The notes under the pieces: model-generated | The model's input: only the letters and a program-made list of their open reading frames with translations | Databases searched by the model: none | Told to the model about the DNA's origin: nothing | Translations under genes and position numbers: made by a program | In this document: in pieces, positions 1 through 64,000 of the stretch | Numbering within the stretch: position 1 is the first letter of the stretch | Layout of the letters: each line of letters starts with the position of its first letter | Assembly (NCBI GenBank): GCA_945913025.1 | Contig: CAMECJ010000002.1 | Coordinates: 1-64,000 of the forward strand | DNA: 64,000 nucleotides | From: an uncultured Elusimicrobia bacterium | GTDB taxonomy: Bacteria; Elusimicrobiota; Elusimicrobia; Elusimicrobiales; Elusimicrobiaceae | Reading direction: 5' to 3'

Positions 1-199
<199 letters not shown>

Positions 200-268
200 A
201 AATGCTGAAGGGAAAATTAATGGACGGATTACTTACGCCCGTATTACTATCCGCAAAAGGAAACAATT

Positions 269-1429
269 ATGAAAACAAATCTCAAAACCTATACCGTTGA
301 AGAAATTTGCAAAGGATTTATCTATAATGAACTGGAAGGCAAAGGGCTGTTCGGGCTGAACGGAAAACTTACCATTCAGCCGGAATACCAACGCAATTAC
401 ATTTACGCCGACGGCAAAAAAGACGTAGCGGTAATAGATTCCCTGCTAAAAGGCTATCCGCTCGGGCTTATTTATTTTAACAAAACACCTGACGGCCAGT
501 TGGAAGTCTTGGACGGGCAACAGCGCATTACCAGCATCGGGCGGTTTGTAACTAACAAATTTGCTATTTTTGACGATAACGCTATCCCCCATTATTTTGA
601 CAGTCTGCCGCAAGACAGACAAGAGAAGATTCTCCATTCTACCCTTTTGGTTTACGAATGCGAAGGAACGGAAACAGAAATTAAAGAATGGTTCAAAACG
701 ATCAATATCGCAGGTGTACCGCTTAACGAGCAGGAATTGTTAAACGCCATTTATTCCGGCCCGTTTGTGACGCTGGCCAAAGAGGAATTTTCCAATTCAC
801 AAAATGCTAACATTGCAAAATGGAGCGCCTATATAAAAGGTTCTGCTAACCGGCAGGATTTTTTGGCTACCGCCCTCAACTGGGTCAGCCGCGGACAACC
901 TGAAAAATATATGAGCGCGCAGCGCAGGGAAAATACCATTGACGAGTTAAAAATGTATTTTAACGCCGTCCTAGACTGGGCCGAAGGGGTATTCCCCAAC
1001 ATAGAACCCGAAATGTGCGGTCTAGAATGGGGCCGTTTATACGAAACGTATCACAAAAACGCATATAACCCACAAGAAATTTCAGCCGAATTAACTGCCT
1101 TAATGCAGGACCCGTATATTTCCAACCGCCGAGGGATTTTTGAATATCTGTTGGGCGGAAAGCACGATACGAAACTGTTGAACATACGGATATTTGACGA
1201 AGCCGTTAAACGCCGTGTATACAAAGCACAAACCGAGCAGGCAGAAAAAAACGGAATTTCCAACTGTCCGCTGTGTGCTGTTGGAAACGACTCCAACAAA
1301 AACCGCATTTGGACGCGTGCGGAAATGGACGCCGATCATGTAACCGCTTGGAGCAAAGGCGGTGCGACAGACGCAAAAAATTGCCAAATGCTCTGTAAAA
1401 CGCATAACCGCGCCAAAGGCAACCGCTAA
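269..1429 (+). CDS. DUF262 domain protein with C-terminal HNH endonuclease
   Basis: Likely DNA endonuclease of the GmrS/GmrD-like DUF262 group, which is linked to modification-dependent restriction and phage defence. The N-terminal DUF262 (ParB-like) half carries PEYQRNY near residue 38 and the nucleotide-binding hallmark DGQQR at 82-86. The C-terminus has a zinc-ribbon/HNH module: CPLC at 333-336, DADH at 354-357, NCQ near 371, and CKTH at 376-379. At 386 aa it is shorter than full GmrSD fusions, which also carry DUF1524. ATG 269 is preceded by AAAGGA. No methyltransferase or other restriction subunit lies beside it, although sequence left of the window is unseen. Family is clear; substrate is inference. 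Confidence 0.8.
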
Positions 1430-1435
1430 ATACAG

Positions 1436-1464
1436 TTGACACCCGCGCCCTCAAATGTTATGAT
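1436..1464 (+). promoter_or_regulatory. Sigma-70-type promoter of the rimP-nusA-infB operon
   Basis: TTGACA at 1436-1441 and TATGAT at 1459-1464 are separated by exactly 17 bp, a near-consensus housekeeping promoter. It lies between the nuclease stop and rimP. The predicted start of transcription, about 1471, leaves a leader of roughly 70 nt before the rimP ATG. Confidence 0.85.
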
Positions 1465-1476
1465 AGATATGTACTC

Positions 1477-1509
1477 GCAAGAGCGGCTTGGCAACAAGCC
1501 GCTCTTTGC
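1477..1509 (+). promoter_or_regulatory. Leader hairpin upstream of rimP
   Basis: A 14-bp stem (GCAAGAGCGGCTTG with its complement, one bulged T) closes on a GCAA loop, a GNRA-type tetraloop. It lies in the 5' leader between promoter and rimP. The downstream sequence is not T-rich, so it is not a standard intrinsic terminator. It could stabilise the mRNA or be a site for autoregulation by NusA or another factor; which one is not shown by the sequence. Confidence 0.6.
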
Positions 1510-1539
1510 TTAAATAAGGCTCTACAGCAAGGAGTAATT

Positions 1540-1998
1540 ATGAGAGACCCCAAAACAATCGAACAAACCGTCGCCAAGGCGTTGGAAGCTTTGGACGTCG
1601 AACTGGTGGACCTAATCATCCAAAACCAAGGCAAAAAGAAACTTTTGCAATTTTTCGTTGATAAAGTCGGCGGCGTAACGCTTGACGACTGCGGAGAACT
1701 GACCGATAAAATAGACTCCGTACTGGAAATGGAAAACTTAATTGACGGCGCATACATTCTGGAAGTATCTTCCCCCGGGGTGCAGCGCGTACTCAAAAAA
1801 CCCGCCCATTTTAAACAATTTCTTACGCAGCGCGTAAAAATCGTGCTGAAAGTACCGCTTGAAGGCCGCGGATTTTTTACCGGCGTCATCGCTTCCGCCG
1901 ACGACGACGGTTTTACGTTGGACGACGGCACCAATCAGTACCGCTTCGCCTACGACAACATCAAAAAAGCAAACTTGGACCCTGTCCTTGAATTTTAA
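1540..1998 (+). CDS. rimP: Ribosome maturation factor RimP
   Basis: RimP helps assemble the 30S subunit in the cytoplasm. The 152-residue length is normal for the family. The N-terminal alpha/beta domain contains a typical EVSSPGVQRVL stretch, and the C-terminal SH3-like barrel follows. ATG 1540 has AAGGAG just upstream. It is first in the rimP-nusA-infB operon, whose order is conserved across bacteria, and nusA follows after 25 bp. Confidence 0.95.
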   Translation: MRDPKTIEQTVAKALEALDVELVDLIIQNQGKKKLLQFFVDKVGGVTLDDCGELTDKIDSVLEMENLIDGAYILEVSSPGVQRVLKKPAHFKQFLTQRVKIVLKVPLEGRGFFTGVIASADDDGFTLDDGTNQYRFAYDNIKKANLDPVLEF

Positions 1999-2023
1999 TT
2001 AACCCCAAAGGAGAACAACAAAA

Positions 2024-3406
2024 ATGGAAGGAACCGCTAAAGATTTAATCTTGGCCTTGGAAGGCCTGGAAAGAGAAAAAAACATCAAACGCGAAGATAT
2101 TTTGAAAACGATTGAGGATGCCCTCGTTTCCGCCCTTCGCAAAAATTTAGGCAAAACCGCCCAAATCAGCGCAAAAATCGACGTGGAAAACGGCTCCATT
2201 AAAGCGTTCCAAACGTTAAACGTCGTGGAACTGGTTACCAATCCGGAAACGGAAATTTCCGTGGAGGACGCCAAAGCCCACCTTAAAAACCCCGCCGTTG
2301 GCGATGTGGTAACCATTACGCTGGAAGTGGAAGATTTCTCCCGCATTGCGGCGCAAATCGCCAAACAGGTGCTTATCCAAAAAGTGCGCGGTATTGAACG
2401 CGATAATTTCTACAAAGAATTTAAACCCCGCGAAGGCGAAGTGATTACCGGCTCCGTGCGCCGCTTTTCCGACCGCGACATCATCGTTGATCTCGGCAAA
2501 GTGGAAGCCATTTTGCCCTATTGCGAACAAATCAAAAAAGAACGCTACGTCAACGGTTCGCGCGTAAAAGCCATTATCGCCAAAGTTTTAAATCAAAACG
2601 ACTTGGCCAACGTCGGAGACGACCCGGTGCTCTCGCGCTACAAATCCGCCGCGTTCAAAATGGATAAAGGACAGCGCGGGCCGTACGTGATTTTGTCCCG
2701 CGCCAACGGCAAATTCTTGGAAGAATTATTTAAAGTGGAAGTGCCGGAAATCAACGAAGGCATTGTGGAAATCAAAAGCGTCCAGCGCGACCCGGGTTTC
2801 CGCGCCAAAGTAATGGTATCCAGCATTGACAGCAAAATTGATCCTATCGGCACCTGCGTGGGTATGCGCGGTATCCGCATCCGCGCGGTAATGAATGAGC
2901 TGTCCGGCGAACGCATTGATTTAATCAATTACTCCGATGATATTTCCACCGTCCTTATGAACGCGCTGGCCCCCGCCAAAGCCGATTTTGTAAAAATCGA
3001 CAGCCTGTCCGAAAAACGCGCCACCGTCATCGTGCCGGACGACCAGCTGGCCATCGCCATCGGCAAAGACTGGCAGAACATTAAACTTGCCTCCAAGCTG
3101 ACGGGCTGGAATCTGGAAGTAAAGAGCGAAAGCCAAAAAGCCCAGGAAGGCAAAGAAGCCAGCGACGCCGTACAGGCCGAACTTGCTTCCGTAGAAGGCA
3201 TCGGCCCGAAAATGGCGGAAGTATTGCAAAAATCTGGCTTTACGAGCGTGGAACAAATTGCGGAACTGGACGTGGAACACCTATCTACCGTACAGGGCAT
3301 CGGCGACAAAACGGCCGCCAAAATTATTGAAGGCGCCAAAAAATACGTAGCGGAACACTCCGCCGCGGCGCAGGAGGAAGTGAATGACGACAAAGAAAAC
3401 AACTAA
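2024..3406 (+). CDS. nusA: Transcription termination/antitermination factor NusA
   Basis: NusA binds RNA polymerase and nascent RNA, modulating pausing, termination and antitermination. The 460-residue product shows the N-terminal RNAP-binding domain (1-125), an S1 domain (about 135-200), KH1 and KH2 domains (about 230-370, with the GMRGIRIRAV and IAIGKDWQNIKLA signatures), and a helix-hairpin-helix tail (about 390-445, VEGIGPKMAEVL and VQGIGDKTAAKI). AAAGGAG precedes ATG 2024. Its 3' end overlaps infB by 23 bp, implying coupled translation. Confidence 0.97.
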   Translation: MEGTAKDLILALEGLEREKNIKREDILKTIEDALVSALRKNLGKTAQISAKIDVENGSIKAFQTLNVVELVTNPETEISVEDAKAHLKNPAVGDVVTITLEVEDFSRIAAQIAKQVLIQKVRGIERDNFYKEFKPREGEVITGSVRRFSDRDIIVDLGKVEAILPYCEQIKKERYVNGSRVKAIIAKVLNQNDLANVGDDPVLSRYKSAAFKMDKGQRGPYVILSRANGKFLEELFKVEVPEINEGIVEIKSVQRDPGFRAKVMVSSIDSKIDPIGTCVGMRGIRIRAVMNELSGERIDLINYSDDISTVLMNALAPAKADFVKIDSLSEKRATVIVPDDQLAIAIGKDWQNIKLASKLTGWNLEVKSESQKAQEGKEASDAVQAELASVEGIGPKMAEVLQKSGFTSVEQIAELDVEHLSTVQGIGDKTAAKIIEGAKKYVAEHSAAAQEEVNDDKENN

Positions 3407-5768
3407 TTCCGAAGAGGAATCCTCCGCCAAGAAAAAAACCGCCGCTAAAAAAACCACGGCTTCCAAAACTGCCGCCAAAAAGCCCGCCGCAAAGAAAACG
3501 ACGACGGCCAAAAAAACAACAACGGCGAAAAAAACCGCTGCAAAAAAAACGACGGCTTCCAAACCGCGCAAAACCTCGGCCAAAGCCAAAGCGGAAGAAG
3601 CGGCTGCGGCAAAACGTGAAAAAACGCAAACCGCTCAAGTATCTGCGCCGCAAGCGGAAACAAAAGCTGAGGTAAAACCCGCGGCGCACCCCGTCGAGCC
3701 GCAAGCGGCCACGCCCAAAGCGGAAAAACCGGCGGAAATAAAACCGGCTCCCGCCGCCGCGCACGTGCAGCCTAAAGCGGAAGCCAAACCCGTTCAAACG
3801 GTTGCGCCGCAAGCGCGCCCGCAGGAACCCGTCCGTCCGCAGGCTGCGCCCGTACAACAGCCTAAACCGCAGCAGCAGCAAGCGGCCCCCGCCCAACAGC
3901 CTAAACTGCAGCAGCCGGCGCACCATAACCGGCCGCAAGGCGGCAATTTAGACCGCCACGGCCACGCCAAACCCGTACAGCCGCAAGCCCCCAAAAAAGA
4001 CGAAAAAGTCATCAAAATCGTCGGCCAGCCGACCGTCAAAGAACTGGCCGAAAAAATGAACATCAAAACCAACGATTTCATCAAAAAATTAATGATGATG
4101 GGCATTTTCGCCACGATTAACCAACGCTTGGAAAAAGACATGCTTGAGCTTATCGTGGACGAATGCGGTTTTAAAGCGGAACTGGCGGAAGAAGATTTAA
4201 CCAAAGAAGCCGCCGCGCTGATGGAAACGCAGGACGATCCGGTCTCTTTAAAACCCCGCAGTCCGGTCATTACGATTATGGGCCACGTGGACCACGGTAA
4301 GACCAGCCTGTTGGACGCCATTCGGAAGTCCAACGTCGTGGCGGGCGAGGCCGGAGCCATTACCCAACACATCGGCGCCTACCGCGTAAAAACGCCGCGC
4401 GGAACGCTGACGTTCTTGGATACGCCCGGCCACGAAGCCTTTACCGCTATGCGCGCCCGCGGTGCACAGGCGACGGATATTGTGGTGTTAGTAGTTTCGG
4501 CTACGGACGGTATTATGCCGCAGACGATTGAATCTATGGAACACGCCAAAGCCGCCGGAACTCCGATTATCGTGGCGGTCAACAAAATTGACCTCCCGGG
4601 CGCCAATGTGGACCGCGTGAAGCAGGACCTCGCCGCCCGCGGACTCGTGCCCGAGGAATGGCAGGGAACCACGATTTTTGTGGAAATTTCCGCCAAGAAA
4701 CATATCAACATTGATAAACTGCTGGAAATGATTGCCCTGCAGGCCGAAATGATGGAACTCAAAGCCAATCCGGACAGACCGGGCGTAGGCGTTATTTTGG
4801 AAAGTAAGCGCGACAGCAAACGCGGCGTGGTGGCCACGGTCCTCGTGCAGAAAGGCACGATGAAAGTGGGCGACCCGTTTATTGTGGGCACAAACTACGG
4901 ACGTATCCGCGCACTGATTGACGAAAATTCCCAGCGTTACCAGAAAATCGGCCCTAGCGTGCCGGCTGAAATTTTGGGTATCAACGGCGAGCCGCCGCAA
5001 GTGGGCGATACGCTCTACATCATGCCTAGCGAAAAAGAAGCCCGCTACGCCGCCGAAAAACGCAAACTGGCGCAAAAAGAGGATTCGCAGGCGCACCGCA
5101 AACAAATGTCCTTGATGAGCCTGGCTAAAAATGACGAAAACGGCAACTCCGTCAAGAAATTGAGCCTTATTTTAAAGGCGGACGTGCAAGGTTCCATTGA
5201 GGCCATTAAAGACGCGCTCTTGCGTATTCCGTCAGATGAGGTGGAAGTGGATATTATTCTGTCCGCCCCCGGGAACATCAACGAGTCCGACATTCTTTTG
5301 GCCAAAGCCAGCAACGCCGTCGTGATTGGATTCCATGTAGACACGGAAAACAAAGCGCAGGCGGAAGCGGAACGCGAATGTATCGAAATCCGCCGCTACA
5401 CGATTATCTTCGAACTCTTGGAAGATATCAAAGCCGCTATGGAAGGCTTACTGGAACCCGACGTAGTGGAAACAGTAGTAGGCACCGCCACCATCAAAAA
5501 AGTGATGAAATTAAGCTCCGGCCTGATTTCCGGCTCTTTGGTGGAAAGCGGCACGATTACGCGCGGCTTTGAAGTACGCGTCAAGCGCAACGGCGAAGAA
5601 GTGGGGCACGGCAAGATTGGCGGCCTGAAACGCTTCAAAGATGACGTAAAAGAAGTGGAGAAAGGATATGAATGCGGTATCTTGATTGAGGGTTTCAAAG
5701 GCGTTGCCGAAGGCGACGTAATTGAATGCTTCCGCAAAGATAACGTAACCAGACGTATTAAGATGTAA
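3384..5768 (+). CDS. infB: Translation initiation factor IF-2
   Basis: IF-2 is the GTPase that places initiator tRNA on the 30S subunit and promotes subunit joining. The first 190 residues or so are low complexity: a Lys/Ala/Thr-rich, histone H1-like stretch (about 5-80), then Ala/Pro/Gln-rich sequence. An IF2_N domain follows near 210-260. The G domain has GHVDHGKT at 300-307, DTPGHE near 347 and NKID near 401, followed by domains II to IV. AGGAGG precedes ATG 3384, which lies inside the nusA end. The C-terminus ends in NVTRRIKM, and this tail is repeated downstream with terminators (5769-6605). Confidence 0.97.
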   Translation: MTTKKTTNSEEESSAKKKTAAKKTTASKTAAKKPAAKKTTTAKKTTTAKKTAAKKTTASKPRKTSAKAKAEEAAAAKREKTQTAQVSAPQAETKAEVKPAAHPVEPQAATPKAEKPAEIKPAPAAAHVQPKAEAKPVQTVAPQARPQEPVRPQAAPVQQPKPQQQQAAPAQQPKLQQPAHHNRPQGGNLDRHGHAKPVQPQAPKKDEKVIKIVGQPTVKELAEKMNIKTNDFIKKLMMMGIFATINQRLEKDMLELIVDECGFKAELAEEDLTKEAAALMETQDDPVSLKPRSPVITIMGHVDHGKTSLLDAIRKSNVVAGEAGAITQHIGAYRVKTPRGTLTFLDTPGHEAFTAMRARGAQATDIVVLVVSATDGIMPQTIESMEHAKAAGTPIIVAVNKIDLPGANVDRVKQDLAARGLVPEEWQGTTIFVEISAKKHINIDKLLEMIALQAEMMELKANPDRPGVGVILESKRDSKRGVVATVLVQKGTMKVGDPFIVGTNYGRIRALIDENSQRYQKIGPSVPAEILGINGEPPQVGDTLYIMPSEKEARYAAEKRKLAQKEDSQAHRKQMSLMSLAKNDENGNSVKKLSLILKADVQGSIEAIKDALLRIPSDEVEVDIILSAPGNINESDILLAKASNAVVIGFHVDTENKAQAEAERECIEIRRYTIIFELLEDIKAAMEGLLEPDVVETVVGTATIKKVMKLSSGLISGSLVESGTITRGFEVRVKRNGEEVGHGKIGGLKRFKDDVKEVEKGYECGILIEGFKGVAEGDVIECFRKDNVTRRIKM

Positions 5769-5783
5769 GTTTAAGTATTAGCT

Positions 5784-5816
5784 AAAAACCCCGAGGCGTT
5801 AGCTGAGGGGTTTTCT
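5784..5816 (+). terminator. Intrinsic terminator of infB (type A, copy 1)
   Basis: AAAACCCC pairs with GGGGTTTT around an inner segment, followed by a short T-rich run, 16 bp after the infB stop. This is the first of seven terminators in the array. Confidence 0.85.
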
Positions 5817-5929
5817 TATGCCCAAACGATGAAGGGCATTCAAGAAGCGTTACCGAAGGCGACGTGATTGAATGCTTCCGCAAAGATAACGTAACCAGAC
5901 GTATTAAGATGTAAGTTGAAGTATTAGCT

Positions 5930-5963
5930 GAAAACCCCGAGGCGTTAGCTGAGGGGTTTTCTT
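5930..5963 (+). terminator. Array terminator, type A copy 2
   Basis: Same AAAACCCC/GGGGTTTT hairpin as copy 1, located 16 bp after the repeated stop codon at 5912-5914. Confidence 0.8.
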
Positions 5964-6099
5964 ATGCCCAAACGATGAAGGGCATTCAAGAGGCGTTGCC
6001 GAAGGCGACGTGATTGAATGCTTCAAAAAAGAGAACGTCACCAGACGTATTAAGATGTAATCTTAATCGGCTGGCGGACCGCGAAAAGTTGTTAAGCAT

Positions 6100-6130
6100 A
6101 AAGCCCCGCGCGAGAATTGCGGGGCTTTTT
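6100..6130 (+). terminator. Array terminator, type B copy 1
   Basis: AAGCCCCGC pairs with GCGGGGCTT and is followed by T5. The flanking GCATAA and TTATGC extend the stem, making it strong. Its sequence differs from the type A terminator. Confidence 0.85.
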
Positions 6131-6210
6131 ATGCACTCGCGAGGCGTAACGCGCAGAATTAAAATGTAAGTTTTAATTCAAGCGGCGGACCGCGAAAAGT
6201 TGTTAAGCAT

Positions 6211-6241
6211 AAAGCCCCGCGCGATAATCGCGGGGCTTTTT
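6211..6241 (+). terminator. Array terminator, type B copy 2
   Basis: Same hairpin as type B copy 1, offset 111 bp, with a two-base loop difference. Confidence 0.85.
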
Positions 6242-6321
6242 ATGCACTCGCGGGGCGTAACGCGCAGAATTAAAATGTAAGTTTTAATTCAAGCGACGGA
6301 CCGCGACAAGCTGTAAAGCAT

Positions 6322-6352
6322 AAAGCCCCGCGCGATAATTGCGGGGCTTTTT
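6322..6352 (+). terminator. Array terminator, type B copy 3
   Basis: Same type B hairpin and T run, offset a further 111 bp. Confidence 0.85.
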
Positions 6353-6432
6353 ATGCACTCGCGGGGCGTAACGCGCAGAATTAAAATGTAAGTTTTAATT
6401 CAAGCGGCGGACCGCGACAAGCTGTAAAGCAT

Positions 6433-6463
6433 AAAGCCCCGCGCGAGAATTGCGGGGCTTTTT
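6433..6463 (+). terminator. Array terminator, type B copy 4
   Basis: Last type B hairpin; the unit that follows switches back to type A codons. Confidence 0.85.
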
Positions 6464-6518
6464 ATGCACTCGCGGGACGTAACCAGACGTATTAAGATGT
6501 AAGTTTAGCATTTACGCT

Positions 6519-6552
6519 GAAAACCCCGAGGCGTTGGCTGAGGGGTTTTCTT
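6519..6552 (+). terminator. Array terminator, type A copy 3
   Basis: AAAACCCC/GGGGTTTT hairpin after the hybrid tail ending at 6502. After it the truncated infB-like sequence stops abruptly at about 6605. Confidence 0.8.
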
Positions 6553-6623
6553 ATGCCCAAACGATGAAGGGCATTCAAGAGGCGTTGCCGAAGGCGACGT
6601 GATTGGTACATTTTCCAAAAAGG

Positions 6624-6702
6624 CGTCATCCCGTAAAGTTTTTATACGGGATCTCGTTGTTAAAAAACAACAGATTCCCAATTACGACCTTCGGGAATGA
6701 CG
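6624..6702. repeat. Dispersed palindromic repeat, intergenic copy
   Basis: Begins GTCATCCCG and ends CGGGAATGACGC, with inner palindromes (CCCGTAAAG..TACGGG and GATTCCC..GGGAATGA). Related copies lie at 12652, 18481, 32741 and 32891, and a variant lies inside two pilin genes. From 6703 to 6861 there is only diverged repeat-like sequence and the 3' flank of the pilin gene. Confidence 0.75.
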
Positions 6703-6861
6703 CGGGTGAGGCGAACTTTCGGAATGATGAGATTTTTAACGACAGATTTCCACACACGGTGCACCACTAACACCCCAGTAAGAACAATGTACGCCTCCAT
6801 AACTGCCGCAACCCAACCCGTTTTCCTTACACGCAAACGCGGATTTCATACTAATTTATAA

Positions 6862-7341
6862 TTATTGATAATCGTAGCTAGCAATATAGCCGTCATCGGA
6901 ACTTGGTCCGCTCTTTCCTGTTTCAGCCCTGCATATACTATGCGCCAACGCATTATCATCATAAGCAAGGCAAGCAAAAAACCTTTGCATAAAATTGGCA
7001 TAATAAGTCATTACAATATCTCCGTACCACACTACACACCCGCCGCAGCTATGATCTGGGCACGCTATGTAACAATAGCCGTTCGGATAGTTAATGCGAT
7101 TGGGCGTATCCGTAGATGAACCACGCGGCAGTTGTATATCCAATTCTTCAAAATCTCCACTGAATTTTCCGTTTGCCATAAAATAAACGGTTTGTGCGTC
7201 CACAATGGCTTTTACCAAAGGCTTTGCTGCGGCAAAACGGCTTTTTAGCACCGCTTTTTGATACTGCGGCAATGCCACCGCCGCCAATATACCAATAATT
7301 AAAACAACTACCAGCAACTCAATTAACGTAAATCCTTTCAT
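6862..7341 (-). CDS. Solitary type IV prepilin
   Basis: A pilin-type subunit inserted in the inner membrane and processed by prepilin peptidase. The leader is MKG, followed by the class III/N-methylation motif [18 protein letters not shown] and VALPQY, then a variable C-terminal domain with several cysteines (CYIACPDHSCGGC region). Start 7341 was chosen over an upstream in-frame codon because it gives the short MKG leader and has AAAGGAG just upstream. The gene stands alone, is transcribed leftward opposite to its neighbours, and has its own promoter with an 11-base T tract (7421-7443). It lies between the infB array and hydG. Confidence 0.9.
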   Translation of the reverse strand: MKGFTLIELLVVVLIIGILAAVALPQYQKAVLKSRFAAAKPLVKAIVDAQTVYFMANGKFSGDFEELDIQLPRGSSTDTPNRINYPNGYCYIACPDHSCGGCVVWYGDIVMTYYANFMQRFFACLAYDDNALAHSICRAETGKSGPSSDDGYIASYDYQ

Positions 7342-7420
7342 AAACAACTCCTTTATAAAATGCAGCGTTTTACACCGCTCCAATGCCTACAACGATACAA
7401 CCCGCTGAAATTAGCATTAT

Positions 7421-7443
7421 CACTATAGTATCAAAAAAAAAAA
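7421..7443 (-). promoter_or_regulatory. Homopolymer-containing pilin promoter
   Basis: On the minus strand an 11-base T tract abuts TTGATACTATAG, an extended -10-like element (TGA then TACTAT), about 80 nt upstream of the prepilin ATG at 7341. The same layout is found before other pilins at 18386 and 26595 and before the broken gene at 32511. Confidence 0.6.
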
Positions 7444-7507
7444 CGATACAAGCCTTACGAAAAACTGCCATTTGTTTCTCATGCTCCCTGCCAACCCCGC
7501 CCAAAAG

Positions 7508-7516
7508 TGCTATTAT
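7508..7516 (+). promoter_or_regulatory. Extended -10 promoter of hydG, leaderless layout
   Basis: TGC followed by TATTAT (7511-7516) lies exactly 6 nt before the hydG ATG, so transcription would begin at or next to the start codon. No Shine-Dalgarno sequence is visible before the ATG. Confidence 0.6.
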
Positions 7517-7522
7517 ATAAGT

Positions 7523-8905
7523 ATGATTATTGATGACGAAAAACTACAGCGGGCTTTGGAAAATGCCAAGTCCCACACCGACGGTGAAGTAACCGCCATT
7601 TTAAATAAAGCCAAGGAACTAAAAGGAATCTCTTTGGATGAGGCGGCCGTACTGCTTAACATCACGGACCCCAAACTGTTGCAAGCTCTTTTTGATGCGG
7701 CCAAATACGTTAAAGAAGCCATCTACGGCAACCGTATCGTATTATTCGCCCCGTTATATATTTCCAATATTTGCACGAACGAATGCGTTTATTGCGCGTT
7801 CCGCCGCTCCAACACCAAACTCAAACGCCACGCCAGCACGCAAGACGAAATCCGCCAAGAGGTTACCGCGCTGTTGCAGCAGGGCCACAAACGGATTTTA
7901 ATGGTGGCGGGCGAAGCGTACCCTGGCGGCGGCCTGCAATATGTGTACGACAGCATCAAAACCATTTACGATACGCGCTGGAACGGCCAAAATATCCGCC
8001 GCGTCAACGTCAATATCGCACCGCTTACGGAGCCGGAATTTGAAGAACTGAAAAAATGTAACATCGGCACCTATCAGCTGTTCCAGGAAACCTACCACAA
8101 AAAAACGTATGAACAGCTGCACCTCGCTGGCGCGAAAAAAGACTATCAGTTCCGCTTAGACGCAATGGACCGCGCCCTCCGGGCCGGCATTAACGACGTA
8201 GGCATCGGCCCGCTGTTGGGGCTTTACGACCACAAGTACGAAATTTTGGCTACGCTCGAACACTCCCGTTATTTGGACGAAACCTACGGCGTAGGGCCGC
8301 ATACAATATCCATTCCGCGCATTGAGCCGGCCGAAGGCTCCGAATTCAGCCAACACCCTAATGACATATTGACGGACGACGAATTTAAAAAGTGCGTAGC
8401 CGTTTTGCGCCTTGCGGTACCGTATACGGGGATTATTTTAAGCACGCGCGAAACACCCGCTATGCGAAACGCGTGTTTGGAACTGGGTGTATCGCAAATT
8501 TCGGCTGCTTCACGCGTCAACCCTGGCGGCTATTCGTATGACAAAGAAAACGGCAGCCAATTCACGCTGACGGACGACCGATCGCTTGCCGAAGTCATCG
8601 GCGCGGTGGTGGACGCCAAGCATATGCCATCTTTTTGCACCGGCTGCTACCGCTTGGGACGCGTCGGCAAAGACTTTATGGATATGGCCAAACCCGGGCT
8701 TATCAAAACGCATTGTCTGCCCAATGCGATGTTTACGTTCGCCGAATATCTGGAGGATTTCGCGCCCGCGGATTTAAAAGCCAAGGGATATGCACTTATA
8801 GAAAGTACGGCCAAAGAAGCGTTTGCCGAAGGTACGCCGATACGCAAAATGATTGACGAGAACCTAAAAAACATCAAATCCGGCAAGCGGGATTTGTACT
8901 TTTAA
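7523..8905 (+). CDS. hydG: [FeFe]-hydrogenase H-cluster maturase HydG
   Basis: HydG is a radical SAM enzyme that cleaves tyrosine to supply CO and cyanide to the hydrogenase H-cluster. The 460-residue product has the radical SAM motif CTNECVYC (C84, C88, C91) and the HydG-specific C-terminal CX2CX22C (C372, C375, C398), which separates it from ThiH. ATG 7523 was chosen because it fits the family N-terminus and sits 6 nt after a -10 box; the upstream in-frame ATG would put the promoter inside the gene. HydE, HydF and the hydrogenase are not in the window. The gene sits alone between two oppositely oriented pilins. Confidence 0.95.
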   Translation: MIIDDEKLQRALENAKSHTDGEVTAILNKAKELKGISLDEAAVLLNITDPKLLQALFDAAKYVKEAIYGNRIVLFAPLYISNICTNECVYCAFRRSNTKLKRHASTQDEIRQEVTALLQQGHKRILMVAGEAYPGGGLQYVYDSIKTIYDTRWNGQNIRRVNVNIAPLTEPEFEELKKCNIGTYQLFQETYHKKTYEQLHLAGAKKDYQFRLDAMDRALRAGINDVGIGPLLGLYDHKYEILATLEHSRYLDETYGVGPHTISIPRIEPAEGSEFSQHPNDILTDDEFKKCVAVLRLAVPYTGIILSTRETPAMRNACLELGVSQISAASRVNPGGYSYDKENGSQFTLTDDRSLAEVIGAVVDAKHMPSFCTGCYRLGRVGKDFMDMAKPGLIKTHCLPNAMFTFAEYLEDFAPADLKAKGYALIESTAKEAFAEGTPIRKMIDENLKNIKSGKRDLYF

Positions 8906-8919
8906 CAAACCGTTTATAA

Positions 8920-8953
8920 AAATCTCCGGAGCTAAAACTCCGGAGATTTTTAT
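8920..8953 (+). terminator. Terminator after hydG
   Basis: AATCTCCGGA pairs with TCCGGAGATT, followed by TTTT, 15 bp after the hydG stop. Confidence 0.85.
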
Positions 8954-8960
8954 TGTATAG

Positions 8961-8993
8961 AAAACCCCAGTCTCCAAACGGAAACCGGGGTTC
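8961..8993 (-). terminator. Terminator for the leftward pilin gene
   Basis: On the minus strand AACCCCGGTTTCC pairs with GGAGACTGGGGTT, followed by TTC, immediately after the pilin stop at 9008. Confidence 0.7.
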
Positions 8994-9007
8994 TGCGTCA
9001 AAAAAAC

Positions 9008-9523
9008 TTATTTAATCAAGCCCTTTGTATCTCCATTGGCAATAGATTTGCAAATGGCAGTTACACCATTGGTAGTGGGCGTCGAAGCCGTAGAAGAAGC
9101 ATCCGCCGCAGTCGTATTGCACCAACGGGTTATGGTTCCGTCATTGGCAATATACATATTGAGATGATAAGCATTATCACCCGTCGTAGCAGTACCATTG
9201 TTGGCACGTTGCGCCTTTACCACAACAGCCGTATCACCTTTAAGCACTGTGAAAACAAAGTTCTTAGTCGTTGTAGTCGTAGTCGTCGCGGAACCCACCC
9301 CGGGAGGCTGCAGGTCTAGTAAGCTCAAATCAGTGGTAAAACTGCCCGTGCTCATTTGGTACACTTGTTCAGCAGTCGCCAAATTGCCCAAAAGCGTAAG
9401 GGCTTCGGTTGCGCGCGACTTTTCCACCGCTTTGGTATACTGCGGCAGTGCCACAGATGACAAAATACCAATAATCAGTACGACGACCAATAATTCGATC
9501 AAGGTAAAACCTTTTTTCATCAT
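9008..9523 (-). CDS. Solitary type IV prepilin with a threonine run
   Basis: Prepilin with leader MMKKG (or MKKG) and the motif [24 protein letters not shown], then a variable domain. Around residue 85 there is a run of seven threonines, a possible O-glycosylation target. The C-terminal region has a conserved-looking cysteine pair (RWC.. and AICKSI) shared with the other solitary pilins. AAAAGGAG precedes the start; which of the two adjacent ATGs is used is undecided. The gene is monocistronic, transcribed leftward between hydG and rbfA, with its own terminator. Confidence 0.88.
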   Translation of the reverse strand: MMKKGFTLIELLVVVLIIGILSSVALPQYTKAVEKSRATEALTLLGNLATAEQVYQMSTGSFTTDLSLLDLQPPGVGSATTTTTTTKNFVFTVLKGDTAVVVKAQRANNGTATTGDNAYHLNMYIANDGTITRWCNTTAADASSTASTPTTNGVTAICKSIANGDTKGLIK

Positions 9524-9568
9524 AGAATCTCCTTTTAGATTAAGTGCAGAAATGAACTTCTGCTTTTA

Positions 9569-9595
9569 GTAGTATAGCTATTTCAAAAAAAACAA
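9569..9595 (-). promoter_or_regulatory. Probable pilin promoter with a shorter T tract
   Basis: On the minus strand eight Ts are followed by GAAATAGCTATACTACT. TATACT is a plausible -10, about 45 nt upstream of the pilin start. It resembles the other pilin promoters, but the tract is shorter and the GATAC element is not conserved. Confidence 0.45.
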
Positions 9596-9620
9596 GTGCA
9601 CTCCTCTGTAAAAGCCAAAA

Positions 9621-9629
9621 TGGTATAAT
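9621..9629 (+). promoter_or_regulatory. Extended -10 promoter of rbfA, leaderless layout
   Basis: TGG then TATAAT (9624-9629) ends exactly 6 nt before the rbfA ATG. No ribosome binding site is visible. This gives the rbfA-nrnA-truB-ribF group its own promoter, separate from rimP-nusA-infB. Confidence 0.65.
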
Positions 9630-9635
9630 AAAAAT

Positions 9636-9995
9636 ATGATAGACAGAATTAAACGGTTGGAAACCCTTTTTTTAGAAGAAATCAATACGCTCATTACCAA
9701 AATGGCCGCCAACGGCGATTTTGGCGGATTTGTGACGATTACGGCAGTGCGCCTAACTAAAGATTTGGCCAATGCCAAAGTGTTTTTCTCGGTATTTGGC
9801 AGCCCCGAGGACCGCAAAAAAACGCAGGAAGCCTTGTCGCTTTTGCGCAAAGAAATCGGTGCGCAGCTGCGCGGACGGTTACACTTAAAACGTATTCCGT
9901 CGTTTAGTTTCGAATACGACGATACGCCCGAAAAAGCTTCCCGCGTGGAGGCCATTTTCCAAGTGATTGAAAAGGAACACGAAAATGGAAAATAG
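9636..9995 (+). CDS. rbfA: Ribosome-binding factor A
   Basis: RbfA is a small KH-fold protein that binds the 30S subunit and aids 16S rRNA 5'-end maturation. It is 119 residues, normal for the family, with the typical core VRLTKDLANAKVFFSVFG and the C-terminal RIPSFSFEYDDTPEKASRVE. It overlaps the next gene by 11 bp. In most bacteria it follows infB directly; here 3.9 kb of array, pilins and hydG intervene. Confidence 0.93.
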   Translation: MIDRIKRLETLFLEEINTLITKMAANGDFGGFVTITAVRLTKDLANAKVFFSVFGSPEDRKKTQEALSLLRKEIGAQLRGRLHLKRIPSFSFEYDDTPEKASRVEAIFQVIEKEHENGK

Positions 9996-10980
9996 AGAAG
10001 AAAGCCTGCGCGCGGTGTGGAAGGCTGTACGCGCCGGAAACAAGTTTTTTATCGCCGGACATTTAAATCCGGACGGAGATTCTTTGGGCTGTACGCTGAC
10101 GATGACTTCCCTATTGGAACGCTTGGGCAAAACGGTGTACGCCTATGCTGCACCCGCTATTGGGGGCGACTTAAAATTCCTGCCCGGACTTGAAAAAATT
10201 CACGTGGGCGTACTACCCGCAAATCCGGATTTTGATACTGTCATTCTCTTGGAATGTTCCGACCGCCAGCGCGGCGGCGATTTGGAGAGCGTTTTAAAAC
10301 CCGCAAAAACCTTAGTAAATATCGACCACCATCTGGTAAGCGACGCATACGGCCACGTCAACCATATTGATTCCGCCGCTTCCTCTACTGCCGAAATCAT
10401 TTTCCAGCTGTTTGAAGCTTCCGCGGAAGACAATTTGCTGCCTACGCCGGATGAGGCCACCTGCCTGTATACCGGCCTTGTGACCGATACGGGCCGCTTC
10501 GTACATTCCAACACCACGGCCGAAGCGCTGCGTGTGGGATCGGCGTTGGTGGCACTTGGGGCGGACGTCAATAAAATCAACCAAGTTATTTACTTCACCA
10601 AATCTTTTATTGAGCTGAAGTTATTGGGCCGCGCGCTTGAAAAAATGGAAATGCGCTTTGACAATAAATACAGCCAAATCATTTTGACCCGGCGGGATTT
10701 TGAAACCTTCGGCGCCACGCCCGCCCAAACGCAAGGGATTGTCAGCCAGCCGACAATGATCCCGGGGGTGGAAGTATCCGCCCTTATCAAAGAAGAGCCG
10801 GATAAAGTCTCCGTCAACCTGCGCTCCCGAGGAGCCGCGGACGTAAGCCGTATCGCCCAGCTGTTTGGCGGCGGAGGGCACGCGCGGGCAGCCGGCTTTA
10901 AAGTAACAGACAAAACCGTAAGCGACGTGGCCGACGCCTTGGCCGAAGTGGTGTACAATGTCGTTAAAGACTTACACTGA
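9985..10980 (+). CDS. nrnA: DHH-family nanoRNase / pAp phosphatase NrnA
   Basis: Degrades very short oligoribonucleotides and removes the 3' phosphate of pAp. The 331-residue protein has HLNPDGDSLG near residue 22, the DHH motif at 114-116 within NIDHHLVSDAYG, and the DHHA1 signature FGGGGHARAAG near residue 296. ATG 9985 is preferred over an upstream in-frame non-ATG codon because AAAGGAA lies just before it and it gives the family N-terminus. It overlaps rbfA by 11 bp and truB by 23 bp, so the operon is tightly coupled. Confidence 0.92.
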   Translation: MENREESLRAVWKAVRAGNKFFIAGHLNPDGDSLGCTLTMTSLLERLGKTVYAYAAPAIGGDLKFLPGLEKIHVGVLPANPDFDTVILLECSDRQRGGDLESVLKPAKTLVNIDHHLVSDAYGHVNHIDSAASSTAEIIFQLFEASAEDNLLPTPDEATCLYTGLVTDTGRFVHSNTTAEALRVGSALVALGADVNKINQVIYFTKSFIELKLLGRALEKMEMRFDNKYSQIILTRRDFETFGATPAQTQGIVSQPTMIPGVEVSALIKEEPDKVSVNLRSRGAADVSRIAQLFGGGGHARAAGFKVTDKTVSDVADALAEVVYNVVKDLH

Positions 10981-11671
10981 ACCCGCCAAAAGCGGTATTC
11001 TGCTGATTGATAAACCGAAGGATTTTTCTTCGCACGACATTATCGCTATCTGCCGACGGGAACTGAAAACCAAAAAAATCGGCCACAGCGGAACGCTCGA
11101 CCCGATGGCGACGGGGTTGCTCATTCTGCTTATTGGGCGGGAAGCCACCAAAAAACAAGACCAATTTTTAAAGCTGGAAAAAGTTTACTCCGCCGTCTTA
11201 AAACTGGGCGGGGAAACCGACTCCTGGGACGCCTACGGCGAGATTGTACACTCAAAGCCCGTCCCCCCGCTGGCCGCGGAAGATTTGCGCCGCGCCGTAC
11301 AAAAATTATCGGGCCGTATCGTACAGCCTATTCCTTTTTTCAGCGCAAAACGCATCAACGGAAACCGCATGTACGAATTGGCCCGAAAAGGCGCGGAAAT
11401 GGAACGCAAATATAACGAAGTGGACGTACAATGGCTGCGTGCGGAATTTACCGCACCTGACGAAATTGCGTTTACCGTGCGCTGTTCGTGCGGAACTTAC
11501 GTACGCTCGCTGGGTTATCTGCTTGCGCAGGAGCTGAAAACGGTCGGGCATTTAACGTCTTTGAGGCGTGAAAAAATCGGCGGGTTTTGCGTAAATAACG
11601 CGTTTGACGGAAACCTGCTGAAAGGAACCGGATCAGACTTGTATACGCACGTACAGACGGAAGCGTTATGA
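10958..11671 (+). CDS. truB: tRNA pseudouridine-55 synthase TruB
   Basis: Makes pseudouridine at position 55 of tRNA T arms. GHSGTLDPMATG contains the catalytic aspartate (about D48). KVYSAVLKLGGETDSWDAYG and the SCGTYVRSLGYLLAQEL region are typical. At 237 residues it is a short form with little or no C-terminal PUA domain. The start lies inside nrnA (23-bp overlap) and the stop overlaps the ribF start by 4 bp (ATGA). Confidence 0.94.
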   Translation: MSLKTYTEPAKSGILLIDKPKDFSSHDIIAICRRELKTKKIGHSGTLDPMATGLLILLIGREATKKQDQFLKLEKVYSAVLKLGGETDSWDAYGEIVHSKPVPPLAAEDLRRAVQKLSGRIVQPIPFFSAKRINGNRMYELARKGAEMERKYNEVDVQWLRAEFTAPDEIAFTVRCSCGTYVRSLGYLLAQELKTVGHLTSLRREKIGGFCVNNAFDGNLLKGTGSDLYTHVQTEAL

Positions 11672-12573
11672 AGAAAACCAAACATTTTATTACAGTAGGC
11701 ACGTTTGACGGACTACACGGCGGACACCGCGCGCTTTTCGGCAAGTTGGAAATGATGTCCGCCCTGCACCGTATGAAACCGCTTGCCTTATACTTTCCGT
11801 TCCCCCCCAAAACACTCCTGGGCGAACACCCCGAAATGACGGTGCTGACGCTTCCCGCCGAAAAAAAATTTCTGTTTAAAAAATCCGCCATTACCGCGCG
11901 CCCGCTTGATTTTGCCGCGTGCCGCAACTTGTCTGCGGAACAATTTTTTGACGTGTTACGCCACAAGTACAATATGGGCGGACTATTGGCGGGACCGGAT
12001 TTTGCTTTCGGCAAAGACCGCCAAGGCAGCCTTGATTTTTTACGCGCCCAATGCGACAGATACGGCCTGCCGTTTAGCGTAGCGGAGTTCTCCCTGATAC
12101 AGGGAGAAAAAATTTCATCTTCCCTCATCCGTAAAATGCTTGCCCAAGGGAATATCCCGCTTGCCAACGCACTGTTAGGCCGCCCATACGAACTGACGGG
12201 GCGCGTGATTAAAGGCCACCAGCTGGGCCGCAAACTGGGATTTCCCACCGCCAATTTGGATACGGGAATTTATAAAATTCTGCCGCTCGGGGTATTTGCC
12301 GTCAAAGTGCGCGTAGGCCGCAAAATTTACGACGGTTTTTGTAATATTGGGTTCCGCCCTACGGTTAACCCCATTCACGCTAAACTGCCGCTTGTGGAAG
12401 TAAATATCTTTGATTTCAAGCAAAGCATTTACGGCAGGAACATTACCCTTTGGTTTGTGCAAAAACTACGAGATGAAAAAAAGTTTAATGGGTTAGATAA
12501 TTTGGTGGCGCAGCTGAAATCTGACCGCGAAGATGCCCGCGCCGCTCTAAAAGATTTTACCTTTCCGCTGTAA
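11668..12573 (+). CDS. ribF: Bifunctional riboflavin kinase / FAD synthetase
   Basis: Converts riboflavin to FMN and FAD. The N-terminal nucleotidyltransferase domain (1-155) shows TVGTFDGLHGGHRALF and ISSSLIRKML. The C-terminal flavokinase domain (about 170-300) shows GRVIKGHQLGRKLGFPTANL and GFCNIGFRPTV. Length 301 is usual. It is last in rbfA-nrnA-truB-ribF; rpsO, which often follows, is absent. No T-rich terminator follows, but a palindromic repeat begins about 80 bp downstream. Confidence 0.95.
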   Translation: MKKTKHFITVGTFDGLHGGHRALFGKLEMMSALHRMKPLALYFPFPPKTLLGEHPEMTVLTLPAEKKFLFKKSAITARPLDFAACRNLSAEQFFDVLRHKYNMGGLLAGPDFAFGKDRQGSLDFLRAQCDRYGLPFSVAEFSLIQGEKISSSLIRKMLAQGNIPLANALLGRPYELTGRVIKGHQLGRKLGFPTANLDTGIYKILPLGVFAVKVRVGRKIYDGFCNIGFRPTVNPIHAKLPLVEVNIFDFKQSIYGRNITLWFVQKLRDEKKFNGLDNLVAQLKSDREDARAALKDFTFPL

Positions 12574-12651
12574 CCGATTGCTCAGTATTACTCCGTTTGT
12601 GAAAGATACCGATTGTCTATTCTTTATTTTGGCCGCTTAAACCAAAAGTTA

Positions 12652-12740
12652 CGTCATCCCGTAAGGTCGTAGTACGGGATCTCGTTGTTTCGTAACGACA
12701 GCTTCCCGCCCCCTGCGGGGCGCCCCCTTCGGGAATGGAC
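12652..12740. repeat. Dispersed palindromic repeat, intergenic copy
   Basis: Starts GTCATCCCG and ends TTCGGGAATGGAC, with CCCGTAAGG..TACGGG and GCCCCCTGCGGGGC inner palindromes. Same family as the copies at 6624, 18481, 32741 and 32891. Confidence 0.7.
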
Positions 12741-12766
12741 GAAGGCGCCGGCGTCCAAAATAAGCA

Positions 12767-12800
12767 ACAAGGGATAAGAAAACACTTTCTTATCCCTTGT
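12767..12800. terminator. Perfect 15-bp hairpin after the 12828 gene
   Basis: ACAAGGGATAAGAAA and its exact complement flank a 4-base loop. It ends 28 bp from the stop of the leftward gene at 12828. There is no T run on either side, so it is a poor classic terminator. A sister hairpin with the same ACAAGGG arm and the same GTGCGnAAATC flank lies at 33060-33088, also just beyond a leftward gene. Confidence 0.5.
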
Positions 12801-12827
12801 GCGTAAATCGTAAGGTAACATCAGCCG

Positions 12828-13097
12828 TCAATCTTCTTCCGTATAGTCACGCACGAAGAAAATAATATACGTAAACCACGTTGCGCCGAAGAAAATCAAA
12901 AAGCAGTACGAAAACCACCATATCTTGTTCAGAGGATTGTAATCAAGCAACATAGACTCCATAAACAACATTCCCAGCACTACCGCCAGATATCCCCATA
13001 CAAACAGTGCGGCCAGTTTTAAAATGGCATCAAACGTACCGACAATAAAGCCTTTTTCGGCATACGGTCTTTTAATAAAAGCGATTAATTTCTGCAT
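12828..13097 (-). CDS. Small membrane protein of unknown function
   Basis: An 89-residue protein with two predicted membrane segments (about residues 25-47 and 62-82), a basic N-terminus (MQKLIAFIKRPYAEKG) and an acidic tail (DYTEED). No family is recognised. A GGGAG lies some 15 bases upstream of the start, rather far. It is monocistronic; the next gene to the right runs the same way but 37 bp upstream. Confidence 0.7.
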   Translation of the reverse strand: MQKLIAFIKRPYAEKGFIVGTFDAILKLAALFVWGYLAVVLGMLFMESMLLDYNPLNKIWWFSYCFLIFFGATWFTYIIFFVRDYTEED

Positions 13098-13134
13098 ACA
13101 GTTATTTTAATCTCCCTAGGACTCTTTTGTCAAG

Positions 13135-13917
13135 CTACGGCTGCATAGCGGGGTCCGTTGCATTATAGCCGAAAGACGGATCCTCCGCCATTAAATTATC
13201 CTCTAAAAATCCGTCCGGAGCCGCACCGCCCGCGTCTGCAGCAGGCTGCGCCGACGGATTGTTGTTTAAGGCCTGCACGTCCTGCATCTCCGCTTGCGGC
13301 GTACCGGTTTCATACAGGGCAGTATCAGCATATATGTCTTGCGCGGCCGGAGCAGATTCTTCTTGCTGCGCAGCCGTTTCCGGCGACTTTTCTTTCATAA
13401 AGCGTTTCGGTTTATTTTTTCGGCTGGCCAGTTGGGCTTTGGACATAACGGGTTCTTTTTTCTCAGCCACGGCAGCATTTGCGGAAGTATCTTTGGAGAC
13501 ACGGGCGGCTTGCACTTGTTGACGGGGGGCTTTGTTTGCTTGTTCCCAATCCGCTTTTGCAGCTTCTTCCTGCGCAATGCGTTCCTGCTCGGAAAGCATA
13601 TCGTTCTCAAACTCTGGAAACTGATTCGTTCCGACAAAATTCTGTTCGACAGAAAAGTCTTTCCCTTTTATATATTTTTGTTTATAGACAGAAGATTTTT
13701 CCTCTTTGTTCTGCGGCACGGCGGAAGAAATATCGTAATACACTAACTCCGGCCCTGCGGCGGGAGCGGGTTTTTCTTCTGGCATAAGACAATAGTCCAC
13801 GCGTTCAGTTGTCGTAGCGTCTTGGTGTTTATCCACGCGCGTTTCGCACGTGGACGCGCAAAAAGCCGGCAGCCCTGCCGACAAAAATACCATAAAAACT
13901 GCAAAAATTTTTTTCAT
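13135..13917 (-). CDS. Secreted Ala/Glu/Gln-rich protein, unknown function
   Basis: A 260-residue product with a signal peptide (about residues 1-20, cleaved after AFCA or nearby). Two cysteines follow early (STCETRVD, DYCLMPEE); the rest is low complexity and charged with long Ala/Gln/Pro-rich stretches, probably disordered or coiled. No domain is recognised. GGAGAG precedes the ATG, and TATGAT/TATAGT boxes lie close upstream. Codon periodicity and the signal peptide support a real gene. Confidence 0.7.
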   Translation of the reverse strand: MKKIFAVFMVFLSAGLPAFCASTCETRVDKHQDATTTERVDYCLMPEEKPAPAAGPELVYYDISSAVPQNKEEKSSVYKQKYIKGKDFSVEQNFVGTNQFPEFENDMLSEQERIAQEEAAKADWEQANKAPRQQVQAARVSKDTSANAAVAEKKEPVMSKAQLASRKNKPKRFMKEKSPETAAQQEESAPAAQDIYADTALYETGTPQAEMQDVQALNNNPSAQPAADAGGAAPDGFLEDNLMAEDPSFGYNATDPAMQP

Positions 13918-13978
13918 AAACTCTCCGTACTATAATCATAGTACATTTTACGTCTTTTTGCACGCTAAAAACACAAAC

Positions 13979-14329
13979 TTATCCCAAGCATTTCATTCCA
14001 GCGATAAGCGCGGCGGCCCCAAACAACACGGAGCAGGCCAAGTATATCGCGGCCTCCCCCGCCCGCCCCTGACCGGCAAGACGCGCAAAATCCAGCAAAT
14101 AAGTGGAAAACGTGGTAAAACCGCCCAAAAGGCCGCTCATTACGAATAATTTTAATTCCGGCGAAATTCCCGTACTCCGTTGGAAAAAAGCGTATGCCGC
14201 TCCGATAAAAAACGCACCCGCCACATTTACGGCAAACGTACCCCAATGCGCGGGAACCGCAACACATACCAGCCAACGCAGCACGCTGCCCGCGCCTCCG
14301 CCAATAAATACACCTAAAAAAGCAAACAT
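13979..14329 (-). CDS. crcB: CrcB/Fluc fluoride exporter
   Basis: Small four-helix membrane protein that works as a dual-topology dimer exporting fluoride. The 116-residue product shows GGGAGSVLRW near the start, the N-V-A-G motif (FAVNVAGAFFIG) and GLLGGFTTFSTY, all family signatures. ATG 14329 is preferred over an upstream in-frame start because GGAGG lies 5 bases before it. It lies downstream of a tRNA and its terminator, so it may depend on read-through. No fluoride riboswitch is evident. Confidence 0.93.
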   Translation of the reverse strand: MFAFLGVFIGGGAGSVLRWLVCVAVPAHWGTFAVNVAGAFFIGAAYAFFQRSTGISPELKLFVMSGLLGGFTTFSTYLLDFARLAGQGRAGEAAIYLACSVLFGAAALIAGMKCLG

Positions 14330-14330
14330 A

Positions 14331-14372
14331 AAAACCTCCAAACAAAAAGCCCTCCGTTTGGAGGGCATCAAA
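14331..14372 (-). promoter_or_regulatory. Terminator and alternative hairpin between tRNA and crcB
   Basis: On the minus strand GCCCTCC pairs with GGAGGGC (loop AAAC) followed by TTTTTG, an intrinsic terminator for the tRNA. The first arm plus loop, CCTCCAAAC (14356-14364), is also a perfect 9-base complement of GTTTGGAGG (14335-14343), which contains the crcB ribosome binding site. Read-through transcripts could therefore form either the terminator or an RBS-masking helix. Confidence 0.65.
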
Positions 14373-14375
14373 AAA

Positions 14376-14449
14376 TGTCACCGGGTGGGATCGAACCACC
14401 GACCTAGCGCTTATGAAACGCTCGCTCTAACCAGCTGAGCTACGGTGAC
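14376..14449 (-). tRNA. tRNA with CAT anticodon (elongator Met, or Ile2 if lysidine-modified)
   Basis: The 74-nt gene folds as a full cloverleaf: acceptor GTCACCG/CGGTGAC with A discriminator, D stem GCTC/GAGC, anticodon stem AGCGT/GCGCT with loop TTCATAA, and T arm GGTGG TTCGATC CCACC. CCA is not encoded. The paired G1-C72 excludes initiator tRNA. Anticodon CAT alone does not separate elongator methionine from isoleucine-2. Confidence 0.93.
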
Positions 14450-14466
14450 GTAAATCTTATATATTT

Positions 14467-14496
14467 ATTATAACAAAACAACACAACAAAACGCAA
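14467..14496 (-). promoter_or_regulatory. Promoter of the CAT tRNA
   Basis: On the minus strand TTGCGT (14491-14496) and TATAAT (14467-14472) are spaced by 18 bp, and the -10 lies about 17 nt before the tRNA 5' end. Confidence 0.65.
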
Positions 14497-14524
14497 GATT
14501 TTTTATTTTTTCCGTTGGAAAACG

Positions 14525-15127
14525 CTAATCAATCATTGAATATACGTTTAACGAAGCGGGTATTTTGGCGTTTTTGGCTGTATCAAAATCCTGTTGTGCC
14601 AAATCGTTTTTCCCCAAACGCAAATATGCCGCGCCGCGCGCGTTATACACGTCCGCCGCGGGGTGGAGATGAATGACGGAGGTATAATCCGCAACCGCCT
14701 CTTTGTAGCGGCCTAACATAAAATACACGCCCGCGCGGGAAAAGAAAATCTCCGGCTTAGAGGGTTTCAGCATAACGGCGGAATTAAACACGTTAAGCGC
14801 GTCCTCAAAACGTCCTTTAGCGGCCAATACGCTGCCGTAAGCAGTATAAGCATCGGCCTGGAACGGATTTTTATCCAACACAAATTTGAAATCAGCCTCG
14901 GCCAACTCGTAATTTCCCTGAAAAAAATGGACTGCGCCGCGGGACGCATACGCTTCCAAATTGTCCGGATTTAAACGGATGGCGCGGTTATATGCGGCAA
15001 GAGCACGTCCGGGGTTTCCGTCCTTAAAATAGCCGTCCCCCCGCAACAAATATTCAGATGATGTGCGGAGCCCCGCACATCCTGCTAAAACAAAAGTACA
15101 CAGAAGGGACAAAAGTGTTTTTTTCAT
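14525..15127 (-). CDS. TPR-repeat lipoprotein
   Basis: A 200-residue lipoprotein with signal peptide and lipobox LAGC (Cys17), followed by at least four tetratricopeptide repeats (about 28-185), for example AYNRAIRLNPDNLEAYASRG and AVMLKPSKPEIFFSRAGVYF. The size and architecture resemble PilF/PilW or NlpI type outer-membrane lipoproteins, which help secretin assembly. That role is plausible given the pilus operon in this window, but no linkage shows it. GGAGG precedes the ATG. Confidence 0.85.
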   Translation of the reverse strand: MKKTLLSLLCTFVLAGCAGLRTSSEYLLRGDGYFKDGNPGRALAAYNRAIRLNPDNLEAYASRGAVHFFQGNYELAEADFKFVLDKNPFQADAYTAYGSVLAAKGRFEDALNVFNSAVMLKPSKPEIFFSRAGVYFMLGRYKEAVADYTSVIHLHPAADVYNARGAAYLRLGKNDLAQQDFDTAKNAKIPASLNVYSMID

Positions 15128-15205
15128 GTCCAGCCTCCCGAAGAAAAGGTCCTAAAGATTATACAATAAAAGTCCTATTTTTTTCTAGGCATAAATTGCG
15201 CGGCA

Positions 15206-15224
15206 AATAGGCCCAAAGACCCTG
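15206..15224. promoter_or_regulatory. Recurrent AGGYCCAAAGRCCC-type motif, copy 1
   Basis: AATAGGCCCAAAGACCCTG resembles elements at 41904-41925 and 42536-42557. All three lie in intergenic regions upstream of genes. It may be an operator; function unknown. Confidence 0.35.
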
Positions 15225-15329
15225 TTTTTCGCCCGCCGGAAACGCTAGACTGTTTATATAAGAATAATTTTCATTTTATCCCATACCGCTGTAGTCCCAA
15301 ACCCTGCTGCAGCGGTTCCCTTTTTTATA

Positions 15330-15358
15330 TTGGTTTTCCCGCCGACAAATGATACAAT
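15330..15358 (+). promoter_or_regulatory. Promoter of the glycosyltransferase gene, leaderless layout
   Basis: TTGGTT (15330-15335), a 17-bp spacer, then TGA preceding TACAAT (15353-15358), which ends exactly 6 nt before the ATG. No ribosome binding site is visible. Confidence 0.65.
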
Positions 15359-15364
15359 AGAAAT

Positions 15365-16129
15365 ATGAAAACAAACCAACGGATTTCTCTTTTTATCATT
15401 GCTAAAAATGAAGAACGGCACATTGCCAAATGTATTCTGAGCGCGAAAAATCTGGTAAGCGAGGTTATCGTGGTAGACTCGTGCTCCACTGACAAAACTG
15501 CTCTTATCTGCCGCGACTTGGGGGCGCAGGTTTTCAGCCGCCCGTTTGACGGGTTTGCCAACCAAAAAAATTTTGCGCTTTCCAAGGTATCCTGCCCGTG
15601 GGCGCTGAACCTGGACGCGGACGAAACGCTTACCCCCGAACTGGCGGAGGAAATCGCCCGTACGGCGGGGAACTCCCCTTTTGACGGCTTTTATATTCCT
15701 TTCTCCAATTATTTTTTGGGAAAGAAAATGCGCTTTAGCGGGCTGAACAAAGAAACCCACCTGCGCCTTGTGCGCACGGACAAAGCTTCCTACTCCGGCG
15801 GCCTCGTACACGAAGGGTTAGAGGTGCGCGGCCCCGTCGGACGGTTAAAAAATCCGATCAACCATTATTCTTACGATACGATTGAAACGTATTTCCGTAA
15901 GTTTAACCATTACACCACGCTCGCCGCGCGGCAAATGTACCAAAACGGCAAACGCTTTTCGCTCATCGGCACGGTAATACGCCCGCCGTTTGAATTTGCC
16001 AAACGCTATCTGCTGAAATTAGGTTTTTTAGACGGAGTACGCGGCTTGTTGTGGGCGTCTTTTTCCACTTTCTACGTATTTGTAAAATATATGAAGCTTT
16101 GGTATCTTAAACAGGAGATCGGCAAATGA
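15365..16129 (+). CDS. Family 2 glycosyltransferase, LPS core (WaaE/KdtX-like)
   Basis: Likely transfers a hexose onto the LPS inner core at the cytoplasmic membrane. The 254-residue protein begins with the GT-A fold signatures ISLFIIAKNEERHI and VVDSCSTDKT and has the metal-binding LDADE near residue 85. The long C-terminal part with TYFRKFNHYTTLAARQM is typical of the WaaE group. Its stop overlaps the next gene's start by 4 bp (ATGA), so it shares an operon with the polysaccharide deacetylases. Exact sugar is unknown. Confidence 0.85.
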   Translation: MKTNQRISLFIIAKNEERHIAKCILSAKNLVSEVIVVDSCSTDKTALICRDLGAQVFSRPFDGFANQKNFALSKVSCPWALNLDADETLTPELAEEIARTAGNSPFDGFYIPFSNYFLGKKMRFSGLNKETHLRLVRTDKASYSGGLVHEGLEVRGPVGRLKNPINHYSYDTIETYFRKFNHYTTLAARQMYQNGKRFSLIGTVIRPPFEFAKRYLLKLGFLDGVRGLLWASFSTFYVFVKYMKLWYLKQEIGK

Positions 16130-16893
16130 ACTGGACAATTTTAACGGCGGCGGTTATCCTCATCACGCTTTTTTTGGTTTTCCCAAATCTGCGCAAAACG
16201 TGGTATCTGCCCAAGCGGAAGGGCTTTGTCGCGTTTATGTACCACCACGTCGCGCCGCAAACGCCGGAAAAATTTGACCCATTTACCGTAGAACCGGAAA
16301 TGCTGGAAAAGCATATCCTTTTTTTAAAAGAAAAAGGATATACGCCCATTTCACTCAAAGAATTGCAGTCCGGCACAGCCGTTTCCAACCCCGTCATGCT
16401 GACGTTTGACGACGGCTATGCGGACGCTTACAACAACCTTTTCCCGCTGCTTAAAAAGCATAATGTTCCCGCCGTCATCTTTTTGATTACGGATAAAATG
16501 GGCACGGACGGATACCTGACGTGGGAGCAAATTGCGGAAATGAAAAACAGCGGACTGGCGGAATTCGGCTCCCATACCGCTTCGCACCGGAGGCTGAGAA
16601 GTTTATCCGACGAAGAAATCGTACAGGAACTCGTCAAGAGCAAACAAGCGCTTGAAGAAAAACTGGGTGAACCCGTCACCGCGTTTTGTTACCCGTTCGG
16701 CGCGGGCGGGTTTGACAAACGCGTCCGGCCGCAAGTGTTTAAAGCCGGCTATTTATTTGATTTCAGCACCAAAAAAGGCGTAAACCCTTGGCCGTGGAAC
16801 CCTAAAAAAACCATTCTGCGCGCTTTCCCCCGCGGAGGAGAAACGCTGTTTGATTACAACCTCCAAGTAACCCGCGGGCAAAGCAAGCTGTAA
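16126..16893 (+). CDS. Membrane-anchored polysaccharide deacetylase
   Basis: Removes acetyl groups from an N-acetylated cell-surface polysaccharide. An N-terminal membrane anchor (about 1-20) is followed by the NodB domain. Motif 1 is MLTFDDGYADAY, motif 2 is GSHTASHRRL, and FCYPFGAGG is also present, so the metal site and catalytic base look intact. It is 255 residues, coupled to the upstream glycosyltransferase and 2 bp from a related downstream gene. Confidence 0.9.
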   Translation: MNWTILTAAVILITLFLVFPNLRKTWYLPKRKGFVAFMYHHVAPQTPEKFDPFTVEPEMLEKHILFLKEKGYTPISLKELQSGTAVSNPVMLTFDDGYADAYNNLFPLLKKHNVPAVIFLITDKMGTDGYLTWEQIAEMKNSGLAEFGSHTASHRRLRSLSDEEIVQELVKSKQALEEKLGEPVTAFCYPFGAGGFDKRVRPQVFKAGYLFDFSTKKGVNPWPWNPKKTILRAFPRGGETLFDYNLQVTRGQSKL

Positions 16894-16895
16894 AA

Positions 16896-17657
16896 ATGAG
16901 CAACTGGATTTATACCGCTTGTGCGTTAGGATTCGCCGCCGCCGTTTATGCGTTTTTCCGCCGTTCTCCGCAGGCGTTGGTGGTCCTTTGCTATGAAAAA
17001 ATCGGCCGCGCACCCAAAAAATCCCGCTTGAAACAGGAATGGACGTCGGCAAAAGCGGTGGAACGCACGCTGAAAACCCTCTCTAAACGCGGCTTTACCA
17101 CTGTATTTCCCAAAGATATAAACCACAAAAAGCAACCCGCCAAACCCATACTGTTGGCGTTTATGGGCGGGTATCAATCTTTTTATACGGATATTTTTCC
17201 CCTCCTGCAAAAATATAAAGCCAAAGCCTGCGTTTTTTTGGCGCAGGAATACGTCGGCGCGTACAACGCGTGGCAAAACCCGTATTTGGAACCGTGGCAA
17301 AACCTGCTGACGGAAAAACAGCTCAAAGAACTGGCGGACAGCGGCCTTGTATCTTTCGGCGCGGTTGATTTAAAAGCGCGGGATATTACGCGTCTGCCCG
17401 CAGAGGAAGCCCGTTTCGGGCTTGAAGAAAATCTTTTCCGTTTGAAAGAACAGCTCCGCTTGACGCCCCAAGCCGCCGCCTGCTGGCCTGCAAAAAAATG
17501 GAATAAAAAAACCGCGCCGGAAATGCTGGGCAGCTTGGACAATTTACCCATTTTAACGCCCGTTACCGGTGTAAATCCGGCGGGCAAAAACGGCCTTTTA
17601 AAAACGCTTCAAGCTAATTCCTTACGGGCTCGGTGGGCTGTATGGCTTAGGCGGTAA
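16896..17657 (+). CDS. Degenerate polysaccharide deacetylase-like protein
   Basis: Paralogue of the preceding gene: N-terminal membrane segment, a NodB-like region with matching hydrophobic pattern (ILLAFMGGYQSFYTDIFPLLQ), and the same overall length (253). The catalytic FDDGY is replaced by FMGGY, and the metal-binding SHTxSHR motif by SFGAVDLKARD, so metal binding and catalysis should be lost. The reading frame is intact, suggesting a retained structural or regulatory role rather than decay. It ends 2 bp before a convergent pilin gene. Confidence 0.75.
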   Translation: MSNWIYTACALGFAAAVYAFFRRSPQALVVLCYEKIGRAPKKSRLKQEWTSAKAVERTLKTLSKRGFTTVFPKDINHKKQPAKPILLAFMGGYQSFYTDIFPLLQKYKAKACVFLAQEYVGAYNAWQNPYLEPWQNLLTEKQLKELADSGLVSFGAVDLKARDITRLPAEEARFGLEENLFRLKEQLRLTPQAAACWPAKKWNKKTAPEMLGSLDNLPILTPVTGVNPAGKNGLLKTLQANSLRARWAVWLRR

Positions 17658-17659
17658 TA

Positions 17660-18274
17660 CTACTTAATTTCACATCCAAACTCGCCACTTCCCCAGACCC
17701 GCTTAAGTTCTGTGACCCCACATAAACTTTTACACAGTCTGGCAGAGGGCGTATTCACATTTTCTGTATCTGAAATGTTACACGTAAGGCCGCGCTCAGC
17801 CCATTCTTGATTTGCTTGATTTTGCATTGTCTGGGAAATCATATAAGAAAATTTGCTAGAGTTCCTACGAACGTACGCGATATAAAAATGGGACTGCGAC
17901 CTAAAATAAAAATTATCTCCGGGCAGGATACTTACGTCCAAACTCTCCAGCTCTCCGTCGGCAAAGGATAGACCTTTTAACGGCGGATACGCTCCGTTAG
18001 CCATATAATAAAGTTCCAACGCCTGCCCTAATGCCCTAATATTAACCACCGCCTCCGTTGCGCGTGCTTTTTCCACCGCGAGTTCGTACTGCGGCAAGGC
18101 TACCGACGATAATATGCCGATAATTAACACAACAACCAACAATTCGATTAAGGTAAAACCTTGTTTATTGGATCCTGAAATTCTATGACTAGACTCCGGA
18201 TTACAACCTTCCGGAGTGACGCTAAGCGGAAAAAGCGTCAATTCAGGATGACGGCCAAATGTAAAACCCTTCAT
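17660..18274 (-). CDS. Solitary prepilin with palindromic element inside its leader
   Basis: A 204-residue prepilin. The first residues are MKGFT, then about 30 residues encoded largely by the palindromic repeat at 18170-18252, then the proper N-methylation motif [34 protein letters not shown]. Prepilin peptidase should cut after the second G and so remove the insert. The variable domain ends with several cysteines (LTCNI, RLCKSLC, FGCEIK). Start 18274 has AAAGGAG upstream. Its upstream region closely matches that of the pilin at 25934. Confidence 0.88.
18170..18252 (-). repeat. Palindromic element in frame within a pilin leader, copy 1
   Basis: 83 bp with terminal inverted repeats (ATCCTGAAATT / AATTCAGGAT) and two inner hairpins (CTCCGG..CCGGAG and GACGCT..AGCGTC). 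It is read in frame as [20 protein letters not shown] near-identical copy lies in the pilin at 25934, and it shares its core GGATTACAACCTTCCGGA with the intergenic copy at 32741. Confidence 0.88.
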
Positions 18275-18293
18275 ATCATTTTCTCCTTTAAAA

Positions 18294-18375
18294 AAGTCAT
18301 CCCGAGTCGCTTCTGCTCAGGAACTAGCGATTTTGATGAAATAAAACACAATCGGGAGTTCCCGCACAGAAACCC
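18294..18375 (-). repeat. Second repeat in the pilin 5' leader
   Basis: Between promoter and start codon lies another GTCATCC-type segment, which is shared with the pilin at 26482 (26505-26590). The two leaders are clearly homologous over about 120 bp, including the promoter, so gene and leader appear to have been duplicated together. Confidence 0.6.
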
Positions 18376-18385
18376 TATGGAATAA

Positions 18386-18409
18386 CCCTATCGTATCAAA
18401 AAAAAAAAA
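18386..18409 (-). promoter_or_regulatory. Homopolymer-containing pilin promoter
   Basis: On the minus strand a 12-base T tract abuts TTGATACGATAGGG, about 115 nt upstream of the pilin start. The same layout occurs at 7421, 26595 and 32511. Confidence 0.6.
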
Positions 18410-18480
18410 CAAATCAATCCCCGTCTGCGCGCTGCGTGCCGGAACGACAACTGTAAGGTTTTACATTTTTTCGTTTTGTT

Positions 18481-18564
18481 GCGTCATTCCCGAGGGTTGT
18501 AATCGGGAATCTGTCGTTTTTTAGGGAGGAGATCCCCGACAAAGACTTTCGGGGATGACACAAG
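18481..18564. repeat. Dispersed palindromic repeat, intergenic copy
   Basis: Starts GTCATTCCCGAGG, has an inner CCCGAGGGTTGTAATCGGG palindrome, and ends TTTCGGGGATGACAC. Together with the pilin leader and promoter it accounts for most of the 348-bp gap before lpxK. Confidence 0.7.
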
Positions 18565-18568
18565 ACCG

Positions 18569-18604
18569 ACAACCCCCGTCTGCCCAACGGACAAACGGGG
18601 GTTG
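18569..18604 (-). terminator. Probable terminator of lpxK
   Basis: AACCCCCGT pairs with ACGGGGGTT, 18 bp beyond the lpxK stop. No T run follows on the minus strand. Confidence 0.5.
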
Positions 18605-18622
18605 ACTGCGCTGCAAGTCGGG

Positions 18623-19729
18623 TTATTTCGCGTTTTTAATTTTGGAAAAATTAGGGTACAAAACGTCGGTAAATTTATTCATCTCCGTTTCGCCGCCCAA
18701 AATCTTCAGGTTGACGGACAGCACGTAAACGTCTGTCGTCAAAATCTCGCGCCAGTTGTCGGGAAATTTTACAAAATCCTTAAACGTGGTAATAATCGGC
18801 AGTCCGGCGCGCGTATCTTCAAACGTGCGCAGGTGATCTTCGGTATAGAACTGGTGGTCCGGAAAACGCCATTTCTGTTTCAGTTCCAAACCCAACTTTT
18901 CAAGCGTGGCCTCAAACGTTGCCGGATGCCCCAATGCGCAAAAACACACCGCAGGCCCTTTAATATCTGTTAAATCCACCTTTTTGGAGCGGCAAATATC
19001 AAAATAATACTCCGGTTCGTGCACGCTCTCCAAAATTTCCACGCAGTCATTATATTCGCGGATGACGTCTTTGGCGTCCTCCAATTGGCGGCGGGAAACT
19101 TGATCGCAGTGCGTCAGCACGACGAGCGAAGCGCGTTTTAACGCGCCAAGCGGCTCGCGCAAAATACCGTACGGCAGCAGCTCCTTGTTGCCAAACGGAT
19201 TTTTTGCGTCCACCAGTACGATGTTCGCGTCGCGGTGCAGGCGGTGGTGTTGGAACCCGTCGTCCAGCAAAATAATCTGGCTTTTAAAGCGGCGCAGCGC
19301 TTCGGTAGCGGCCTCAGCGCGGTTTTCCGAAATAACAATAGGCACTTTGTATTGGCTCAACACGCGGCTCATCATAAAAGGCTCGTCGCCCGCCATACGC
19401 CAGTCGGCGTCTGGATTGTCAAACAGCACCACGGGGCCTTCGGTTTTTTGCTGGCGTTTGTATCCGCGGGAGACGATCGACACACGCACGCCTTCTTTGG
19501 CAAGCGCGGTGGCAGCCAATAAAACAGCCGTTGTTTTCCCCGTACCGCCCGCCGTAATGTTGCCGATGCACACCACGCGGGAGTTAACGCTTTTGGCGCT
19601 TTTCCACCCGTGTTCGTATGCGGCCAAATTCAGTTTTACGCCCGCCCCGTACAACGCGGAAGCAGCCTTTAACACGACGCGGCCCAAAAAGTTCTGTTCC
19701 AATTCCTCTTTTAACTGTAATAAATCCAT
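18623..19729 (-). CDS. lpxK: Tetraacyldisaccharide 4'-kinase LpxK
   Basis: Phosphorylates the lipid A precursor at the inner membrane, late in the Raetz pathway. The product has 368 residues with an N-terminal membrane-proximal helix, a Walker A loop GNITAGGTGKTT near residue 60, SRGYKR, and the DDGFQH motif near 145. The start at 19729 (MDLLQLKE) is preferred over a 30-codon in-frame extension because the extension does not resemble LpxK, runs through the divergent promoter region, and AGAGGT precedes 19729. Confidence 0.95.
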   Translation of the reverse strand: MDLLQLKEELEQNFLGRVVLKAASALYGAGVKLNLAAYEHGWKSAKSVNSRVVCIGNITAGGTGKTTAVLLAATALAKEGVRVSIVSRGYKRQQKTEGPVVLFDNPDADWRMAGDEPFMMSRVLSQYKVPIVISENRAEAATEALRRFKSQIILLDDGFQHHRLHRDANIVLVDAKNPFGNKELLPYGILREPLGALKRASLVVLTHCDQVSRRQLEDAKDVIREYNDCVEILESVHEPEYYFDICRSKKVDLTDIKGPAVCFCALGHPATFEATLEKLGLELKQKWRFPDHQFYTEDHLRTFEDTRAGLPIITTFKDFVKFPDNWREILTTDVYVLSVNLKILGGETEMNKFTDVLYPNFSKIKNAK

Positions 19730-19800
19730 ACGGCAGACCTCTTTACAAAATATTTTAGATATTTTACCATTTCCGGACTTTGCCCGCAGACGAAAATTAG

Positions 19801-19806
19801 TATAAT
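19801..19806 (+). promoter_or_regulatory. -10 box of the acyltransferase gene, leaderless layout
   Basis: TATAAT ends exactly 6 nt before the ATG at 19813. No TGn extension is present; a TTGCCC lies 15 bp upstream as a weak -35. No ribosome binding site is visible. Confidence 0.55.
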
Positions 19807-19812
19807 GGGAAT

Positions 19813-20760
19813 ATGGCAAACACCCGATTTCAAAAAACTCCGCTCCATTTTATACAATACCTCGCGCTGAAAGTTTTTTGCGCGCTTTTCGGATTGCTGC
19901 CCTATCGGACGGCCGTTAAAACCGGCCGCTTGGCGACGGGTTCCGTCCGCTTTGTAATGCCCAAGCGTTTTGAACGCTCGGTTTCCGACATTCAAAAAGC
20001 GTTCCCCGAAAAGTCCCCCGAAGAATGCAGGGAAATTGCCCTTGAATCGTGGCGTAATATGGGGGCTATTTTCGCCGAATTTATTAAACTGACGACCTTC
20101 CGCAACCCCGACGAATTTAAAAAACACAGCCGCATTATCGGCGCGGAGAAAATGTTAAACGCGCAAGATAAAACGGGCGGGATTATCCACATCGGCCACT
20201 TTACCAACTGGGAAGCCTTCGGCCTTGCGGGGGCGGTCTACGGCGTGGACAAAGCCGTTTTGGCCCAACGCGTGGACAACCCGTATATCGACGAAGAAAC
20301 CAACCGCCTGCGTAACATTTTTACGGGGCGCACCTTCTACAGCAACCACGAGGATAAACCTTTTTTTGCGTGTATGCGCTGGCTAAAAAAGAAAAAAATG
20401 CTCGGCATTTTGTTTGACCAAAACACCGTTTCCGGCGAAGTGTGGCTTCCGTTTATGGGGCGTACGGCGGCGTTCTCGCCGATTACGGCGCTGTTGTCTA
20501 TTAAAATGCAGGTACCCGTTTTCCCCGTGCGCGTGTGGCGGGAACAAGACGGCACTATCGTTTCCGAAGTCATGGACCCGTTATATCCCCCCGCCGAATA
20601 CAGCATGGATAACGTACGCCGGTTTACCAAACAACTCGTCGGCTATTACGAGGACTGGTTGTGCAAAAACCCCGCCTCGTGGCTCTGGGCGCATAACCGC
20701 TGGAAACGCGAAGCCGAAGGCAACGCCTATTTGGCGGCCCATCCGGAGGAACGTGTATGA
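19813..20760 (+). CDS. Lipid A lauroyl-type acyltransferase (LpxL/HtrB family)
   Basis: Adds a secondary acyl chain to Kdo-lipid A at the inner membrane. The 315-residue protein has a hydrophobic N-terminus and the catalytic HX4E motif HFTNWE near residue 128, followed by LFDQN and the PITALLSIKMQVPVFPV region of the family. It is divergent from lpxK (83 bp between starts) and overlaps gmhB by 4 bp, fitting an LPS operon. Which acyl position it serves is not decided by sequence. Confidence 0.9.
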   Translation: MANTRFQKTPLHFIQYLALKVFCALFGLLPYRTAVKTGRLATGSVRFVMPKRFERSVSDIQKAFPEKSPEECREIALESWRNMGAIFAEFIKLTTFRNPDEFKKHSRIIGAEKMLNAQDKTGGIIHIGHFTNWEAFGLAGAVYGVDKAVLAQRVDNPYIDEETNRLRNIFTGRTFYSNHEDKPFFACMRWLKKKKMLGILFDQNTVSGEVWLPFMGRTAAFSPITALLSIKMQVPVFPVRVWREQDGTIVSEVMDPLYPPAEYSMDNVRRFTKQLVGYYEDWLCKNPASWLWAHNRWKREAEGNAYLAAHPEERV

Positions 20761-21323
20761 GCGAAAAAATCAAAGCCGTATTTTTCGACCGCGACGGTAC
20801 ACTTATTCACGAAAAACCCGGCACTTATTTAAGCGATCCCGAAAAAGTGCGCCTCTATAAAAGCGTCGCCCCCGCCTTGGCGTTACTTCAAAAAGCGGGA
20901 TATAAATTTTTTATTGTGTCCAACCAGTCCGGCATCGGGCGCGGTTATTTTACCGAAAAAGAAGTCAACAAGGTTCACGCCCGTATGCTGAAATTGTTAC
21001 AACCCGCCCGTATTGAAGAAATCGTTTTCTGCCCGCACGCGCCGGAAGAAAAGTGCAGCTGCCGCAAACCGGAACCTGCGCTGGGACTGAAACTGATTAA
21101 AAAATACCACATCGATCCGGCACGCTCCTATATGGTGGGCGATAAAAAGGCGGACGTAAAATTCGGCCGCGCCATCGGGTTTACCCCCGTTCTCGTGACT
21201 ACCGCCAACGGTAAAAACCATTTAAAAAAATATCCGGATATGCACCCCGCCAAGGCGGCTTCCAACCTGCTTAACGCCGCGCGCTTTATTTTAAAACACG
21301 CGGGAGAAGCGTATGACGCGTAA
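20757..21323 (+). CDS. gmhB: D-glycero-D-manno-heptose-1,7-bisphosphate 7-phosphatase
   Basis: HAD-family phosphatase of ADP-heptose synthesis. The 188-residue product has the nucleophile motif FFDRDGTLI near residue 9, the SNQSGIGRGYF motif, a zinc loop CPHAPEEKCSCRKPEP typical of GmhB, and VGDKKADVKFG. The related histidinol-phosphatase domain is an alternative, but the setting beside rfaE1 and LPS genes supports GmhB. It overlaps the next gene by 11 bp. Confidence 0.9.
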   Translation: MSEKIKAVFFDRDGTLIHEKPGTYLSDPEKVRLYKSVAPALALLQKAGYKFFIVSNQSGIGRGYFTEKEVNKVHARMLKLLQPARIEEIVFCPHAPEEKCSCRKPEPALGLKLIKKYHIDPARSYMVGDKKADVKFGRAIGFTPVLVTTANGKNHLKKYPDMHPAKAASNLLNAARFILKHAGEAYDA

Positions 21324-22416
21324 CGCGGTTATCGTATTAATGGGCGTCCTTTTGGCCGCCTGCGCCGCAAAATCCGTTTTGCAACAGCCGCCGCTACTTG
21401 AGACAGCATCGCAAATCCAAACGGATACGTCTGTTCCCGCGCAGGTACAGGAAACGGCTGCCATACCGTCCGCTGTTTCATCCGCCGCCACGCAGGAAAC
21501 GGATACCCTGCCGCCGCAAAATAATCAAGAAACCACCCAAATATCCGCAGAAATGAATTCCAAAACGGACCGCCAAGAAACGCCGCAAGAGCGTATTTCC
21601 CGCGCGCGCCAACGCCAAACGCTTGATACCCCCCAGCCAGACCGTCCGTCTTTTGAGGACGAAGCAACTATCCCGCTCCAAGACCGTTTGTTAAGCCCTT
21701 TGGCGTATGAACCCGTTACCGCCGCAGACAAATCCGCTCCGTGGACGGGAGAGAACTTAAAGTACGGCCTTTATTATTCATTTATCAGAGCGGGAACAGC
21801 CTATATTAAAACCCGCGGACTGACAGAAATTAACGGCAGGAATGCTTTTTTGATTCAAACCACGGCTTTTTCGGCCTCCGTCATTGACGCGTTTTTTAAA
21901 GTGCGCGACGTCAATTATTCATGGCTGGACGCGGAAAATTTTTTCTCGCTCGGCTACTCCCAAAGCGTGCGCGAAGGCAACTACAAGCGCGACGAATGGC
22001 TGACGTTTGATTACGATAATAACCTCTATTACGGAGAGGTGCGCAAAAAAGAATCGCCGCGCGAGATCTCCGGCGAACTGCAAGACCCCGTTTTGGATAT
22101 GCTAAGCTCTTTATATTTCGTACGGGCCCAACCGCTTACGCTGGGAAAAGATATTGTTTTCGATATCGTCAACCGCGAAAAACAATATCCCCTCCTCGTA
22201 AAAGTGCTCAAAAAAGAAGCGGTCAAAACCGCCGCAGGGAAATTTAACTGTATCGTCGTAGAGCCGCAATTTCGGGGCGAGGGAATTTTTGTCAGCAAGG
22301 GCAAAAGCCTGAAAGTCTGGCTGACAGACGACCCATACAAAATGCCCGTTAAAATGAAAGCAGAAGTATTTATCGGCAGCGTATCAGCGGAACTGCTAGA
22401 ATATAAGCGAAATTAA
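21313..22416 (+). CDS. DUF3108 lipoprotein
   Basis: A 367-residue predicted lipoprotein with lipobox LAAC (Cys17). Residues 20-140 are low complexity and rich in Gln, Thr and Ala. Residues about 145-365 match the DUF3108 pattern (GENLKYGLYYSFIRAGTAYI at its start; DPVLDMLSSLYFVR; KVWLTDDPYKMPVKM). The family is periplasmic or outer-membrane associated and of unknown function. It overlaps gmhB by 11 bp and precedes rfaE1, so it probably serves the envelope. Confidence 0.82.
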   Translation: MTRNAVIVLMGVLLAACAAKSVLQQPPLLETASQIQTDTSVPAQVQETAAIPSAVSSAATQETDTLPPQNNQETTQISAEMNSKTDRQETPQERISRARQRQTLDTPQPDRPSFEDEATIPLQDRLLSPLAYEPVTAADKSAPWTGENLKYGLYYSFIRAGTAYIKTRGLTEINGRNAFLIQTTAFSASVIDAFFKVRDVNYSWLDAENFFSLGYSQSVREGNYKRDEWLTFDYDNNLYYGEVRKKESPREISGELQDPVLDMLSSLYFVRAQPLTLGKDIVFDIVNREKQYPLLVKVLKKEAVKTAAGKFNCIVVEPQFRGEGIFVSKGKSLKVWLTDDPYKMPVKMKAEVFIGSVSAELLEYKRN

Positions 22417-22453
22417 AGCTATAATAAAAAAAACAACCAACGGGAGTGCACCT

Positions 22454-23443
22454 ATGCAACCTACAACCAAGCGTTTAAAAGAAATTTTGAAAGATTTTGA
22501 GGGGAAGGAAATCATCGTCGTAGGAGACGTGATGCTGGACCATTTTATTAAGGGTTCCGTCAGCCGTATTTCGCCGGAAGCGCCTGTGCCGGTGGTGGAC
22601 GTGAAGAAAGAATTTTTTGTAGCCGGCGGCGCGGGCAACGTGGCCGTCAATCTGGCCGCACTCGGCGCAAAACCCGTAATGGTGTCCGTCGTCGGGCAAG
22701 ACCTTGGGGGTGAAATGCTAAAAGGATTCCTGCGCGAGAAGAACGTCAACATCTACGGCATCGCCGAAGATCCGGACCGGCCCACCACCCAAAAAATCCG
22801 CGTGATGGCAGACCAGCAGCAAATCGTCCGCTTTGACCGCGAAAGCAAAAAAACCGTTTCTCCGTCGGTAGCTTCTACCTGTATGAAGAGCTTTGAAATG
22901 GCCGTCAAAACCGCCAAAGGCGTGATTTTGTCCGACTACGGCAAAGGAATGCTTTCCGACCACAACATTCAAACCATTATTGATACCTGCCGCAAACATA
23001 AAATTCCCGTATGTGTAGACCCGAAAATTGATAATTTCAAAAAATACAAACACATTACCTGTATGACCCCTAACACTAAAGAAGCATGGGAAGGCGCGGG
23101 CGAATCCCCTAAACCCGGCGAAGAAGCCATTTTGGCACTGGGCGATAAAATTTTAAATATGCTGGAAGCCGAATCCATTCTCATTACCCGCAGCGCCGAC
23201 GGAATGACACTTTTTGAAAAGGGCCGCAAAACGCCGTTTACCGTACGCGCCACGGCGCGCGAGGTGTACGACGTAACCGGCGCGGGCGATACGGTTATTT
23301 CCGTACTGACGCTTGCGCTCGCCGCGGGAGCGACCTTGCGCGAAGCGGCCGTCATTTCCAACTATGCGGCGGGCATTGTGGTGGAAAAATCCGGCACAGC
23401 CACCACCACGCGCGAAGAAATCGAAGGAGTGTTACCCCAATGA
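22454..23443 (+). CDS. rfaE1: D-glycero-beta-D-manno-heptose-7-phosphate kinase
   Basis: PfkB-family sugar kinase giving heptose 1,7-bisphosphate, the substrate of GmhB. It corresponds to the N-terminal half of HldE; at 329 residues it lacks the adenylyltransferase half, which must be elsewhere. Motifs are GGAGNVAVNLAALG near residue 57 and DVTGAGDTVISVLTLAL near residue 270. GGGAG precedes the ATG, and a TATAAT lies at 22420-22425, 28 nt upstream. It overlaps kdsB by 4 bp. Confidence 0.93.
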   Translation: MQPTTKRLKEILKDFEGKEIIVVGDVMLDHFIKGSVSRISPEAPVPVVDVKKEFFVAGGAGNVAVNLAALGAKPVMVSVVGQDLGGEMLKGFLREKNVNIYGIAEDPDRPTTQKIRVMADQQQIVRFDRESKKTVSPSVASTCMKSFEMAVKTAKGVILSDYGKGMLSDHNIQTIIDTCRKHKIPVCVDPKIDNFKKYKHITCMTPNTKEAWEGAGESPKPGEEAILALGDKILNMLEAESILITRSADGMTLFEKGRKTPFTVRATAREVYDVTGAGDTVISVLTLALAAGATLREAAVISNYAAGIVVEKSGTATTTREEIEGVLPQ

Positions 23444-24186
23444 GCGACTTTTTAATCGCCGTTCCGGCGCGTTTCGGTTCCTCGCGCCTGCGCGGCAAAA
23501 TTCTAAAAAACCTCTGCGGCAAGCCTGTTATCCAGCACGTATACGAAGCTTGTTTAAAAACGGGACTTGGGGACGTGATTATCGCCACGGAATCCCCCCT
23601 CGTGCAGGAAGCGGCCGCCCGATTCGGCGCGCAGGCCGTTTTAACGAGCGAATCTTGCCAAAGCGGTACGGACCGCATTTTTGAAGCGGCCAAAAACCGT
23701 CCGGAAAAATTTATCATTAATGTACAGGGCGACGAGCCTTTTATCCGTCCGCAAACGATTGCAAAAGTGGCGCGGCTGTTGGCGGAAGACCCGTCGTGCG
23801 ATATCGCCACCGCCGTTACCGCCACGTTGGACGACGCGAAAATAGACAACCCCAACTGCGTAAAAGCGGTGCTGGCTAAAGACGGCCGCGCGCTGTACTT
23901 TTCGCGCTCGCGCGTACCCTTTAAACGGGAAATTACGGACGAAAACAAAAACGTGCCCTACTGGCACCACTGCGGCATTTACGGGTATAAAAAAGAAGCC
24001 TTATCACGCTTCGTTTCCCTGCCGCAAAGCCCGCTTGAAAAGTTGGAAAAACTGGAGCAGCTGCGCGCTCTCGAAAGCGGAATGACCATTAAATGCGTGG
24101 AAATTGAATCCGGCGGCCCCGCTATTGACACCGAAGCGGACTTAAAAGCGGCCGAAGAATACTTTAAAACACACTTTACCAAGTAG
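23440..24186 (+). CDS. kdsB: 3-deoxy-manno-octulosonate cytidylyltransferase
   Basis: Activates Kdo as CMP-Kdo for LPS core assembly. The 248-residue protein begins FLIAVPARFGSSRLRGK and contains NVQGDEPFI, YFSRSRVPF and the YGYKKEALSRF region, all KdsB signatures. The start overlaps rfaE1 by 4 bp (ATGA) with GGAG upstream. A terminator follows directly, so this ends the envelope operon. Confidence 0.96.
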   Translation: MSDFLIAVPARFGSSRLRGKILKNLCGKPVIQHVYEACLKTGLGDVIIATESPLVQEAAARFGAQAVLTSESCQSGTDRIFEAAKNRPEKFIINVQGDEPFIRPQTIAKVARLLAEDPSCDIATAVTATLDDAKIDNPNCVKAVLAKDGRALYFSRSRVPFKREITDENKNVPYWHHCGIYGYKKEALSRFVSLPQSPLEKLEKLEQLRALESGMTIKCVEIESGGPAIDTEADLKAAEEYFKTHFTK

Positions 24187-24190
24187 AGAA

Positions 24191-24223
24191 AAGTCCCGCC
24201 TTGAGGCGGGGCTTCCTCTTTTT
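24191..24223 (+). terminator. Terminator after kdsB
   Basis: GTCCCGCC pairs with GGCGGGGC and is followed by a T-rich run, 7 bp after the kdsB stop. Confidence 0.8.
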
Positions 24224-24244
24224 GGCGCGGCGGGCAAGCGTTAA

Positions 24245-25879
<1,635 letters not shown>

Positions 25880-25888
25880 AAATTTGCT

Positions 25889-25927
25889 AGCAAAAACGCC
25901 CCTGTTTTAATACTGGGGCGTTTTATA
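25889..25927. terminator. Terminator between pyrG and the convergent pilin
   Basis: AAAACGCCCC pairs with GGGGCGTTTT. T or A runs on both sides allow it to serve both strands. Confidence 0.85.
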
Positions 25928-25933
25928 AAACTT

Positions 25934-26482
25934 TTACAAATTTAAACTGCGGCAGATTTTTTTCCCCCAATCCGTCTCTCCTTCACAATCCAGCTCTCTA
26001 TCCCATCCTTCCCCATCATAGGGAGTCATTAAACTCAAATCATACTCCCTTATACCGTTTCTAAAACGCATGGCTATTACTTGGGTATTATCGCTAAAAT
26101 CATACTCAAAATTCTTTGTAATATAACAAGTGTTTACAGTACCATAAAGACATCCCCACTCACCACCGTTTAATTCCAATAAATCCGCCATAGGAGACTG
26201 GCAATCCGCCAAATAACATAAAATTTGGGCCTGTTGTGCCGTTCTTAATATATTTTTTGCTTCAACGGCACGACTCTTTTCCACCGCTTTTTGGTATTGC
26301 GGCAAGGCAACGCTCGCTAAAATACCGATAATTAATACGACAACCAACAATTCAATTAAGGTAAAACCTTTTTGACTGGACCCTGAAATTCTATGACTAG
26401 ACTCCGGATTACAACCTTCCGGAGTGACGCTAAGCGGAAAAAGCGTCAATTCAGGGTGACAGCAAGATATAAACTCTTTCAT
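25934..26482 (-). CDS. Solitary prepilin with palindromic element inside its leader
   Basis: A 182-residue prepilin. MKEFISC is followed by the repeat-encoded peptide [19 protein letters not shown], then [21 protein letters not shown] and ASVALPQYQKAVEKSRA. As in the pilin at 17660, the insert precedes the peptidase site. The variable domain ends KKICRSLNL, with the cysteine near the C-terminus shared by other solitary pilins. ATG 26482 is preferred because AGGAGATAA precedes it. It is monocistronic and convergent with pyrG. Confidence 0.88.
   Translation of the reverse strand: MKEFISCCHPELTLFPLSVTPEGCNPESSHRISGSSQKGFTLIELLVVVLIIGILASVALPQYQKAVEKSRAVEAKNILRTAQQAQILCYLADCQSPMADLLELNGGEWGCLYGTVNTCYITKNFEYDFSDNTQVIAMRFRNGIREYDLSLMTPYDGEGWDRELDCEGETDWGKKICRSLNL
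26379..26460 (-). repeat. Palindromic element in frame within a pilin leader, copy 2
   Basis: 82 bp, nearly identical to 18170-18252, with matching compensated changes at the ends (CCCTGAAATT / AATTCAGGG, so the terminal pairing is preserved). Confidence 0.88.
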
Positions 26483-26594
26483 TTTATTATCTCCTATCAA
26501 CAAAGTCATCCTGAAAGGTTTCTGTTCAGCAACTGGCGATTGTGACGAAATAAACCCTAATCGGGAGACCCCGCACAGAAATCCTACGGAATAA

Positions 26595-26617
26595 CCCTAT
26601 CGTATCAAAAAAAAAAA
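26595..26617 (-). promoter_or_regulatory. Homopolymer-containing pilin promoter
   Basis: An 11-base T tract on the minus strand abuts TTGATACGATAGGG, the same sequence as before the pilin at 17660. Confidence 0.6.
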
Positions 26618-26657
26618 TGGGTCAACCCCCTTTTAAAACTAAAAAATGCAACAAAAA

Positions 26658-26690
26658 AATGCCCTTTCGCCAAAAGGCAAAAGAGCACAA
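26658..26690 (-). terminator. Terminator of the NHL-repeat gene
   Basis: On the minus strand TGCCTTTTGGCGAAAGGGCA forms a hairpin followed by seven Ts. Confidence 0.75.
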
Positions 26691-26705
26691 CAAATTCAGT
26701 CTGTG

Positions 26706-27959
26706 TTATGGATAAGAAAGAGCACTACCCTCAACGGAAGAAACAGACTCTTTCGCCTGCGGTCCAAAAAGTTCCTGAACAAACCCTTTTTTATCAGCGG
26801 GCACCTCCCCCGCGTTTTGCGCGGAAAGCACGGGCGGCGTTATAGTGGAAACAGCCTGCACGCGGCGGATGAGCGAATTGCCCGCATCTACAATATACAT
26901 AAAATCGTGCGGCGTAATAACAAGCGCGTTGGGATAAGCAAGATTTACGTTCCACGCGTCTTTCGCGTCGCCGTTATACCCCTTCTCGCCCGTACCCGCT
27001 ATCGTTTCGATTTTACTGTCGAAATTGCGGTCCACCACCAAACGGCGCACGCGGTGGTTGTCCGTATCCGAAATATACAAACGGCCCATTTGGTCAATGG
27101 CAAGGCCCGTCGGGTTATTGAGCATACTGTCTATGCAGCGGCGGTCTCCCTCGCCGGAAAACCCGCGTTTTCCCGTACCCGCAATCGTAAAAATTAGCGT
27201 CTTTCGAGGTTCCACCCAACGCACCTGATGATTGCCCGTATCGGCAATAAACAAATTGCCGCGTTTGTCGAAAATAATCGCACTGGGCTTATTGAGTTTG
27301 GCGTTTACGGCCAGACCCAAATCGCCGTCGTTTCCCTTCACGCCGTTTCCGGCGGCGTTGATTAAAAAACCGCTTTGACGGTCAATTTTGCGCACCAGAT
27401 GATTGCCCGTATCGGAAATATACAGATCTCCGTGCGGACTGACGGCTACGCCCGTCGGGTTGTTTAACTGCGCCGATACCGGACGCATCCCGTCGCCGTT
27501 GTAGCCTTTGCGTCCGTTTCCGGCCACCGTATATAAGTATCCGTTTGGCGTGTACATACGGATACGATGGTTGCCCGTATCAGCGATAAACAAATTGCCC
27601 AGCGTGTCAAACGCAAGACCCGTGGGAGCGTTAAGCGTCGCCATCGTAGCGTGGCCGCCGTCGTTTTCAAAACCTTTTTCGCCCGTACCCGCCACCGTCT
27701 CTATTTCGCCCGTGCGAAGCACTACGCGGCGGACGCGGTGGTTGGCCGTATCGGAAAAATAAATGTTTCCGCGGCGGTCAACCGCAATACCCATCGGCGC
27801 GTTTAACCGCGCGGAGAGCGCGTCGCCGCCGTCTCCCGAAAAACCGCGCTTATTGGGCGTTCCGGCCACATCATCCAACTGTCCGGCGCGGGTCAGCCCC
27901 AGGGCAGCCGCCGCCAGCGGCAAAACAAAAAACAAAAATAAAAGCGTATTCTTCTTCAT
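26706..27959 (-). CDS. Secreted NHL-repeat beta-propeller protein
   Basis: A 417-residue exported protein: signal peptide (about 1-22), then at least six NHL repeats with the recurrent patterns AGTGEKG(F/Y), GDGG, LNAPTGLAFD, GNLFIADTGNHRIR. These build a beta-propeller used for protein or carbohydrate binding or, in some members, catalysis. The substrate is unknown. The tail (about 370-417) is Pro/Ala/Ser-rich. It is monocistronic, with GGATA before the ATG and its own terminator. Confidence 0.88.
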   Translation of the reverse strand: MKKNTLLFLFFVLPLAAAALGLTRAGQLDDVAGTPNKRGFSGDGGDALSARLNAPMGIAVDRRGNIYFSDTANHRVRRVVLRTGEIETVAGTGEKGFENDGGHATMATLNAPTGLAFDTLGNLFIADTGNHRIRMYTPNGYLYTVAGNGRKGYNGDGMRPVSAQLNNPTGVAVSPHGDLYISDTGNHLVRKIDRQSGFLINAAGNGVKGNDGDLGLAVNAKLNKPSAIIFDKRGNLFIADTGNHQVRWVEPRKTLIFTIAGTGKRGFSGEGDRRCIDSMLNNPTGLAIDQMGRLYISDTDNHRVRRLVVDRNFDSKIETIAGTGEKGYNGDAKDAWNVNLAYPNALVITPHDFMYIVDAGNSLIRRVQAVSTITPPVLSAQNAGEVPADKKGFVQELFGPQAKESVSSVEGSALSYP

Positions 27960-28037
27960 ATTTATATCCTAACAAACCCGTCCCGTTTGATCAATCCCGG
28001 ATATCCGCCGTCATTTTCCGCGCGCGGAGCGTTTTTT

Positions 28038-28046
28038 TGCTACAAT
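28038..28046 (+). promoter_or_regulatory. Extended -10 promoter of ackA
   Basis: TGC then TACAAT (28041-28046). Unlike the leaderless genes, it lies 70 nt before the ATG. The leader has a small CCCCGCGGGG hairpin (about 28083-28092) and an AAGGA near the start codon. Confidence 0.5.
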
Positions 28047-28116
28047 AATACTGAGAGAGGATTTTTCCCTCCGCAAAACTCCCCCCGCGGGGATTTGACA
28101 AGGACGACTACTACCC

Positions 28117-29484
28117 ATGATTATACTCTTTTTAAACTGCGGCAGCTCTTCGGTCAAGTACAGCGTTTACGACTGGGACCAAAAGAGAAGCCTTTGCGCC
28201 GGCGCGGTGGAACGCATCGGCATTGACGGATCTTTTATTTCCCAAGACCGCCACGGATACCCCTCTTTTGAACTCAAACGGAACTGCAAAGACCATAAAG
28301 ACGCCATTAACCTCGTCATTGAAACGCTGACCGATAAAGAACACGGCGTAATTGAAAACATCAACGTCATTTCCGCCGTCGGCCACCGCATCGTGCACGG
28401 GGGCAAATTCGCCAAATCCGTCATCGTGGACGATAAAGTAATCGAAGAACTTAAAAACATTTCCGACTTGGCCCCCCTGCACAATCCGGCCCATATTATG
28501 GGTATTGAAGCCGCACGCACGTTACTGCCCAACGTTACCCACGTCTGCGTAATGGATACCGCTTTCCACCAAACGATGCCCGCCTCTTCTTATATGTACG
28601 CCCTGCCGCGCGAATGGTATACCAAATACCAAATCCGCCGCTACGGCTTTCACGGTTCTTCCGTGCTTTACACGTCCCGCCGCGCCGCAGTGCTTTTGGG
28701 CAAAAATGTGGACGAAGTAAACACGATCGTCTGCCACATCGGCGCGGGCGCCAGCGTTACCGCCGTTAAAAACGGCCAATGCCTTGACACCAGCATGGGG
28801 CTTACCCCGCTCGAAGGACTGGTAATGGGTACGCGCTCCGGCGATATGGATCCGTCCATTTGTTTCTATATGATGGAAAAACTGGGCCTCAAGCCGGAAG
28901 AAATGTACAAAATTTTGAATAAAAAGAGCGGTATGTTCGCCCTGACCGGAGACCGCTTTGCCGACCAGCGCGACGTGCGCAAAGGCGCCGCCAACGGCGA
29001 CGAACTGTGCAAACTGGCGCTGGACGTGGAATGTTACCGCGTGAAAAAATATATCGGCGCGTATATGGCGGCCTTGGGCCGGTTGGACGCCATCGTATTT
29101 ACCGCCGGAGTAGGCGAACGCGCCACGAACATCCGCGAAATGATTCTAAGCGGGCTTGAAAATTTCGGTATTGTTCTTGACGAAGAACGCAACAACTGCG
29201 CCGACACCAACAAGGCCGAATGTCTGATTTCTGCCCCCGAATCCAAAGTAAAAATCTTTGTGATTCCGACGGATGAAGAAATCGTGGGCGTGCAGGACAT
29301 TGTGGCCCTTCTGGCCGGTACGTACGACGTATACACCAAATTCCGCTATATCTTTCAGGAGAAGGATTACCGCAACAAACTGCGCGACGCGGCATTTATT
29401 GAGGAAATTAAAAAGCGGCCTTTCCTGTTAAAGGCGGCTGTCAATTTGCCCGAGCAGTTGAAACAACAGCAGGAGCAGAAATAG
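28117..29484 (+). CDS. ackA: Acetate kinase with C-terminal extension
   Basis: Converts acetyl phosphate and ADP to acetate and ATP, the ATP-yielding step of fermentation. FLNCGSSSVKY at the start, DTAFHQTMP with the catalytic Asp, YGFHGSS, CHIGAGASV, SMGLTPLEGLVMGTRSGDMDP and FTAGVGERA are all present. At 455 residues it is some 50 longer than usual; the excess is a charged C-terminal tail (from about residue 405) rich in Lys, Glu and Gln. No pta gene is adjacent. Confidence 0.95.
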   Translation: MIILFLNCGSSSVKYSVYDWDQKRSLCAGAVERIGIDGSFISQDRHGYPSFELKRNCKDHKDAINLVIETLTDKEHGVIENINVISAVGHRIVHGGKFAKSVIVDDKVIEELKNISDLAPLHNPAHIMGIEAARTLLPNVTHVCVMDTAFHQTMPASSYMYALPREWYTKYQIRRYGFHGSSVLYTSRRAAVLLGKNVDEVNTIVCHIGAGASVTAVKNGQCLDTSMGLTPLEGLVMGTRSGDMDPSICFYMMEKLGLKPEEMYKILNKKSGMFALTGDRFADQRDVRKGAANGDELCKLALDVECYRVKKYIGAYMAALGRLDAIVFTAGVGERATNIREMILSGLENFGIVLDEERNNCADTNKAECLISAPESKVKIFVIPTDEEIVGVQDIVALLAGTYDVYTKFRYIFQEKDYRNKLRDAAFIEEIKKRPFLLKAAVNLPEQLKQQQEQK

Positions 29485-29493
29485 ACTTTGCCT

Positions 29494-29528
29494 ACGCCCG
29501 TTTGTCCGCACAAACGGGCGTTTTTTTA
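29494..29528 (+). terminator. Terminator after ackA
   Basis: ACGCCCGTTTG pairs with CAAACGGGCG(T), followed by seven Ts. Confidence 0.88.
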
Positions 29529-29602
29529 CTCCCCGCAAGAGCGCAAAACACTCCTGCGGGCCAGCAGAAACAGACCAAGACGGTTTTATACACGGAGCAG
29601 CT

Positions 29603-30220
29603 ATGTTCTTACCCAAAGAAGTAAAATTTTTTGACCTGTTTGACAAACAAGCCGAAAACATCGTTTCGGCGGCAAATTTTTATAAAAAGCTAGTGGACGA
29701 CGGTTCCTTTACCCCCGAAAACGTGCGCGCAATGCACGAAAAAGAACACTACGGCGACGAACTGATCCACACCACCATCAACACCTTAAACGAAACATTT
29801 ATTACCCCGTTCGACCGCGAAGATATTTTGGAACTGGCCAATAAGTTAGACGACATTATTGACGCCATATATCTGCTTACCAACCGTTTTTATTTGTATA
29901 AAATTACCAAACCCACCGATTACAGCAAACGATTGGCGGGCACCATAGACCAAACAGCCAAAGCCCTGCAAAAAACCTTGGCGACGATGCGCAGCAACAA
30001 AAAAATGAAAGAAACCCTTATTCAATGCGTGGAAATCAACCGTTTGGAAAATGAGGGCGACGTCCTGCGCGACGAGGCGATTACGTACCTTTTTGAAAAT
30101 GAAAAAGATCCCGTAATGATCATCAAACAAAAAGAACTCTACGAACTGGCCGAAACGATTACGGACTACTGCGAACACGTGGCTAACTTGGTAGAATCCA
30201 TTTTGGTTAAGAGCAATTAA
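29603..30220 (+). CDS. DUF47/PhoU-like partner of the phosphate transporter
   Basis: A 205-residue all-helical protein of the DUF47 family (TIGR00153-like), which resembles PhoU and is usually encoded with a PiT transporter. The start FLPKEVKFFDLFDKQAENI and the central FDREDILELANKLDDIID are typical. A GGAG precedes the ATG. It is followed by the transporter after 8 bp, so the two are co-transcribed. It probably tunes or assembles the transporter; this role is from family context. Confidence 0.9.
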   Translation: MFLPKEVKFFDLFDKQAENIVSAANFYKKLVDDGSFTPENVRAMHEKEHYGDELIHTTINTLNETFITPFDREDILELANKLDDIIDAIYLLTNRFYLYKITKPTDYSKRLAGTIDQTAKALQKTLATMRSNKKMKETLIQCVEINRLENEGDVLRDEAITYLFENEKDPVMIIKQKELYELAETITDYCEHVANLVESILVKSN

Positions 30221-30228
30221 GGAAAACT

Positions 30229-31272
30229 ATGTTTTGGATTTTATTCCTGATCGTTTTAGCCCTGTTTTTTGATTATTTAAACGGATTCCACGACGCGGCC
30301 AACTCCGTGGCGACGGTGGTGTCCACGCGGGTGCTGTCACCCAAAATTGCGGTGGCGTGGGCGGCGTTCTTTAACTTTATCGCGTTCCTGATTTTCCACA
30401 CCGCCGTAGCCAAAACGATCGGCGCGGGCATTGTGGATATTCACATTGTGGATGCGGACCTCGTCTTTTCCGCGCTCATCGGCGCGTGCGCGTGGAACCT
30501 GATTACGTGGTGGTGGGGGCTGCCCTCCAGCTCTTCCCACGCGCTGATTGGCGGATTAATCGGCGCGGCAATCATTAAGGGAGGTACGGCCGCGTTGGTC
30601 GCCGGCGGGATTTTCAAAACGGTGCTGTTCATCTTCTTGTCTCCTCTGCTGGGTTTCCTGCTTGCCGGAACAATCGGCACGATTGTTTTTAACGTCTGTA
30701 ATCATTTTACGCCGCGCAAAGTGGACTCGTTCTTCCGCAAAGCACAGCTGTTTTCCGCATCCGCTTATTCCTTAGGACACGGCGGAAACGACGCGCAAAA
30801 AACAATGGGGATCATCAGTATGCTGTTACTCGGCGGGCTGGCCGGAGAAGAAGCCGCCCCAATACGCGATTTTCTGTTGTCGCACGAAGAAATGCACGCC
30901 GTGGCGCAAGGGGAATTTATCGTGCCGTTGTCCGTCGTGCTGTTGTGTCAGGGCGCGATTGCGCTCGGCACGCTGTCTGGCGGGTGGAAAATCGTCAAAA
31001 CAATGGGGCAAAAAATTACGCGCCTGCGCCCCGTGGACGGCTTTTGTGCCGAAGCTTCGGCCGGTATTTCCATTTTCATCGCTTCCGCTTTGGGTGTACC
31101 CGTCAGCACCACGCACACGATTACGGGTGCGATTGTAGGGATCGGATCCCTGCGCCGTCTCTCGTGCGTACGCTGGGGCGTTGCCAACCGGATTGTGTGG
31201 GCGTGGTTTATTACCATTCCTGCCGCCGCGCTGATTTCAGCCGTTTGCTGTGTGATCAAGGGATTATTTTAA
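30229..31272 (+). CDS. Inorganic phosphate transporter, PiT family
   Basis: A 347-residue inner-membrane permease with about ten membrane segments, likely importing phosphate with a cation. The two duplicated PiT signatures are visible: DYLNGFHDAANSVATVVSTR near the N-terminus and YSLGHGGNDAQKTMGI near residue 183. SSSHALIGGLIG and STTHTITGAIVG mark the two inverted halves. It is co-transcribed with the DUF47 gene. Confidence 0.93.
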   Translation: MFWILFLIVLALFFDYLNGFHDAANSVATVVSTRVLSPKIAVAWAAFFNFIAFLIFHTAVAKTIGAGIVDIHIVDADLVFSALIGACAWNLITWWWGLPSSSSHALIGGLIGAAIIKGGTAALVAGGIFKTVLFIFLSPLLGFLLAGTIGTIVFNVCNHFTPRKVDSFFRKAQLFSASAYSLGHGGNDAQKTMGIISMLLLGGLAGEEAAPIRDFLLSHEEMHAVAQGEFIVPLSVVLLCQGAIALGTLSGGWKIVKTMGQKITRLRPVDGFCAEASAGISIFIASALGVPVSTTHTITGAIVGIGSLRRLSCVRWGVANRIVWAWFITIPAAALISAVCCVIKGLF

Positions 31273-31295
31273 CCGCCCGAACGACTAAAATTGCT

Positions 31296-31326
31296 CAAAA
31301 CGCCTTGGAATTTCCAAGGCGTTTGC
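31296..31326. terminator. Terminator after the phosphate transporter
   Basis: AAAACGCCTTGGAA pairs with TTCCAAGGCGTTT; the T/A flanks may also serve the leftward gene at 31373. Confidence 0.8.
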
Positions 31327-31372
31327 TATGTCAAGCCCCCTACGCGGGGGAAGATTTATTGCACTTTTAATC

Positions 31373-31945
31373 CTAAACTTTTGCACACCGCAGTGTCCGC
31401 GCTTCCGACTTTACTTGGGTTGCCCCTTGCGTACACGTTAAAACGTCTGTCTGGCATCCATATTGACAGCTATACAGCGTGCAGGTGTTTTTGCCACTGC
31501 CCTTAATAGAACAACGCCCTTCAAATGATAACGATTCGTCGCATATTTTCTTACAAGTGTCGTCCGCGGTGCCGGTAATAAACGCCTCAAATTCACTACC
31601 ACTCATTTGGTTAAAATTGCCGCAATCATTGGTGGTAGAACTACCGCTTGTCCACTTTCCTGTAAAGGCCCCGTTTTGGTAACACGTTCCGATATAAGCA
31701 CATTCTCCCTCAAAAGAGCCGCCGGTCCTTCCGTCTACGTCCTTACAAAGAGGATATCTGTTCCAATAATAAGAGGGTTCCCCCTTATCATCAACCGCCC
31801 CGCACCCGCCAAGAGATGTTCCTTCGTCTGTACATACAATATTTGAGGTTGGAGCAGAAGCCGTAACTTTTGATTTCAACAAATACTGTTGTTGGCAGCG
31901 GTTGGTTAAGCTGCACGCAGCATCAGCCTGATACTCGTTGCTTCA
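31373..31945 (-). pseudogene. 3' part of a broken cysteine-rich secreted gene
   Basis: Open frame from just after a TGA (31943-31945) to the stop at 31373. It starts SNEYQADAACSLTNRC and continues with about 190 residues containing some 20 cysteines (for example CKKICDES, CTLYSCQYGCQTDVLTC). No ATG or ribosome binding site suits an independent start; a TTG at 31882 is the only candidate. Codon-level continuity with the gene at 31906-32433, in another frame, suggests one original gene now split by a frameshift and a stop. Family not recognised. Confidence 0.6.
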
Positions 31946-32433
31946 TACCATATCCGCCGCCTCGCGTGCTGTACGGTAATTTGCGATGCTCCGTTATTTA
32001 CATTCAGCATTGCTGTTTTCGCACCCGCTACCGTCAGCTCGTTGCTGTATACATCCACAGACTTCCCAACCCCTCGCCCTGATACATTCACTACACTGGA
32101 CAATAAGCGACTCCCCATTAAACTTCCGCCGGAATTTAACGTGATTTTCTGCAAAACATAATCACCCGTGTTTGAACGGCCTAATGTGGTGTTCGGGGAT
32201 AAATTCGTATTTTCGATATCGACATTATTATTGCCTTTCAGCTGTACCCTCCCTTCCGTACCGACTTTCGTGCAGAAATTTACCGTTGTACCTTGGACAG
32301 GAGCAGAATAGTCCACCGCTTCCAATCGGTTAAATGAGCCCACTGGCGTAGACAATACAGTAATAAACTGCATTTCTTCAGCGCATACACAAGTGGACAA
32401 TAATATAAATACAGCGAAACAAAATTTCTTCAT
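31906..32433 (-). pseudogene. 5' part of a broken secreted gene
   Basis: A 175-codon frame with a signal peptide (about 1-18, MKKFCFAVFILLSTCVCAEE), then beta-rich sequence with Gly/Asn/Ser runs. The last 20 residues or so (HARRRIWYEATSIRLMLRAA) look non-native. One frame over, the same DNA reads SIANYRTAREAADMV before a TGA, then joins the cysteine-rich frame. This points to a frameshift around 31975-31990. It carries the T-tract promoter seen before pilins. AAGGAG precedes the ATG. Confidence 0.6.
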
Positions 32434-32510
32434 ACAAGCTCCTTAAATGGCCCTAAACCCGTTTTAGCAAACAGAAAACAACACCCCAGTAGGGATTGGC
32501 GGCCTATTTC

Positions 32511-32532
32511 CCACTGTATCAAAAAAAAAAAA
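32511..32532 (-). promoter_or_regulatory. Homopolymer-containing promoter of the broken secreted gene
   Basis: A 12-base T tract on the minus strand abuts TTGATACAGTGGG, matching the pilin promoters at 7421, 18386 and 26595. It lies about 75 nt upstream of the ATG. Confidence 0.55.
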
Positions 32533-32740
32533 CGAGTCCAGGCCCAGAGGCTGGGCTCCCCAAGTTGCCCGTCCGGCAAGGACCCGCGCCCCTCTGATTA
32601 ATTGAGCCGCACTGTTTTGGATATGCCCCAAAGTTACGCTTTACTTGTTGTATCGACAAAAAGTAAGCAAAAAAGATTTTCTATTCTTTTTCTGTCCGCA
32701 GAAAAAGGAACAAAAAGATTGCCCGCCCACGTCCATAAAA

Positions 32741-32823
32741 AGCCGTCCTTACGCAGCGTATTTATACGGAATCTCATCGTTACGAAACAACGGATTCCGG
32801 ATTACAACCTTCCGGAATGACGA
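32741..32823. repeat. Dispersed palindromic repeat, intergenic copy
   Basis: Contains TATACGGAATCTCATCGTT and GGATTCCGGATTACAACC followed by TTCCGGAATGACG. Its right half matches the core of the pilin-leader element. Small ORFs here are repeat sequence, not genes. Confidence 0.75.
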
Positions 32824-32890
32824 CGGGGAAGTGCCTCCGCAATGACCTAAAGGGTGTTTCCGGAATGACAACGCTTACACGATTCATTAA

Positions 32891-32940
32891 GCCGTCATCC
32901 CGTAATGTCCTTATACGGAATCTCGTCGTTATTAATTAGG
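32891..32940. repeat. Partial dispersed palindromic repeat
   Basis: GTCATCCCGTAATGTCC then TTATACGGAATCTCGTCGTT, the left half of the family only. The rest of the 32434-33120 gap holds the promoter at 32511, A/G-rich sequence and a hairpin at 33060; no gene is seen. Confidence 0.65.
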
Positions 32941-33059
32941 TCAGCCTGATTCTGGCGGCCCGCAGGCTGCGGCGCACAGCTTTTGGAAATTTGGCCAAAA
33001 GGCTCATTCCGAAATGTCTCCCGCAGCTGGTTTTGGAAAAGGCGCTCTCCTTGAAAGAC

Positions 33060-33088
33060 ACAAGGGACGAAAAATTTTCGTCCCTTGT
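33060..33088. terminator. Perfect 14-bp hairpin after the aminotransferase gene
   Basis: ACAAGGGACGAAAA and its exact complement, one-base loop, followed by GTGCGCAAATC. It is a sister of the hairpin at 12767-12800. No T run on either side. Confidence 0.5.
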
Positions 33089-33120
33089 GCGCAAATCAAA
33101 GGCTACGTACAGCGATAACC

Positions 33121-34326
33121 TTATAGGTTTTCTTTAATCGTCTGCGCTAGCCGTTTGAGCCCCTCTACAATCTGCTCCTTGGTAGAGTAAGAAAAGTTTA
33201 AGCGCATATCGTTATATACGTCGCCGGACGGATAAAAATCCACGCCTGCCACAAATGCCACTTTATTTTCAATAGCTTTCGGCAATAGATCCGTCGCATT
33301 CATATGCTTAGGTAAAGACAGCCACAAGAACAGACCGCCTTCGGGCCTCGTCCAAGAAATGTTTTTGGGCATATATTCGGCCAGTGTTTTGAGCATTAAG
33401 TCGCGTTTTTCGCGGTAGCAAACAATAATATCCTTCACGTGCTGCATTAAATATCCGCGGCGCAAGTATTCCGCCGTAGCCAGCTGCAAAATGGGCGAAG
33501 AACACAAATCCATAGCCTGTTTTAGAATCACATATTTACGGATAACGCTCTCCGGCCCGATAATGTAGCCCAAGCGGAACCCTGGAGTAAATACTTTAGA
33601 AAACGTAAACATCGTAATCACATTGCCTTGGCCGTTATCCAGTTCAAAAAACGTACGCGGGGCTTTGCCTTCAAAACGCACCTGACGGTACGGAGAATCT
33701 TCCAAAATAAATGTACCGTATCGCCCTGCAATTTCCAAAATTTCCAACCGGCGGTGTTCGGGAATAGTGGTACCCGTCGGGTTTTGAAAATCCGGTACTA
33801 TATAAATAAATTTACACGGCCGGCCTTCCTGCTTCAGTTCTTCCAACTTGGATTCCAAATCTTCGGGCAAAATGCCGTATCCGTCGCTCTCCGCGCCGCG
33901 GATGTCCGCCCCCGCCACTTGGAACGCCTGCAGCGCCCCCAAATAAGTCGGGGCGGCGGTAATGATGCTGTCCCCTGGATTAATAAAAATGCGGGCCGTC
34001 ATATCCAGTGCCTGCTGTGAAGCGGAAACCACCAACAGCTGCTCCGGCGTTACCGTAATATTTTCCGTCTCTTTTATCAGTTTAATCAGTTCTTTTTTCA
34101 GCTTGTCCTGGCCTTCGGTCGTGCCGTACTGCAGCGCTTCTTTGGCGTGTTTATCCAATACGTCCTGCATAATATCGGCCACTTCTTTTGCCGGAAACAA
34201 ATCGGGCGCCGGCAAGCCCCCCGCAAACGAAATAATTTCAGGTCGGGAAATAACTTTTAAAAGCTCTCTGATGGCGGAAGCTTTGGACCGGCTGACCACC
34301 TTTGAAAACAACTTGTTGTAATCCAT
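33121..34326 (-). CDS. PLP-dependent aminotransferase, class I/II
   Basis: A 401-residue fold-type I aminotransferase of the 2-aminoadipate/aromatic (LysN/ARO8-like) group. SFAGGLPAPDLFP at the N-terminus, QYGTTEGQDKLKKEL, the PDFQNPTG motif near 193, and TFSKVFTPGFRLGY with the PLP-binding lysine near residue 248 are visible. The substrate is not fixed by sequence; aromatic, branched-chain or 2-aminoadipate are all possible. AAGGATAA precedes the ATG. It lies 18 bp after nadC on the same strand, so co-transcription is likely. Confidence 0.88.
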   Translation of the reverse strand: MDYNKLFSKVVSRSKASAIRELLKVISRPEIISFAGGLPAPDLFPAKEVADIMQDVLDKHAKEALQYGTTEGQDKLKKELIKLIKETENITVTPEQLLVVSASQQALDMTARIFINPGDSIITAAPTYLGALQAFQVAGADIRGAESDGYGILPEDLESKLEELKQEGRPCKFIYIVPDFQNPTGTTIPEHRRLEILEIAGRYGTFILEDSPYRQVRFEGKAPRTFFELDNGQGNVITMFTFSKVFTPGFRLGYIIGPESVIRKYVILKQAMDLCSSPILQLATAEYLRRGYLMQHVKDIIVCYREKRDLMLKTLAEYMPKNISWTRPEGGLFLWLSLPKHMNATDLLPKAIENKVAFVAGVDFYPSGDVYNDMRLNFSYSTKEQIVEGLKRLAQTIKENL

Positions 34327-34344
34327 AGTTTTATCCTTGCTTTA

Positions 34345-35178
34345 TTATTTAATATATTTTACTATTTTTAGACTTAAATCTTTCGCGGGAACGGAGTGGG
34401 TTAGCGCGCCCATTGAAATAACGTCCACGCCCGTTTGGCAGTAGCTTTCCAAATTAGACTTATTTACCCCGCCGGACACTTCAATAATGGCGCGGCCGGA
34501 AATTTCCGCCTTACAGCGCAGGATTTCGGCAGGCGTCATATTATCCAGCATAATGATATCGGCGCCCACGTTTAGCGCTTCTTTTACTTCATCCAGACTC
34601 GTGGTTTCCACCTCTATCTTGGGCGTATGGCCGATGACGGCTTTAATCTTGTTCACCGCCGCCGTAATGGATCCCGCCGCCGCGATGTGATTGTCTTTAA
34701 TCATCACGCTGTCGGCCAGGCTGATGCGGTGGTTGCGCGCGCCGCCGACGCGGACGGCATATTTATCCAAACGGCGCAGGCCGGGCTGGGTTTTGCGCGT
34801 ATCCACAATCATCACGCCGTATTTTTTGCCGATTTCGGCGTACTCGCGCGAAGCGGTGGCAATACCGCTCATGCGCTGCATAAAATTAAGCGCGGTGCGC
34901 TCCGCTTTTAAAATGGATAAGGCCGCCCCCTTTAACTCCAACACTTTTTCGCCTTTTTTTATTGCGTCGCCGTCTTTTTTTAGCGGCAGAAATTTAACCG
35001 ACGGGTCTACCGCAGAAAATACTTCTTTGGCCACATTCATACCGCAAAGCACTAAATCTTCCTTGGCGGTAATGACAGCCTCGGCTTGTTCTTCGTGCGT
35101 AAAAATATTGTCAGAGGTAATATCCCCCAAACTCAAATCTTCCTGCAAGGCAAGTTCTATAATTTTATCGGTTATCAT
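34345..35178 (-). CDS. nadC: Nicotinate-nucleotide pyrophosphorylase (carboxylating)
   Basis: Converts quinolinate and PRPP to nicotinate mononucleotide in NAD synthesis. The 277-residue enzyme shows EDLSLGDITSDNIF at the start, LNFMQRMSGIAT, VDTRKTQPGLRRLDKYAV with active-site residues, GGARNHRISLADSVMIKDNH, and EVSGGV. It overlaps nadA by 4 bp. NadB is not in the window. Confidence 0.97.
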   Translation of the reverse strand: MITDKIIELALQEDLSLGDITSDNIFTHEEQAEAVITAKEDLVLCGMNVAKEVFSAVDPSVKFLPLKKDGDAIKKGEKVLELKGAALSILKAERTALNFMQRMSGIATASREYAEIGKKYGVMIVDTRKTQPGLRRLDKYAVRVGGARNHRISLADSVMIKDNHIAAAGSITAAVNKIKAVIGHTPKIEVETTSLDEVKEALNVGADIIMLDNMTPAEILRCKAEISGRAIIEVSGGVNKSNLESYCQTGVDVISMGALTHSVPAKDLSLKIVKYIK

Positions 35179-36218
35179 TTGGCAAGCTCAAACATTTTTT
35201 CAATAGATTTTTTGGCGGCCGCCGCAACCTGCGCGTCCACTTCCACAATCTGGTCCGGGCGCGGGTCTACAAGGGCTTCCAGCGTATTCATCAAACTGTT
35301 TTTCTTCATATAACTGCACACGCCAAACGGCCAAACAAATCGTTTGTCCGGATGTTCGGCTTCCATGCGGTTGACAAGACCGAACTCCGTCAGCATGCCG
35401 AACGTTTTCGCTTCCGAACCCGCCACATACGCGGCCATGCCTTTGGTGCTGCCCACATAATCGCACATTTCACATACCTCAATAGGACATTCCGGATGCG
35501 CCGCGATTTTAATATCGGGATAATCCGCGCGGAGTTTTTTAACGTGTTCGGGGCGGTACTTATCGTGTACACAACACGATCCGCCCGAAGAAATAATCTT
35601 TTTGGGCGTGCCGCGGCGGTTGAGTTCCGCCTCCAGATTTTGCGCCATCAGCATATCCGGCACAAAAATCAGTTCGTTACCCTTCATTTTCTGGGCAATG
35701 TCAAAAACGTTGCCGGAAGTTACGCAAGAGTCGCACTGGGCTTTTACCTCAGCTGTGCTGTTGATGTAACAAAGCGCGGGAACGCCGGGGTGCAAAGCGC
35801 GGAGTTTTTTAACGTCCTCTCCCGTCATAGAATCGGCCAGGGTACAGCCGGCACGGCCGGCGGGAATCAGCACTTTTTTAGACGGATTGATGATTTTGGC
35901 CGTTTCCGCCATAAACCACACACCGGCAAATACGATAACGTCCGCCTGAGAGTTGCGCGCTTTCAGGGCCAATTCATACGAATCTCCCCGGAAATCTGCC
36001 ACGCCGTACACCAAATCCGGTGTCGTGTACGAATGTGCCAACACCACGGCATTCTGTTCTTTTTTAAAACGGTTAATCGCCAGGGTGTAAGGCGCGGCGG
36101 CCAAGCAGTCGGCCAGTGTCCACTTGGCCGATTTGGTTTTGGAAACAGACTGAAGAAGCCCATATAGTCTATGGGCTTCTTCAACAATCAAAGATTCTTT
36201 CTCCAGCGTGTCAAACAT
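35175..36218 (-). CDS. nadA: Quinolinate synthase NadA
   Basis: A [4Fe-4S] enzyme condensing iminoaspartate with dihydroxyacetone phosphate. The 347-residue product has AVVLAHSYTTPDLVYGVADF, GVWFMAETAKIINP, the cluster-region cysteines in GRAGCTLADSM, GGSCCVHDKY and HPECPIEVCEMCD, and EVDAQVAAAAKKSIEKM at the end. It begins 5 bp after the lipoprotein stop with no visible ribosome binding site, suggesting translational coupling to that gene. Confidence 0.96.
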   Translation of the reverse strand: MFDTLEKESLIVEEAHRLYGLLQSVSKTKSAKWTLADCLAAAPYTLAINRFKKEQNAVVLAHSYTTPDLVYGVADFRGDSYELALKARNSQADVIVFAGVWFMAETAKIINPSKKVLIPAGRAGCTLADSMTGEDVKKLRALHPGVPALCYINSTAEVKAQCDSCVTSGNVFDIAQKMKGNELIFVPDMLMAQNLEAELNRRGTPKKIISSGGSCCVHDKYRPEHVKKLRADYPDIKIAAHPECPIEVCEMCDYVGSTKGMAAYVAGSEAKTFGMLTEFGLVNRMEAEHPDKRFVWPFGVCSYMKKNSLMNTLEALVDPRPDQIVEVDAQVAAAAKKSIEKMFELAK

Positions 36219-36223
36219 AAAAA

Positions 36224-36679
36224 TTACAGTGTATCAGGCAAATCGCTGCCGGAATTATTATAAGTGGTAGTCGTCGTAGTGGTAGTGGAAGACGAAACGG
36301 TGCCCGCAGGAACCGGCGCGGGCTCATCCACTTCAACAATGTTCACAACATTGACTATTTCTTTGCTTTCGGTAACATTTGATGTTTTTTTAACAGTGGT
36401 TTTAGACGCCTTTTTAACGGCAGGTTTAACAGCATTTTTCAATTTCGTTTCGGCGGGCGGGAGATAAGAATCTCCGCAGGCCTGCAATTCATACGCGGGC
36501 AGTGTATCGTAATCGGCTTCCGGCGCGAGGAGATTATCAAATTCCTGATCGATAATTTGGTATTTAGCGTTTTTTCCTCCTGCGGCGTTACCGTTGGCGG
36601 CCGTTTTTACGTTAGATCCCGAGGAAGAACAAGCCGCCCCCAAAGCGGCTAAGCAAATTACGGTTAAAATTTTCTTCAT
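36224..36679 (-). CDS. Small lipoprotein with threonine tract
   Basis: A 151-residue predicted lipoprotein: signal peptide with lipobox GAAC (Cys17), Ser/Gly linker, then a Lys/Thr/Val-rich middle. Near the C-terminus is SSSTTTTTTTTYNNSG, a tract of eight threonines. No domain recognised. It is first in an apparent operon with nadA and nadC, which looks fortuitous in function. AAGGAGA lies upstream of the ATG. Confidence 0.75.
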   Translation of the reverse strand: MKKILTVICLAALGAACSSSGSNVKTAANGNAAGGKNAKYQIIDQEFDNLLAPEADYDTLPAYELQACGDSYLPPAETKLKNAVKPAVKKASKTTVKKTSNVTESKEIVNVVNIVEVDEPAPVPAGTVSSSTTTTTTTTYNNSGSDLPDTL

Positions 36680-36840
36680 ACATCCGTCTCCTTTTATAAA
36701 AGTGCGCGGCGTCCGTGCGCGTACTTTTATTATATATCATATTAAACGTGCTTGGAAAGATTTTTCGACGATTTTTCCTCTAACCTGCAGATATTTTGTA
36801 AAATAATAAAGTTATACCCTTGGGAGGCAATAGAACAACC

Positions 36841-38358
36841 ATGCAAAGTATTCTTGATTTATGGAGCGCGGTAAGTGCATTTTTCTCCGCGCCGTCCGTG
36901 CCAACGGCTTACGATTTGATAAACGGATTTAATGCCCTAATCTGGGGCCCGCCGATGATTTTTCTGCTGCTGTTTCTCGGAATTTATTTCACGGTAAAAT
37001 TACGATTCTTACAAAAATATACTTGGCCGGCAATGAAACTTTCCGTCCAGAAGGTAGAATCGGAAGGAATGGTAAGCAGCTTCGGTTCGTTAGCTGTTAT
37101 GATCGGCGCCACCGTAGGCACGGGCAGTATTATCGGCGTAACGACCGCCGTGGCCGAAGGCGGCCCGGGGGCACTGTTTTGGATGGTGGTGGCGGGAGTT
37201 GTGAACTTTGCCATTAAATATTGCGAATGTTTGGTGGCATTTAAATACCGCGTCAAACTGGAAGGCGGCGAATACGTAGGCGGCCCGATGTACTACCTTT
37301 CCCGTATCTTAAAATATAAAAAACTGGCTCTCATTTTTGCAGTTGGCACACTCTTAATGGGCTTGACGGCAGGAAGCGCCTTGCAGTCTAACGCGATTGC
37401 CGATGCCCTGCGCGAAGGCTACAACTTAAATCCGTGGTATATTGGGGCTGCGGTAGCGGTTCTGACGGCAATCGTCATTATCGGCGGCGTACAACGCATT
37501 GCGGCGTACTCCGAATGGCTGGTACCGATTATGGGAGGCCTGTACCTGCTGCTTACCGCTGTTGTGGTATGTATGAATTTTGCCTCCATTCCGGCTGCGG
37601 TAGTTGTCGTTTTAAAAAGCGCATTTACGGGAAAAGCCGTCGCCGGCGGAGCCGTAGGCGCAGGAATTATGGCGATCGTACAGGCAATGGTGCCCGCGCT
37701 GACGGCGGGAATCACCCGTGCCGTACTGGCTACGGAAGCCGGCCTGGGCAGCGCGTCCATTGCCGCCGCGGCGGCCAAAACCCGTTCGGCCACGCAAATG
37801 GCGATTGTATCGGCCACCTCCGTATTTTGGGCGATTTTTATTTGTTCGCTGACGGGTATGGTAATTATTTTGGCGGGCGACTGGCAGAATCCCAATGTAT
37901 ACGCCGCCAACTTATGCAACAGCGCGTTTAAGACGGTGCCGTATATCGGTACGCCGATTTTAATTTTCTCGCTGGTGATTTTCTCGTTTACCACTATCAT
38001 CGGCTGGGGATATTATACCGAAAAAGCTCTGCAGTTTTTATGTAAGGGAGCGAACAAACTCGTGACTCCGGCACGCATATTGTTTATCGCGCTTGTGTTC
38101 GTCGGCGGCTGGATTGGAACGAGTTTCTCGTGGGATTTGACGATTGCCGACTCTGTCTCCCGTACTGCGGAGGCCAATATGTCTACGCGGTTTATGTGGG
38201 CGCTCGTCATTTTAACAATGACGATGATGACGCTGCCCAACATTTGGGCGTTATGGTGTTTGCGTAAAGTAATTATTAAAACTACGCGCAAAAACCTGCG
38301 CAATATCGTAGGCAGCCAAGCAATGCGCCTAAATAAAGAACAGAAGCAAGCGAAATAA
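36841..38358 (+). CDS. Sodium:alanine symporter, AGCS family
   Basis: A 505-residue inner-membrane permease with about 11 membrane segments, importing alanine or glycine with sodium. Family signatures include GATVGTGSIIGVTTAVAEGG, CLVAFKYRVKLEGGEYVGGPMYYL and TRAVLATEAGLGSASIAAAAA. ATG 36841 is preferred over an in-frame TTG 21 bp upstream because GGGAGG lies between them at the proper distance from the ATG. It is monocistronic, divergent from the lipoprotein gene. Confidence 0.93.
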   Translation: MQSILDLWSAVSAFFSAPSVPTAYDLINGFNALIWGPPMIFLLLFLGIYFTVKLRFLQKYTWPAMKLSVQKVESEGMVSSFGSLAVMIGATVGTGSIIGVTTAVAEGGPGALFWMVVAGVVNFAIKYCECLVAFKYRVKLEGGEYVGGPMYYLSRILKYKKLALIFAVGTLLMGLTAGSALQSNAIADALREGYNLNPWYIGAAVAVLTAIVIIGGVQRIAAYSEWLVPIMGGLYLLLTAVVVCMNFASIPAAVVVVLKSAFTGKAVAGGAVGAGIMAIVQAMVPALTAGITRAVLATEAGLGSASIAAAAAKTRSATQMAIVSATSVFWAIFICSLTGMVIILAGDWQNPNVYAANLCNSAFKTVPYIGTPILIFSLVIFSFTTIIGWGYYTEKALQFLCKGANKLVTPARILFIALVFVGGWIGTSFSWDLTIADSVSRTAEANMSTRFMWALVILTMTMMTLPNIWALWCLRKVIIKTTRKNLRNIVGSQAMRLNKEQKQAK

Positions 38359-38375
38359 CCGGCCGTCACTTATTA

Positions 38376-38410
38376 TCTTCCCCAGCTTTCCGGCTGGGGA
38401 TTTTTTATAC
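38376..38410 (+). terminator. Terminator after the alanine symporter
   Basis: CCCCAGC pairs with GCTGGGG, followed by ATTTTTTAT. Confidence 0.85.
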
Positions 38411-38457
38411 ACTTTGCCGCAGCGGGACGAAGAAAACGCAACCGCCTGTATGATAAA

Positions 38458-38490
38458 GAAATACCCCCTGCACAAGCAGGGGGTATTGTA
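38458..38490 (-). terminator. Terminator of lon
   Basis: ATACCCCCTGC pairs with GCAGGGGGTAT; on the minus strand TTTCTTT follows. Confidence 0.85.
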
Positions 38491-38503
38491 TCAAAAACCG
38501 CAG

Positions 38504-41053
38504 TTAACGGTTACGTCTTGCGTTTTTTACTTTTGCCGTTTTTTTCAATGGACGAACGGCTTTTTTATTTGTTGTTTTCGGCGTTTTTTTACCGACGGAC
38601 GCTTTGGCCGTTTTTTTAGCGGAGGCTTTTACCGCCGCTTTTTTAGCGGACGATTTAACGGAAGATTTTACCGTTTTTACTTTCTTTTTGCCGCTTTTTT
38701 TATCCAGTTTGGCCGCAAATTCTTCCCACCCTTCCAACGCCAAGGGAAGAACTTCGTCCATATTTTTGACGGGAATCAAGTTCAATTCTTTGCGCACGCG
38801 CTGCGGAATTTCGGACACGTCTTTTTCGTTCGTATGCGGGTAAAGAATCGTCTTGACGCCTTCGCGGTAGGCGGCCAAGAACTTTTCTTTAATCCCCCCT
38901 ACCGGCAGCACGCGGCCCGTAATCGTCACTTCGCCCGTCATCGCAAGCTGTTTTTTAACGGGAAGTCCCGTAAGCAAACTGGTTAAAGCCGTGGTAATTA
39001 CGCTGCCGGCGGACGGGCCGTCTTTCGGCACCGCGCCTTCCGGGAAGTGGACGTGGAAATCCGTCTTGTCAAAATCTATGCCTTCGCCGTAACCGCGGCT
39101 GCGGGCGTACGTCAGCGCGGCGCGGACGGATTCCTTCATCACATTGCCCAGCATACCCGTTAAAATCAGCTGGCCTTTGCCGGGCAGTCTGGCGGCTTCA
39201 ATAGACAATGTTTCACCGCCGACGCTTGTCCACGCCAGGCCTGTGGCAATCCCCACGCCGTTTTCCTCCGCCGCAAAGTTGGAATACTTCGGCACGCCCA
39301 AAAATTCGTGCAGATTTTCTTTCGTAACGGTCACTTTTTTTGCGCCGTCCACAATCATCTTGGCGGCTTTGCGGCATAAAGATCCGATTTCGCGGTCCAA
39401 ATTGCGCACGCCCGCCTCGCGCACGTAATCGCGCATTAAGAGCGCTACCGCCTCGCGCGATACGCTGAGCTGGCCTTCTTTTAAGCCGTGGATTTTCATC
39501 TGTTTGGGAAGTAAATAATTGTCCGCAATGTCGTGCTTTTCGTATTCTGTATACCCGTCAAAATCAATAATTTCCAAACGGTCGCGCAAAGTACGCGGAA
39601 TGTTGGAAAGCGAGTTCGCCGTCGTAATAAACATCACTTTGGAAACGTCAAAGGGAACGTCTAAAAAGTGGTCGGAAAACTCTTTGTTCTGTTCGGGGTC
39701 CAACAACTCCAACAGCGCCGCCGCGGGGTCGCCGCGCCAGTCCGAACCCATTTTGTCGATTTCGTCGAGCAAAAACACAGGGTTGGAACTTTTGGCTTTG
39801 CTGATTCCCTGAATAATGCGCCCTGGCATAGAACCGATGTACGTCCTGCGGTGGCCGCGGATTTCGCTTTCGTCCCGCACGCCGCCGAGCGACATCCGCA
39901 CAAACTTGCGGCCGATAGCGCGCGCGATGGATTTGGCTAAAGACGTTTTCCCCACCCCGGGCGCGCCCGCAAAACACAAGACGGGGCCGCGCAAGGAGTT
40001 CGTCAGTTTACTCACAGCCAGATATTCCAAAATACGTTCTTTCGGTTTTTCCAGACCGAAGTGGTCTTCGTCTAAAATCTTTTTGGCTTCCTTTAAATCC
40101 AAAACGTCCTCGGTGGTTACGTTCCACGGCATATTAATCAGCCAGTCCAGATAAGTGCGCGAAACCGTAGCCTCCGGCGAAAACGGAGCCATTTTTGCCA
40201 AACGGTCCAATTCTTTCTCGGCCGCTTCTTTGGCGTGCTTGGGCAGACCGTTTTTCTTGATTTTGGCGCGCATATCATCCAATTCTTTTTGGAAATCGTC
40301 CTTTTGGCTGAGTTCCTTTTGAATGGCCTTCATCTGCTCGTTCAAATAGTACTCTTTTTGATTTTTTTCAATCTGCGCGCGCACTTTGGAGTGGATTTTT
40401 TCTTCCAAACCCAAGATTTCCACTTCGCTCGTGATTAATTTTAAAATCTTTTCCAAGCGGTCCTTAATGTGCACCGCTTCCAGAATTTCCTGCCGCTGCG
40501 GCGTTTTAACAAGCATATTAGACGCCACCGTATCGGCCAATTTGGATGCATCGTTAATTTGGCGCAGGAAAGACACCCCCTCCACCGCAATCCGGTGCGA
40601 CACGCGGGCGTAATGGTCAAACTCGTCCAACACCTTGCGCATCAGCGCCTGCACCACAGGGGAATCGTCATCCTCTTCTTCAATATATTCCACCGTGGCA
40701 AACCACGCATTGGCGGCTTCGTTCAGTTCCAGTTTCGTCACGCGCGCGCGGGCCAATCCCTGAAGAAAAATCTTCATTGAACCGTCCGGCATTTTTAAGT
40801 TCTGCGTAATCTGCGCAATTACGCCGAAATGGTAAATATCAGAAGCTTTAGGATCCTCCACCTCAGCTTCTTTCTGCGATACGGCTAAAATGTATTTGCC
40901 GGAAGCGTCAAGCGCAAGCTCCACCGCCGCGACGGATTTTTCCCTGTCTACCGAAAGAGGCAGGCTCATCCCCGGGAACATCACCACATCGCGTATGGCG
41001 ACAGCCGGCACCACCGTCGGTAACGAAAGTGTTGTTTTTTTAATTTCTTCCAT
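38504..41053 (-). CDS. lon: ATP-dependent protease Lon with lysine-rich tail
   Basis: Homo-oligomeric cytosolic AAA+ protease. The 849-residue protein has the N-terminal substrate domain (about 10-210), AAA+ module with Walker A GAPGVGKTSLAKSIARA near residue 352 and Walker B VFLLDEIDKMG, and the Ser-Lys protease domain with GPSAGS near residue 674. The last 65 residues or so are an extension of alternating Lys/Ala/Ser/Val/Thr, resembling histone H1 tails, not usual in Lon. The ATG at 41053 is preferred over one six codons earlier, because AGGGAGA lies between them. Confidence 0.96.
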   Translation of the reverse strand: MEEIKKTTLSLPTVVPAVAIRDVVMFPGMSLPLSVDREKSVAAVELALDASGKYILAVSQKEAEVEDPKASDIYHFGVIAQITQNLKMPDGSMKIFLQGLARARVTKLELNEAANAWFATVEYIEEEDDDSPVVQALMRKVLDEFDHYARVSHRIAVEGVSFLRQINDASKLADTVASNMLVKTPQRQEILEAVHIKDRLEKILKLITSEVEILGLEEKIHSKVRAQIEKNQKEYYLNEQMKAIQKELSQKDDFQKELDDMRAKIKKNGLPKHAKEAAEKELDRLAKMAPFSPEATVSRTYLDWLINMPWNVTTEDVLDLKEAKKILDEDHFGLEKPKERILEYLAVSKLTNSLRGPVLCFAGAPGVGKTSLAKSIARAIGRKFVRMSLGGVRDESEIRGHRRTYIGSMPGRIIQGISKAKSSNPVFLLDEIDKMGSDWRGDPAAALLELLDPEQNKEFSDHFLDVPFDVSKVMFITTANSLSNIPRTLRDRLEIIDFDGYTEYEKHDIADNYLLPKQMKIHGLKEGQLSVSREAVALLMRDYVREAGVRNLDREIGSLCRKAAKMIVDGAKKVTVTKENLHEFLGVPKYSNFAAEENGVGIATGLAWTSVGGETLSIEAARLPGKGQLILTGMLGNVMKESVRAALTYARSRGYGEGIDFDKTDFHVHFPEGAVPKDGPSAGSVITTALTSLLTGLPVKKQLAMTGEVTITGRVLPVGGIKEKFLAAYREGVKTILYPHTNEKDVSEIPQRVRKELNLIPVKNMDEVLPLALEGWEEFAAKLDKKSGKKKVKTVKSSVKSSAKKAAVKASAKKTAKASVGKKTPKTTNKKAVRPLKKTAKVKNARRNR

Positions 41054-41189
41054 TGTATTCTCCCTGTTCATCCAAGTGGGTCAATAAAAAGGAGCGATTT
41101 TGTACGTTTCCCCCGCTCCTATCCGAATATATTGTAGCAAATTGCCTTAAAATTAGCAACTATTTAATAAGTCTGCTAATTTTAAAACG

Positions 41190-41228
41190 ACAAAAAAACC
41201 GCTCCGCGCAGGGCGGGGCGGTTTTTGC
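41190..41228 (-). terminator. Terminator of clpP
   Basis: ACCGCCCCGCCC pairs with the GGGCGGGGCGGT-like arm (GGAGCGGT on the minus strand), followed by seven Ts. Confidence 0.75.
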
Positions 41229-41242
41229 AAAGCCCAAACGGT

Positions 41243-41830
41243 TTATTTAGTCAGTTCCAACACTTCGTCAATCAAGCCGTACTCTTTGGCTTCTTGAGCA
41301 GACATATAATAGTTGCGTTCGCTGTCCTGGCGGACTTTTTCTTTCGGCTGGCCGGTATGTTTGGCCAAAATATCAAGCAGATGTTCTTTATTGTCGCGCA
41401 GTTCGCGGGCTTCAATTTCGATATCCGTCACCTGGCCGGAAATCCCCCCGCCCCAAATTAAGGGTTGGTGGATCATAATGCGCGAATGCGGCAGCGCATA
41501 GCGTTTGCCTTTGGAACCGGCCGCCAACAATACCGCGCCGAAGCTCATTGCCTGCCCCATACAAATGGTAGTAATCGGAGCTTTGATAAACTGCATCGTA
41601 TCGTAAATGGCAAGCCCCGCCGTAACCATTCCGCCAGGGGAATTGATGTAGAGGTTGATTTCCCTGTTGGAATCATCCGCGTCCAAGTACAAAAGCTGGG
41701 CGATAATCATATTGGCGCTGGCGGTGTCCACTTCGCCTTCGCGTCCTCCGACGAAGATAATGCGGTCTTTCAATAACCGCGAGAAAATATCGTAACCGAC
41801 GTTTTTTTCAATAATAGTAGGTATAATCAT
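41243..41830 (-). CDS. clpP: ATP-dependent Clp protease proteolytic subunit
   Basis: Serine peptidase forming the tetradecameric barrel used with ClpX or ClpA. The 195-residue product shows [20 protein letters not shown], the nucleophile in [10 protein letters not shown] (about Ser97), the catalytic His in SRIMIHQPL, and the C-terminal [27 protein letters not shown] differs from the usual QAASMGA but keeps the serine. No clpX or tig is adjacent. Confidence 0.96.
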
Positions 41831-41837
41831 ATAGTAT

Positions 41838-41843
41838 ATTGTA
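41838..41843 (-). promoter_or_regulatory. -10 box close to the clpP start
   Basis: TACAAT on the minus strand ends 7 nt before the clpP ATG, with TTGAAA 15 bp upstream of it (41859-41864). No ribosome binding site is visible, so clpP may also be leaderless or nearly so. Confidence 0.5.
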
Positions 41844-41903
41844 GTATATTTTGGCGTTTTTCAAACACAGGACCTATAAAAACAGGGGCCAATTTTCCAC
41901 AAA

Positions 41904-41925
41904 AAATAGGTCCAAAGGCCCATGG
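41904..41925. promoter_or_regulatory. Recurrent AGGYCCAAAGRCCC-type motif, copy 2
   Basis: AAATAGGTCCAAAGGCCCATGG, upstream of the secreted-protein gene at 41979. A related GGACCTATAAAAA half lies at 41870-41882. Confidence 0.35.
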
Positions 41926-41978
41926 ATTTTCGCTCACAATTTATTACACTATGTATAGAAATCTTAATTAGGAGATAT

Positions 41979-42446
41979 ATGATGAACCTGAAAAAATGTT
42001 TGACCGCCGCAGCCGCCGTACTTTTTTGCTCTACTCTGGCTCTTGCTCAAGAAGCAGACGAGAAGGCCCTCCAATACACCCAACAAGCTATTATGCAGTC
42101 GATGACGATTTTTGAGGCTCATAAAGCGCAAAATAAATTAAACGATACCGACCGCAAAATCGAAACCGCTTTAAGAGAGACGCTTCCGGGTATTTTTAAC
42201 AGAGTAGTAAATGAAGAGGACTTAAGTACAGAACTAGACGAAGCCATTACCTCTTTAGCCGACACCCTGCTGACCTATCAGAATCTGTATCCGCAGGATA
42301 TGCTTGATCGTGAGCTGGCAAAATCATTGACGTTTTATGTAGCAATTATGTATGCCGCCCAGGAGAATTTGATTACCCCAGAAGCAGGCGAAATTATTCA
42401 GGAATGGCTCATAGAAATGTTACTGGACCTGGGCTTAGAAGAATAA
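41979..42446 (+). CDS. Small secreted helical protein, unknown function
   Basis: A 155-residue exported protein. The signal peptide is MMNLKKCLTAAAAVLFCSTLALA with cleavage before QEADEK. The mature part is acidic and predicted helical with regular Leu/Ile spacing. No family recognised. ATG 41979 (or the adjacent ATG) is preferred over an in-frame start 57 bp upstream because AGGAGA lies just before it and the signal peptide begins there. Monocistronic with its own terminator. Confidence 0.75.
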   Translation: MMNLKKCLTAAAAVLFCSTLALAQEADEKALQYTQQAIMQSMTIFEAHKAQNKLNDTDRKIETALRETLPGIFNRVVNEEDLSTELDEAITSLADTLLTYQNLYPQDMLDRELAKSLTFYVAIMYAAQENLITPEAGEIIQEWLIEMLLDLGLEE

Positions 42447-42454
42447 CACATACT

Positions 42455-42492
42455 TTCATCCCCGTCTCTAATACAGACGGGGATTTTTTCTA
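42455..42492 (+). terminator. Terminator after the 41979 gene
   Basis: ATCCCCGTCT pairs with AGACGGGGAT, followed by six Ts. Confidence 0.88.
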
Positions 42493-42535
42493 CCCAATAT
42501 GGGCCTATAAAAATCTAGGTCCTTTTTATAAACAG

Positions 42536-42557
42536 TCTGGGTCTAAAGGCCCTTTTA
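42536..42557. promoter_or_regulatory. Recurrent AGGYCCAAAGRCCC-type motif, copy 3
   Basis: TCTGGGTCTAAAGGCCCTTT lies 24 bp upstream of a TATAAT (42576-42581) that should drive the zinc-ribbon gene. GGGCCTATAAAAATCTAGG lies just before it (42501-42519). Confidence 0.4.
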
Positions 42558-42619
42558 TCTTAACGGCTAATCCGCTATAATACATATAGGAAGGGATATT
42601 TTTAAAACACAGAGGGATT

Positions 42620-43396
42620 ATGAAAAACATATCTATTTTACTCGTTGCTTTATTGGTCGTTAGTACGGCCGCGCCTTTGGCGGCCCAGGATACGCTCCAT
42701 AACAAAGTCCAGCGTACTGTTGCCGCGCAGAAACCGGATCCTAAGCCTCAAAAACCCCAGCCGGATTCGCAGCTGCGTTCTTCTCGTCCCTGTGACGGAA
42801 TGTCCCAACCTTGCTCTACTAAAGATAGCGCAGGGGTATGCCCTGAACACAAAAAGGCTGATGAAATGGCTGCCCAAACGGCTCAGCAAAATTATTGCCC
42901 CCACTGCGGACAAGAATATACGGTGGACGAAAAATACCACGGCGTAAAACATATCTGCAAAGAGCATAAAAAGGTGTGCGCTTATTGCGGAGAAGAAATG
43001 ATAGAATATCCCCAACATTGTTTTGCCACAGACGGAATAGGCATTTGTTCCGAACAAAGAAAGACCTCCGACAATACCCCCCAAACTGTTCCTGATAATT
43101 TCTGCCCCGTTTGCGGACACCAATACACCGTTGACGAAAAATACCACGGCGTAAAACATATCTGCAAAGAGCATAAAAAAGAGCATAAAACGGTGTGCGC
43201 GTATTGCGGAGAAGAAATTCTTGATCCCTATCACCAAATCTGTCCCGCTCAAGAGGGTTCCAGAGTATGCTCTGCACAAAAACAGAATACCGACAACACC
43301 CCCAAAACTACTCAACAAGATTACTGCCCCCACTGCGGGCAGGCATACACCGTTGACGAAAAATACCACGGCGACAAACACACCTGCAACAAATGA
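42620..43396 (+). CDS. Secreted protein with tandem zinc-ribbon modules
   Basis: A 258-residue exported protein: signal peptide (about 1-22), a Pro/Lys/Gln linker, then tandem modules. Each full module has CPHCGQ or CPVCGH, the near-invariant YTVDEKYHGVKHICKEH, and CAYCGEE; a cysteine linker follows. Two full modules (from C93 and about residue 165) and a third truncated one (about 236-258) are present. The CX2C pairs suggest zinc or metal binding outside the cytoplasm, which is unusual. No family is recognised. A TATAAT lies 38 nt upstream of the ATG. Confidence 0.82.
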   Translation: MKNISILLVALLVVSTAAPLAAQDTLHNKVQRTVAAQKPDPKPQKPQPDSQLRSSRPCDGMSQPCSTKDSAGVCPEHKKADEMAAQTAQQNYCPHCGQEYTVDEKYHGVKHICKEHKKVCAYCGEEMIEYPQHCFATDGIGICSEQRKTSDNTPQTVPDNFCPVCGHQYTVDEKYHGVKHICKEHKKEHKTVCAYCGEEILDPYHQICPAQEGSRVCSAQKQNTDNTPKTTQQDYCPHCGQAYTVDEKYHGDKHTCNK

Positions 43397-43449
43397 TATA
43401 AACGATAAAAAGTACAGCTTTGGTAAATAAAATTGGTAAATAAAAAATG

Positions 43450-43484
43450 AAACTCCCCGTGCGTAAAGCACGGGGTTTCTTTTG
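43450..43484 (+). terminator. Terminator after the zinc-ribbon gene
   Basis: ACCCCGTGC-type hairpin (CCCCGTGC with GCACGGGG) followed by TTTCTTTTG. Confidence 0.85.
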
Positions 43485-43615
43485 TTTCAAAATATCCGCT
43501 TCGCCTGACTTTTCCCGCCACTAAAAGACCACAGAAAACTCCGTTTTCTTATGGCGGGATTTACATTCATCTCCAGGCTCCCGCCTGGAACGTCTTGTGA
43601 GGCAGACAAATAAAT

Positions 43616-43646
43616 ATCCCCCGTGTCTTTTGAACACGGGGGAGGT
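43616..43646 (-). terminator. Probable terminator of the pilus operon
   Basis: TCCCCCGTGT pairs with ACACGGGGGA; on the minus strand ATATTTATTTG follows. It lies 180 bp beyond the metallopeptidase stop. The 43397-43825 gap otherwise holds a CCAGGC..GCCTGG hairpin near 43573 and a possible 33-codon remnant at 43660-43761. Confidence 0.65.
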
Positions 43647-43659
43647 GATTCAGCAAACT

Positions 43660-43761
43660 TTAGTTCGCAGCAGGGGTGGCTTTAGATAAAACATCAACCG
43701 TGACAGGCAAGGGCGGGTTGGCTGCTTTTACCACAGCCAAAGGAGGCGTTCCCCTCCACAA
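43660..43761 (-). other. Possible coding remnant, 33 codons
   Basis: On the minus strand an open frame between two stops reads GTPPLAVVKAANPPLPV, then TVDVLSKATPAAN and stop, just before a hairpin terminator. There is no ATG or ribosome binding site. The Ala/Pro/Val-rich composition hints at the end of a decayed secreted gene. Chance is quite possible. Confidence 0.2.
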
Positions 43762-43825
43762 CTAATTTCCGCCAAATTGAGCCGTAATATTCGGCTTTAC
43801 ACCTGCTTACAGCACTTCTGTCCGC

Positions 43826-45547
43826 TTATCGGCCGGCCCAACGCCAAAATGCATCCTCAAAATTGGCAACATTGTTATACCGATACGCACGGCCCAAGGC
43901 CTTTTCAGGAGAATAGGGTTGGTACACCGTTTTGCCGCGCGAATCTTTCATCAAGAACCCGGTAGAGGGATTTCGCACCGGTTCTCCTTCCGCCATTAAC
44001 GTGGTAAACTGTTGGAACTGCATTCGGTTGGACGGAGACGTTCCTCCCGCCGGATTCAGCAGAAAACGCACCATAGCATACGCTTGAAAATACCATTCTT
44101 CCGTTTTACCGCGTCCTTCGGCCGATTCCAAAGATCCTTCCTCTATAAACTGGCTGAAAGGTGTAAAATAAATGGGTTTGCCCGCGCGTTTGGCAGTAAA
44201 ACGCTTGGCCTGCGAACCAAACATAGAAGAAGAACCGAACGACGCGACAGAATCAGACGGATCCCGCTGAAAATTAAGCGTTTGGAAATCGTGGTTCCAC
44301 GGGCCGCCTTTCATCCCGTTATAGGCTTGATCTTCCATCAAAACGGCCAGCCCTTCATCTAACCAAGTGGGCGTCATAATCCGGCCTGTTTTGTGCTTAT
44401 CAAAAAATTGCTGCGTAAAAATGTGCGTCAATTCGTGCGTAAAGACTTCTTTAAGTTCTTGCGTTTTGTCAGGCACGTCGTACACTACAATTTCCCCGCG
44501 TGTGGGATAAGCCAAGGCACGTGTCCACGCTTTGGCGTTGGGTTCATAACGCAAGTAAGAATCGTGATCCTGATATACAAACACCCGCACGCGGCCAGAC
44601 ATCATCCACGGGATAAACCGCCGAAGCGTCTGATAGGCGGATTCAAACGTCATAGACATATTCGACGAACTTATGCCTGTGGAGCGTTTCTGCGTGTAAA
44701 TATCAAAATGGGTGCTTTTGGATGCCTGCCACGTCACATTCGGGCGGAAAGCATTTGGGTTAAATTTTTTATTGGGCGCCGGAACCGTTTTGGGCTTATT
44801 TTGCGCAGCGGACGGAGGAATTTTTCGGCCGGCTGCCTGGGCCGCCTGTTTGGACTCCTCCAGCATACGCACCGCATATTCCAATTCCGCATCTGCGGCA
44901 GCTTCTTCTTCGGACATTTCCTCCCCCCCTGCAGCAGCTTGCTGGGCAGAAGGAAGAAGCGCATTTGATTTCTCAATATCTTGTTCCAACTCTGTAGGTT
45001 TAGCTTCTGCGGGTTTGGGAGTTTTCACTTGCGCCTTATTTTGGTTCGCCGCACGTTTGCGCTTACTTTGCGCCACGCGTTTGGCCGCGGCGGGCGAAAG
45101 CTTTTTGACGGGCGCCACCGTAGTTTGCACCGTTTGGGACGAGCCCCCCATTTCAAGCGGCATAGCCAATGTGGACGCATCCGCCGCGGACGCTGCACCC
45201 GCCGGACGGGCAGAAGAGGCGGGCAGGGATGCCGGTTTAGAATCCAATTCCGCGGCAACAGAAACCGCTTTGGGCGCGGCAGGTGCGGAAGAAGCGGATC
45301 CGGCAGCCGGCTGCGAAACAGCGGAAGCAGGCAACGGTAACTCGTGAACCGCCCTTGGAGCGGAATCCGCTGATGAGGCAATGGGAGAGTTCCCCGCCGA
45401 CTTTTTTAATAAATCTATACTGGAAGACGGAGCTTCCACCGCAGTAGAAACGCGCAGAGAAGAAGACGCAGAAGAAGTCGGCGCCACTTGGCCCCAACTC
45501 TGGCCCCAAGTCAACCCGCAAAATGCAAAAACGAGGATTTTTCTCAT
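43826..45547 (-). CDS. Secreted zinc metallopeptidase (peptidase MA-like)
   Basis: A 573-residue exported protein: signal peptide (about 1-19), a long Ala/Ser/Pro/Lys-rich low-complexity part (20-260), then a gluzincin-type domain with HELTH near residue 390 and a downstream WLDEGLAVLMED supplying the third ligand. The order HExxH, then WxxEG matches peptidase MA-like proteins. It is last in the pilus operon, 18 bp after the PilX-like gene, so it may process or act on pili or secreted proteins. That role is inference. Confidence 0.85.
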   Translation of the reverse strand: MRKILVFAFCGLTWGQSWGQVAPTSSASSSLRVSTAVEAPSSSIDLLKKSAGNSPIASSADSAPRAVHELPLPASAVSQPAAGSASSAPAAPKAVSVAAELDSKPASLPASSARPAGAASAADASTLAMPLEMGGSSQTVQTTVAPVKKLSPAAAKRVAQSKRKRAANQNKAQVKTPKPAEAKPTELEQDIEKSNALLPSAQQAAAGGEEMSEEEAAADAELEYAVRMLEESKQAAQAAGRKIPPSAAQNKPKTVPAPNKKFNPNAFRPNVTWQASKSTHFDIYTQKRSTGISSSNMSMTFESAYQTLRRFIPWMMSGRVRVFVYQDHDSYLRYEPNAKAWTRALAYPTRGEIVVYDVPDKTQELKEVFTHELTHIFTQQFFDKHKTGRIMTPTWLDEGLAVLMEDQAYNGMKGGPWNHDFQTLNFQRDPSDSVASFGSSSMFGSQAKRFTAKRAGKPIYFTPFSQFIEEGSLESAEGRGKTEEWYFQAYAMVRFLLNPAGGTSPSNRMQFQQFTTLMAEGEPVRNPSTGFLMKDSRGKTVYQPYSPEKALGRAYRYNNVANFEDAFWRWAGR

Positions 45548-45565
45548 ACGCGCTATATTTATCCG

Positions 45566-46012
45566 TTATAATTCTACGCTGGATGATGACTTATTGTCAT
45601 TAATTTCATAGTTCAGACTACATTGGCCGGATGAATTGGGAGAGCCGCTCATCGTAGCTGTCACGGTCACGGTATACCCCTGCGCTATCTCATCCAGGGC
45701 AACACTTCGACAAGTATGCGAAGTTACTTTAGAACTTTCGGCACAAGCTCCGTCCACGGTTCCCGCTTTACAATACATAATGCATTGGCTCATATCGTTG
45801 GCAAACGCCTGCGGCGTTTTGGCGCTCCAAATGGCATTCACTTCCGCCATACAAGCATTGACTAAAAGCTGCGCCGAAACAGTACGCCGCGTTTGGCGCG
45901 CTGTAGTGGCGCGGGATAAACTCGCCCGTAATAACATAGTAGCCATACCCGCCAAAACAACGGTAACCAATAACACTTGCAACAAAGCGGCGCCTTTTTG
46001 ATTCTTTAACAT
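45566..46012 (-). CDS. PilX-like minor pilus protein
   Basis: A 148-residue protein with a short leader ending in KG, then GAALLQVLLVTVVLAGMATML, a hydrophobic helix as in PilX/GspK-type minor pilins, followed by a cysteine-containing domain (CIMYCKAG, TVDGACAES). The motif lacks the usual Glu at +5, as GspK-type tip subunits do. It is 10 bp downstream of the PilW-like gene, in the minor-pilin cluster. Confidence 0.72.
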   Translation of the reverse strand: MLKNQKGAALLQVLLVTVVLAGMATMLLRASLSRATTARQTRRTVSAQLLVNACMAEVNAIWSAKTPQAFANDMSQCIMYCKAGTVDGACAESSKVTSHTCRSVALDEIAQGYTVTVTATMSGSPNSSGQCSLNYEINDNKSSSSVEL

Positions 46013-46022
46013 AAAAACCCCT

Positions 46023-46745
46023 TTACTCCTGAACCTGAAATTGAAAACCGTTTGGTAACAGGAAAATCTCTTCCGTTACGTCGTTTACTACCGGATTGCT
46101 GGGCAGTTCAGTCACTAAATTTACCTCCAGCACACTGCCCAAATTCAAGCGCAGTGCCTTTTTATCATCAGAGGAAGTGGCACTCTTAACATTGTAGGTG
46201 CCGGAAAAACCTTTTACGCGGAAATAAGGAACAGGATAGTCAGACGGAATATATTTTATGTTACCCAACCATTGAGTACCGGTAGAACACAACGGAACAT
46301 TACCGTTCCAACTGGCAGAGGCCGATTCGGTACGGTAAATGATGCCGCCGTCATACGATCCGCTGGGCAGCACTGTTGCGCCAGACGAGGTTGTAGCCGT
46401 CGTACCACGCACGAAACAATATGTTACATACGAGGCAGTAAGCCCTTCTATGGTATTACCGTCCTGATCCACATTCTTCCCCAACATCAACAGAGGAACC
46501 GCGGACGTTCCCAATGAAGAACCAAGCCCGCCGCGGACATACAGTACGCGCGTAGACTGCTGCACGTCTCGCCGGAGCTGGCGCAAAGCAATAGACAAAT
46601 TATTGCGCAAGAGCACTTTACTGCGGCCCACGCCGGATTCGCGCGAAGCGGCCGTCGTCAGCGCGGCAAGCGCCACGCCGATGATACCCACAATCATCAC
46701 CGCCAACAAAATTTCAGTAAGCGTAAAACCTTTTTTATGGTTCAT
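46023..46745 (-). CDS. PilW-like minor prepilin
   Basis: A 240-residue prepilin with leader MNHKKG, then FTLTEILLAVMIVGIIGVAL. The long C-terminal domain resembles PilW/GspJ-type minor pseudopilins (RNNLSIALRQLRRDVQQS early; NPVVNDVTEEIFLLPNGF late). ATG 46745 overlaps the upstream stop by 4 bp (ATGA), which fixes the start over an in-frame ATG six codons earlier. Confidence 0.85.
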   Translation of the reverse strand: MNHKKGFTLTEILLAVMIVGIIGVALAALTTAASRESGVGRSKVLLRNNLSIALRQLRRDVQQSTRVLYVRGGLGSSLGTSAVPLLMLGKNVDQDGNTIEGLTASYVTYCFVRGTTATTSSGATVLPSGSYDGGIIYRTESASASWNGNVPLCSTGTQWLGNIKYIPSDYPVPYFRVKGFSGTYNVKSATSSDDKKALRLNLGSVLEVNLVTELPSNPVVNDVTEEIFLLPNGFQFQVQE

Positions 46746-47221
46746 AACGTAAACCCGTTGCATGTAATTTTAAATGAGATTTGTTTCGTCGTTAATGGGC
46801 CCGGATTAGCACGGTAAGCCGTAACTGTAACCGCAGGGAATCCGGACGGCGTCACATCCACCTCTGTCACTTTATATGAAAACTCAGAATTATTCCGGTC
46901 GCAAACGGCAGGAAGCATACATTCAATATCGTGATTATTTGCTGGCGATAAAACATTTGACAAGGTCTCTTCGCCGCACAAACCATTTTTAAAATTATCC
47001 GGCACATTGCTTGCCGAAGGATTGGTATATACCTGCAGCTGTTCGCTTGCGCGTTCCACTGCCAGCAGCATTTCTTCCCGAATGTCCGGTTGGGACGCTT
47101 TGCGAGAAGTAGACAATAACACCCCAAAAGTACCGCCCGCTACCAACGCTAAAAGGCCCAAAGCAATTAAGCCTTCCAAAATGGTTACACCTGCTTTATT
47201 TTTAAGTAAACGTTTCATCAT
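46742..47221 (-). CDS. PilV-like minor prepilin
   Basis: A 159-residue prepilin with leader ending KNKAG, then VTILEGLIALGLLALVAGGTF. Four cysteines occur in the C-terminal part. Two adjacent ATGs are possible starts. It is translationally coupled to the PilW-like gene and 12 bp after the preceding prepilin. Confidence 0.83.
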   Translation of the reverse strand: MMKRLLKNKAGVTILEGLIALGLLALVAGGTFGVLLSTSRKASQPDIREEMLLAVERASEQLQVYTNPSASNVPDNFKNGLCGEETLSNVLSPANNHDIECMLPAVCDRNNSEFSYKVTEVDVTPSGFPAVTVTAYRANPGPLTTKQISFKITCNGFTL

Positions 47222-47233
47222 AAGAGCATCCTT

Positions 47234-47794
47234 TTAGTCCTGTGAATCGTACGTGTCTTGCACTTGGAGCGTACCGTCCACATAAATGAGCCCGGATTGG
47301 TACTTTTCGCCGGAACCGGCAACACCTACGGCAAACACGTAAATTTTGCCGAAAACACCAGTAGGCGTCGTACCCTTTTCCGCCGGAACCGTAGTAGAAT
47401 TGTTGGTGCAAAACTCATATGGAAGCGACACAAAATCCTTATACGATAAATAGCCGCAAGCAAATAACTGCGACACCGCATCCCCTGCCGCCGCCGCATT
47501 GAATTTATAAGCCGGAATCCCCGTTGCTCCCGCAAAGTTACACGCAGTCGCCGCCGTTTTAATTAACGTCTCTCCCTCAGTTTCTGTCGGAGTAAAACAA
47601 CCCGTCAACAGCCGTCCACGGCTATCCTGATAATACGACAGCATCGCTTCCGCCATTTTTTTAGCGGCGTTTTTAGCTTGAGAGTTTTTAATCTCGTAGC
47701 GCACGGCACGGAACATCGGTACCGCCATAGATACTACTACAGCGATTACCAATAACATAGCCAAAATTTCCATTAACGTAAACCCCTTTTTCAT
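47234..47794 (-). CDS. Minor prepilin
   Basis: A 186-residue prepilin with leader MKKG, then FTLMEILAMLLVIAVVVSMAVPMF. The C-terminal domain has four cysteines (LLTGCF, ATACNF, FACGYL, YEFCTN). ATG 47794 is preferred because GGAG lies just upstream and the leader is short; the in-frame extension of 16 codons lies inside the neighbouring gene. Confidence 0.85.
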   Translation of the reverse strand: MKKGFTLMEILAMLLVIAVVVSMAVPMFRAVRYEIKNSQAKNAAKKMAEAMLSYYQDSRGRLLTGCFTPTETEGETLIKTAATACNFAGATGIPAYKFNAAAAGDAVSQLFACGYLSYKDFVSLPYEFCTNNSTTVPAEKGTTPTGVFGKIYVFAVGVAGSGEKYQSGLIYVDGTLQVQDTYDSQD

Positions 47795-47796
47795 AT

Positions 47797-48282
47797 TTAC
47801 TCCGCACCCAGCGTTTCGCCTTTTTCCGTTGCACTGACGCAATAAATATATCCTTTGTTATAACGGGCCACCTGTTTGCCACCGGAACGCCCCGTCATAC
47901 ACGCCAACGGTTTGTCTATCGGGGAATCTGTGCAACTCCCTGTTTTTTGTTCATTGCAAACAAAAAATTCAACATAATTGTCGTGCCAACCGCCGTTGTC
48001 AACAAATCCGCACCCAATTAAACCGGAAGGCAGTGCATTACTACAAGAAGCGGAAGGAAGATTCATCATTTTGGCATTAGCAGCATCAAACTGCTGAATC
48101 GGATACTCTATACGAAACCGCTGCACCGCCATAGCCAAAGCATCCAAACGCAATTTAGCCGCCTCTATGCGGGAGTCATCCGCCCCATTTATATAAGAAA
48201 TAGTGGCAAAAACAGCCATAATACCTACTATTGTGGCTGCCACCAAAAGCTCTAAAAGTGTAAAACCTTTTTTATTATTCAT
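47797..48282 (-). CDS. Minor prepilin
   Basis: A 161-residue prepilin with leader MNNKKG, then FTLLELLVAATIVGIMAVFATISY. Six cysteines in the C-terminal domain. It ends 2 bp before the next gene in the operon. A GG-rich ribosome site (AAAGG) is weakly visible. Confidence 0.85.
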   Translation of the reverse strand: MNNKKGFTLLELLVAATIVGIMAVFATISYINGADDSRIEAAKLRLDALAMAVQRFRIEYPIQQFDAANAKMMNLPSASCSNALPSGLIGCGFVDNGGWHDNYVEFFVCNEQKTGSCTDSPIDKPLACMTGRSGGKQVARYNKGYIYCVSATEKGETLGAE

Positions 48283-48347
48283 AATGTCAACCTTTTTCCG
48301 CTTATTATTAAAGTATTGCGCACACCGTGCCGAATGTCAAGCCGGAA

Positions 48348-48902
48348 TTAGTTCCCCAGCGACGGCAAACGTGTAAGACTTCCGTTATTCATAAAAGCGG
48401 CTCCCCAGTATTGGCCAGCCGTACTACTGGAAGACCCCAACGCATCGTTATACATACAGGCAACGACGGCAGAATTACTATTGCAACACATCAGCTCGGA
48501 AGCTGTTCCGTCCGGACACAATACAAACGAAAATCCCTTATATGTATTGCCGGAATCATACGCAATCGGCTGCATATAGCGGCGGGAAAATAAGGACTGA
48601 CACAGCGTTGCGTCATTTTGGTCTTGCAGCTCTTGCGATAAAGAAGTACCCTCGGTGGTCTGATCAGCAACTGCCATAACAGTAGGAAGGGCCGGGAATT
48701 TAGCGTTTTCCTTCTCCGCACGCAAATCTGCACGCAGTGCACGGACCGCCGTCCCCAAGTCCAACAATACACCTTGGGCGGCCAAATATTTATTCTTTTC
48801 CTGCGTTTTTTTATACGCTGGAACCGCAAACGCCGCCACCGATACGGCGATCACAACAATAATTAACACCTCAAGCAGTGTAAAACCGTTTTCTCTGCGC
48901 AT
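48348..48902 (-). CDS. Minor prepilin
   Basis: A 184-residue prepilin with leader MRRENG, then FTLLEVLIIVVIAVSVAAFAVPAY. A mid-domain MCCNS and further cysteines are present. ATG 48902 is preferred over an in-frame extension of 25 codons because AAGGGG lies just upstream and the leader is then typical. It overlaps nothing and starts 10 bp after the pilC stop. Confidence 0.85.
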   Translation of the reverse strand: MRRENGFTLLEVLIIVVIAVSVAAFAVPAYKKTQEKNKYLAAQGVLLDLGTAVRALRADLRAEKENAKFPALPTVMAVADQTTEGTSLSQELQDQNDATLCQSLFSRRYMQPIAYDSGNTYKGFSFVLCPDGTASELMCCNSNSAVVACMYNDALGSSSSTAGQYWGAAFMNNGSLTRLPSLGN

Positions 48903-48912
48903 ATAAAACCCC

Positions 48913-50139
48913 TTAGTTTCCGCCAATTTGTGAAAGTTTGAAAATAGGCAGGAAAATGGAAGCCACAATAATACCAATCAGCGCACCTACGCCGCAAATC
49001 AAAATAGGGTCAATAACAGCGGAGAAACGTGCGATAAACTGGTCTACGTTATCGGCATAAAACTTGGATAACGTTGCCACGATACTGGGCAATTTACCGG
49101 ATTCTTCACCCATCAGCATCATTTCCGTCATCAGTCCGGGGAATACACCCGTAGCCCGAAACGATTCAGAAATGGATTTACCAGCCGCTACTTCCGCCCG
49201 CACATGTTTCAACGCGTTTTGGATGATAACGTTACTATCAAAGGATTCTTCCAATACCAAAATGGCATTCAAAATTGTTACGCCGCTTTTAAGCAGCGTA
49301 GACAACGTGGAAAGCATACGGTCGTAATAAATGTTCTTTAAAAAATTACCGAACAACGGCATCGAAAGCAAGAACGAGTGCCAGCGCTTTTTGCCATCCG
49401 CTGTTTTAATGTAAAAACGGAAAACGGCAAAAATACAAATTATAGAGAAAATAATCAAAATACCGTTGTTAATCAAAATACTGGAAACTTGAAGTACGAT
49501 AACCGTAATAAGCGGCAAATCAATGTTAAAGTCTTTAAAGATTTGCGCAAACGTCGGCACAATACCCAAGATGAAATAAATAAGCACACCTACGGACGCG
49601 AAAGCTAAGATGGCGGGATATGTAATAGCCGTAATGATTTTACTTTTCATGCCTTCCTGCGTTTTCGTGTAGAGCGAAATCTGCATCAGCGTTTCGGCTA
49701 ATTGACCGCCGACCTCGCCCGCCTGCACCAAGGAGAGCCAAATATGGCTGAACGTTTTGGGGTGATGGGAGAGTGCCGAGTGCAGCGACTGGCCCCCCGC
49801 AATATCCTTTGCCACTTGCGTCAGCACAACCCCTAAAGTGGGGTTAGACGCATATTCGCCCAAAAGCGACACGGCACGCACCAGCGGTACGCCGCCCGCG
49901 ATTAACGTGGAAAGCTGTTCGGCAAAGAAAGCAAGCACGTGACCCGGAACTTTCCCGCCGCGCTTACGCGTCCGGCCGCCCCCGCCGCCGAAAAGCCCGC
50001 CGGAACCTTCTTTTACCTCTAACACCAAGTAGCCTTTATTTTGCAATGCCAGAATGACTTTTTCTCTATTGTCAGCCGATACGGAACCCCGCAGGGTTTT
50101 ACCGTTAACATCGCGAACCATATATGTATATTTTTGCAT
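48913..50139 (-). CDS. pilC: Type IV pilus / type II secretion platform protein PilC/GspF
   Basis: Inner-membrane platform protein of the pilus or secretion machine. The 408-residue product begins KYTYMVRDVNGKTLRGSVSA, a family signature, and carries the duplicated GspF domains (about 75-195 and 275-400) with three membrane segments; FSHIWLSLVQAGEVGGQLAETL and GVFPGLMTEMMLMGEESGKL mark the two repeats. It is encoded after the ATPase, as usual for both systems. Confidence 0.93.
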   Translation of the reverse strand: MQKYTYMVRDVNGKTLRGSVSADNREKVILALQNKGYLVLEVKEGSGGLFGGGGGRTRKRGGKVPGHVLAFFAEQLSTLIAGGVPLVRAVSLLGEYASNPTLGVVLTQVAKDIAGGQSLHSALSHHPKTFSHIWLSLVQAGEVGGQLAETLMQISLYTKTQEGMKSKIITAITYPAILAFASVGVLIYFILGIVPTFAQIFKDFNIDLPLITVIVLQVSSILINNGILIIFSIICIFAVFRFYIKTADGKKRWHSFLLSMPLFGNFLKNIYYDRMLSTLSTLLKSGVTILNAILVLEESFDSNVIIQNALKHVRAEVAAGKSISESFRATGVFPGLMTEMMLMGEESGKLPSIVATLSKFYADNVDQFIARFSAVIDPILICGVGALIGIIVASIFLPIFKLSQIGGN

Positions 50140-50165
50140 AAACCCTCACTTCTTTTTTGGGCGGC

Positions 50166-51908
50166 TTACTCATCCGCCGTTGTAACGCTCAAAATTTCGT
50201 CTATCGTCGTCTGCCCGCGGATAACTTTACGCCACCCGTTGGCACGCAAGTTAAGTGCCCCTGAACGCTCCGCAGCGCGTTTAAGCGCTACCAAATCCTG
50301 TGTTTTATAAATAATGTTGCGCATTTCCTCTGACATGCGGTATACTTCGTAAATAGCGCGGCGGCCGGCAAACCCCGTGCCGAAACAGCGCGGACAACCC
50401 ACCGATCTAAAAAACGTCCATGAGTTTTGATCACTCGGATTCAAATGGCCTTCCCGAATAATGCGCGCCAGCAGCGCCGGTTCCGGAATATGCGGCACTT
50501 TGCAATACGGACACAACATACGTACCAAGCGCTGAGCCGCCACCAAAGCCAAAGAACTGGCCAACAGGAAAGGTTCCATCCCCATATCAATAAGACGCGG
50601 CACGGCGCCCAATGCTTCGTTGGTATGCAAGGTGGATAACACCAAGTGCCCCGTTAAGGCCGCTTTCAAGCAGGCTTCGGCCGTTTCATTATCGCGGACC
50701 TCCCCCACCAGAATAACATCGGGGTCCTGACGCAAAAACGAACGCAGCCCCGCTGCAAACGTCAGCCCGATAGCCGGTTTTACCTGCACCTGGCTGATAC
50801 CCGCTAATTTATATTCGACGGGATCCTCCAAGGTCATAAAGTTAAGTTCGGGTGTACGGATAGTGGTCAGTACCGCGTTAAGCGTGGTAGATTTACCAGA
50901 CCCCGTAGGCCCCGTAAGAAAAATCAGTCCGTGCGGCAAATTAGCCGCTTCCAAAAAGGCTTTTTTCTGTTCGGGCTCGAAACCGAGTTTGTCCACATTC
51001 ATTTCGCCCGTACCTTTATCCAAAATACGAAGCACGAGTTTTTCGCCGTATACGGCGGGGCATACGCTGACGCGGACTTCAATCGAACGGTTTTGGTAGC
51101 GGATGGTAAAGCTGCCGTCCTGCGGCAAGCGTTTTTCCGCAATATCCAATTTAGACAAAATTTTAATACGGGAAATAATCGCATTTACAGATTCTTTAGC
51201 CGGAGGAGTACGTTCATACAGAGAACCATCAATACGAAAACGCAGGGATACGCGCTCGTCAAACATTTCCAAGTGAATATCTGACGTACGCTCCGCAATC
51301 GCTTGGCGTAAAATGGCGTTTACCTGTTTAACATACTGCGAAGAATTGGGATTGATCTTATCCAAATCTAAAAATCCGGAAACGTCTACATCCTCATCGC
51401 TGGCTTCCTCTGCGCTTCCATTCTCCACGTGTTTTTCGGAAGCTTCATTCATTACCTCTTCCAACAGGTTTTTAGTGGAATAAAAAGAATCAATAACACT
51501 TAACAGCTGGCTCTTACTGGCGATAAACGGCTGTACTTGCTTGCCAGACATCATTTTAATGTTTTCCAGCAAAAATACGTTAGTCGGATCTAATACGGCC
51601 ACAGCCAGTTCTGTGTCTTCCACGAACAACGGAATAACCATATTTTCACGCGCAAATTTTTCCGGAATAATTTCCTGTAAGTTTTGCTCGCGTTCCGGTG
51701 CCAAAATACCGTTTTCTTTTGAAGCGTAGGGAACAGCAAAATGTTTAGAGAGCGCTACCGTCACTTGTTCTTCGGAAGCGAACCCAAACTTAATGATAGC
51801 TTCCGCCACGGACACATTGTTCTGTTTGGAATAGAGCTGTGCACGCTTGACTTGTTCCGCAGTGATCGTCCCTTGTTCCATTAAAATTTCGCTTAACTGT
51901 TTTGCCAT
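50166..51908 (-). CDS. pilB: Pilus assembly / secretion ATPase PilB/GspE
   Basis: Hexameric cytoplasmic ATPase that drives pilin extraction. The 580-residue protein has an N-terminal GspE_N domain (about 1-150), Walker A GPTGSGKSTT near residue 340, Asp box and Walker B (DPDVILVGEVRD), the His box (LSTLHTNEAL) and a zinc-binding loop CPYC with CPRC 36 residues on. No retraction ATPase (PilT) is seen in the window. Confidence 0.93.
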   Translation of the reverse strand: MAKQLSEILMEQGTITAEQVKRAQLYSKQNNVSVAEAIIKFGFASEEQVTVALSKHFAVPYASKENGILAPEREQNLQEIIPEKFARENMVIPLFVEDTELAVAVLDPTNVFLLENIKMMSGKQVQPFIASKSQLLSVIDSFYSTKNLLEEVMNEASEKHVENGSAEEASDEDVDVSGFLDLDKINPNSSQYVKQVNAILRQAIAERTSDIHLEMFDERVSLRFRIDGSLYERTPPAKESVNAIISRIKILSKLDIAEKRLPQDGSFTIRYQNRSIEVRVSVCPAVYGEKLVLRILDKGTGEMNVDKLGFEPEQKKAFLEAANLPHGLIFLTGPTGSGKSTTLNAVLTTIRTPELNFMTLEDPVEYKLAGISQVQVKPAIGLTFAAGLRSFLRQDPDVILVGEVRDNETAEACLKAALTGHLVLSTLHTNEALGAVPRLIDMGMEPFLLASSLALVAAQRLVRMLCPYCKVPHIPEPALLARIIREGHLNPSDQNSWTFFRSVGCPRCFGTGFAGRRAIYEVYRMSEEMRNIIYKTQDLVALKRAAERSGALNLRANGWRKVIRGQTTIDEILSVTTADE

Positions 51909-51956
51909 TTCCTAATCCTCTTAAATCCCCATCTAAATTAAAACACCCGCATTTCT

Positions 51957-51993
51957 ACATATCCGCCCCCGTGGAACACGGGGGCGGAATATA
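51957..51993. terminator. Hairpin between the secretin and ATPase genes
   Basis: ATATCCGCCCCCGTG pairs with CACGGGGGCGGAATAT around a short loop. No T run follows on the minus strand, so it may only attenuate or protect the mRNA within the operon. Confidence 0.5.
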
Positions 51994-52022
51994 AACCGAT
52001 TTTTACCTATATTACACTCCGG

Positions 52023-53630
52023 TTATTCAGCAAGAATCGTCGGAGTGATGAAGATAACCAAGTCTGTAGTGCTTTTGGATTTAGTTTTGCTGGTAAAGAG
52101 CCAGCCGACTATCGGAATATCACCCAAAAGCGGCACTTTGCGGGTTTGGTCCGTTTCGCGGGAGGTCAACAGACCGCCGATAACAACCGTCTGCCCGTTT
52201 TTCACGCGGACCAAGGTGGAAGCCGCGCGGGTGGTAGTATCTTTGGAGAAGTCAAAACCGGAACTCACCAAGTCGGAGTAAGAAGGCTGCACATACAGCG
52301 TTACATAGCCTTCGCGGTTTACCTGCGGGGTAACCTGCAAGGTAAGACCGACGCGTTTTCTTTCCGCCGAGGTGGTGGTCATCCCTTCACCGGAACTGCT
52401 ACCCGATTGGCTCATCGTCTGGCCGACGGTGGCATCCGTAGAGGTAGTGATGGTGGCCGTTTTGTTGTTTAAGGTAACCACTTTCGGTTTACCCAAGTAT
52501 TTGGCTTCTCCGCGGGTAAGCAAACTTCTGAGTACAATGTTAAAAGCAGAGAAATCCAACAAACCGGCTTCATCTTCACCTTCACCTTCACTAGACGAAG
52601 AAGAGCTGCCGCTGCCACTACCGCTGCCGCTGCCGCTTCCGCTGTCGCCGCTGCTCAACTGGTCCTTACTCGGAAAGATATAGTTCCAGCCTTTCACGCC
52701 GACGCCCTTGATATAATCCAAATCCACTTTGCGTTTGGGGGCGGTCATCGACGCCATAGTACCGTCAGACCCGCCATATTCAAAACCTAAGTTCAGACCA
52801 CTCGTTTTGCTGACTTCCACGATTTGCGCTTCAATCAAAATCTGCGGCGGTTTAATATCCAACTCAGCCAAAATATTTTCCACTTGGGGGAACACTTCGG
52901 CCACGTCAGTAATAATCAATTTATTGGTACGGGGATCCACGGCAATTTTACCCACGGGAGAAAGCATACTTTGCACAATTTTAGTAATTTCCGCTCCGCC
53001 GCTGCTGTAGGAATCATTGCCTTTGGAGGAGGAATTCCCGCCCAAACCATTCATTACGTCGCCTATTCCGCCTCCGGAATAGCCGGATGAAGAACTGCTG
53101 GAAACATCCTGCGGCATAATGCTGTTAAGTTCACTGGAAGCAGATCCGACGCCTTGCAGCGAAATATAGCTTAACGTATATATTTTGGTAATTGTATCTG
53201 GAGCATCGTTCGAGCGTTTTGTTACAACATAGCTGTCGCTCTTTCCGATACGCTGGTACGCCAAACCGTGCACGCGCAGAAGCGTATCGAGCGCTTCGCG
53301 CACAGTTACGCGCGTTAAAGAGGCCGTGACTTTTTTATTGGCGAATTCTTCGCTCATAATAAAGTTAATTTTGGCCTGCGTGGTAATGCTGTTCAAAAAG
53401 GCCGATATTGGTACATTGGAAACGCGAATGGACACTTTTCGATCAAGGGGAGAAGGTCCTTCCAGTTCCTTGTATAAATCGGTTTCGCCAGACAGCTTTA
53501 CCGTAGTATCTTCCGTGACGGCAATGGTATCATCGCTGGGAAGAGTTTGCCGAGCCGTTTGGGCGGCGGCATTCCCTCCAAGTCCAAGCACAGTTACACA
53601 AGCCAACACTAATGCTAAACGATTTGTCAT
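52023..53630 (-). CDS. pilQ: Secretin PilQ/GspD
   Basis: Outer-membrane channel through which the pilus or cargo exits. The 535-residue protein has a signal peptide (about 1-23), an STN/N0 domain (VSIRVSNVPISAFLNSI), an N1-type domain, and the secretin core ending VPLLGDIPIVGWLFTSKTK. A Gly-Ser run followed by Ser/Glu-rich sequence (about 325-355) interrupts the core, and another Ser/Gly-rich loop sits near 175-210. AGGAGG precedes the ATG. Confidence 0.93.
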   Translation of the reverse strand: MTNRLALVLACVTVLGLGGNAAAQTARQTLPSDDTIAVTEDTTVKLSGETDLYKELEGPSPLDRKVSIRVSNVPISAFLNSITTQAKINFIMSEEFANKKVTASLTRVTVREALDTLLRVHGLAYQRIGKSDSYVVTKRSNDAPDTITKIYTLSYISLQGVGSASSELNSIMPQDVSSSSSSGYSGGGIGDVMNGLGGNSSSKGNDSYSSGGAEITKIVQSMLSPVGKIAVDPRTNKLIITDVAEVFPQVENILAELDIKPPQILIEAQIVEVSKTSGLNLGFEYGGSDGTMASMTAPKRKVDLDYIKGVGVKGWNYIFPSKDQLSSGDSGSGSGSGSGSGSSSSSSEGEGEDEAGLLDFSAFNIVLRSLLTRGEAKYLGKPKVVTLNNKTATITTSTDATVGQTMSQSGSSSGEGMTTTSAERKRVGLTLQVTPQVNREGYVTLYVQPSYSDLVSSGFDFSKDTTTRAASTLVRVKNGQTVVIGGLLTSRETDQTRKVPLLGDIPIVGWLFTSKTKSKSTTDLVIFITPTILAE

Positions 53631-53663
53631 CTATCCTCCTGTGATTACCTACTAAATATATTA

Positions 53664-54296
53664 CTATTTCAACTTAACTTTCCGTACAAATTTATGCCCT
53701 TTATAAGAAAATACAACCTCGTCCGGACGCACTTCTACAATACGCGCACCATAAATCGATTTACCCACCGTATAAATACGGCTGCCGATAAACACTTCCT
53801 GCCCGATAATACCGCCTATTCTAATTTTATTGCGCACTTCGCGGGTAGGATCTTTGATGCGGGCCAGTTCCAGCTGGCGCAAGCGCTCAGCTTCCTCGCG
53901 TTTGCGTCTTTCTTCAGCCAACTGACGCTGGCGTTCAGCCTCAATCGCCGCCAAACGCTGCTGTTCGCGATATTGCAACAGTAAAAAATCATCGGGCGAC
54001 AAGGTAGGATCCCTGCGGTTTTTGGGATTATAGACCACGCGTTTTGTGGGGGAAGGCTGTTCTTCCGTCACCTCTTCCCGTTTGGCTACAAATTCCTGTG
54101 GGGAGGGTGGCTGTTGTATCGCAGTGTCATCCGCCGGCACGGCAGGAGCCTCAACGGGCATTTCTCTTACATCAGCCTGCGCGTCAAGCGCCTGTTTGGC
54201 TTGGGGCGCTACACGACCAGTCATATTTCCGTTTTGCTGCGCATAAAGGCACGGAGCGGACAAAACAAAAAGTAAAAGATAAACGGTTGTTCTCAT
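53664..54296 (-). CDS. pilP: PilP-like pilus assembly protein
   Basis: A 210-residue exported protein with signal peptide (about 1-19), a Pro/Glu/Gln linker, an Arg/Glu-rich coiled stretch (about 105-150), and a small C-terminal beta domain (KIRIGGIIGQEVFIGSRIYT..VVFSYKGHKFVRKVKLK) like the PilP/GspC homology region that contacts the secretin. Position between PilO and PilQ supports the call. It lacks a clear lipobox. Confidence 0.75.
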   Translation of the reverse strand: MRTTVYLLLFVLSAPCLYAQQNGNMTGRVAPQAKQALDAQADVREMPVEAPAVPADDTAIQQPPSPQEFVAKREEVTEEQPSPTKRVVYNPKNRRDPTLSPDDFLLLQYREQQRLAAIEAERQRQLAEERRKREEAERLRQLELARIKDPTREVRNKIRIGGIIGQEVFIGSRIYTVGKSIYGARIVEVRPDEVVFSYKGHKFVRKVKLK

Positions 54297-54299
54297 ACG

Positions 54300-54974
54300 T
54301 TATTTTCCTCCCGCTGATTCTTTTTTATTTGCTGCCGCGCGTTTTTTGGCCACAATCTGCTCGTAATCTTTGAACATCGTCCGCGCAATTTTTTCCTTAG
54401 GAAAAATCGTGTTAAACTTCATAGCGATTTTGTTATTTCCTAAATGTTCGGGACTTGTATCTTTGGTAATGGAAAAATCGGACACTTTCAGATACTCATT
54501 TGAATTTTCAATATCCGCCAGAAAATTGGCGAAACGGGCAAAATCCATTTCCGAATTGACCTGCAACGAAGCAGCCACATACGTAGGATTGGATGAATCT
54601 TCCGACTGGGAACCATTTACCTGCGGAGTCAAATTAGCCTCTTTAAAGACACCCAAAATCTGGCTGACCAGCCAGCCGTTTTTATCCGATATATCCGGAA
54701 AATGCGGCTCCAATTCGAACAACAGGTCCTTATTCGTCATATATTCTCGTTCACTGGACTGCTGCATATGGATGGCCTCCATCTGGCCATTATAGTTGCT
54801 GATTCGTTCGTTAAACTGTCCGTTGCAATACTTAAAGGCCAAGAATACAGCCAGCACAGCAACAAACTGTTTGACAAACAGTTTATAATTGCCTTCCTGC
54901 ATAACCGTTTGAATATCTTGGAACCCTTTTTTTAAAGCTTCAACGTGTTTATTGGTTTTTAAATTAGCGGCCAT
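54300..54974 (-). CDS. pilO: PilO-like pilus assembly protein
   Basis: A 224-residue inner-membrane protein with one membrane segment (about residues 35-52), a coiled stretch and a periplasmic ferredoxin-like domain, the PilO/GspM layout. ATG 54974 (MAANLKTNK) is preferred over an in-frame extension of 40 codons because AAGGAGGT precedes it and it overlaps the PilMN stop by only 11 bp. Sequence similarity is weak; the gene order decides the call. Confidence 0.75.
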   Translation of the reverse strand: MAANLKTNKHVEALKKGFQDIQTVMQEGNYKLFVKQFVAVLAVFLAFKYCNGQFNERISNYNGQMEAIHMQQSSEREYMTNKDLLFELEPHFPDISDKNGWLVSQILGVFKEANLTPQVNGSQSEDSSNPTYVAASLQVNSEMDFARFANFLADIENSNEYLKVSDFSITKDTSPEHLGNNKIAMKFNTIFPKEKIARTMFKDYEQIVAKKRAAANKKESAGGK

Positions 54975-56583
54975 TGTTGCGACCTCCTTCTTTGGAACAA
55001 GTAAACACAAAATGCGTTTCTTGTTCCGCGCCTTTTCCGCCGGACATTTTATTTCCGCCTGTAGAAGCCGTACCGGCCACGCTGACGAAATCAATATTGG
55101 CTTTTTTCCCGCAGATTTTGCTTAAAATCGGCTGCGCGGCAAGCGCATCGCGGAATTGGTTGCCGAGAACTACATCGGACTGCCCATCCTTACCAGATTT
55201 AATGGAACCCTCTATTTTCACAGAACGCGATTCCGAACCCTTATTTGGAAAAGGATCACTGTATTCCAACTTGGTAATCCAAATCTGTTGGGGAATCGTA
55301 TCGACAATTTCCATAATCAGCGGTGTAATCGTATTATCATAACGAGTCATTGCCTGCAAATTGCTGTTCTGGGTTTTCATACGGCTTAAATTAGTTTGGA
55401 TTTGGTTCGCTGTCAAGCCGTCAAAATCCGCCACCGTACGCTGTTGGGAGGCTTTCCTACGCTGCAGTTCGCCGGCTTTATTTCGCACGCTCAAATATCC
55501 TTTCCCAATTAACAGCAAAATCAATGCTATAAGTACACTTGCCACCTTCCAAGCAGTTAAACTGGCATTAAATTCGTACTCGCTTAGACGGTTGCCTTTG
55601 GTAAAGTCAATATCCGGAGTTTTATGATCGTAAAATTTAATGCTCGCGCCAATGGCAGAAATTTCTCCGGCCGACTTTGTTTCAATACCGTAAATTTCGC
55701 TTAAATTCCATTTACGAACGGGCTTTTTGGAGTCAGCTTCCAACGCCGGAACCCATTGTTCAATATCCGTTCCCACAATAACCGCTTCGTCAAACGGATC
55801 TTTTTCCAACTGTTTGGCGATAAACTCCGTGCAGTTGGTAATTTCAAAGCGACGGCGTTCCGCCGGCAAAGAACCCGAAATTTCCACTTCACGCAAGAGC
55901 ACGGGAGCGTTTTCGTTTAAGAACACAAAATTCGCCATATCTTTACCGAAGAAGGAATAGATCCGGCCTCCGTCGCCCACGGCTTCTTTGTCGCTGTCGT
56001 TAAACGCACGCCCCAAAGACAAGCTGGAAGGTTCTACAGAAATAAGCTCCAACCCTACCGTCTTTAGCCCTTTTTGCAAACGTTCAATAATCAGTTTAGT
56101 CGTCAGCGCAAACACAACGCCCAAGCGTTTTTGCTTGGTTGCGGCGGTTTCAAATTCATACACGTGATACGCATATTCCGCTTTTTCAAACGGAAAATGT
56201 ATATATTTACGCGCCTGCAGCGGAATAGAGCTCTTCCACATTTTTCGCTCAATTGCAGCCGGAATAACAAAATGGCGCAACAAACAAAAAGCCGGAGCCA
56301 AACTGACCACCACGCGGTTTGTTTTCCATTTTTTCTTGGAAGTAACTTTTCCCAGTGAATCCAGCCAGTTATCCATCGAAAAAAAGGTTTCGTTTAAGTC
56401 AAGCGGTTTTAAATTCGTTCTGTCAACGTCATTGATCGGTACGCGCACCAAAGACTCAAGTACGGTACCTCCGTCCTTTTTTGCACTTTGCGCCACGTAA
56501 ATCTCATCAATCCCGATATACAGTCCCAGACAATCCGGGTGCGCATTCATATTCTGTCCTATCAACGATTCAGAAAGACTCAT
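54964..56583 (-). CDS. PilM-PilN fusion (GspL-like)
   Basis: A 539-residue protein uniting two pilus alignment subunits. Residues about 15-330 form an actin-like PilM domain (GLYIGIDEIYVAQ; VVVSLAPAFCLLRHFVIP). A membrane segment follows (about 348-366), then a PilN-like coiled region and periplasmic domain (TPLIMEIVDTIPQQIWITKLEY). The topology equals GspL of type II secretion. It is coupled to the PilO gene by an 11-bp overlap. Confidence 0.85.
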   Translation of the reverse strand: MSLSESLIGQNMNAHPDCLGLYIGIDEIYVAQSAKKDGGTVLESLVRVPINDVDRTNLKPLDLNETFFSMDNWLDSLGKVTSKKKWKTNRVVVSLAPAFCLLRHFVIPAAIERKMWKSSIPLQARKYIHFPFEKAEYAYHVYEFETAATKQKRLGVVFALTTKLIIERLQKGLKTVGLELISVEPSSLSLGRAFNDSDKEAVGDGGRIYSFFGKDMANFVFLNENAPVLLREVEISGSLPAERRRFEITNCTEFIAKQLEKDPFDEAVIVGTDIEQWVPALEADSKKPVRKWNLSEIYGIETKSAGEISAIGASIKFYDHKTPDIDFTKGNRLSEYEFNASLTAWKVASVLIALILLLIGKGYLSVRNKAGELQRRKASQQRTVADFDGLTANQIQTNLSRMKTQNSNLQAMTRYDNTITPLIMEIVDTIPQQIWITKLEYSDPFPNKGSESRSVKIEGSIKSGKDGQSDVVLGNQFRDALAAQPILSKICGKKANIDFVSVAGTASTGGNKMSGGKGAEQETHFVFTCSKEGGRNNGR

Positions 56584-56601
56584 ATATTTTTTCCTTCCGG
56601 A

Positions 56602-58479
56602 TTAATTTTGATAATCTTCATACGGCATATCATACGGATTATTTACGGGCAACGAATCCGCATCTTGATACACATTCGTTTCCTGAAGCGACGGCTGTGC
56701 TGCGACATTGGGATCTTCTTCCTCAATGATATTGGTAACAGTGGTTTTCGTCGTGGTAGTAGTTACCGACACAGGATCAGAAGAAACCTTTGAGCTCTCT
56801 TTTGCCGCAGCGGGAGCTCCCATCGTACGACCGGGTTTTACCCACAAACGAGGTGTTTTATAATTACATTCAGGACACAACTCATCCGAGGAGTTCACCG
56901 CACACGAACCCGTGTTGCAACCGCTCGTTTTCTTTTGGGCGGAACATTTTACCACCACACGGCGGCGCAATGTTTGCTTTTCGCCTTTCAAGTCGGTAGC
57001 GGTTAGGACGAACGTATACTTACCGCAAGGGAGTTCCGGCCCGATAATTCCCTTGCGTCCGTTCCATAAAATTTGATGATAGACAGGCATAAAACCTTCC
57101 AGTTGGCGCACGACATAGAAATTACCGTCGCGGCCGTGCTGGACCACTTGCAATACCCAATTGTCCACCGGATTCAGCGTTTCCAATACGGAAAAATCAA
57201 TCGCATACGCTTCGCCCAAAGAACGGTCAATCGCGTGGCAAAGCGGCACAACAGCCATACTTAAAAGCGGGGCTTTTACATTCTTTTCGTTCTTTTCCAT
57301 ATTAGCCGGAAGTTTGGATTCATAATCAAACACAACGGACACACCGTTCAAGTTGGCAAAACGGGCAGGCGGTTCTTGGTCGGCTAAACCCATATTGTAG
57401 TGGAGTTTACCCTGCGAAATACCGCGGTTGATCAAATAGGAATTGAGCGCCATCGCCTGTCGAATACCGGAAAGTGTTACGTCATCGGTATAAGACCCGG
57501 GGGGTAAAATGACATACGCCGCGCCCTGTGTCAAAGCGAGCAAGGCATACACGTCGTCCAACACAGAAAAGGAAGAAGTTTTAAATTTGTTTCTGTCAAA
57601 CAACACTTCGGGGTCAATATCCAGCGCATCGGGTTTTCCGTCACGCATATAAAGGTGTATGCCTTTAACCGCATTGATTTTTTCAATGGCGGCAGCCGTC
57701 ATACTGGCGATTTTTTGTTTAGAATACAACTCACGCGCTTCTATCGCTTCGGGCGTGGTTAAATCTATAAAGGTGCTGGAAGCGGAGTCGTTAGCGGTAG
57801 AAACCGACACTTCATCCTGACGGGAGGCATCCAATTCTTCCGTCGTTTGGTCCTGTAAAGCCTCCTTGTCAGCCTGAGCGGTTTTGTCCAGTCCATCCTC
57901 AATCAAGACACCTTCGATGACGGCATCACCCGTCATTTCATCGTTTACATCAGCGGCGTTTTGAAGATCAACCTGCTGTGCGGAATCAGCCTGACGCATT
58001 GCGGCCATATGTTGCGCTTCGATACGGTCCGTTAAAGTTTGCTGTTCGGCGGCAACCGCGTCATTTTCTTTTGCCAAAGCGGCAGCTTCGGCTGCCTCTG
58101 TAACTGCAGCAGCTTTAGCGGCGGAAGCTTCAGCTTCCTGCTGGGCAGACCAAACGGCAGAATCTGCCGTTAAGTCGAGATTTTTTACTTCGCCTTCCTT
58201 AAAATTAACATCCACCACTACCGGCGTTTGAATCCCGCCCATACGGTTATGAATCAGTTCCACATACTTATTGGCTTCGGCGACTTCTTCTTTGTTCCCA
58301 TTAACGAGTACATCAATAAAATAATCCATCGCCTCTCCGTCTTTATTGTCATCGTACAGGGAAATGCCTTTAGCCAGTTGGCGCGCTGGCGTTGCGGCGG
58401 ACAACGTACTGCCGCCCGTCAGAGATAAACAGAAAACAGATACTGCCAAATAACCCAAGAATTGATTTGTTTTTATCAT
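56602..58479 (-). CDS. Large periplasmic protein with OmpA-like region
   Basis: A 625-residue exported protein at the head of the pilus assembly genes. Signal peptide (about 1-28), an early helical part, an Ala/Glu/Gln coiled stretch (about 105-170), then a region around 320-385 resembling OmpA-like peptidoglycan-binding domains (IRQAMALNSYLINRGISQGK). Later come a beta-rich part (GKYTFVLTATDLKGEKQTL), a cysteine cluster (CNTGSC, CPEC) and a Thr-rich tail. It may anchor the machine to peptidoglycan as FimV or TsaP do. GAGGA precedes the ATG. Confidence 0.7.
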   Translation of the reverse strand: MIKTNQFLGYLAVSVFCLSLTGGSTLSAATPARQLAKGISLYDDNKDGEAMDYFIDVLVNGNKEEVAEANKYVELIHNRMGGIQTPVVVDVNFKEGEVKNLDLTADSAVWSAQQEAEASAAKAAAVTEAAEAAALAKENDAVAAEQQTLTDRIEAQHMAAMRQADSAQQVDLQNAADVNDEMTGDAVIEGVLIEDGLDKTAQADKEALQDQTTEELDASRQDEVSVSTANDSASSTFIDLTTPEAIEARELYSKQKIASMTAAAIEKINAVKGIHLYMRDGKPDALDIDPEVLFDRNKFKTSSFSVLDDVYALLALTQGAAYVILPPGSYTDDVTLSGIRQAMALNSYLINRGISQGKLHYNMGLADQEPPARFANLNGVSVVFDYESKLPANMEKNEKNVKAPLLSMAVVPLCHAIDRSLGEAYAIDFSVLETLNPVDNWVLQVVQHGRDGNFYVVRQLEGFMPVYHQILWNGRKGIIGPELPCGKYTFVLTATDLKGEKQTLRRRVVVKCSAQKKTSGCNTGSCAVNSSDELCPECNYKTPRLWVKPGRTMGAPAAAKESSKVSSDPVSVTTTTTKTTVTNIIEEEDPNVAAQPSLQETNVYQDADSLPVNNPYDMPYEDYQN

Positions 58480-58602
58480 TCAGTATTCCTCGCCGTGCGC
58501 CGTATAACTCCGTGACACACAGATAATAGAATTATAGCAATTTAAAGCGCTTTGTAAAGAGTATTTTTTTATTTTTTATAAAAATCCGTACGCGCCGTCT
58601 AT

Positions 58603-61209
58603 TTACGACAGCGCTTTCAACCGCGCCAGCGCCAAGGTATTGGAAGGATAGTAAAAGAGAGCATCCTGCAGACACCGTTTGGCTCCGGCGGAATCTTCCG
58701 CCTGATACAACAATGTGGACAGCGCCAAGTTGGCCCACAAATCGTCCGGATGTGTGTCAAGCACGCCTTCCAGCACTTCTTTTGCTTTAATGCCGTTGCC
58801 CGCTAAAGACAATACCCTGGCCAGCAGAATCGAACCGTTGGTATCGTCCGGATAATCGGCGATGTAGGCCTCGATATTATTCCGTAAACGCTGTTGGTAA
58901 AAAGGCGACATTTTATGAAAACGATCCGCCTTCTCGTTATATTTCTGGAGGCGGGCCGCCTGTTCCAACACAGCAGGTTTTACTTCATCCGAAGAGTATA
59001 AGGCCTGTAAACGGCTTAACAGATCTTTATCCAGCGTATCTACCGTCAATCCGCGCTTATAAACATTTTTGGCATACTCTGTTTCCCCTTGTTTACGGTA
59101 AATTTCGCCCGCCAGCTTCCACAGCCCCGTCTCATACGGAAACAGCGACAACCCGCGTTCCACCAACTCCAGCGCGGATTTATCGGCGTAGATAGGTTCC
59201 TCGTACAACAACTGGGAAAGCATCCCGTATGCTGGTAAATTATACGGATTTAAACGTAAATTGTCCATTAAATAATGAACGGCCTTTTTATTATCCTGCG
59301 CGCCCAACGCCGCCAACGCAGCGTGGAAATACACCTCTTCATAATAGGCTGCGGCGGAAATGGTTTTTTCAAACGTTTGAAGCGCCTCTTGATATTTGTT
59401 TTGTGCCAAAAGCACATTCCCCAATCGGAAACCCGCCTCCGTATTGGCCGGATACAGGGAAAGCGCGGCGGAAAGATTCCGCTCGGCTGCCGGATAATTC
59501 TTAACGGCGATGTTTTTCTGTCCGGCAAAAGAATGGTATTCGCTCGCCAGCCATAACCCCTGCCACACAATACACGCCACGCTCAGCCCCAGCGCAATAA
59601 GCGCTACCGTTTTGGTAAACGGGTTGGCGGTAATCAAAACACGGCGTTCTTCTTTTCCCACACCGCTGACTTCAGCCCCCACCATCCACCAAAAGATAAA
59701 TGCCGGCACCACCGCGTGCAAAGAGATATTAAGCATATTATCAGCCAACATTCCCAAAATGCCGCAGAATAAGGCCTGAAGAAGCTGTTTTTTGTCGCCC
59801 TCTTTTTTATGGGCGGCAAAATCGCGCACCTCCAAAAACAGCACCATAAACATAAATAAGAACAGCCCCAACCCGACGATCCCCCCCTGCGCCAGTTGGA
59901 AAAATAACTCGTTATGGGGTGCGGGAGTAATAGTTTTTAAACCGCGCAAATCCGGATAGCGAAGCAGCGTGCGGGGTTGGTATTGCATAAACGCCATCTG
60001 AAAATTGCCCAAACCGCTGCCCAGAACAGGACGCGCTAAAAAGATTTCCTTAGACACATCCCACATAAACAAACGCTGGTGGAGTGACTGGAAAATATCG
60101 CCGCGTCCGATATTTAGCGTAAAATTGGAAGGCGTTACCGCCGAAAGTTCCGCGGCGCGTTTGGCCACGGGGCTGGGTGCCTCTTTCGAATCCCAATATA
60201 CGCTCCCCCACCCTACGCCTACGGCTAGTACGGCCAACAAAAATACACGGCCCTTACGGCTCCAAATTAACGCACGCAGTGTGCCAAACATCCACATCAT
60301 AATAAGCGCGCACAACGCTCCAAACCAGCACGAACGCGCCAGGCCGAACGAGAGGAACAAAACGTAAACAAGCACCAACAGTCCGTAGACGCAAAAATCC
60401 TTTTTGCTGTCCGTACGCATATAGTACACGATCAGCGCCGGAAGCAGCATTACAACAGCTGACGACAGAAAGTTCGGATTTCCGAAAGTGGAAAACGCTT
60501 TGGTGGCAAACTGGTTGATTTCAAACGGCCATAAAAATTCCAGCCCCAATGCCTGCAGTACGCCATACCCGCACGCTAAAAATACAGCCACAAACAGAAG
60601 CACCAAAATATTTTCCTGCGTTAATTTTTTAAGCACGCGCACGGCCAGCCATACGCCCAAAACCCACAAAAACAACGCATACCAGTCAAACAAATGCGCA
60701 AAAAGATTTGCCGACGCAAGATTCGTTTTTAAATGAGGCAAAAAATACCACAGCGCACCCCACGCCAAAAAGAGAAGGATATAATTAGTTTTGCTTTCAA
60801 TCGTGCCGGAAAAAACGACATTTTTGCTGATCATATACGCTCCGAACGCCACCACCAACAGCAGTGTTCCGTAATTTAAAAGACCGTAAAACATCGTTTG
60901 TCTGAGCACCTGCGGGGCAGACGACACCGCCGACAGCCACCCCGCCGCTAACGAAAGAACGTAAACAAAAAAAGCCAGATCAAAAAATGTTTTGGTAAAA
61001 TCAATGGCTTGGGAACGCAAAAACTTAAAGGCCAATGTGCCGCAAATCAGCGCCAAAAGAACATATAAAAGTACGTTCTGCGCAAAAAACGGATTGGCAG
61101 TCAAATCGGTAAAAAATACAAGAGGAACGACGAGAAAGCACGTTGCCAGCAGCACGCGGATAATCTTCATATAAATGGTTTCTTTGGCAGATTTAGTAAG
61201 ATTAAGCAT
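58603..61209 (-). CDS. O-antigen ligase family protein with TPR domain
   Basis: An 868-residue membrane protein: about a dozen membrane segments (20-540) with the Wzy_C/O-antigen ligase region near 385-470 (GSGLGNFQMAF, APHNELFFQLAQGGIVG), then a periplasmic array of tetratricopeptide repeats (about 575-868). Members act as O-antigen ligases, polymerases or protein O-oligosaccharyltransferases such as PglL. Its place beside the pilus operon favours pilin glycosylation, but this is inference. ATG 61209 is chosen over an in-frame TTG four codons upstream. Confidence 0.85.
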   Translation of the reverse strand: MLNLTKSAKETIYMKIIRVLLATCFLVVPLVFFTDLTANPFFAQNVLLYVLLALICGTLAFKFLRSQAIDFTKTFFDLAFFVYVLSLAAGWLSAVSSAPQVLRQTMFYGLLNYGTLLLVVAFGAYMISKNVVFSGTIESKTNYILLFLAWGALWYFLPHLKTNLASANLFAHLFDWYALFLWVLGVWLAVRVLKKLTQENILVLLFVAVFLACGYGVLQALGLEFLWPFEINQFATKAFSTFGNPNFLSSAVVMLLPALIVYYMRTDSKKDFCVYGLLVLVYVLFLSFGLARSCWFGALCALIMMWMFGTLRALIWSRKGRVFLLAVLAVGVGWGSVYWDSKEAPSPVAKRAAELSAVTPSNFTLNIGRGDIFQSLHQRLFMWDVSKEIFLARPVLGSGLGNFQMAFMQYQPRTLLRYPDLRGLKTITPAPHNELFFQLAQGGIVGLGLFLFMFMVLFLEVRDFAAHKKEGDKKQLLQALFCGILGMLADNMLNISLHAVVPAFIFWWMVGAEVSGVGKEERRVLITANPFTKTVALIALGLSVACIVWQGLWLASEYHSFAGQKNIAVKNYPAAERNLSAALSLYPANTEAGFRLGNVLLAQNKYQEALQTFEKTISAAAYYEEVYFHAALAALGAQDNKKAVHYLMDNLRLNPYNLPAYGMLSQLLYEEPIYADKSALELVERGLSLFPYETGLWKLAGEIYRKQGETEYAKNVYKRGLTVDTLDKDLLSRLQALYSSDEVKPAVLEQAARLQKYNEKADRFHKMSPFYQQRLRNNIEAYIADYPDDTNGSILLARVLSLAGNGIKAKEVLEGVLDTHPDDLWANLALSTLLYQAEDSAGAKRCLQDALFYYPSNTLALARLKALS

Positions 61210-61323
61210 ATCTTTTCCCAAAAAGAGTTTTTAATATTGTAGTTTTTTTACGTTTACAATTAAAGCGTTTTTTCACCCGAAATAATAAATATTCCCCGGC
61301 TTGGCAGGGGCTTGCCGTTACAT

Positions 61324-61360
61324 ACAAAACACCCGCCCCTAACAAGAGGCGGGTGTTTGA
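61324..61360 (-). terminator. Terminator of the GGGtGRT operon
   Basis: AAACACCCGCC pairs with GGCGGGTGTTT; on the minus strand TGT follows after the stem. It lies 12 bp beyond the gene end. Confidence 0.75.
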
Positions 61361-61371
61361 AAAAACAATTG

Positions 61372-62367
61372 TTATTTAGCTTCAGCCACAGCCACCGCAA
61401 CGGCTACCGTCGCGCCGACCATCGGATTGTTGCCCATACCGATTAAACCCATCATTTCCACGTGGGCCGGAACGGAGGAAGAACCCGCAAACTGCGCGTC
61501 GCCGTGCATGCGGCCCATGGTGTCGGTCATACCGTAAGAGGCGGGGCCGGCGGCCATATTGTCCGGGTGAAGCGTGCGGCCCGTGCCGCCGCCGGAAGCC
61601 ACGGAGAAGTATTTTTTGCCGTTTTCGGTCGCCCATTTTTTATAGGTGCCGGCTACCGGATGCTGGAAGCGGGTCGGGTTGGTGGAGTTGCCCGTAATGG
61701 ACACGTCCACGCCTTCGTGGCGCATGATGGCCACGCCTTCGTTGACGTCGTCGGCGCCGTAGCATTTTACTTTAGCGCGGTCGCCTTCGGAGAACGCTTT
61801 TTCGCTGACGATTTTCAGTTCGCCCGTTTTGTAATCATATTCGGTTTCCACGGAGGTAAAACCGTTGATGCGGGAGATGATGTAAGCGGCGTCTTTACCG
61901 AGACCGTTCAAAATCACGCGCAAGGGCTCTTTGCGCACTTTGTTGGCGGTGCGGGCGATACCGATGGCGCCTTCGGCGGCGGCGAAGCTTTCGTGGCCAG
62001 CCAGGAAGCAGAAGCATTTGGTTTCTTCGCGCAGCAGCATGGCGCCCAGGTTACCGTGGCCGAGGCCTACGGCGCGCTGGTCGGCAACGGAGCCCGGGAT
62101 GCAGAAGCTCTGCAGACCCACGCCGATTTTTTCGGCCGCTTCGGCGGCGGTTTTCACGCCGGATTTCAGCGCAATGGCCGCACCCACGGTGTAGGCCCAA
62201 ACGGCGTTTTCAAAAGCGATGGGTTGGATGCCTTTTACGATGGCTTCCACGTCAATGCCTTTTTTGGTGCAAATTTCTTTGGCTTCTTCCAAGGAAGCAA
62301 TGCCGTTTTCTTTCAAAACGGAATTGATTTTATCAATTCTTCTTTCGTATCCTTCAAACGTAATCAT
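61372..62367 (-). CDS. GGGtGRT protein
   Basis: A 331-residue protein of the family named for its GGGTGRT motif, seen here near residue 252 (SVASGGGTGRTLHPDNM). The glycine- and alanine-rich C-terminus (GLIGMGNNPMVGATVAVAVA) is also typical. The family is found mostly in anaerobes, usually with the NifU-like gene that precedes it here, and its biochemical role is unknown. AAGGAG precedes the ATG. A long antisense ORF over this gene is a codon-bias shadow. Confidence 0.92.
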   Translation of the reverse strand: MITFEGYERRIDKINSVLKENGIASLEEAKEICTKKGIDVEAIVKGIQPIAFENAVWAYTVGAAIALKSGVKTAAEAAEKIGVGLQSFCIPGSVADQRAVGLGHGNLGAMLLREETKCFCFLAGHESFAAAEGAIGIARTANKVRKEPLRVILNGLGKDAAYIISRINGFTSVETEYDYKTGELKIVSEKAFSEGDRAKVKCYGADDVNEGVAIMRHEGVDVSITGNSTNPTRFQHPVAGTYKKWATENGKKYFSVASGGGTGRTLHPDNMAAGPASYGMTDTMGRMHGDAQFAGSSSVPAHVEMMGLIGMGNNPMVGATVAVAVAVAEAK

Positions 62368-62387
62368 ATCTAATCGTTCTCCTTGGT

Positions 62388-63089
62388 TTACTCTTTGCGG
62401 GGGTCAATTTTTTTGACGGCTTCGTCAAAGCGGCCGTATTTGTTGACGTTTTTCTCAAACGCGGTTTTCGGATCTTCGCCTTTCTTGATGGCGTCCATCA
62501 TTTTGCCCAAGTTGACGAATTTATAACCGATGATTTCGCTGTTTTTATCCAGGCCGATTTCAAGCACATACCCTTCGGCCATTTCCAAATAGCGCGCGCC
62601 TTTGGCTTCGGTGCCGTACATCGTACCGATTTGGCTGCGGTGGCCTTTACCAAGGTCCTCCATACCCGCGCCGATCGGCAGACCGTCGTCGGAGAAGGCG
62701 CTCTGCGTGCGTCCGTAGACGATTTGCAGGAACAACTCGCGCATAGCGGTGTTGATAGCGTCGCACACGAGGTCGGAATTTAAAGCTTCCAAAATGGTTT
62801 TGCCGGGGAGAATTTCGGCGGCCATAGCGGCGGAGTGCGTCATACCGGAACAACCCAAGGTTTCCACCAACGCTTCTTTGATGATACCGTTTTTGACGTT
62901 CAGCGTCAGTTTGCACGCGCCTTGTTGCGGGGCGCACCAGCCTACACCGTGAGTAAGGCCGCTGATGTCGGTAATCTGTTTGGCTTTGACCCATTTTCCT
63001 TCTTCGGGAATCGGGGCCGGATCGTGCTTGGCGCCTTTGCAAACGCAGCACATATTCTGTACTTCAGGGGTGCATTTTTCGCAGCTCAT
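62388..63089 (-). CDS. NifU-like iron-sulfur cluster scaffold protein
   Basis: A 233-residue protein with an N-terminal cysteine-rich segment (CEKCTPEVQNMCCVCKG) and an IscU/NifU-N-like domain (GWCAPQQGACKLTL; ETLGCSGMTHSAAMAAEIL). It is the usual partner of GGGtGRT and lies 20 bp upstream of it, so the two form an operon. Whether it builds clusters for general use or for one target is unknown. AGGAG precedes the ATG. Confidence 0.88.
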   Translation of the reverse strand: MSCEKCTPEVQNMCCVCKGAKHDPAPIPEEGKWVKAKQITDISGLTHGVGWCAPQQGACKLTLNVKNGIIKEALVETLGCSGMTHSAAMAAEILPGKTILEALNSDLVCDAINTAMRELFLQIVYGRTQSAFSDDGLPIGAGMEDLGKGHRSQIGTMYGTEAKGARYLEMAEGYVLEIGLDKNSEIIGYKFVNLGKMMDAIKKGEDPKTAFEKNVNKYGRFDEAVKKIDPRKE

Positions 63090-63158
63090 TCTGGTCTCCT
63101 ATGAAAAATAAATCTTTCAATATATTTTACAAAATTTATCCCGCCGTGTTACGCGAAA

Positions 63159-63194
63159 ACAAGACCCCCCGCGGCAAGAGCGGGGGTTTCGGTA
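63159..63194 (-). terminator. Terminator of the rightmost pilin
   Basis: ACCCCCGC pairs with GCGGGGGGT on the minus strand, followed by CTTGTTTTC. Confidence 0.75.
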
Positions 63195-63206
63195 AAACAA
63201 GCACGG

Positions 63207-63716
63207 TTAATCATTAAAAGGTTTTTCGCCTTCCTCGTATAAATCAAGCGAATCGCACACGGCAATACTTTTCGCCGTATCAGCCGTGCAGCGCAAGGAA
63301 GAACTTTTTCCGCCCGTTCCTTTTTGGTACGGATTCCACAAGATATAATCGTACTTAGGCGCGGCGTTACGCTGGGCCGTTACGCTGGGGCAGTCCGTCC
63401 CCGGGATAACGGCATTTGCAGCGGAGTTAATCGTATAGACAAAATCCTTCGTCGTCAACGTGCGTCCGTCTTCGCTCATCGTACCGGACAGCTGTGTAGC
63501 CAATTTTTTAAAAGATACGGGGCATGCATTATCGCCCGTTCGTCCGGCCGCATACGCGTACACGGCATCATTAAGCGCTTTTATAGCGGCCATCGCTTCC
63601 GTGGCGCGGGAACGTTCAATAGAACGCATATACTGCGGCAGTGCCACCGCCGTCAGTATTCCGATAATTAGTACAACGGTCAACATTTCAATTAAAGTAA
63701 AACCCTGTCTGTTCAT
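63207..63716 (-). CDS. Solitary type IV prepilin
   Basis: A 169-residue prepilin: leader MNRQG, then [36 protein letters not shown], and a variable domain with cysteines near the end (LRCTADT, AVCDSLDLYEE). ATG 63716 is chosen because GGGAGGAA precedes it. Unlike the other solitary pilins it lacks the T-tract promoter; a TACAAT lies some 20 bases upstream of the start. It begins 32 bp after the dapL stop and may be co-transcribed with it. Confidence 0.9.
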   Translation of the reverse strand: MNRQGFTLIEMLTVVLIIGILTAVALPQYMRSIERSRATEAMAAIKALNDAVYAYAAGRTGDNACPVSFKKLATQLSGTMSEDGRTLTTKDFVYTINSAANAVIPGTDCPSVTAQRNAAPKYDYILWNPYQKGTGGKSSSLRCTADTAKSIAVCDSLDLYEEGEKPFND

Positions 63717-63748
63717 ATTTCCTCCCATATTGAGTATTGTAGCAAAAA

Positions 63749-64000
63749 TCAAAATGTTAAAGCGGCCACGCGGGCGGCGGCTTCGCGCGTAAGCCCGGGT
63801 GTGTTAAACGCCGTCAGACGGAAAAAACCTTCTCCGCACGAACCAAAACCAACCCCGGGGGTGCCCACCACGCGGGCTTCGGTTAATAATTTATCAAATA
63901 ATCCCCACGAATCAAGCCCCGCCGGTGTTTTCAGCCAAATATACGGCGCATTGTCCCCGCCGTACGCGGTAATACCGGCGTTTTTCAAGGCGGACAAAAT
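63749..64000 (-). CDS. dapL: LL-diaminopimelate aminotransferase, C-terminal part
   Basis: The last 83 codons of a gene that continues past the right edge. The sequence matches the C-terminus of DapL ([41 protein letters not shown]), a PLP enzyme making LL-diaminopimelate for lysine and peptidoglycan. The rest of the gene, including the PLP lysine, is outside the window. Confidence 0.88.

Follow-up and report, generated by a model that had tools for sequence, protein, structure and literature searches.

What could cause a gene to be followed by several further copies of its own end, each written so as to yield the same closing peptide? The question is raised by infB in an uncultured bacterium of the Elusimicrobiaceae, of which we analysed a stretch of 64,000 nucleotides (the window, contig CAMECJ010000002.1). 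The anatomy of the array behind this gene recurs across species, is restricted to very few genes and includes spare ends that are under coding constraint. We give an even chance to the reading that the array belongs to a class of short (approximately 100–210 bp), gene-free 3'-end cassettes of the Elusimicrobiaceae, which are reshuffled by recombination at a few conserved gene ends.

Anatomy of the array behind infB

The genes at this locus lie in the order rimP-like ORF (named by its position), nusA and infB, the last of which (3384–5768, plus strand, by ORF call) encodes IF-2 (TIGR00487, 730 bits), has an A-type 3' end and closes its reading frame at 5768 with VTRRIKM*. Six extra infB ends follow 3' of this stop, ending at 5914, 6060, 6169, 6280, 6391 and 6502, and then a truncated seventh; the total of terminators is seven. 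Two types of unit build the array. The type A unit (146 bp) joins about 66–75 nt of infB to a terminator that is symmetric (AAAACCCC/GGGGTTTT); in the type B unit (111 bp), about 24 nt of infB are spelled in different codons, and the terminator, likewise symmetric, is GCATAAAGCCCC/GGGGCTTTTTATGC. Correspondingly, TRF reports periods of 146 bp (2.5 copies, 5694–6060) and 111 bp (3.9 copies, 6073–6506). Read 5' to 3', the terminators form the series A, A, B, B, B, B, A; the tails beyond that of the gene itself form the series A, A, B, B, B, A, truncated. TRRIKM* is encoded by all six extra tails.

Terminators and tails all lie on the plus strand. Terminator 1 (5784–5816), of A type and symmetric (AAAACCCC...GGGGTTTT), folds at −17.5 kcal/mol (z −4.2) and is followed by tail 1 (5840–5914), a long A-type tail of at least 66 nt, VTEGDVIECFRKDNVTRRIKM*, which carries an A>T substitution (VTEGD). 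Terminator 2 (5930–5962, A type; −20.9 kcal/mol) precedes tail 2 (5986–6060), likewise of A type and conservatively changed (FKKEN vs FRKDN), after which a B-type terminator begins, making this the A/B junction. The stop codon of tail 2 is spanned by an inverted repeat (6049–6067, ATTAAGA-TGTAA-TCTTAAT), the right arm of which fits the A tail though the unit is of B type. There follow terminator 3 (6096–6134; B type, symmetric GCATAAAGCCCCGCG...GCGGGGCTTTTTATGC; −21.8 kcal/mol, z −5.0), the short B-type tail 3 (6146–6169), in which VTRRIKM* is spelled in synonymous codons, and its stop-codon inverted repeat, or antitail, GAATTAAAA-TGTAAG-TTTTAATTC (6156–6179). The same B-type succession is found in terminator 4 (6207–6245; −23.1 kcal/mol), tail 4 (6257–6280) and its stop-codon inverted repeat (6267–6290), and in terminator 5 (6318–6356; −21.8 kcal/mol), tail 5 (6368–6391) and its repeat (6378–6401). 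Terminator 6 (6429–6467, B type), identical in sequence to terminator 3, leads into tail 6 (6479–6502), which is of A type, and the last unit is thus a hybrid. Terminator 7 (6519–6551, A type; −21.0 kcal/mol) and the truncated start of the seventh tail (6575–6605) complete the array. The six distinct terminator hairpin sequences fold at −17.5 to −23.1 kcal/mol, with z from −4.2 to −5.2.

Coordinates, TRF and folding agree with the first-pass annotation, which had described repeated infB ends, each with a terminator, in two synonymous types and with a hybrid last copy; it was also right that simple slippage of the resident infB end cannot account for the array. The A and B units have no further occurrence elsewhere in this genome. 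In an Rfam search of window positions 1–20000, no family matched the infB array, and RtT was absent at the gathering threshold. Between infB and rbfA lie two type IV pilin-like genes (6862–7383 and 9008–9523, minus strand) and a radical SAM/BATS gene (7517–8905); in some other species, rbfA comes directly after the infB terminator. A (CAGA)13 microsatellite occupies window positions 1–54, at the start of the contig.

Arrays across the genus and the gene ends that carry them

The C-termini of infB and the DNA downstream were drawn from about 85 genomes of the family, mostly metagenome assemblies. Arrays behind infB occur in 21 of the 66 same-genus genomes, a lower bound because some contigs stop at infB, and this recurrence counts for the cassette reading. 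They are of the long form in G014, G024, G040, G042, G044, G046, G051, G057, G062 and G065, of the short form in G001, G007, G013, G049, G052, G054, G059, G061 and G063, and of both forms together in the present genome and G031. At least 10 gains or losses of the array are needed on the infB tree, on which it is still more clustered than shuffled labels would be; the infB array is a trait of the genus or lineage.

A search for infB genes that end in the type B sequence, as suggested in the first-pass annotation, finds it as infB's own end in many sister species (e.g., G004, G008 and G054), and the A and B types co-occur in four related species (among them G001, G031 and G054). The B tail of the present genome is 0.958 identical (23/24) to the infB end of the same-genus G048, as against 0.75 to its own infB; for most spare tails, the nearest relative is the infB of the same genome. 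Since type B natively ends infB in sister species and is found alongside type A, the B units need not be external, and the import of a foreign infB end that had been proposed is unneeded. In the clade of G000, G031 and G054, moreover, gene and array have swapped types: infB of G054 ends in B and is followed by an A copy, and the reverse holds in G000 and G031. Together with the native status of both types, this swap makes the hybrid last unit fit recombination between tails, and the earlier view that unequal exchange produced hybrids stands.

The own-genome scan, in which the last 30 nt of each ORF were sought downstream, covered 1.25 of 1.76 Mb and 1068 ORFs, and decoys never exceeded 22/30. 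A score of 30/30 was reached by two of the 1068 ORFs, infB and pgk, which counts for specificity; a third 30/30 match was a spurious ORF lying across a tRNA-Ala array. A scan of 400 kb of G014 returned infB alone among 353 ORFs. A random duplication process striking many genes is unsupported by these scans. Tandem repeats that each hold the 3' end of the upstream gene were found at infB, pgk and the genes for tRNA-Tyr, -Thr, -Val and -Ala, which bears out the idea that gene 3' ends are specifically targeted.

At pgk, the 3' end and terminator are duplicated in the present genome as 1.9 copies of 121 bp (L165:11387–11620; C1:111387–111620), and pgk arrays occur in at least seven other genomes. 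The pgk units, too, fall into two synonymous types that differ in their terminators and follow each other in turn (X1-Y2-X1-Y2 in G040). Immediately 3' of the pgk array of the present genome lies a Y1 (IS200-like) transposase gene (C1:111706–112137), which is rare in the genus. Other intergenic tandem repeats of this genome (C2:65825–66466, C2:73165–73627 and C2:198090–198562) have periods of 101, 229 and 195 bp; their units, with 37, 24 and 46 BLAST matches in the scanned part of the genome, belong to dispersed repeat families. In G025, a CRISPR-like array of about 41 units with a 66-bp period lies a few kilobases downstream of infB (L090, 6473–9212 of the oriented stretch).

The tRNA genes for Tyr, Thr, Val and Ala in the present genome are followed by tandem units in which the tRNA 3' end is repeated together with a terminator and a body; at least four of its tRNA genes thus carry arrays, and single units stand behind others. 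The structured units of about 200 bp lie at L190:5181–5685 (tRNA-Tyr), L192:15593–16057 (tRNA-Thr) and L203:1262–1789 (tRNA-Val). The body family of these three is present in 79 of 90 family genomes. In public genomes, 96 stretches match its 20-base core, of which almost all lie in Elusimicrobiota (mostly gut and rumen) and four in Patescibacteria; most have a tRNA directly upstream, and in IMG/VR the core has zero matches. An alignment of 23 tRNA units yields three hairpins, with compensatory changes at 19 of 35 pairs. The tRNA-Ala(cgc) array (C1:219484–219930) repeats the tRNA 3' end and terminator 3.4 times and has a body unlike that of the other tRNA units. The tRNA-Tyr and tRNA-Thr arrays of this genome gave no Rfam match, and no RtT (RF00391) up to E=5. 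In L258, L262, L266 and L278, tRNA-type units are split by inserts of about 200–250 bp whose ends are inverted (GGGTTGGCAAG/CTTGCCAACCC); these may be MITE-like or represent an extended arm.

Coding constraint and inverted copies of the tails

Measured against infB of the same genome, the long infB copies show 51 synonymous changes to 10 nonsynonymous ones and the short copies 14 to 3; for the pgk copies (13 copies, detected by nucleotide similarity) the counts are 59 and 1. Without constraint, 74–80% of changes would be nonsynonymous; the copies are mutually related rather than independent, and binomial values are therefore merely indicative. The protein sequence is thus preserved in the gene ends that these units bear, some copies showing 7–9 synonymous differences and zero nonsynonymous ones. 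That tails are regenerated in working form, as had been proposed in the first-pass annotation, agrees with differences that are almost exclusively synonymous. In place, the spare tails lack a reading frame of their own and are not translatable. The constraint must therefore be exerted while a copy forms the end of the gene, be it earlier in the same lineage or in the lineage from which the copy came. Counted against the cassette reading is the finding that the infB copies of G044 and G051 bear identical frame-breaking changes, which means that spare tails can persist without coding. Taken together, the substitutions suggest that the spare endings are interchangeable gene-end cassettes, not junk.

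The stop-codon inverted repeat within the short infB units, and the wider class of units at pgk and tRNA genes, had escaped the first-pass annotation. Over 92 infB ends from 63 genomes, the pairing of the post-stop sequence with the last codons averages 14.3, against 11.7 after permutation, and none of 5000 permutations was as high. The arms co-vary even within one genome, as in G061, which has both GAAGAATTAAA/TTTAATTCTTC and GAGCAGAATTAAA/TTTAATTCTGCTC. In the tRNA units, the longest exact inverted match to the 3' end of the host tRNA averages 8.7 nt, as against 5.1 nt for other tRNAs (30 units), and it reaches 11–14 nt in many units; of the 14 sampled tRNAs of G014 that lack the element, none had such a match. 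By eye, an inverted copy is discernible just 3' of the pgk stop (TCGGGCAAGATTTTC versus GAAAAGAGTTGCCCG). Target-matched inverted copies are thus strong for the tRNA units and the short infB units, and at pgk are described by eye. Two observations count against the cassette reading here: the inverted repeat, strong in short infB units, is weak or absent at this genome's own A-type end, and the spacing of tail and antitail varies among the infB, pgk and tRNA units. Such differences in spacing speak against one fixed core for a recombinase. The three kinds of unit do not necessarily share a mechanism and may have separate origins.

Origin of the units and comparison with known systems

In the reading that we favour, each unit bears the working last codons of its host gene (or the 3' end of a tRNA), usually with its own terminator and often with an antitail, and units pile up head to tail at a few conserved ends, namely those of infB, pgk and several tRNA genes. 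Homologous recombination between tandem tails would change copy number, create A/B hybrids and switch between A and B; by such addition, deletion and exchange of units, the tail that ends the gene would be reassigned, and tails that break the protein would be purged by selection. Initial placement at the gene ends might occur through site-specific recombination or an insertion process, and we infer such a site-specific or structure-guided step in preference to an old, homogenised duplication, the main rival. Two results count against the cassette reading: no matched empty and filled site was seen among the genomes compared, and, among the matches listed, none of the arrays behind infB has a recombinase gene linked to it. 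The integrase-like events at the infB end that were suggested in the first-pass annotation are upheld in part, with targeting and tail regeneration in their favour; against them, a PF00589 search of 66 genomes placed no integrase near infB among the matches listed, no far tail copies and no large insert between tails occur within the up to 10 kb examined, and no match to phage, plasmid or viral sequences was obtained. A large element split by two infB tails is ruled out over the same distance, as there are no far tail copies, and an origin from a plasmid, phage or viral contig is rejected for want of matches in such sequences. A Y1 transposase is rejected as the agent, being present in only 11 of 66 genomes and absent from most that bear arrays (e.g., G007, G013, G014 and G063), and loss of Rho as the reason for so many terminators is rejected because Rho was found in 51 of 51 high-quality family genomes.

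The main rival involves neither a mobile nor a site-specific event: the infB end would have been duplicated in tandem long ago, and the copies retained and homogenised by ordinary RecA-type unequal crossover and by gene conversion with infB itself, the extra terminators being mildly useful; in one version the inverted copies would stem from palindrome correction by template switching. We regard this as possible though not probable. Spare tails are mostly closest to the infB of their own genome, the breakpoint of the long units is alike across clades, direct repeats of 100–150 bp recombine readily, and the derived changes common to all copies in G044 and G051 make the array older than the split of these two; yet duplication by itself leaves the restriction to infB, pgk and tRNA ends unexplained and accounts neither for the presence of two unit types at infB as well as at pgk nor for target-matched inverted copies, and copies with only synonymous differences, 7–9 of them, are not products of recent conversion. 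It seems unlikely that diverged gene ends of other species arrived by natural transformation and were added beside the resident end. The closeness of the B tail to another species' infB, and the type IV pilins adjoining infB, one of which has a sub-threshold ComP match, would suit such an import; however, each type is native and the two are found together in four related species, the idea offers no mechanism for adding instead of replacing, and the tRNA units are left unexplained.

Less likely again is that each unit is a functional RNA element, an rtT-like 3' UTR hairpin with terminator whose tandem copies raise the dose. Such a role would agree with the two conserved hairpins of each short infB unit, with the strong structure and covariation of the tRNA units and with the annotation of E. 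coli rttR as a small RNA. On the other hand, strong terminators upstream should leave the spare units largely untranscribed, RNA structure does not account for the coding constraint on the tails, and tail sequence and spacing differ widely between species. That the array is an artefact of assembly is barely credible: several drafts (G001, G013 and G052) do break at the array, as is usual for repeats, but related, non-identical arrays stand in independent assemblies of sister species, including G007, G014, G044 and G061 with few contigs, and substitutions distinguish the unit copies. A broader version of the cassette reading must stay tentative, and we rather doubt it: a new small cassette system, in which structure-defined units would enter the 3' ends of infB, pgk and many tRNA genes, bring a replacement end and a target-matched inverted copy and be moved in trans by a putative recombinase, the tRNA type being found in Elusimicrobiota and Patescibacteria.

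A search of the literature, largely outside subscription papers, found no description of such arrays, nor of protein genes that bear them with two synonymous types of end. Integrative elements that sit at the 3' ends of genes, such as e14 and phage 21 at icd and islands at tRNA genes, carry a synonymous replacement end that restores the protein. The gene ends borne by our units may be likened to these in that they keep the protein; integrative elements, however, are kilobases long and encode an integrase, whereas the present units are 100–210 bp long, geneless and tandem, with no integrase listed near infB. The protein-preserving spare ends, lying beyond both stop codon and terminators, imply that DNA outside the frame has repeatedly been drawn into it. 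If the cassette reading is true, essential genes of this lineage have exchangeable 3' ends.

Integron gene cassettes and attC arrays offer another possible analogy, in small tandem cassettes whose boundaries fall within one arm of a hairpin that is imperfect and varies in its middle, and whose structure is kept more than the sequence; unlike integron cassettes, our units have a gene end rather than attI as their target, and no conserved GTTRRRY core was seen by eye in the few units inspected. IS200/IS605 (Y1) elements and REP/RAYT palindromes have hairpins with a short guide that pairs to the flank. The hairpins with a short pairing segment in our units may be comparable, but tail duplication is not part of the Y1 mechanism and, as noted above, the transposase is confined to few genomes. 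The tRNA units with their target-matched inverted copy could point to guide-like or structure-guided insertion in gut Elusimicrobiota and Patescibacteria.

There is also a close likeness to the 178-bp repeats of tyrT/tyrV in E. coli (RtT RNA, RF00391), in which tandem units directly after the gene each repeat its exact 3' end. There are three such repeats, each with 19 bp of the tRNA-Tyr end, and each also holds 10 nt of this end in inverted form, GGGGAAGGAT, starting at +60, +238 and +416 (K-12 1285800–1288300, L348); as a positive control for RF00391, the E. coli locus gave four RtT matches. In contrast to tyrT, which is a tRNA gene with one unit type and rttR annotated as a small RNA, infB and pgk are protein genes with two unit types, and the sequence is unrelated to that of the E. 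coli repeats. The arrays are tyrT-like in anatomy and are not members of the RtT RNA family. If the cassette reading is true, the long-standing puzzle of the tyrT repeats in E. coli turns into a single instance of a wider design, that of a gene end, its inverted copy and tandem units, which is open to comparative study.
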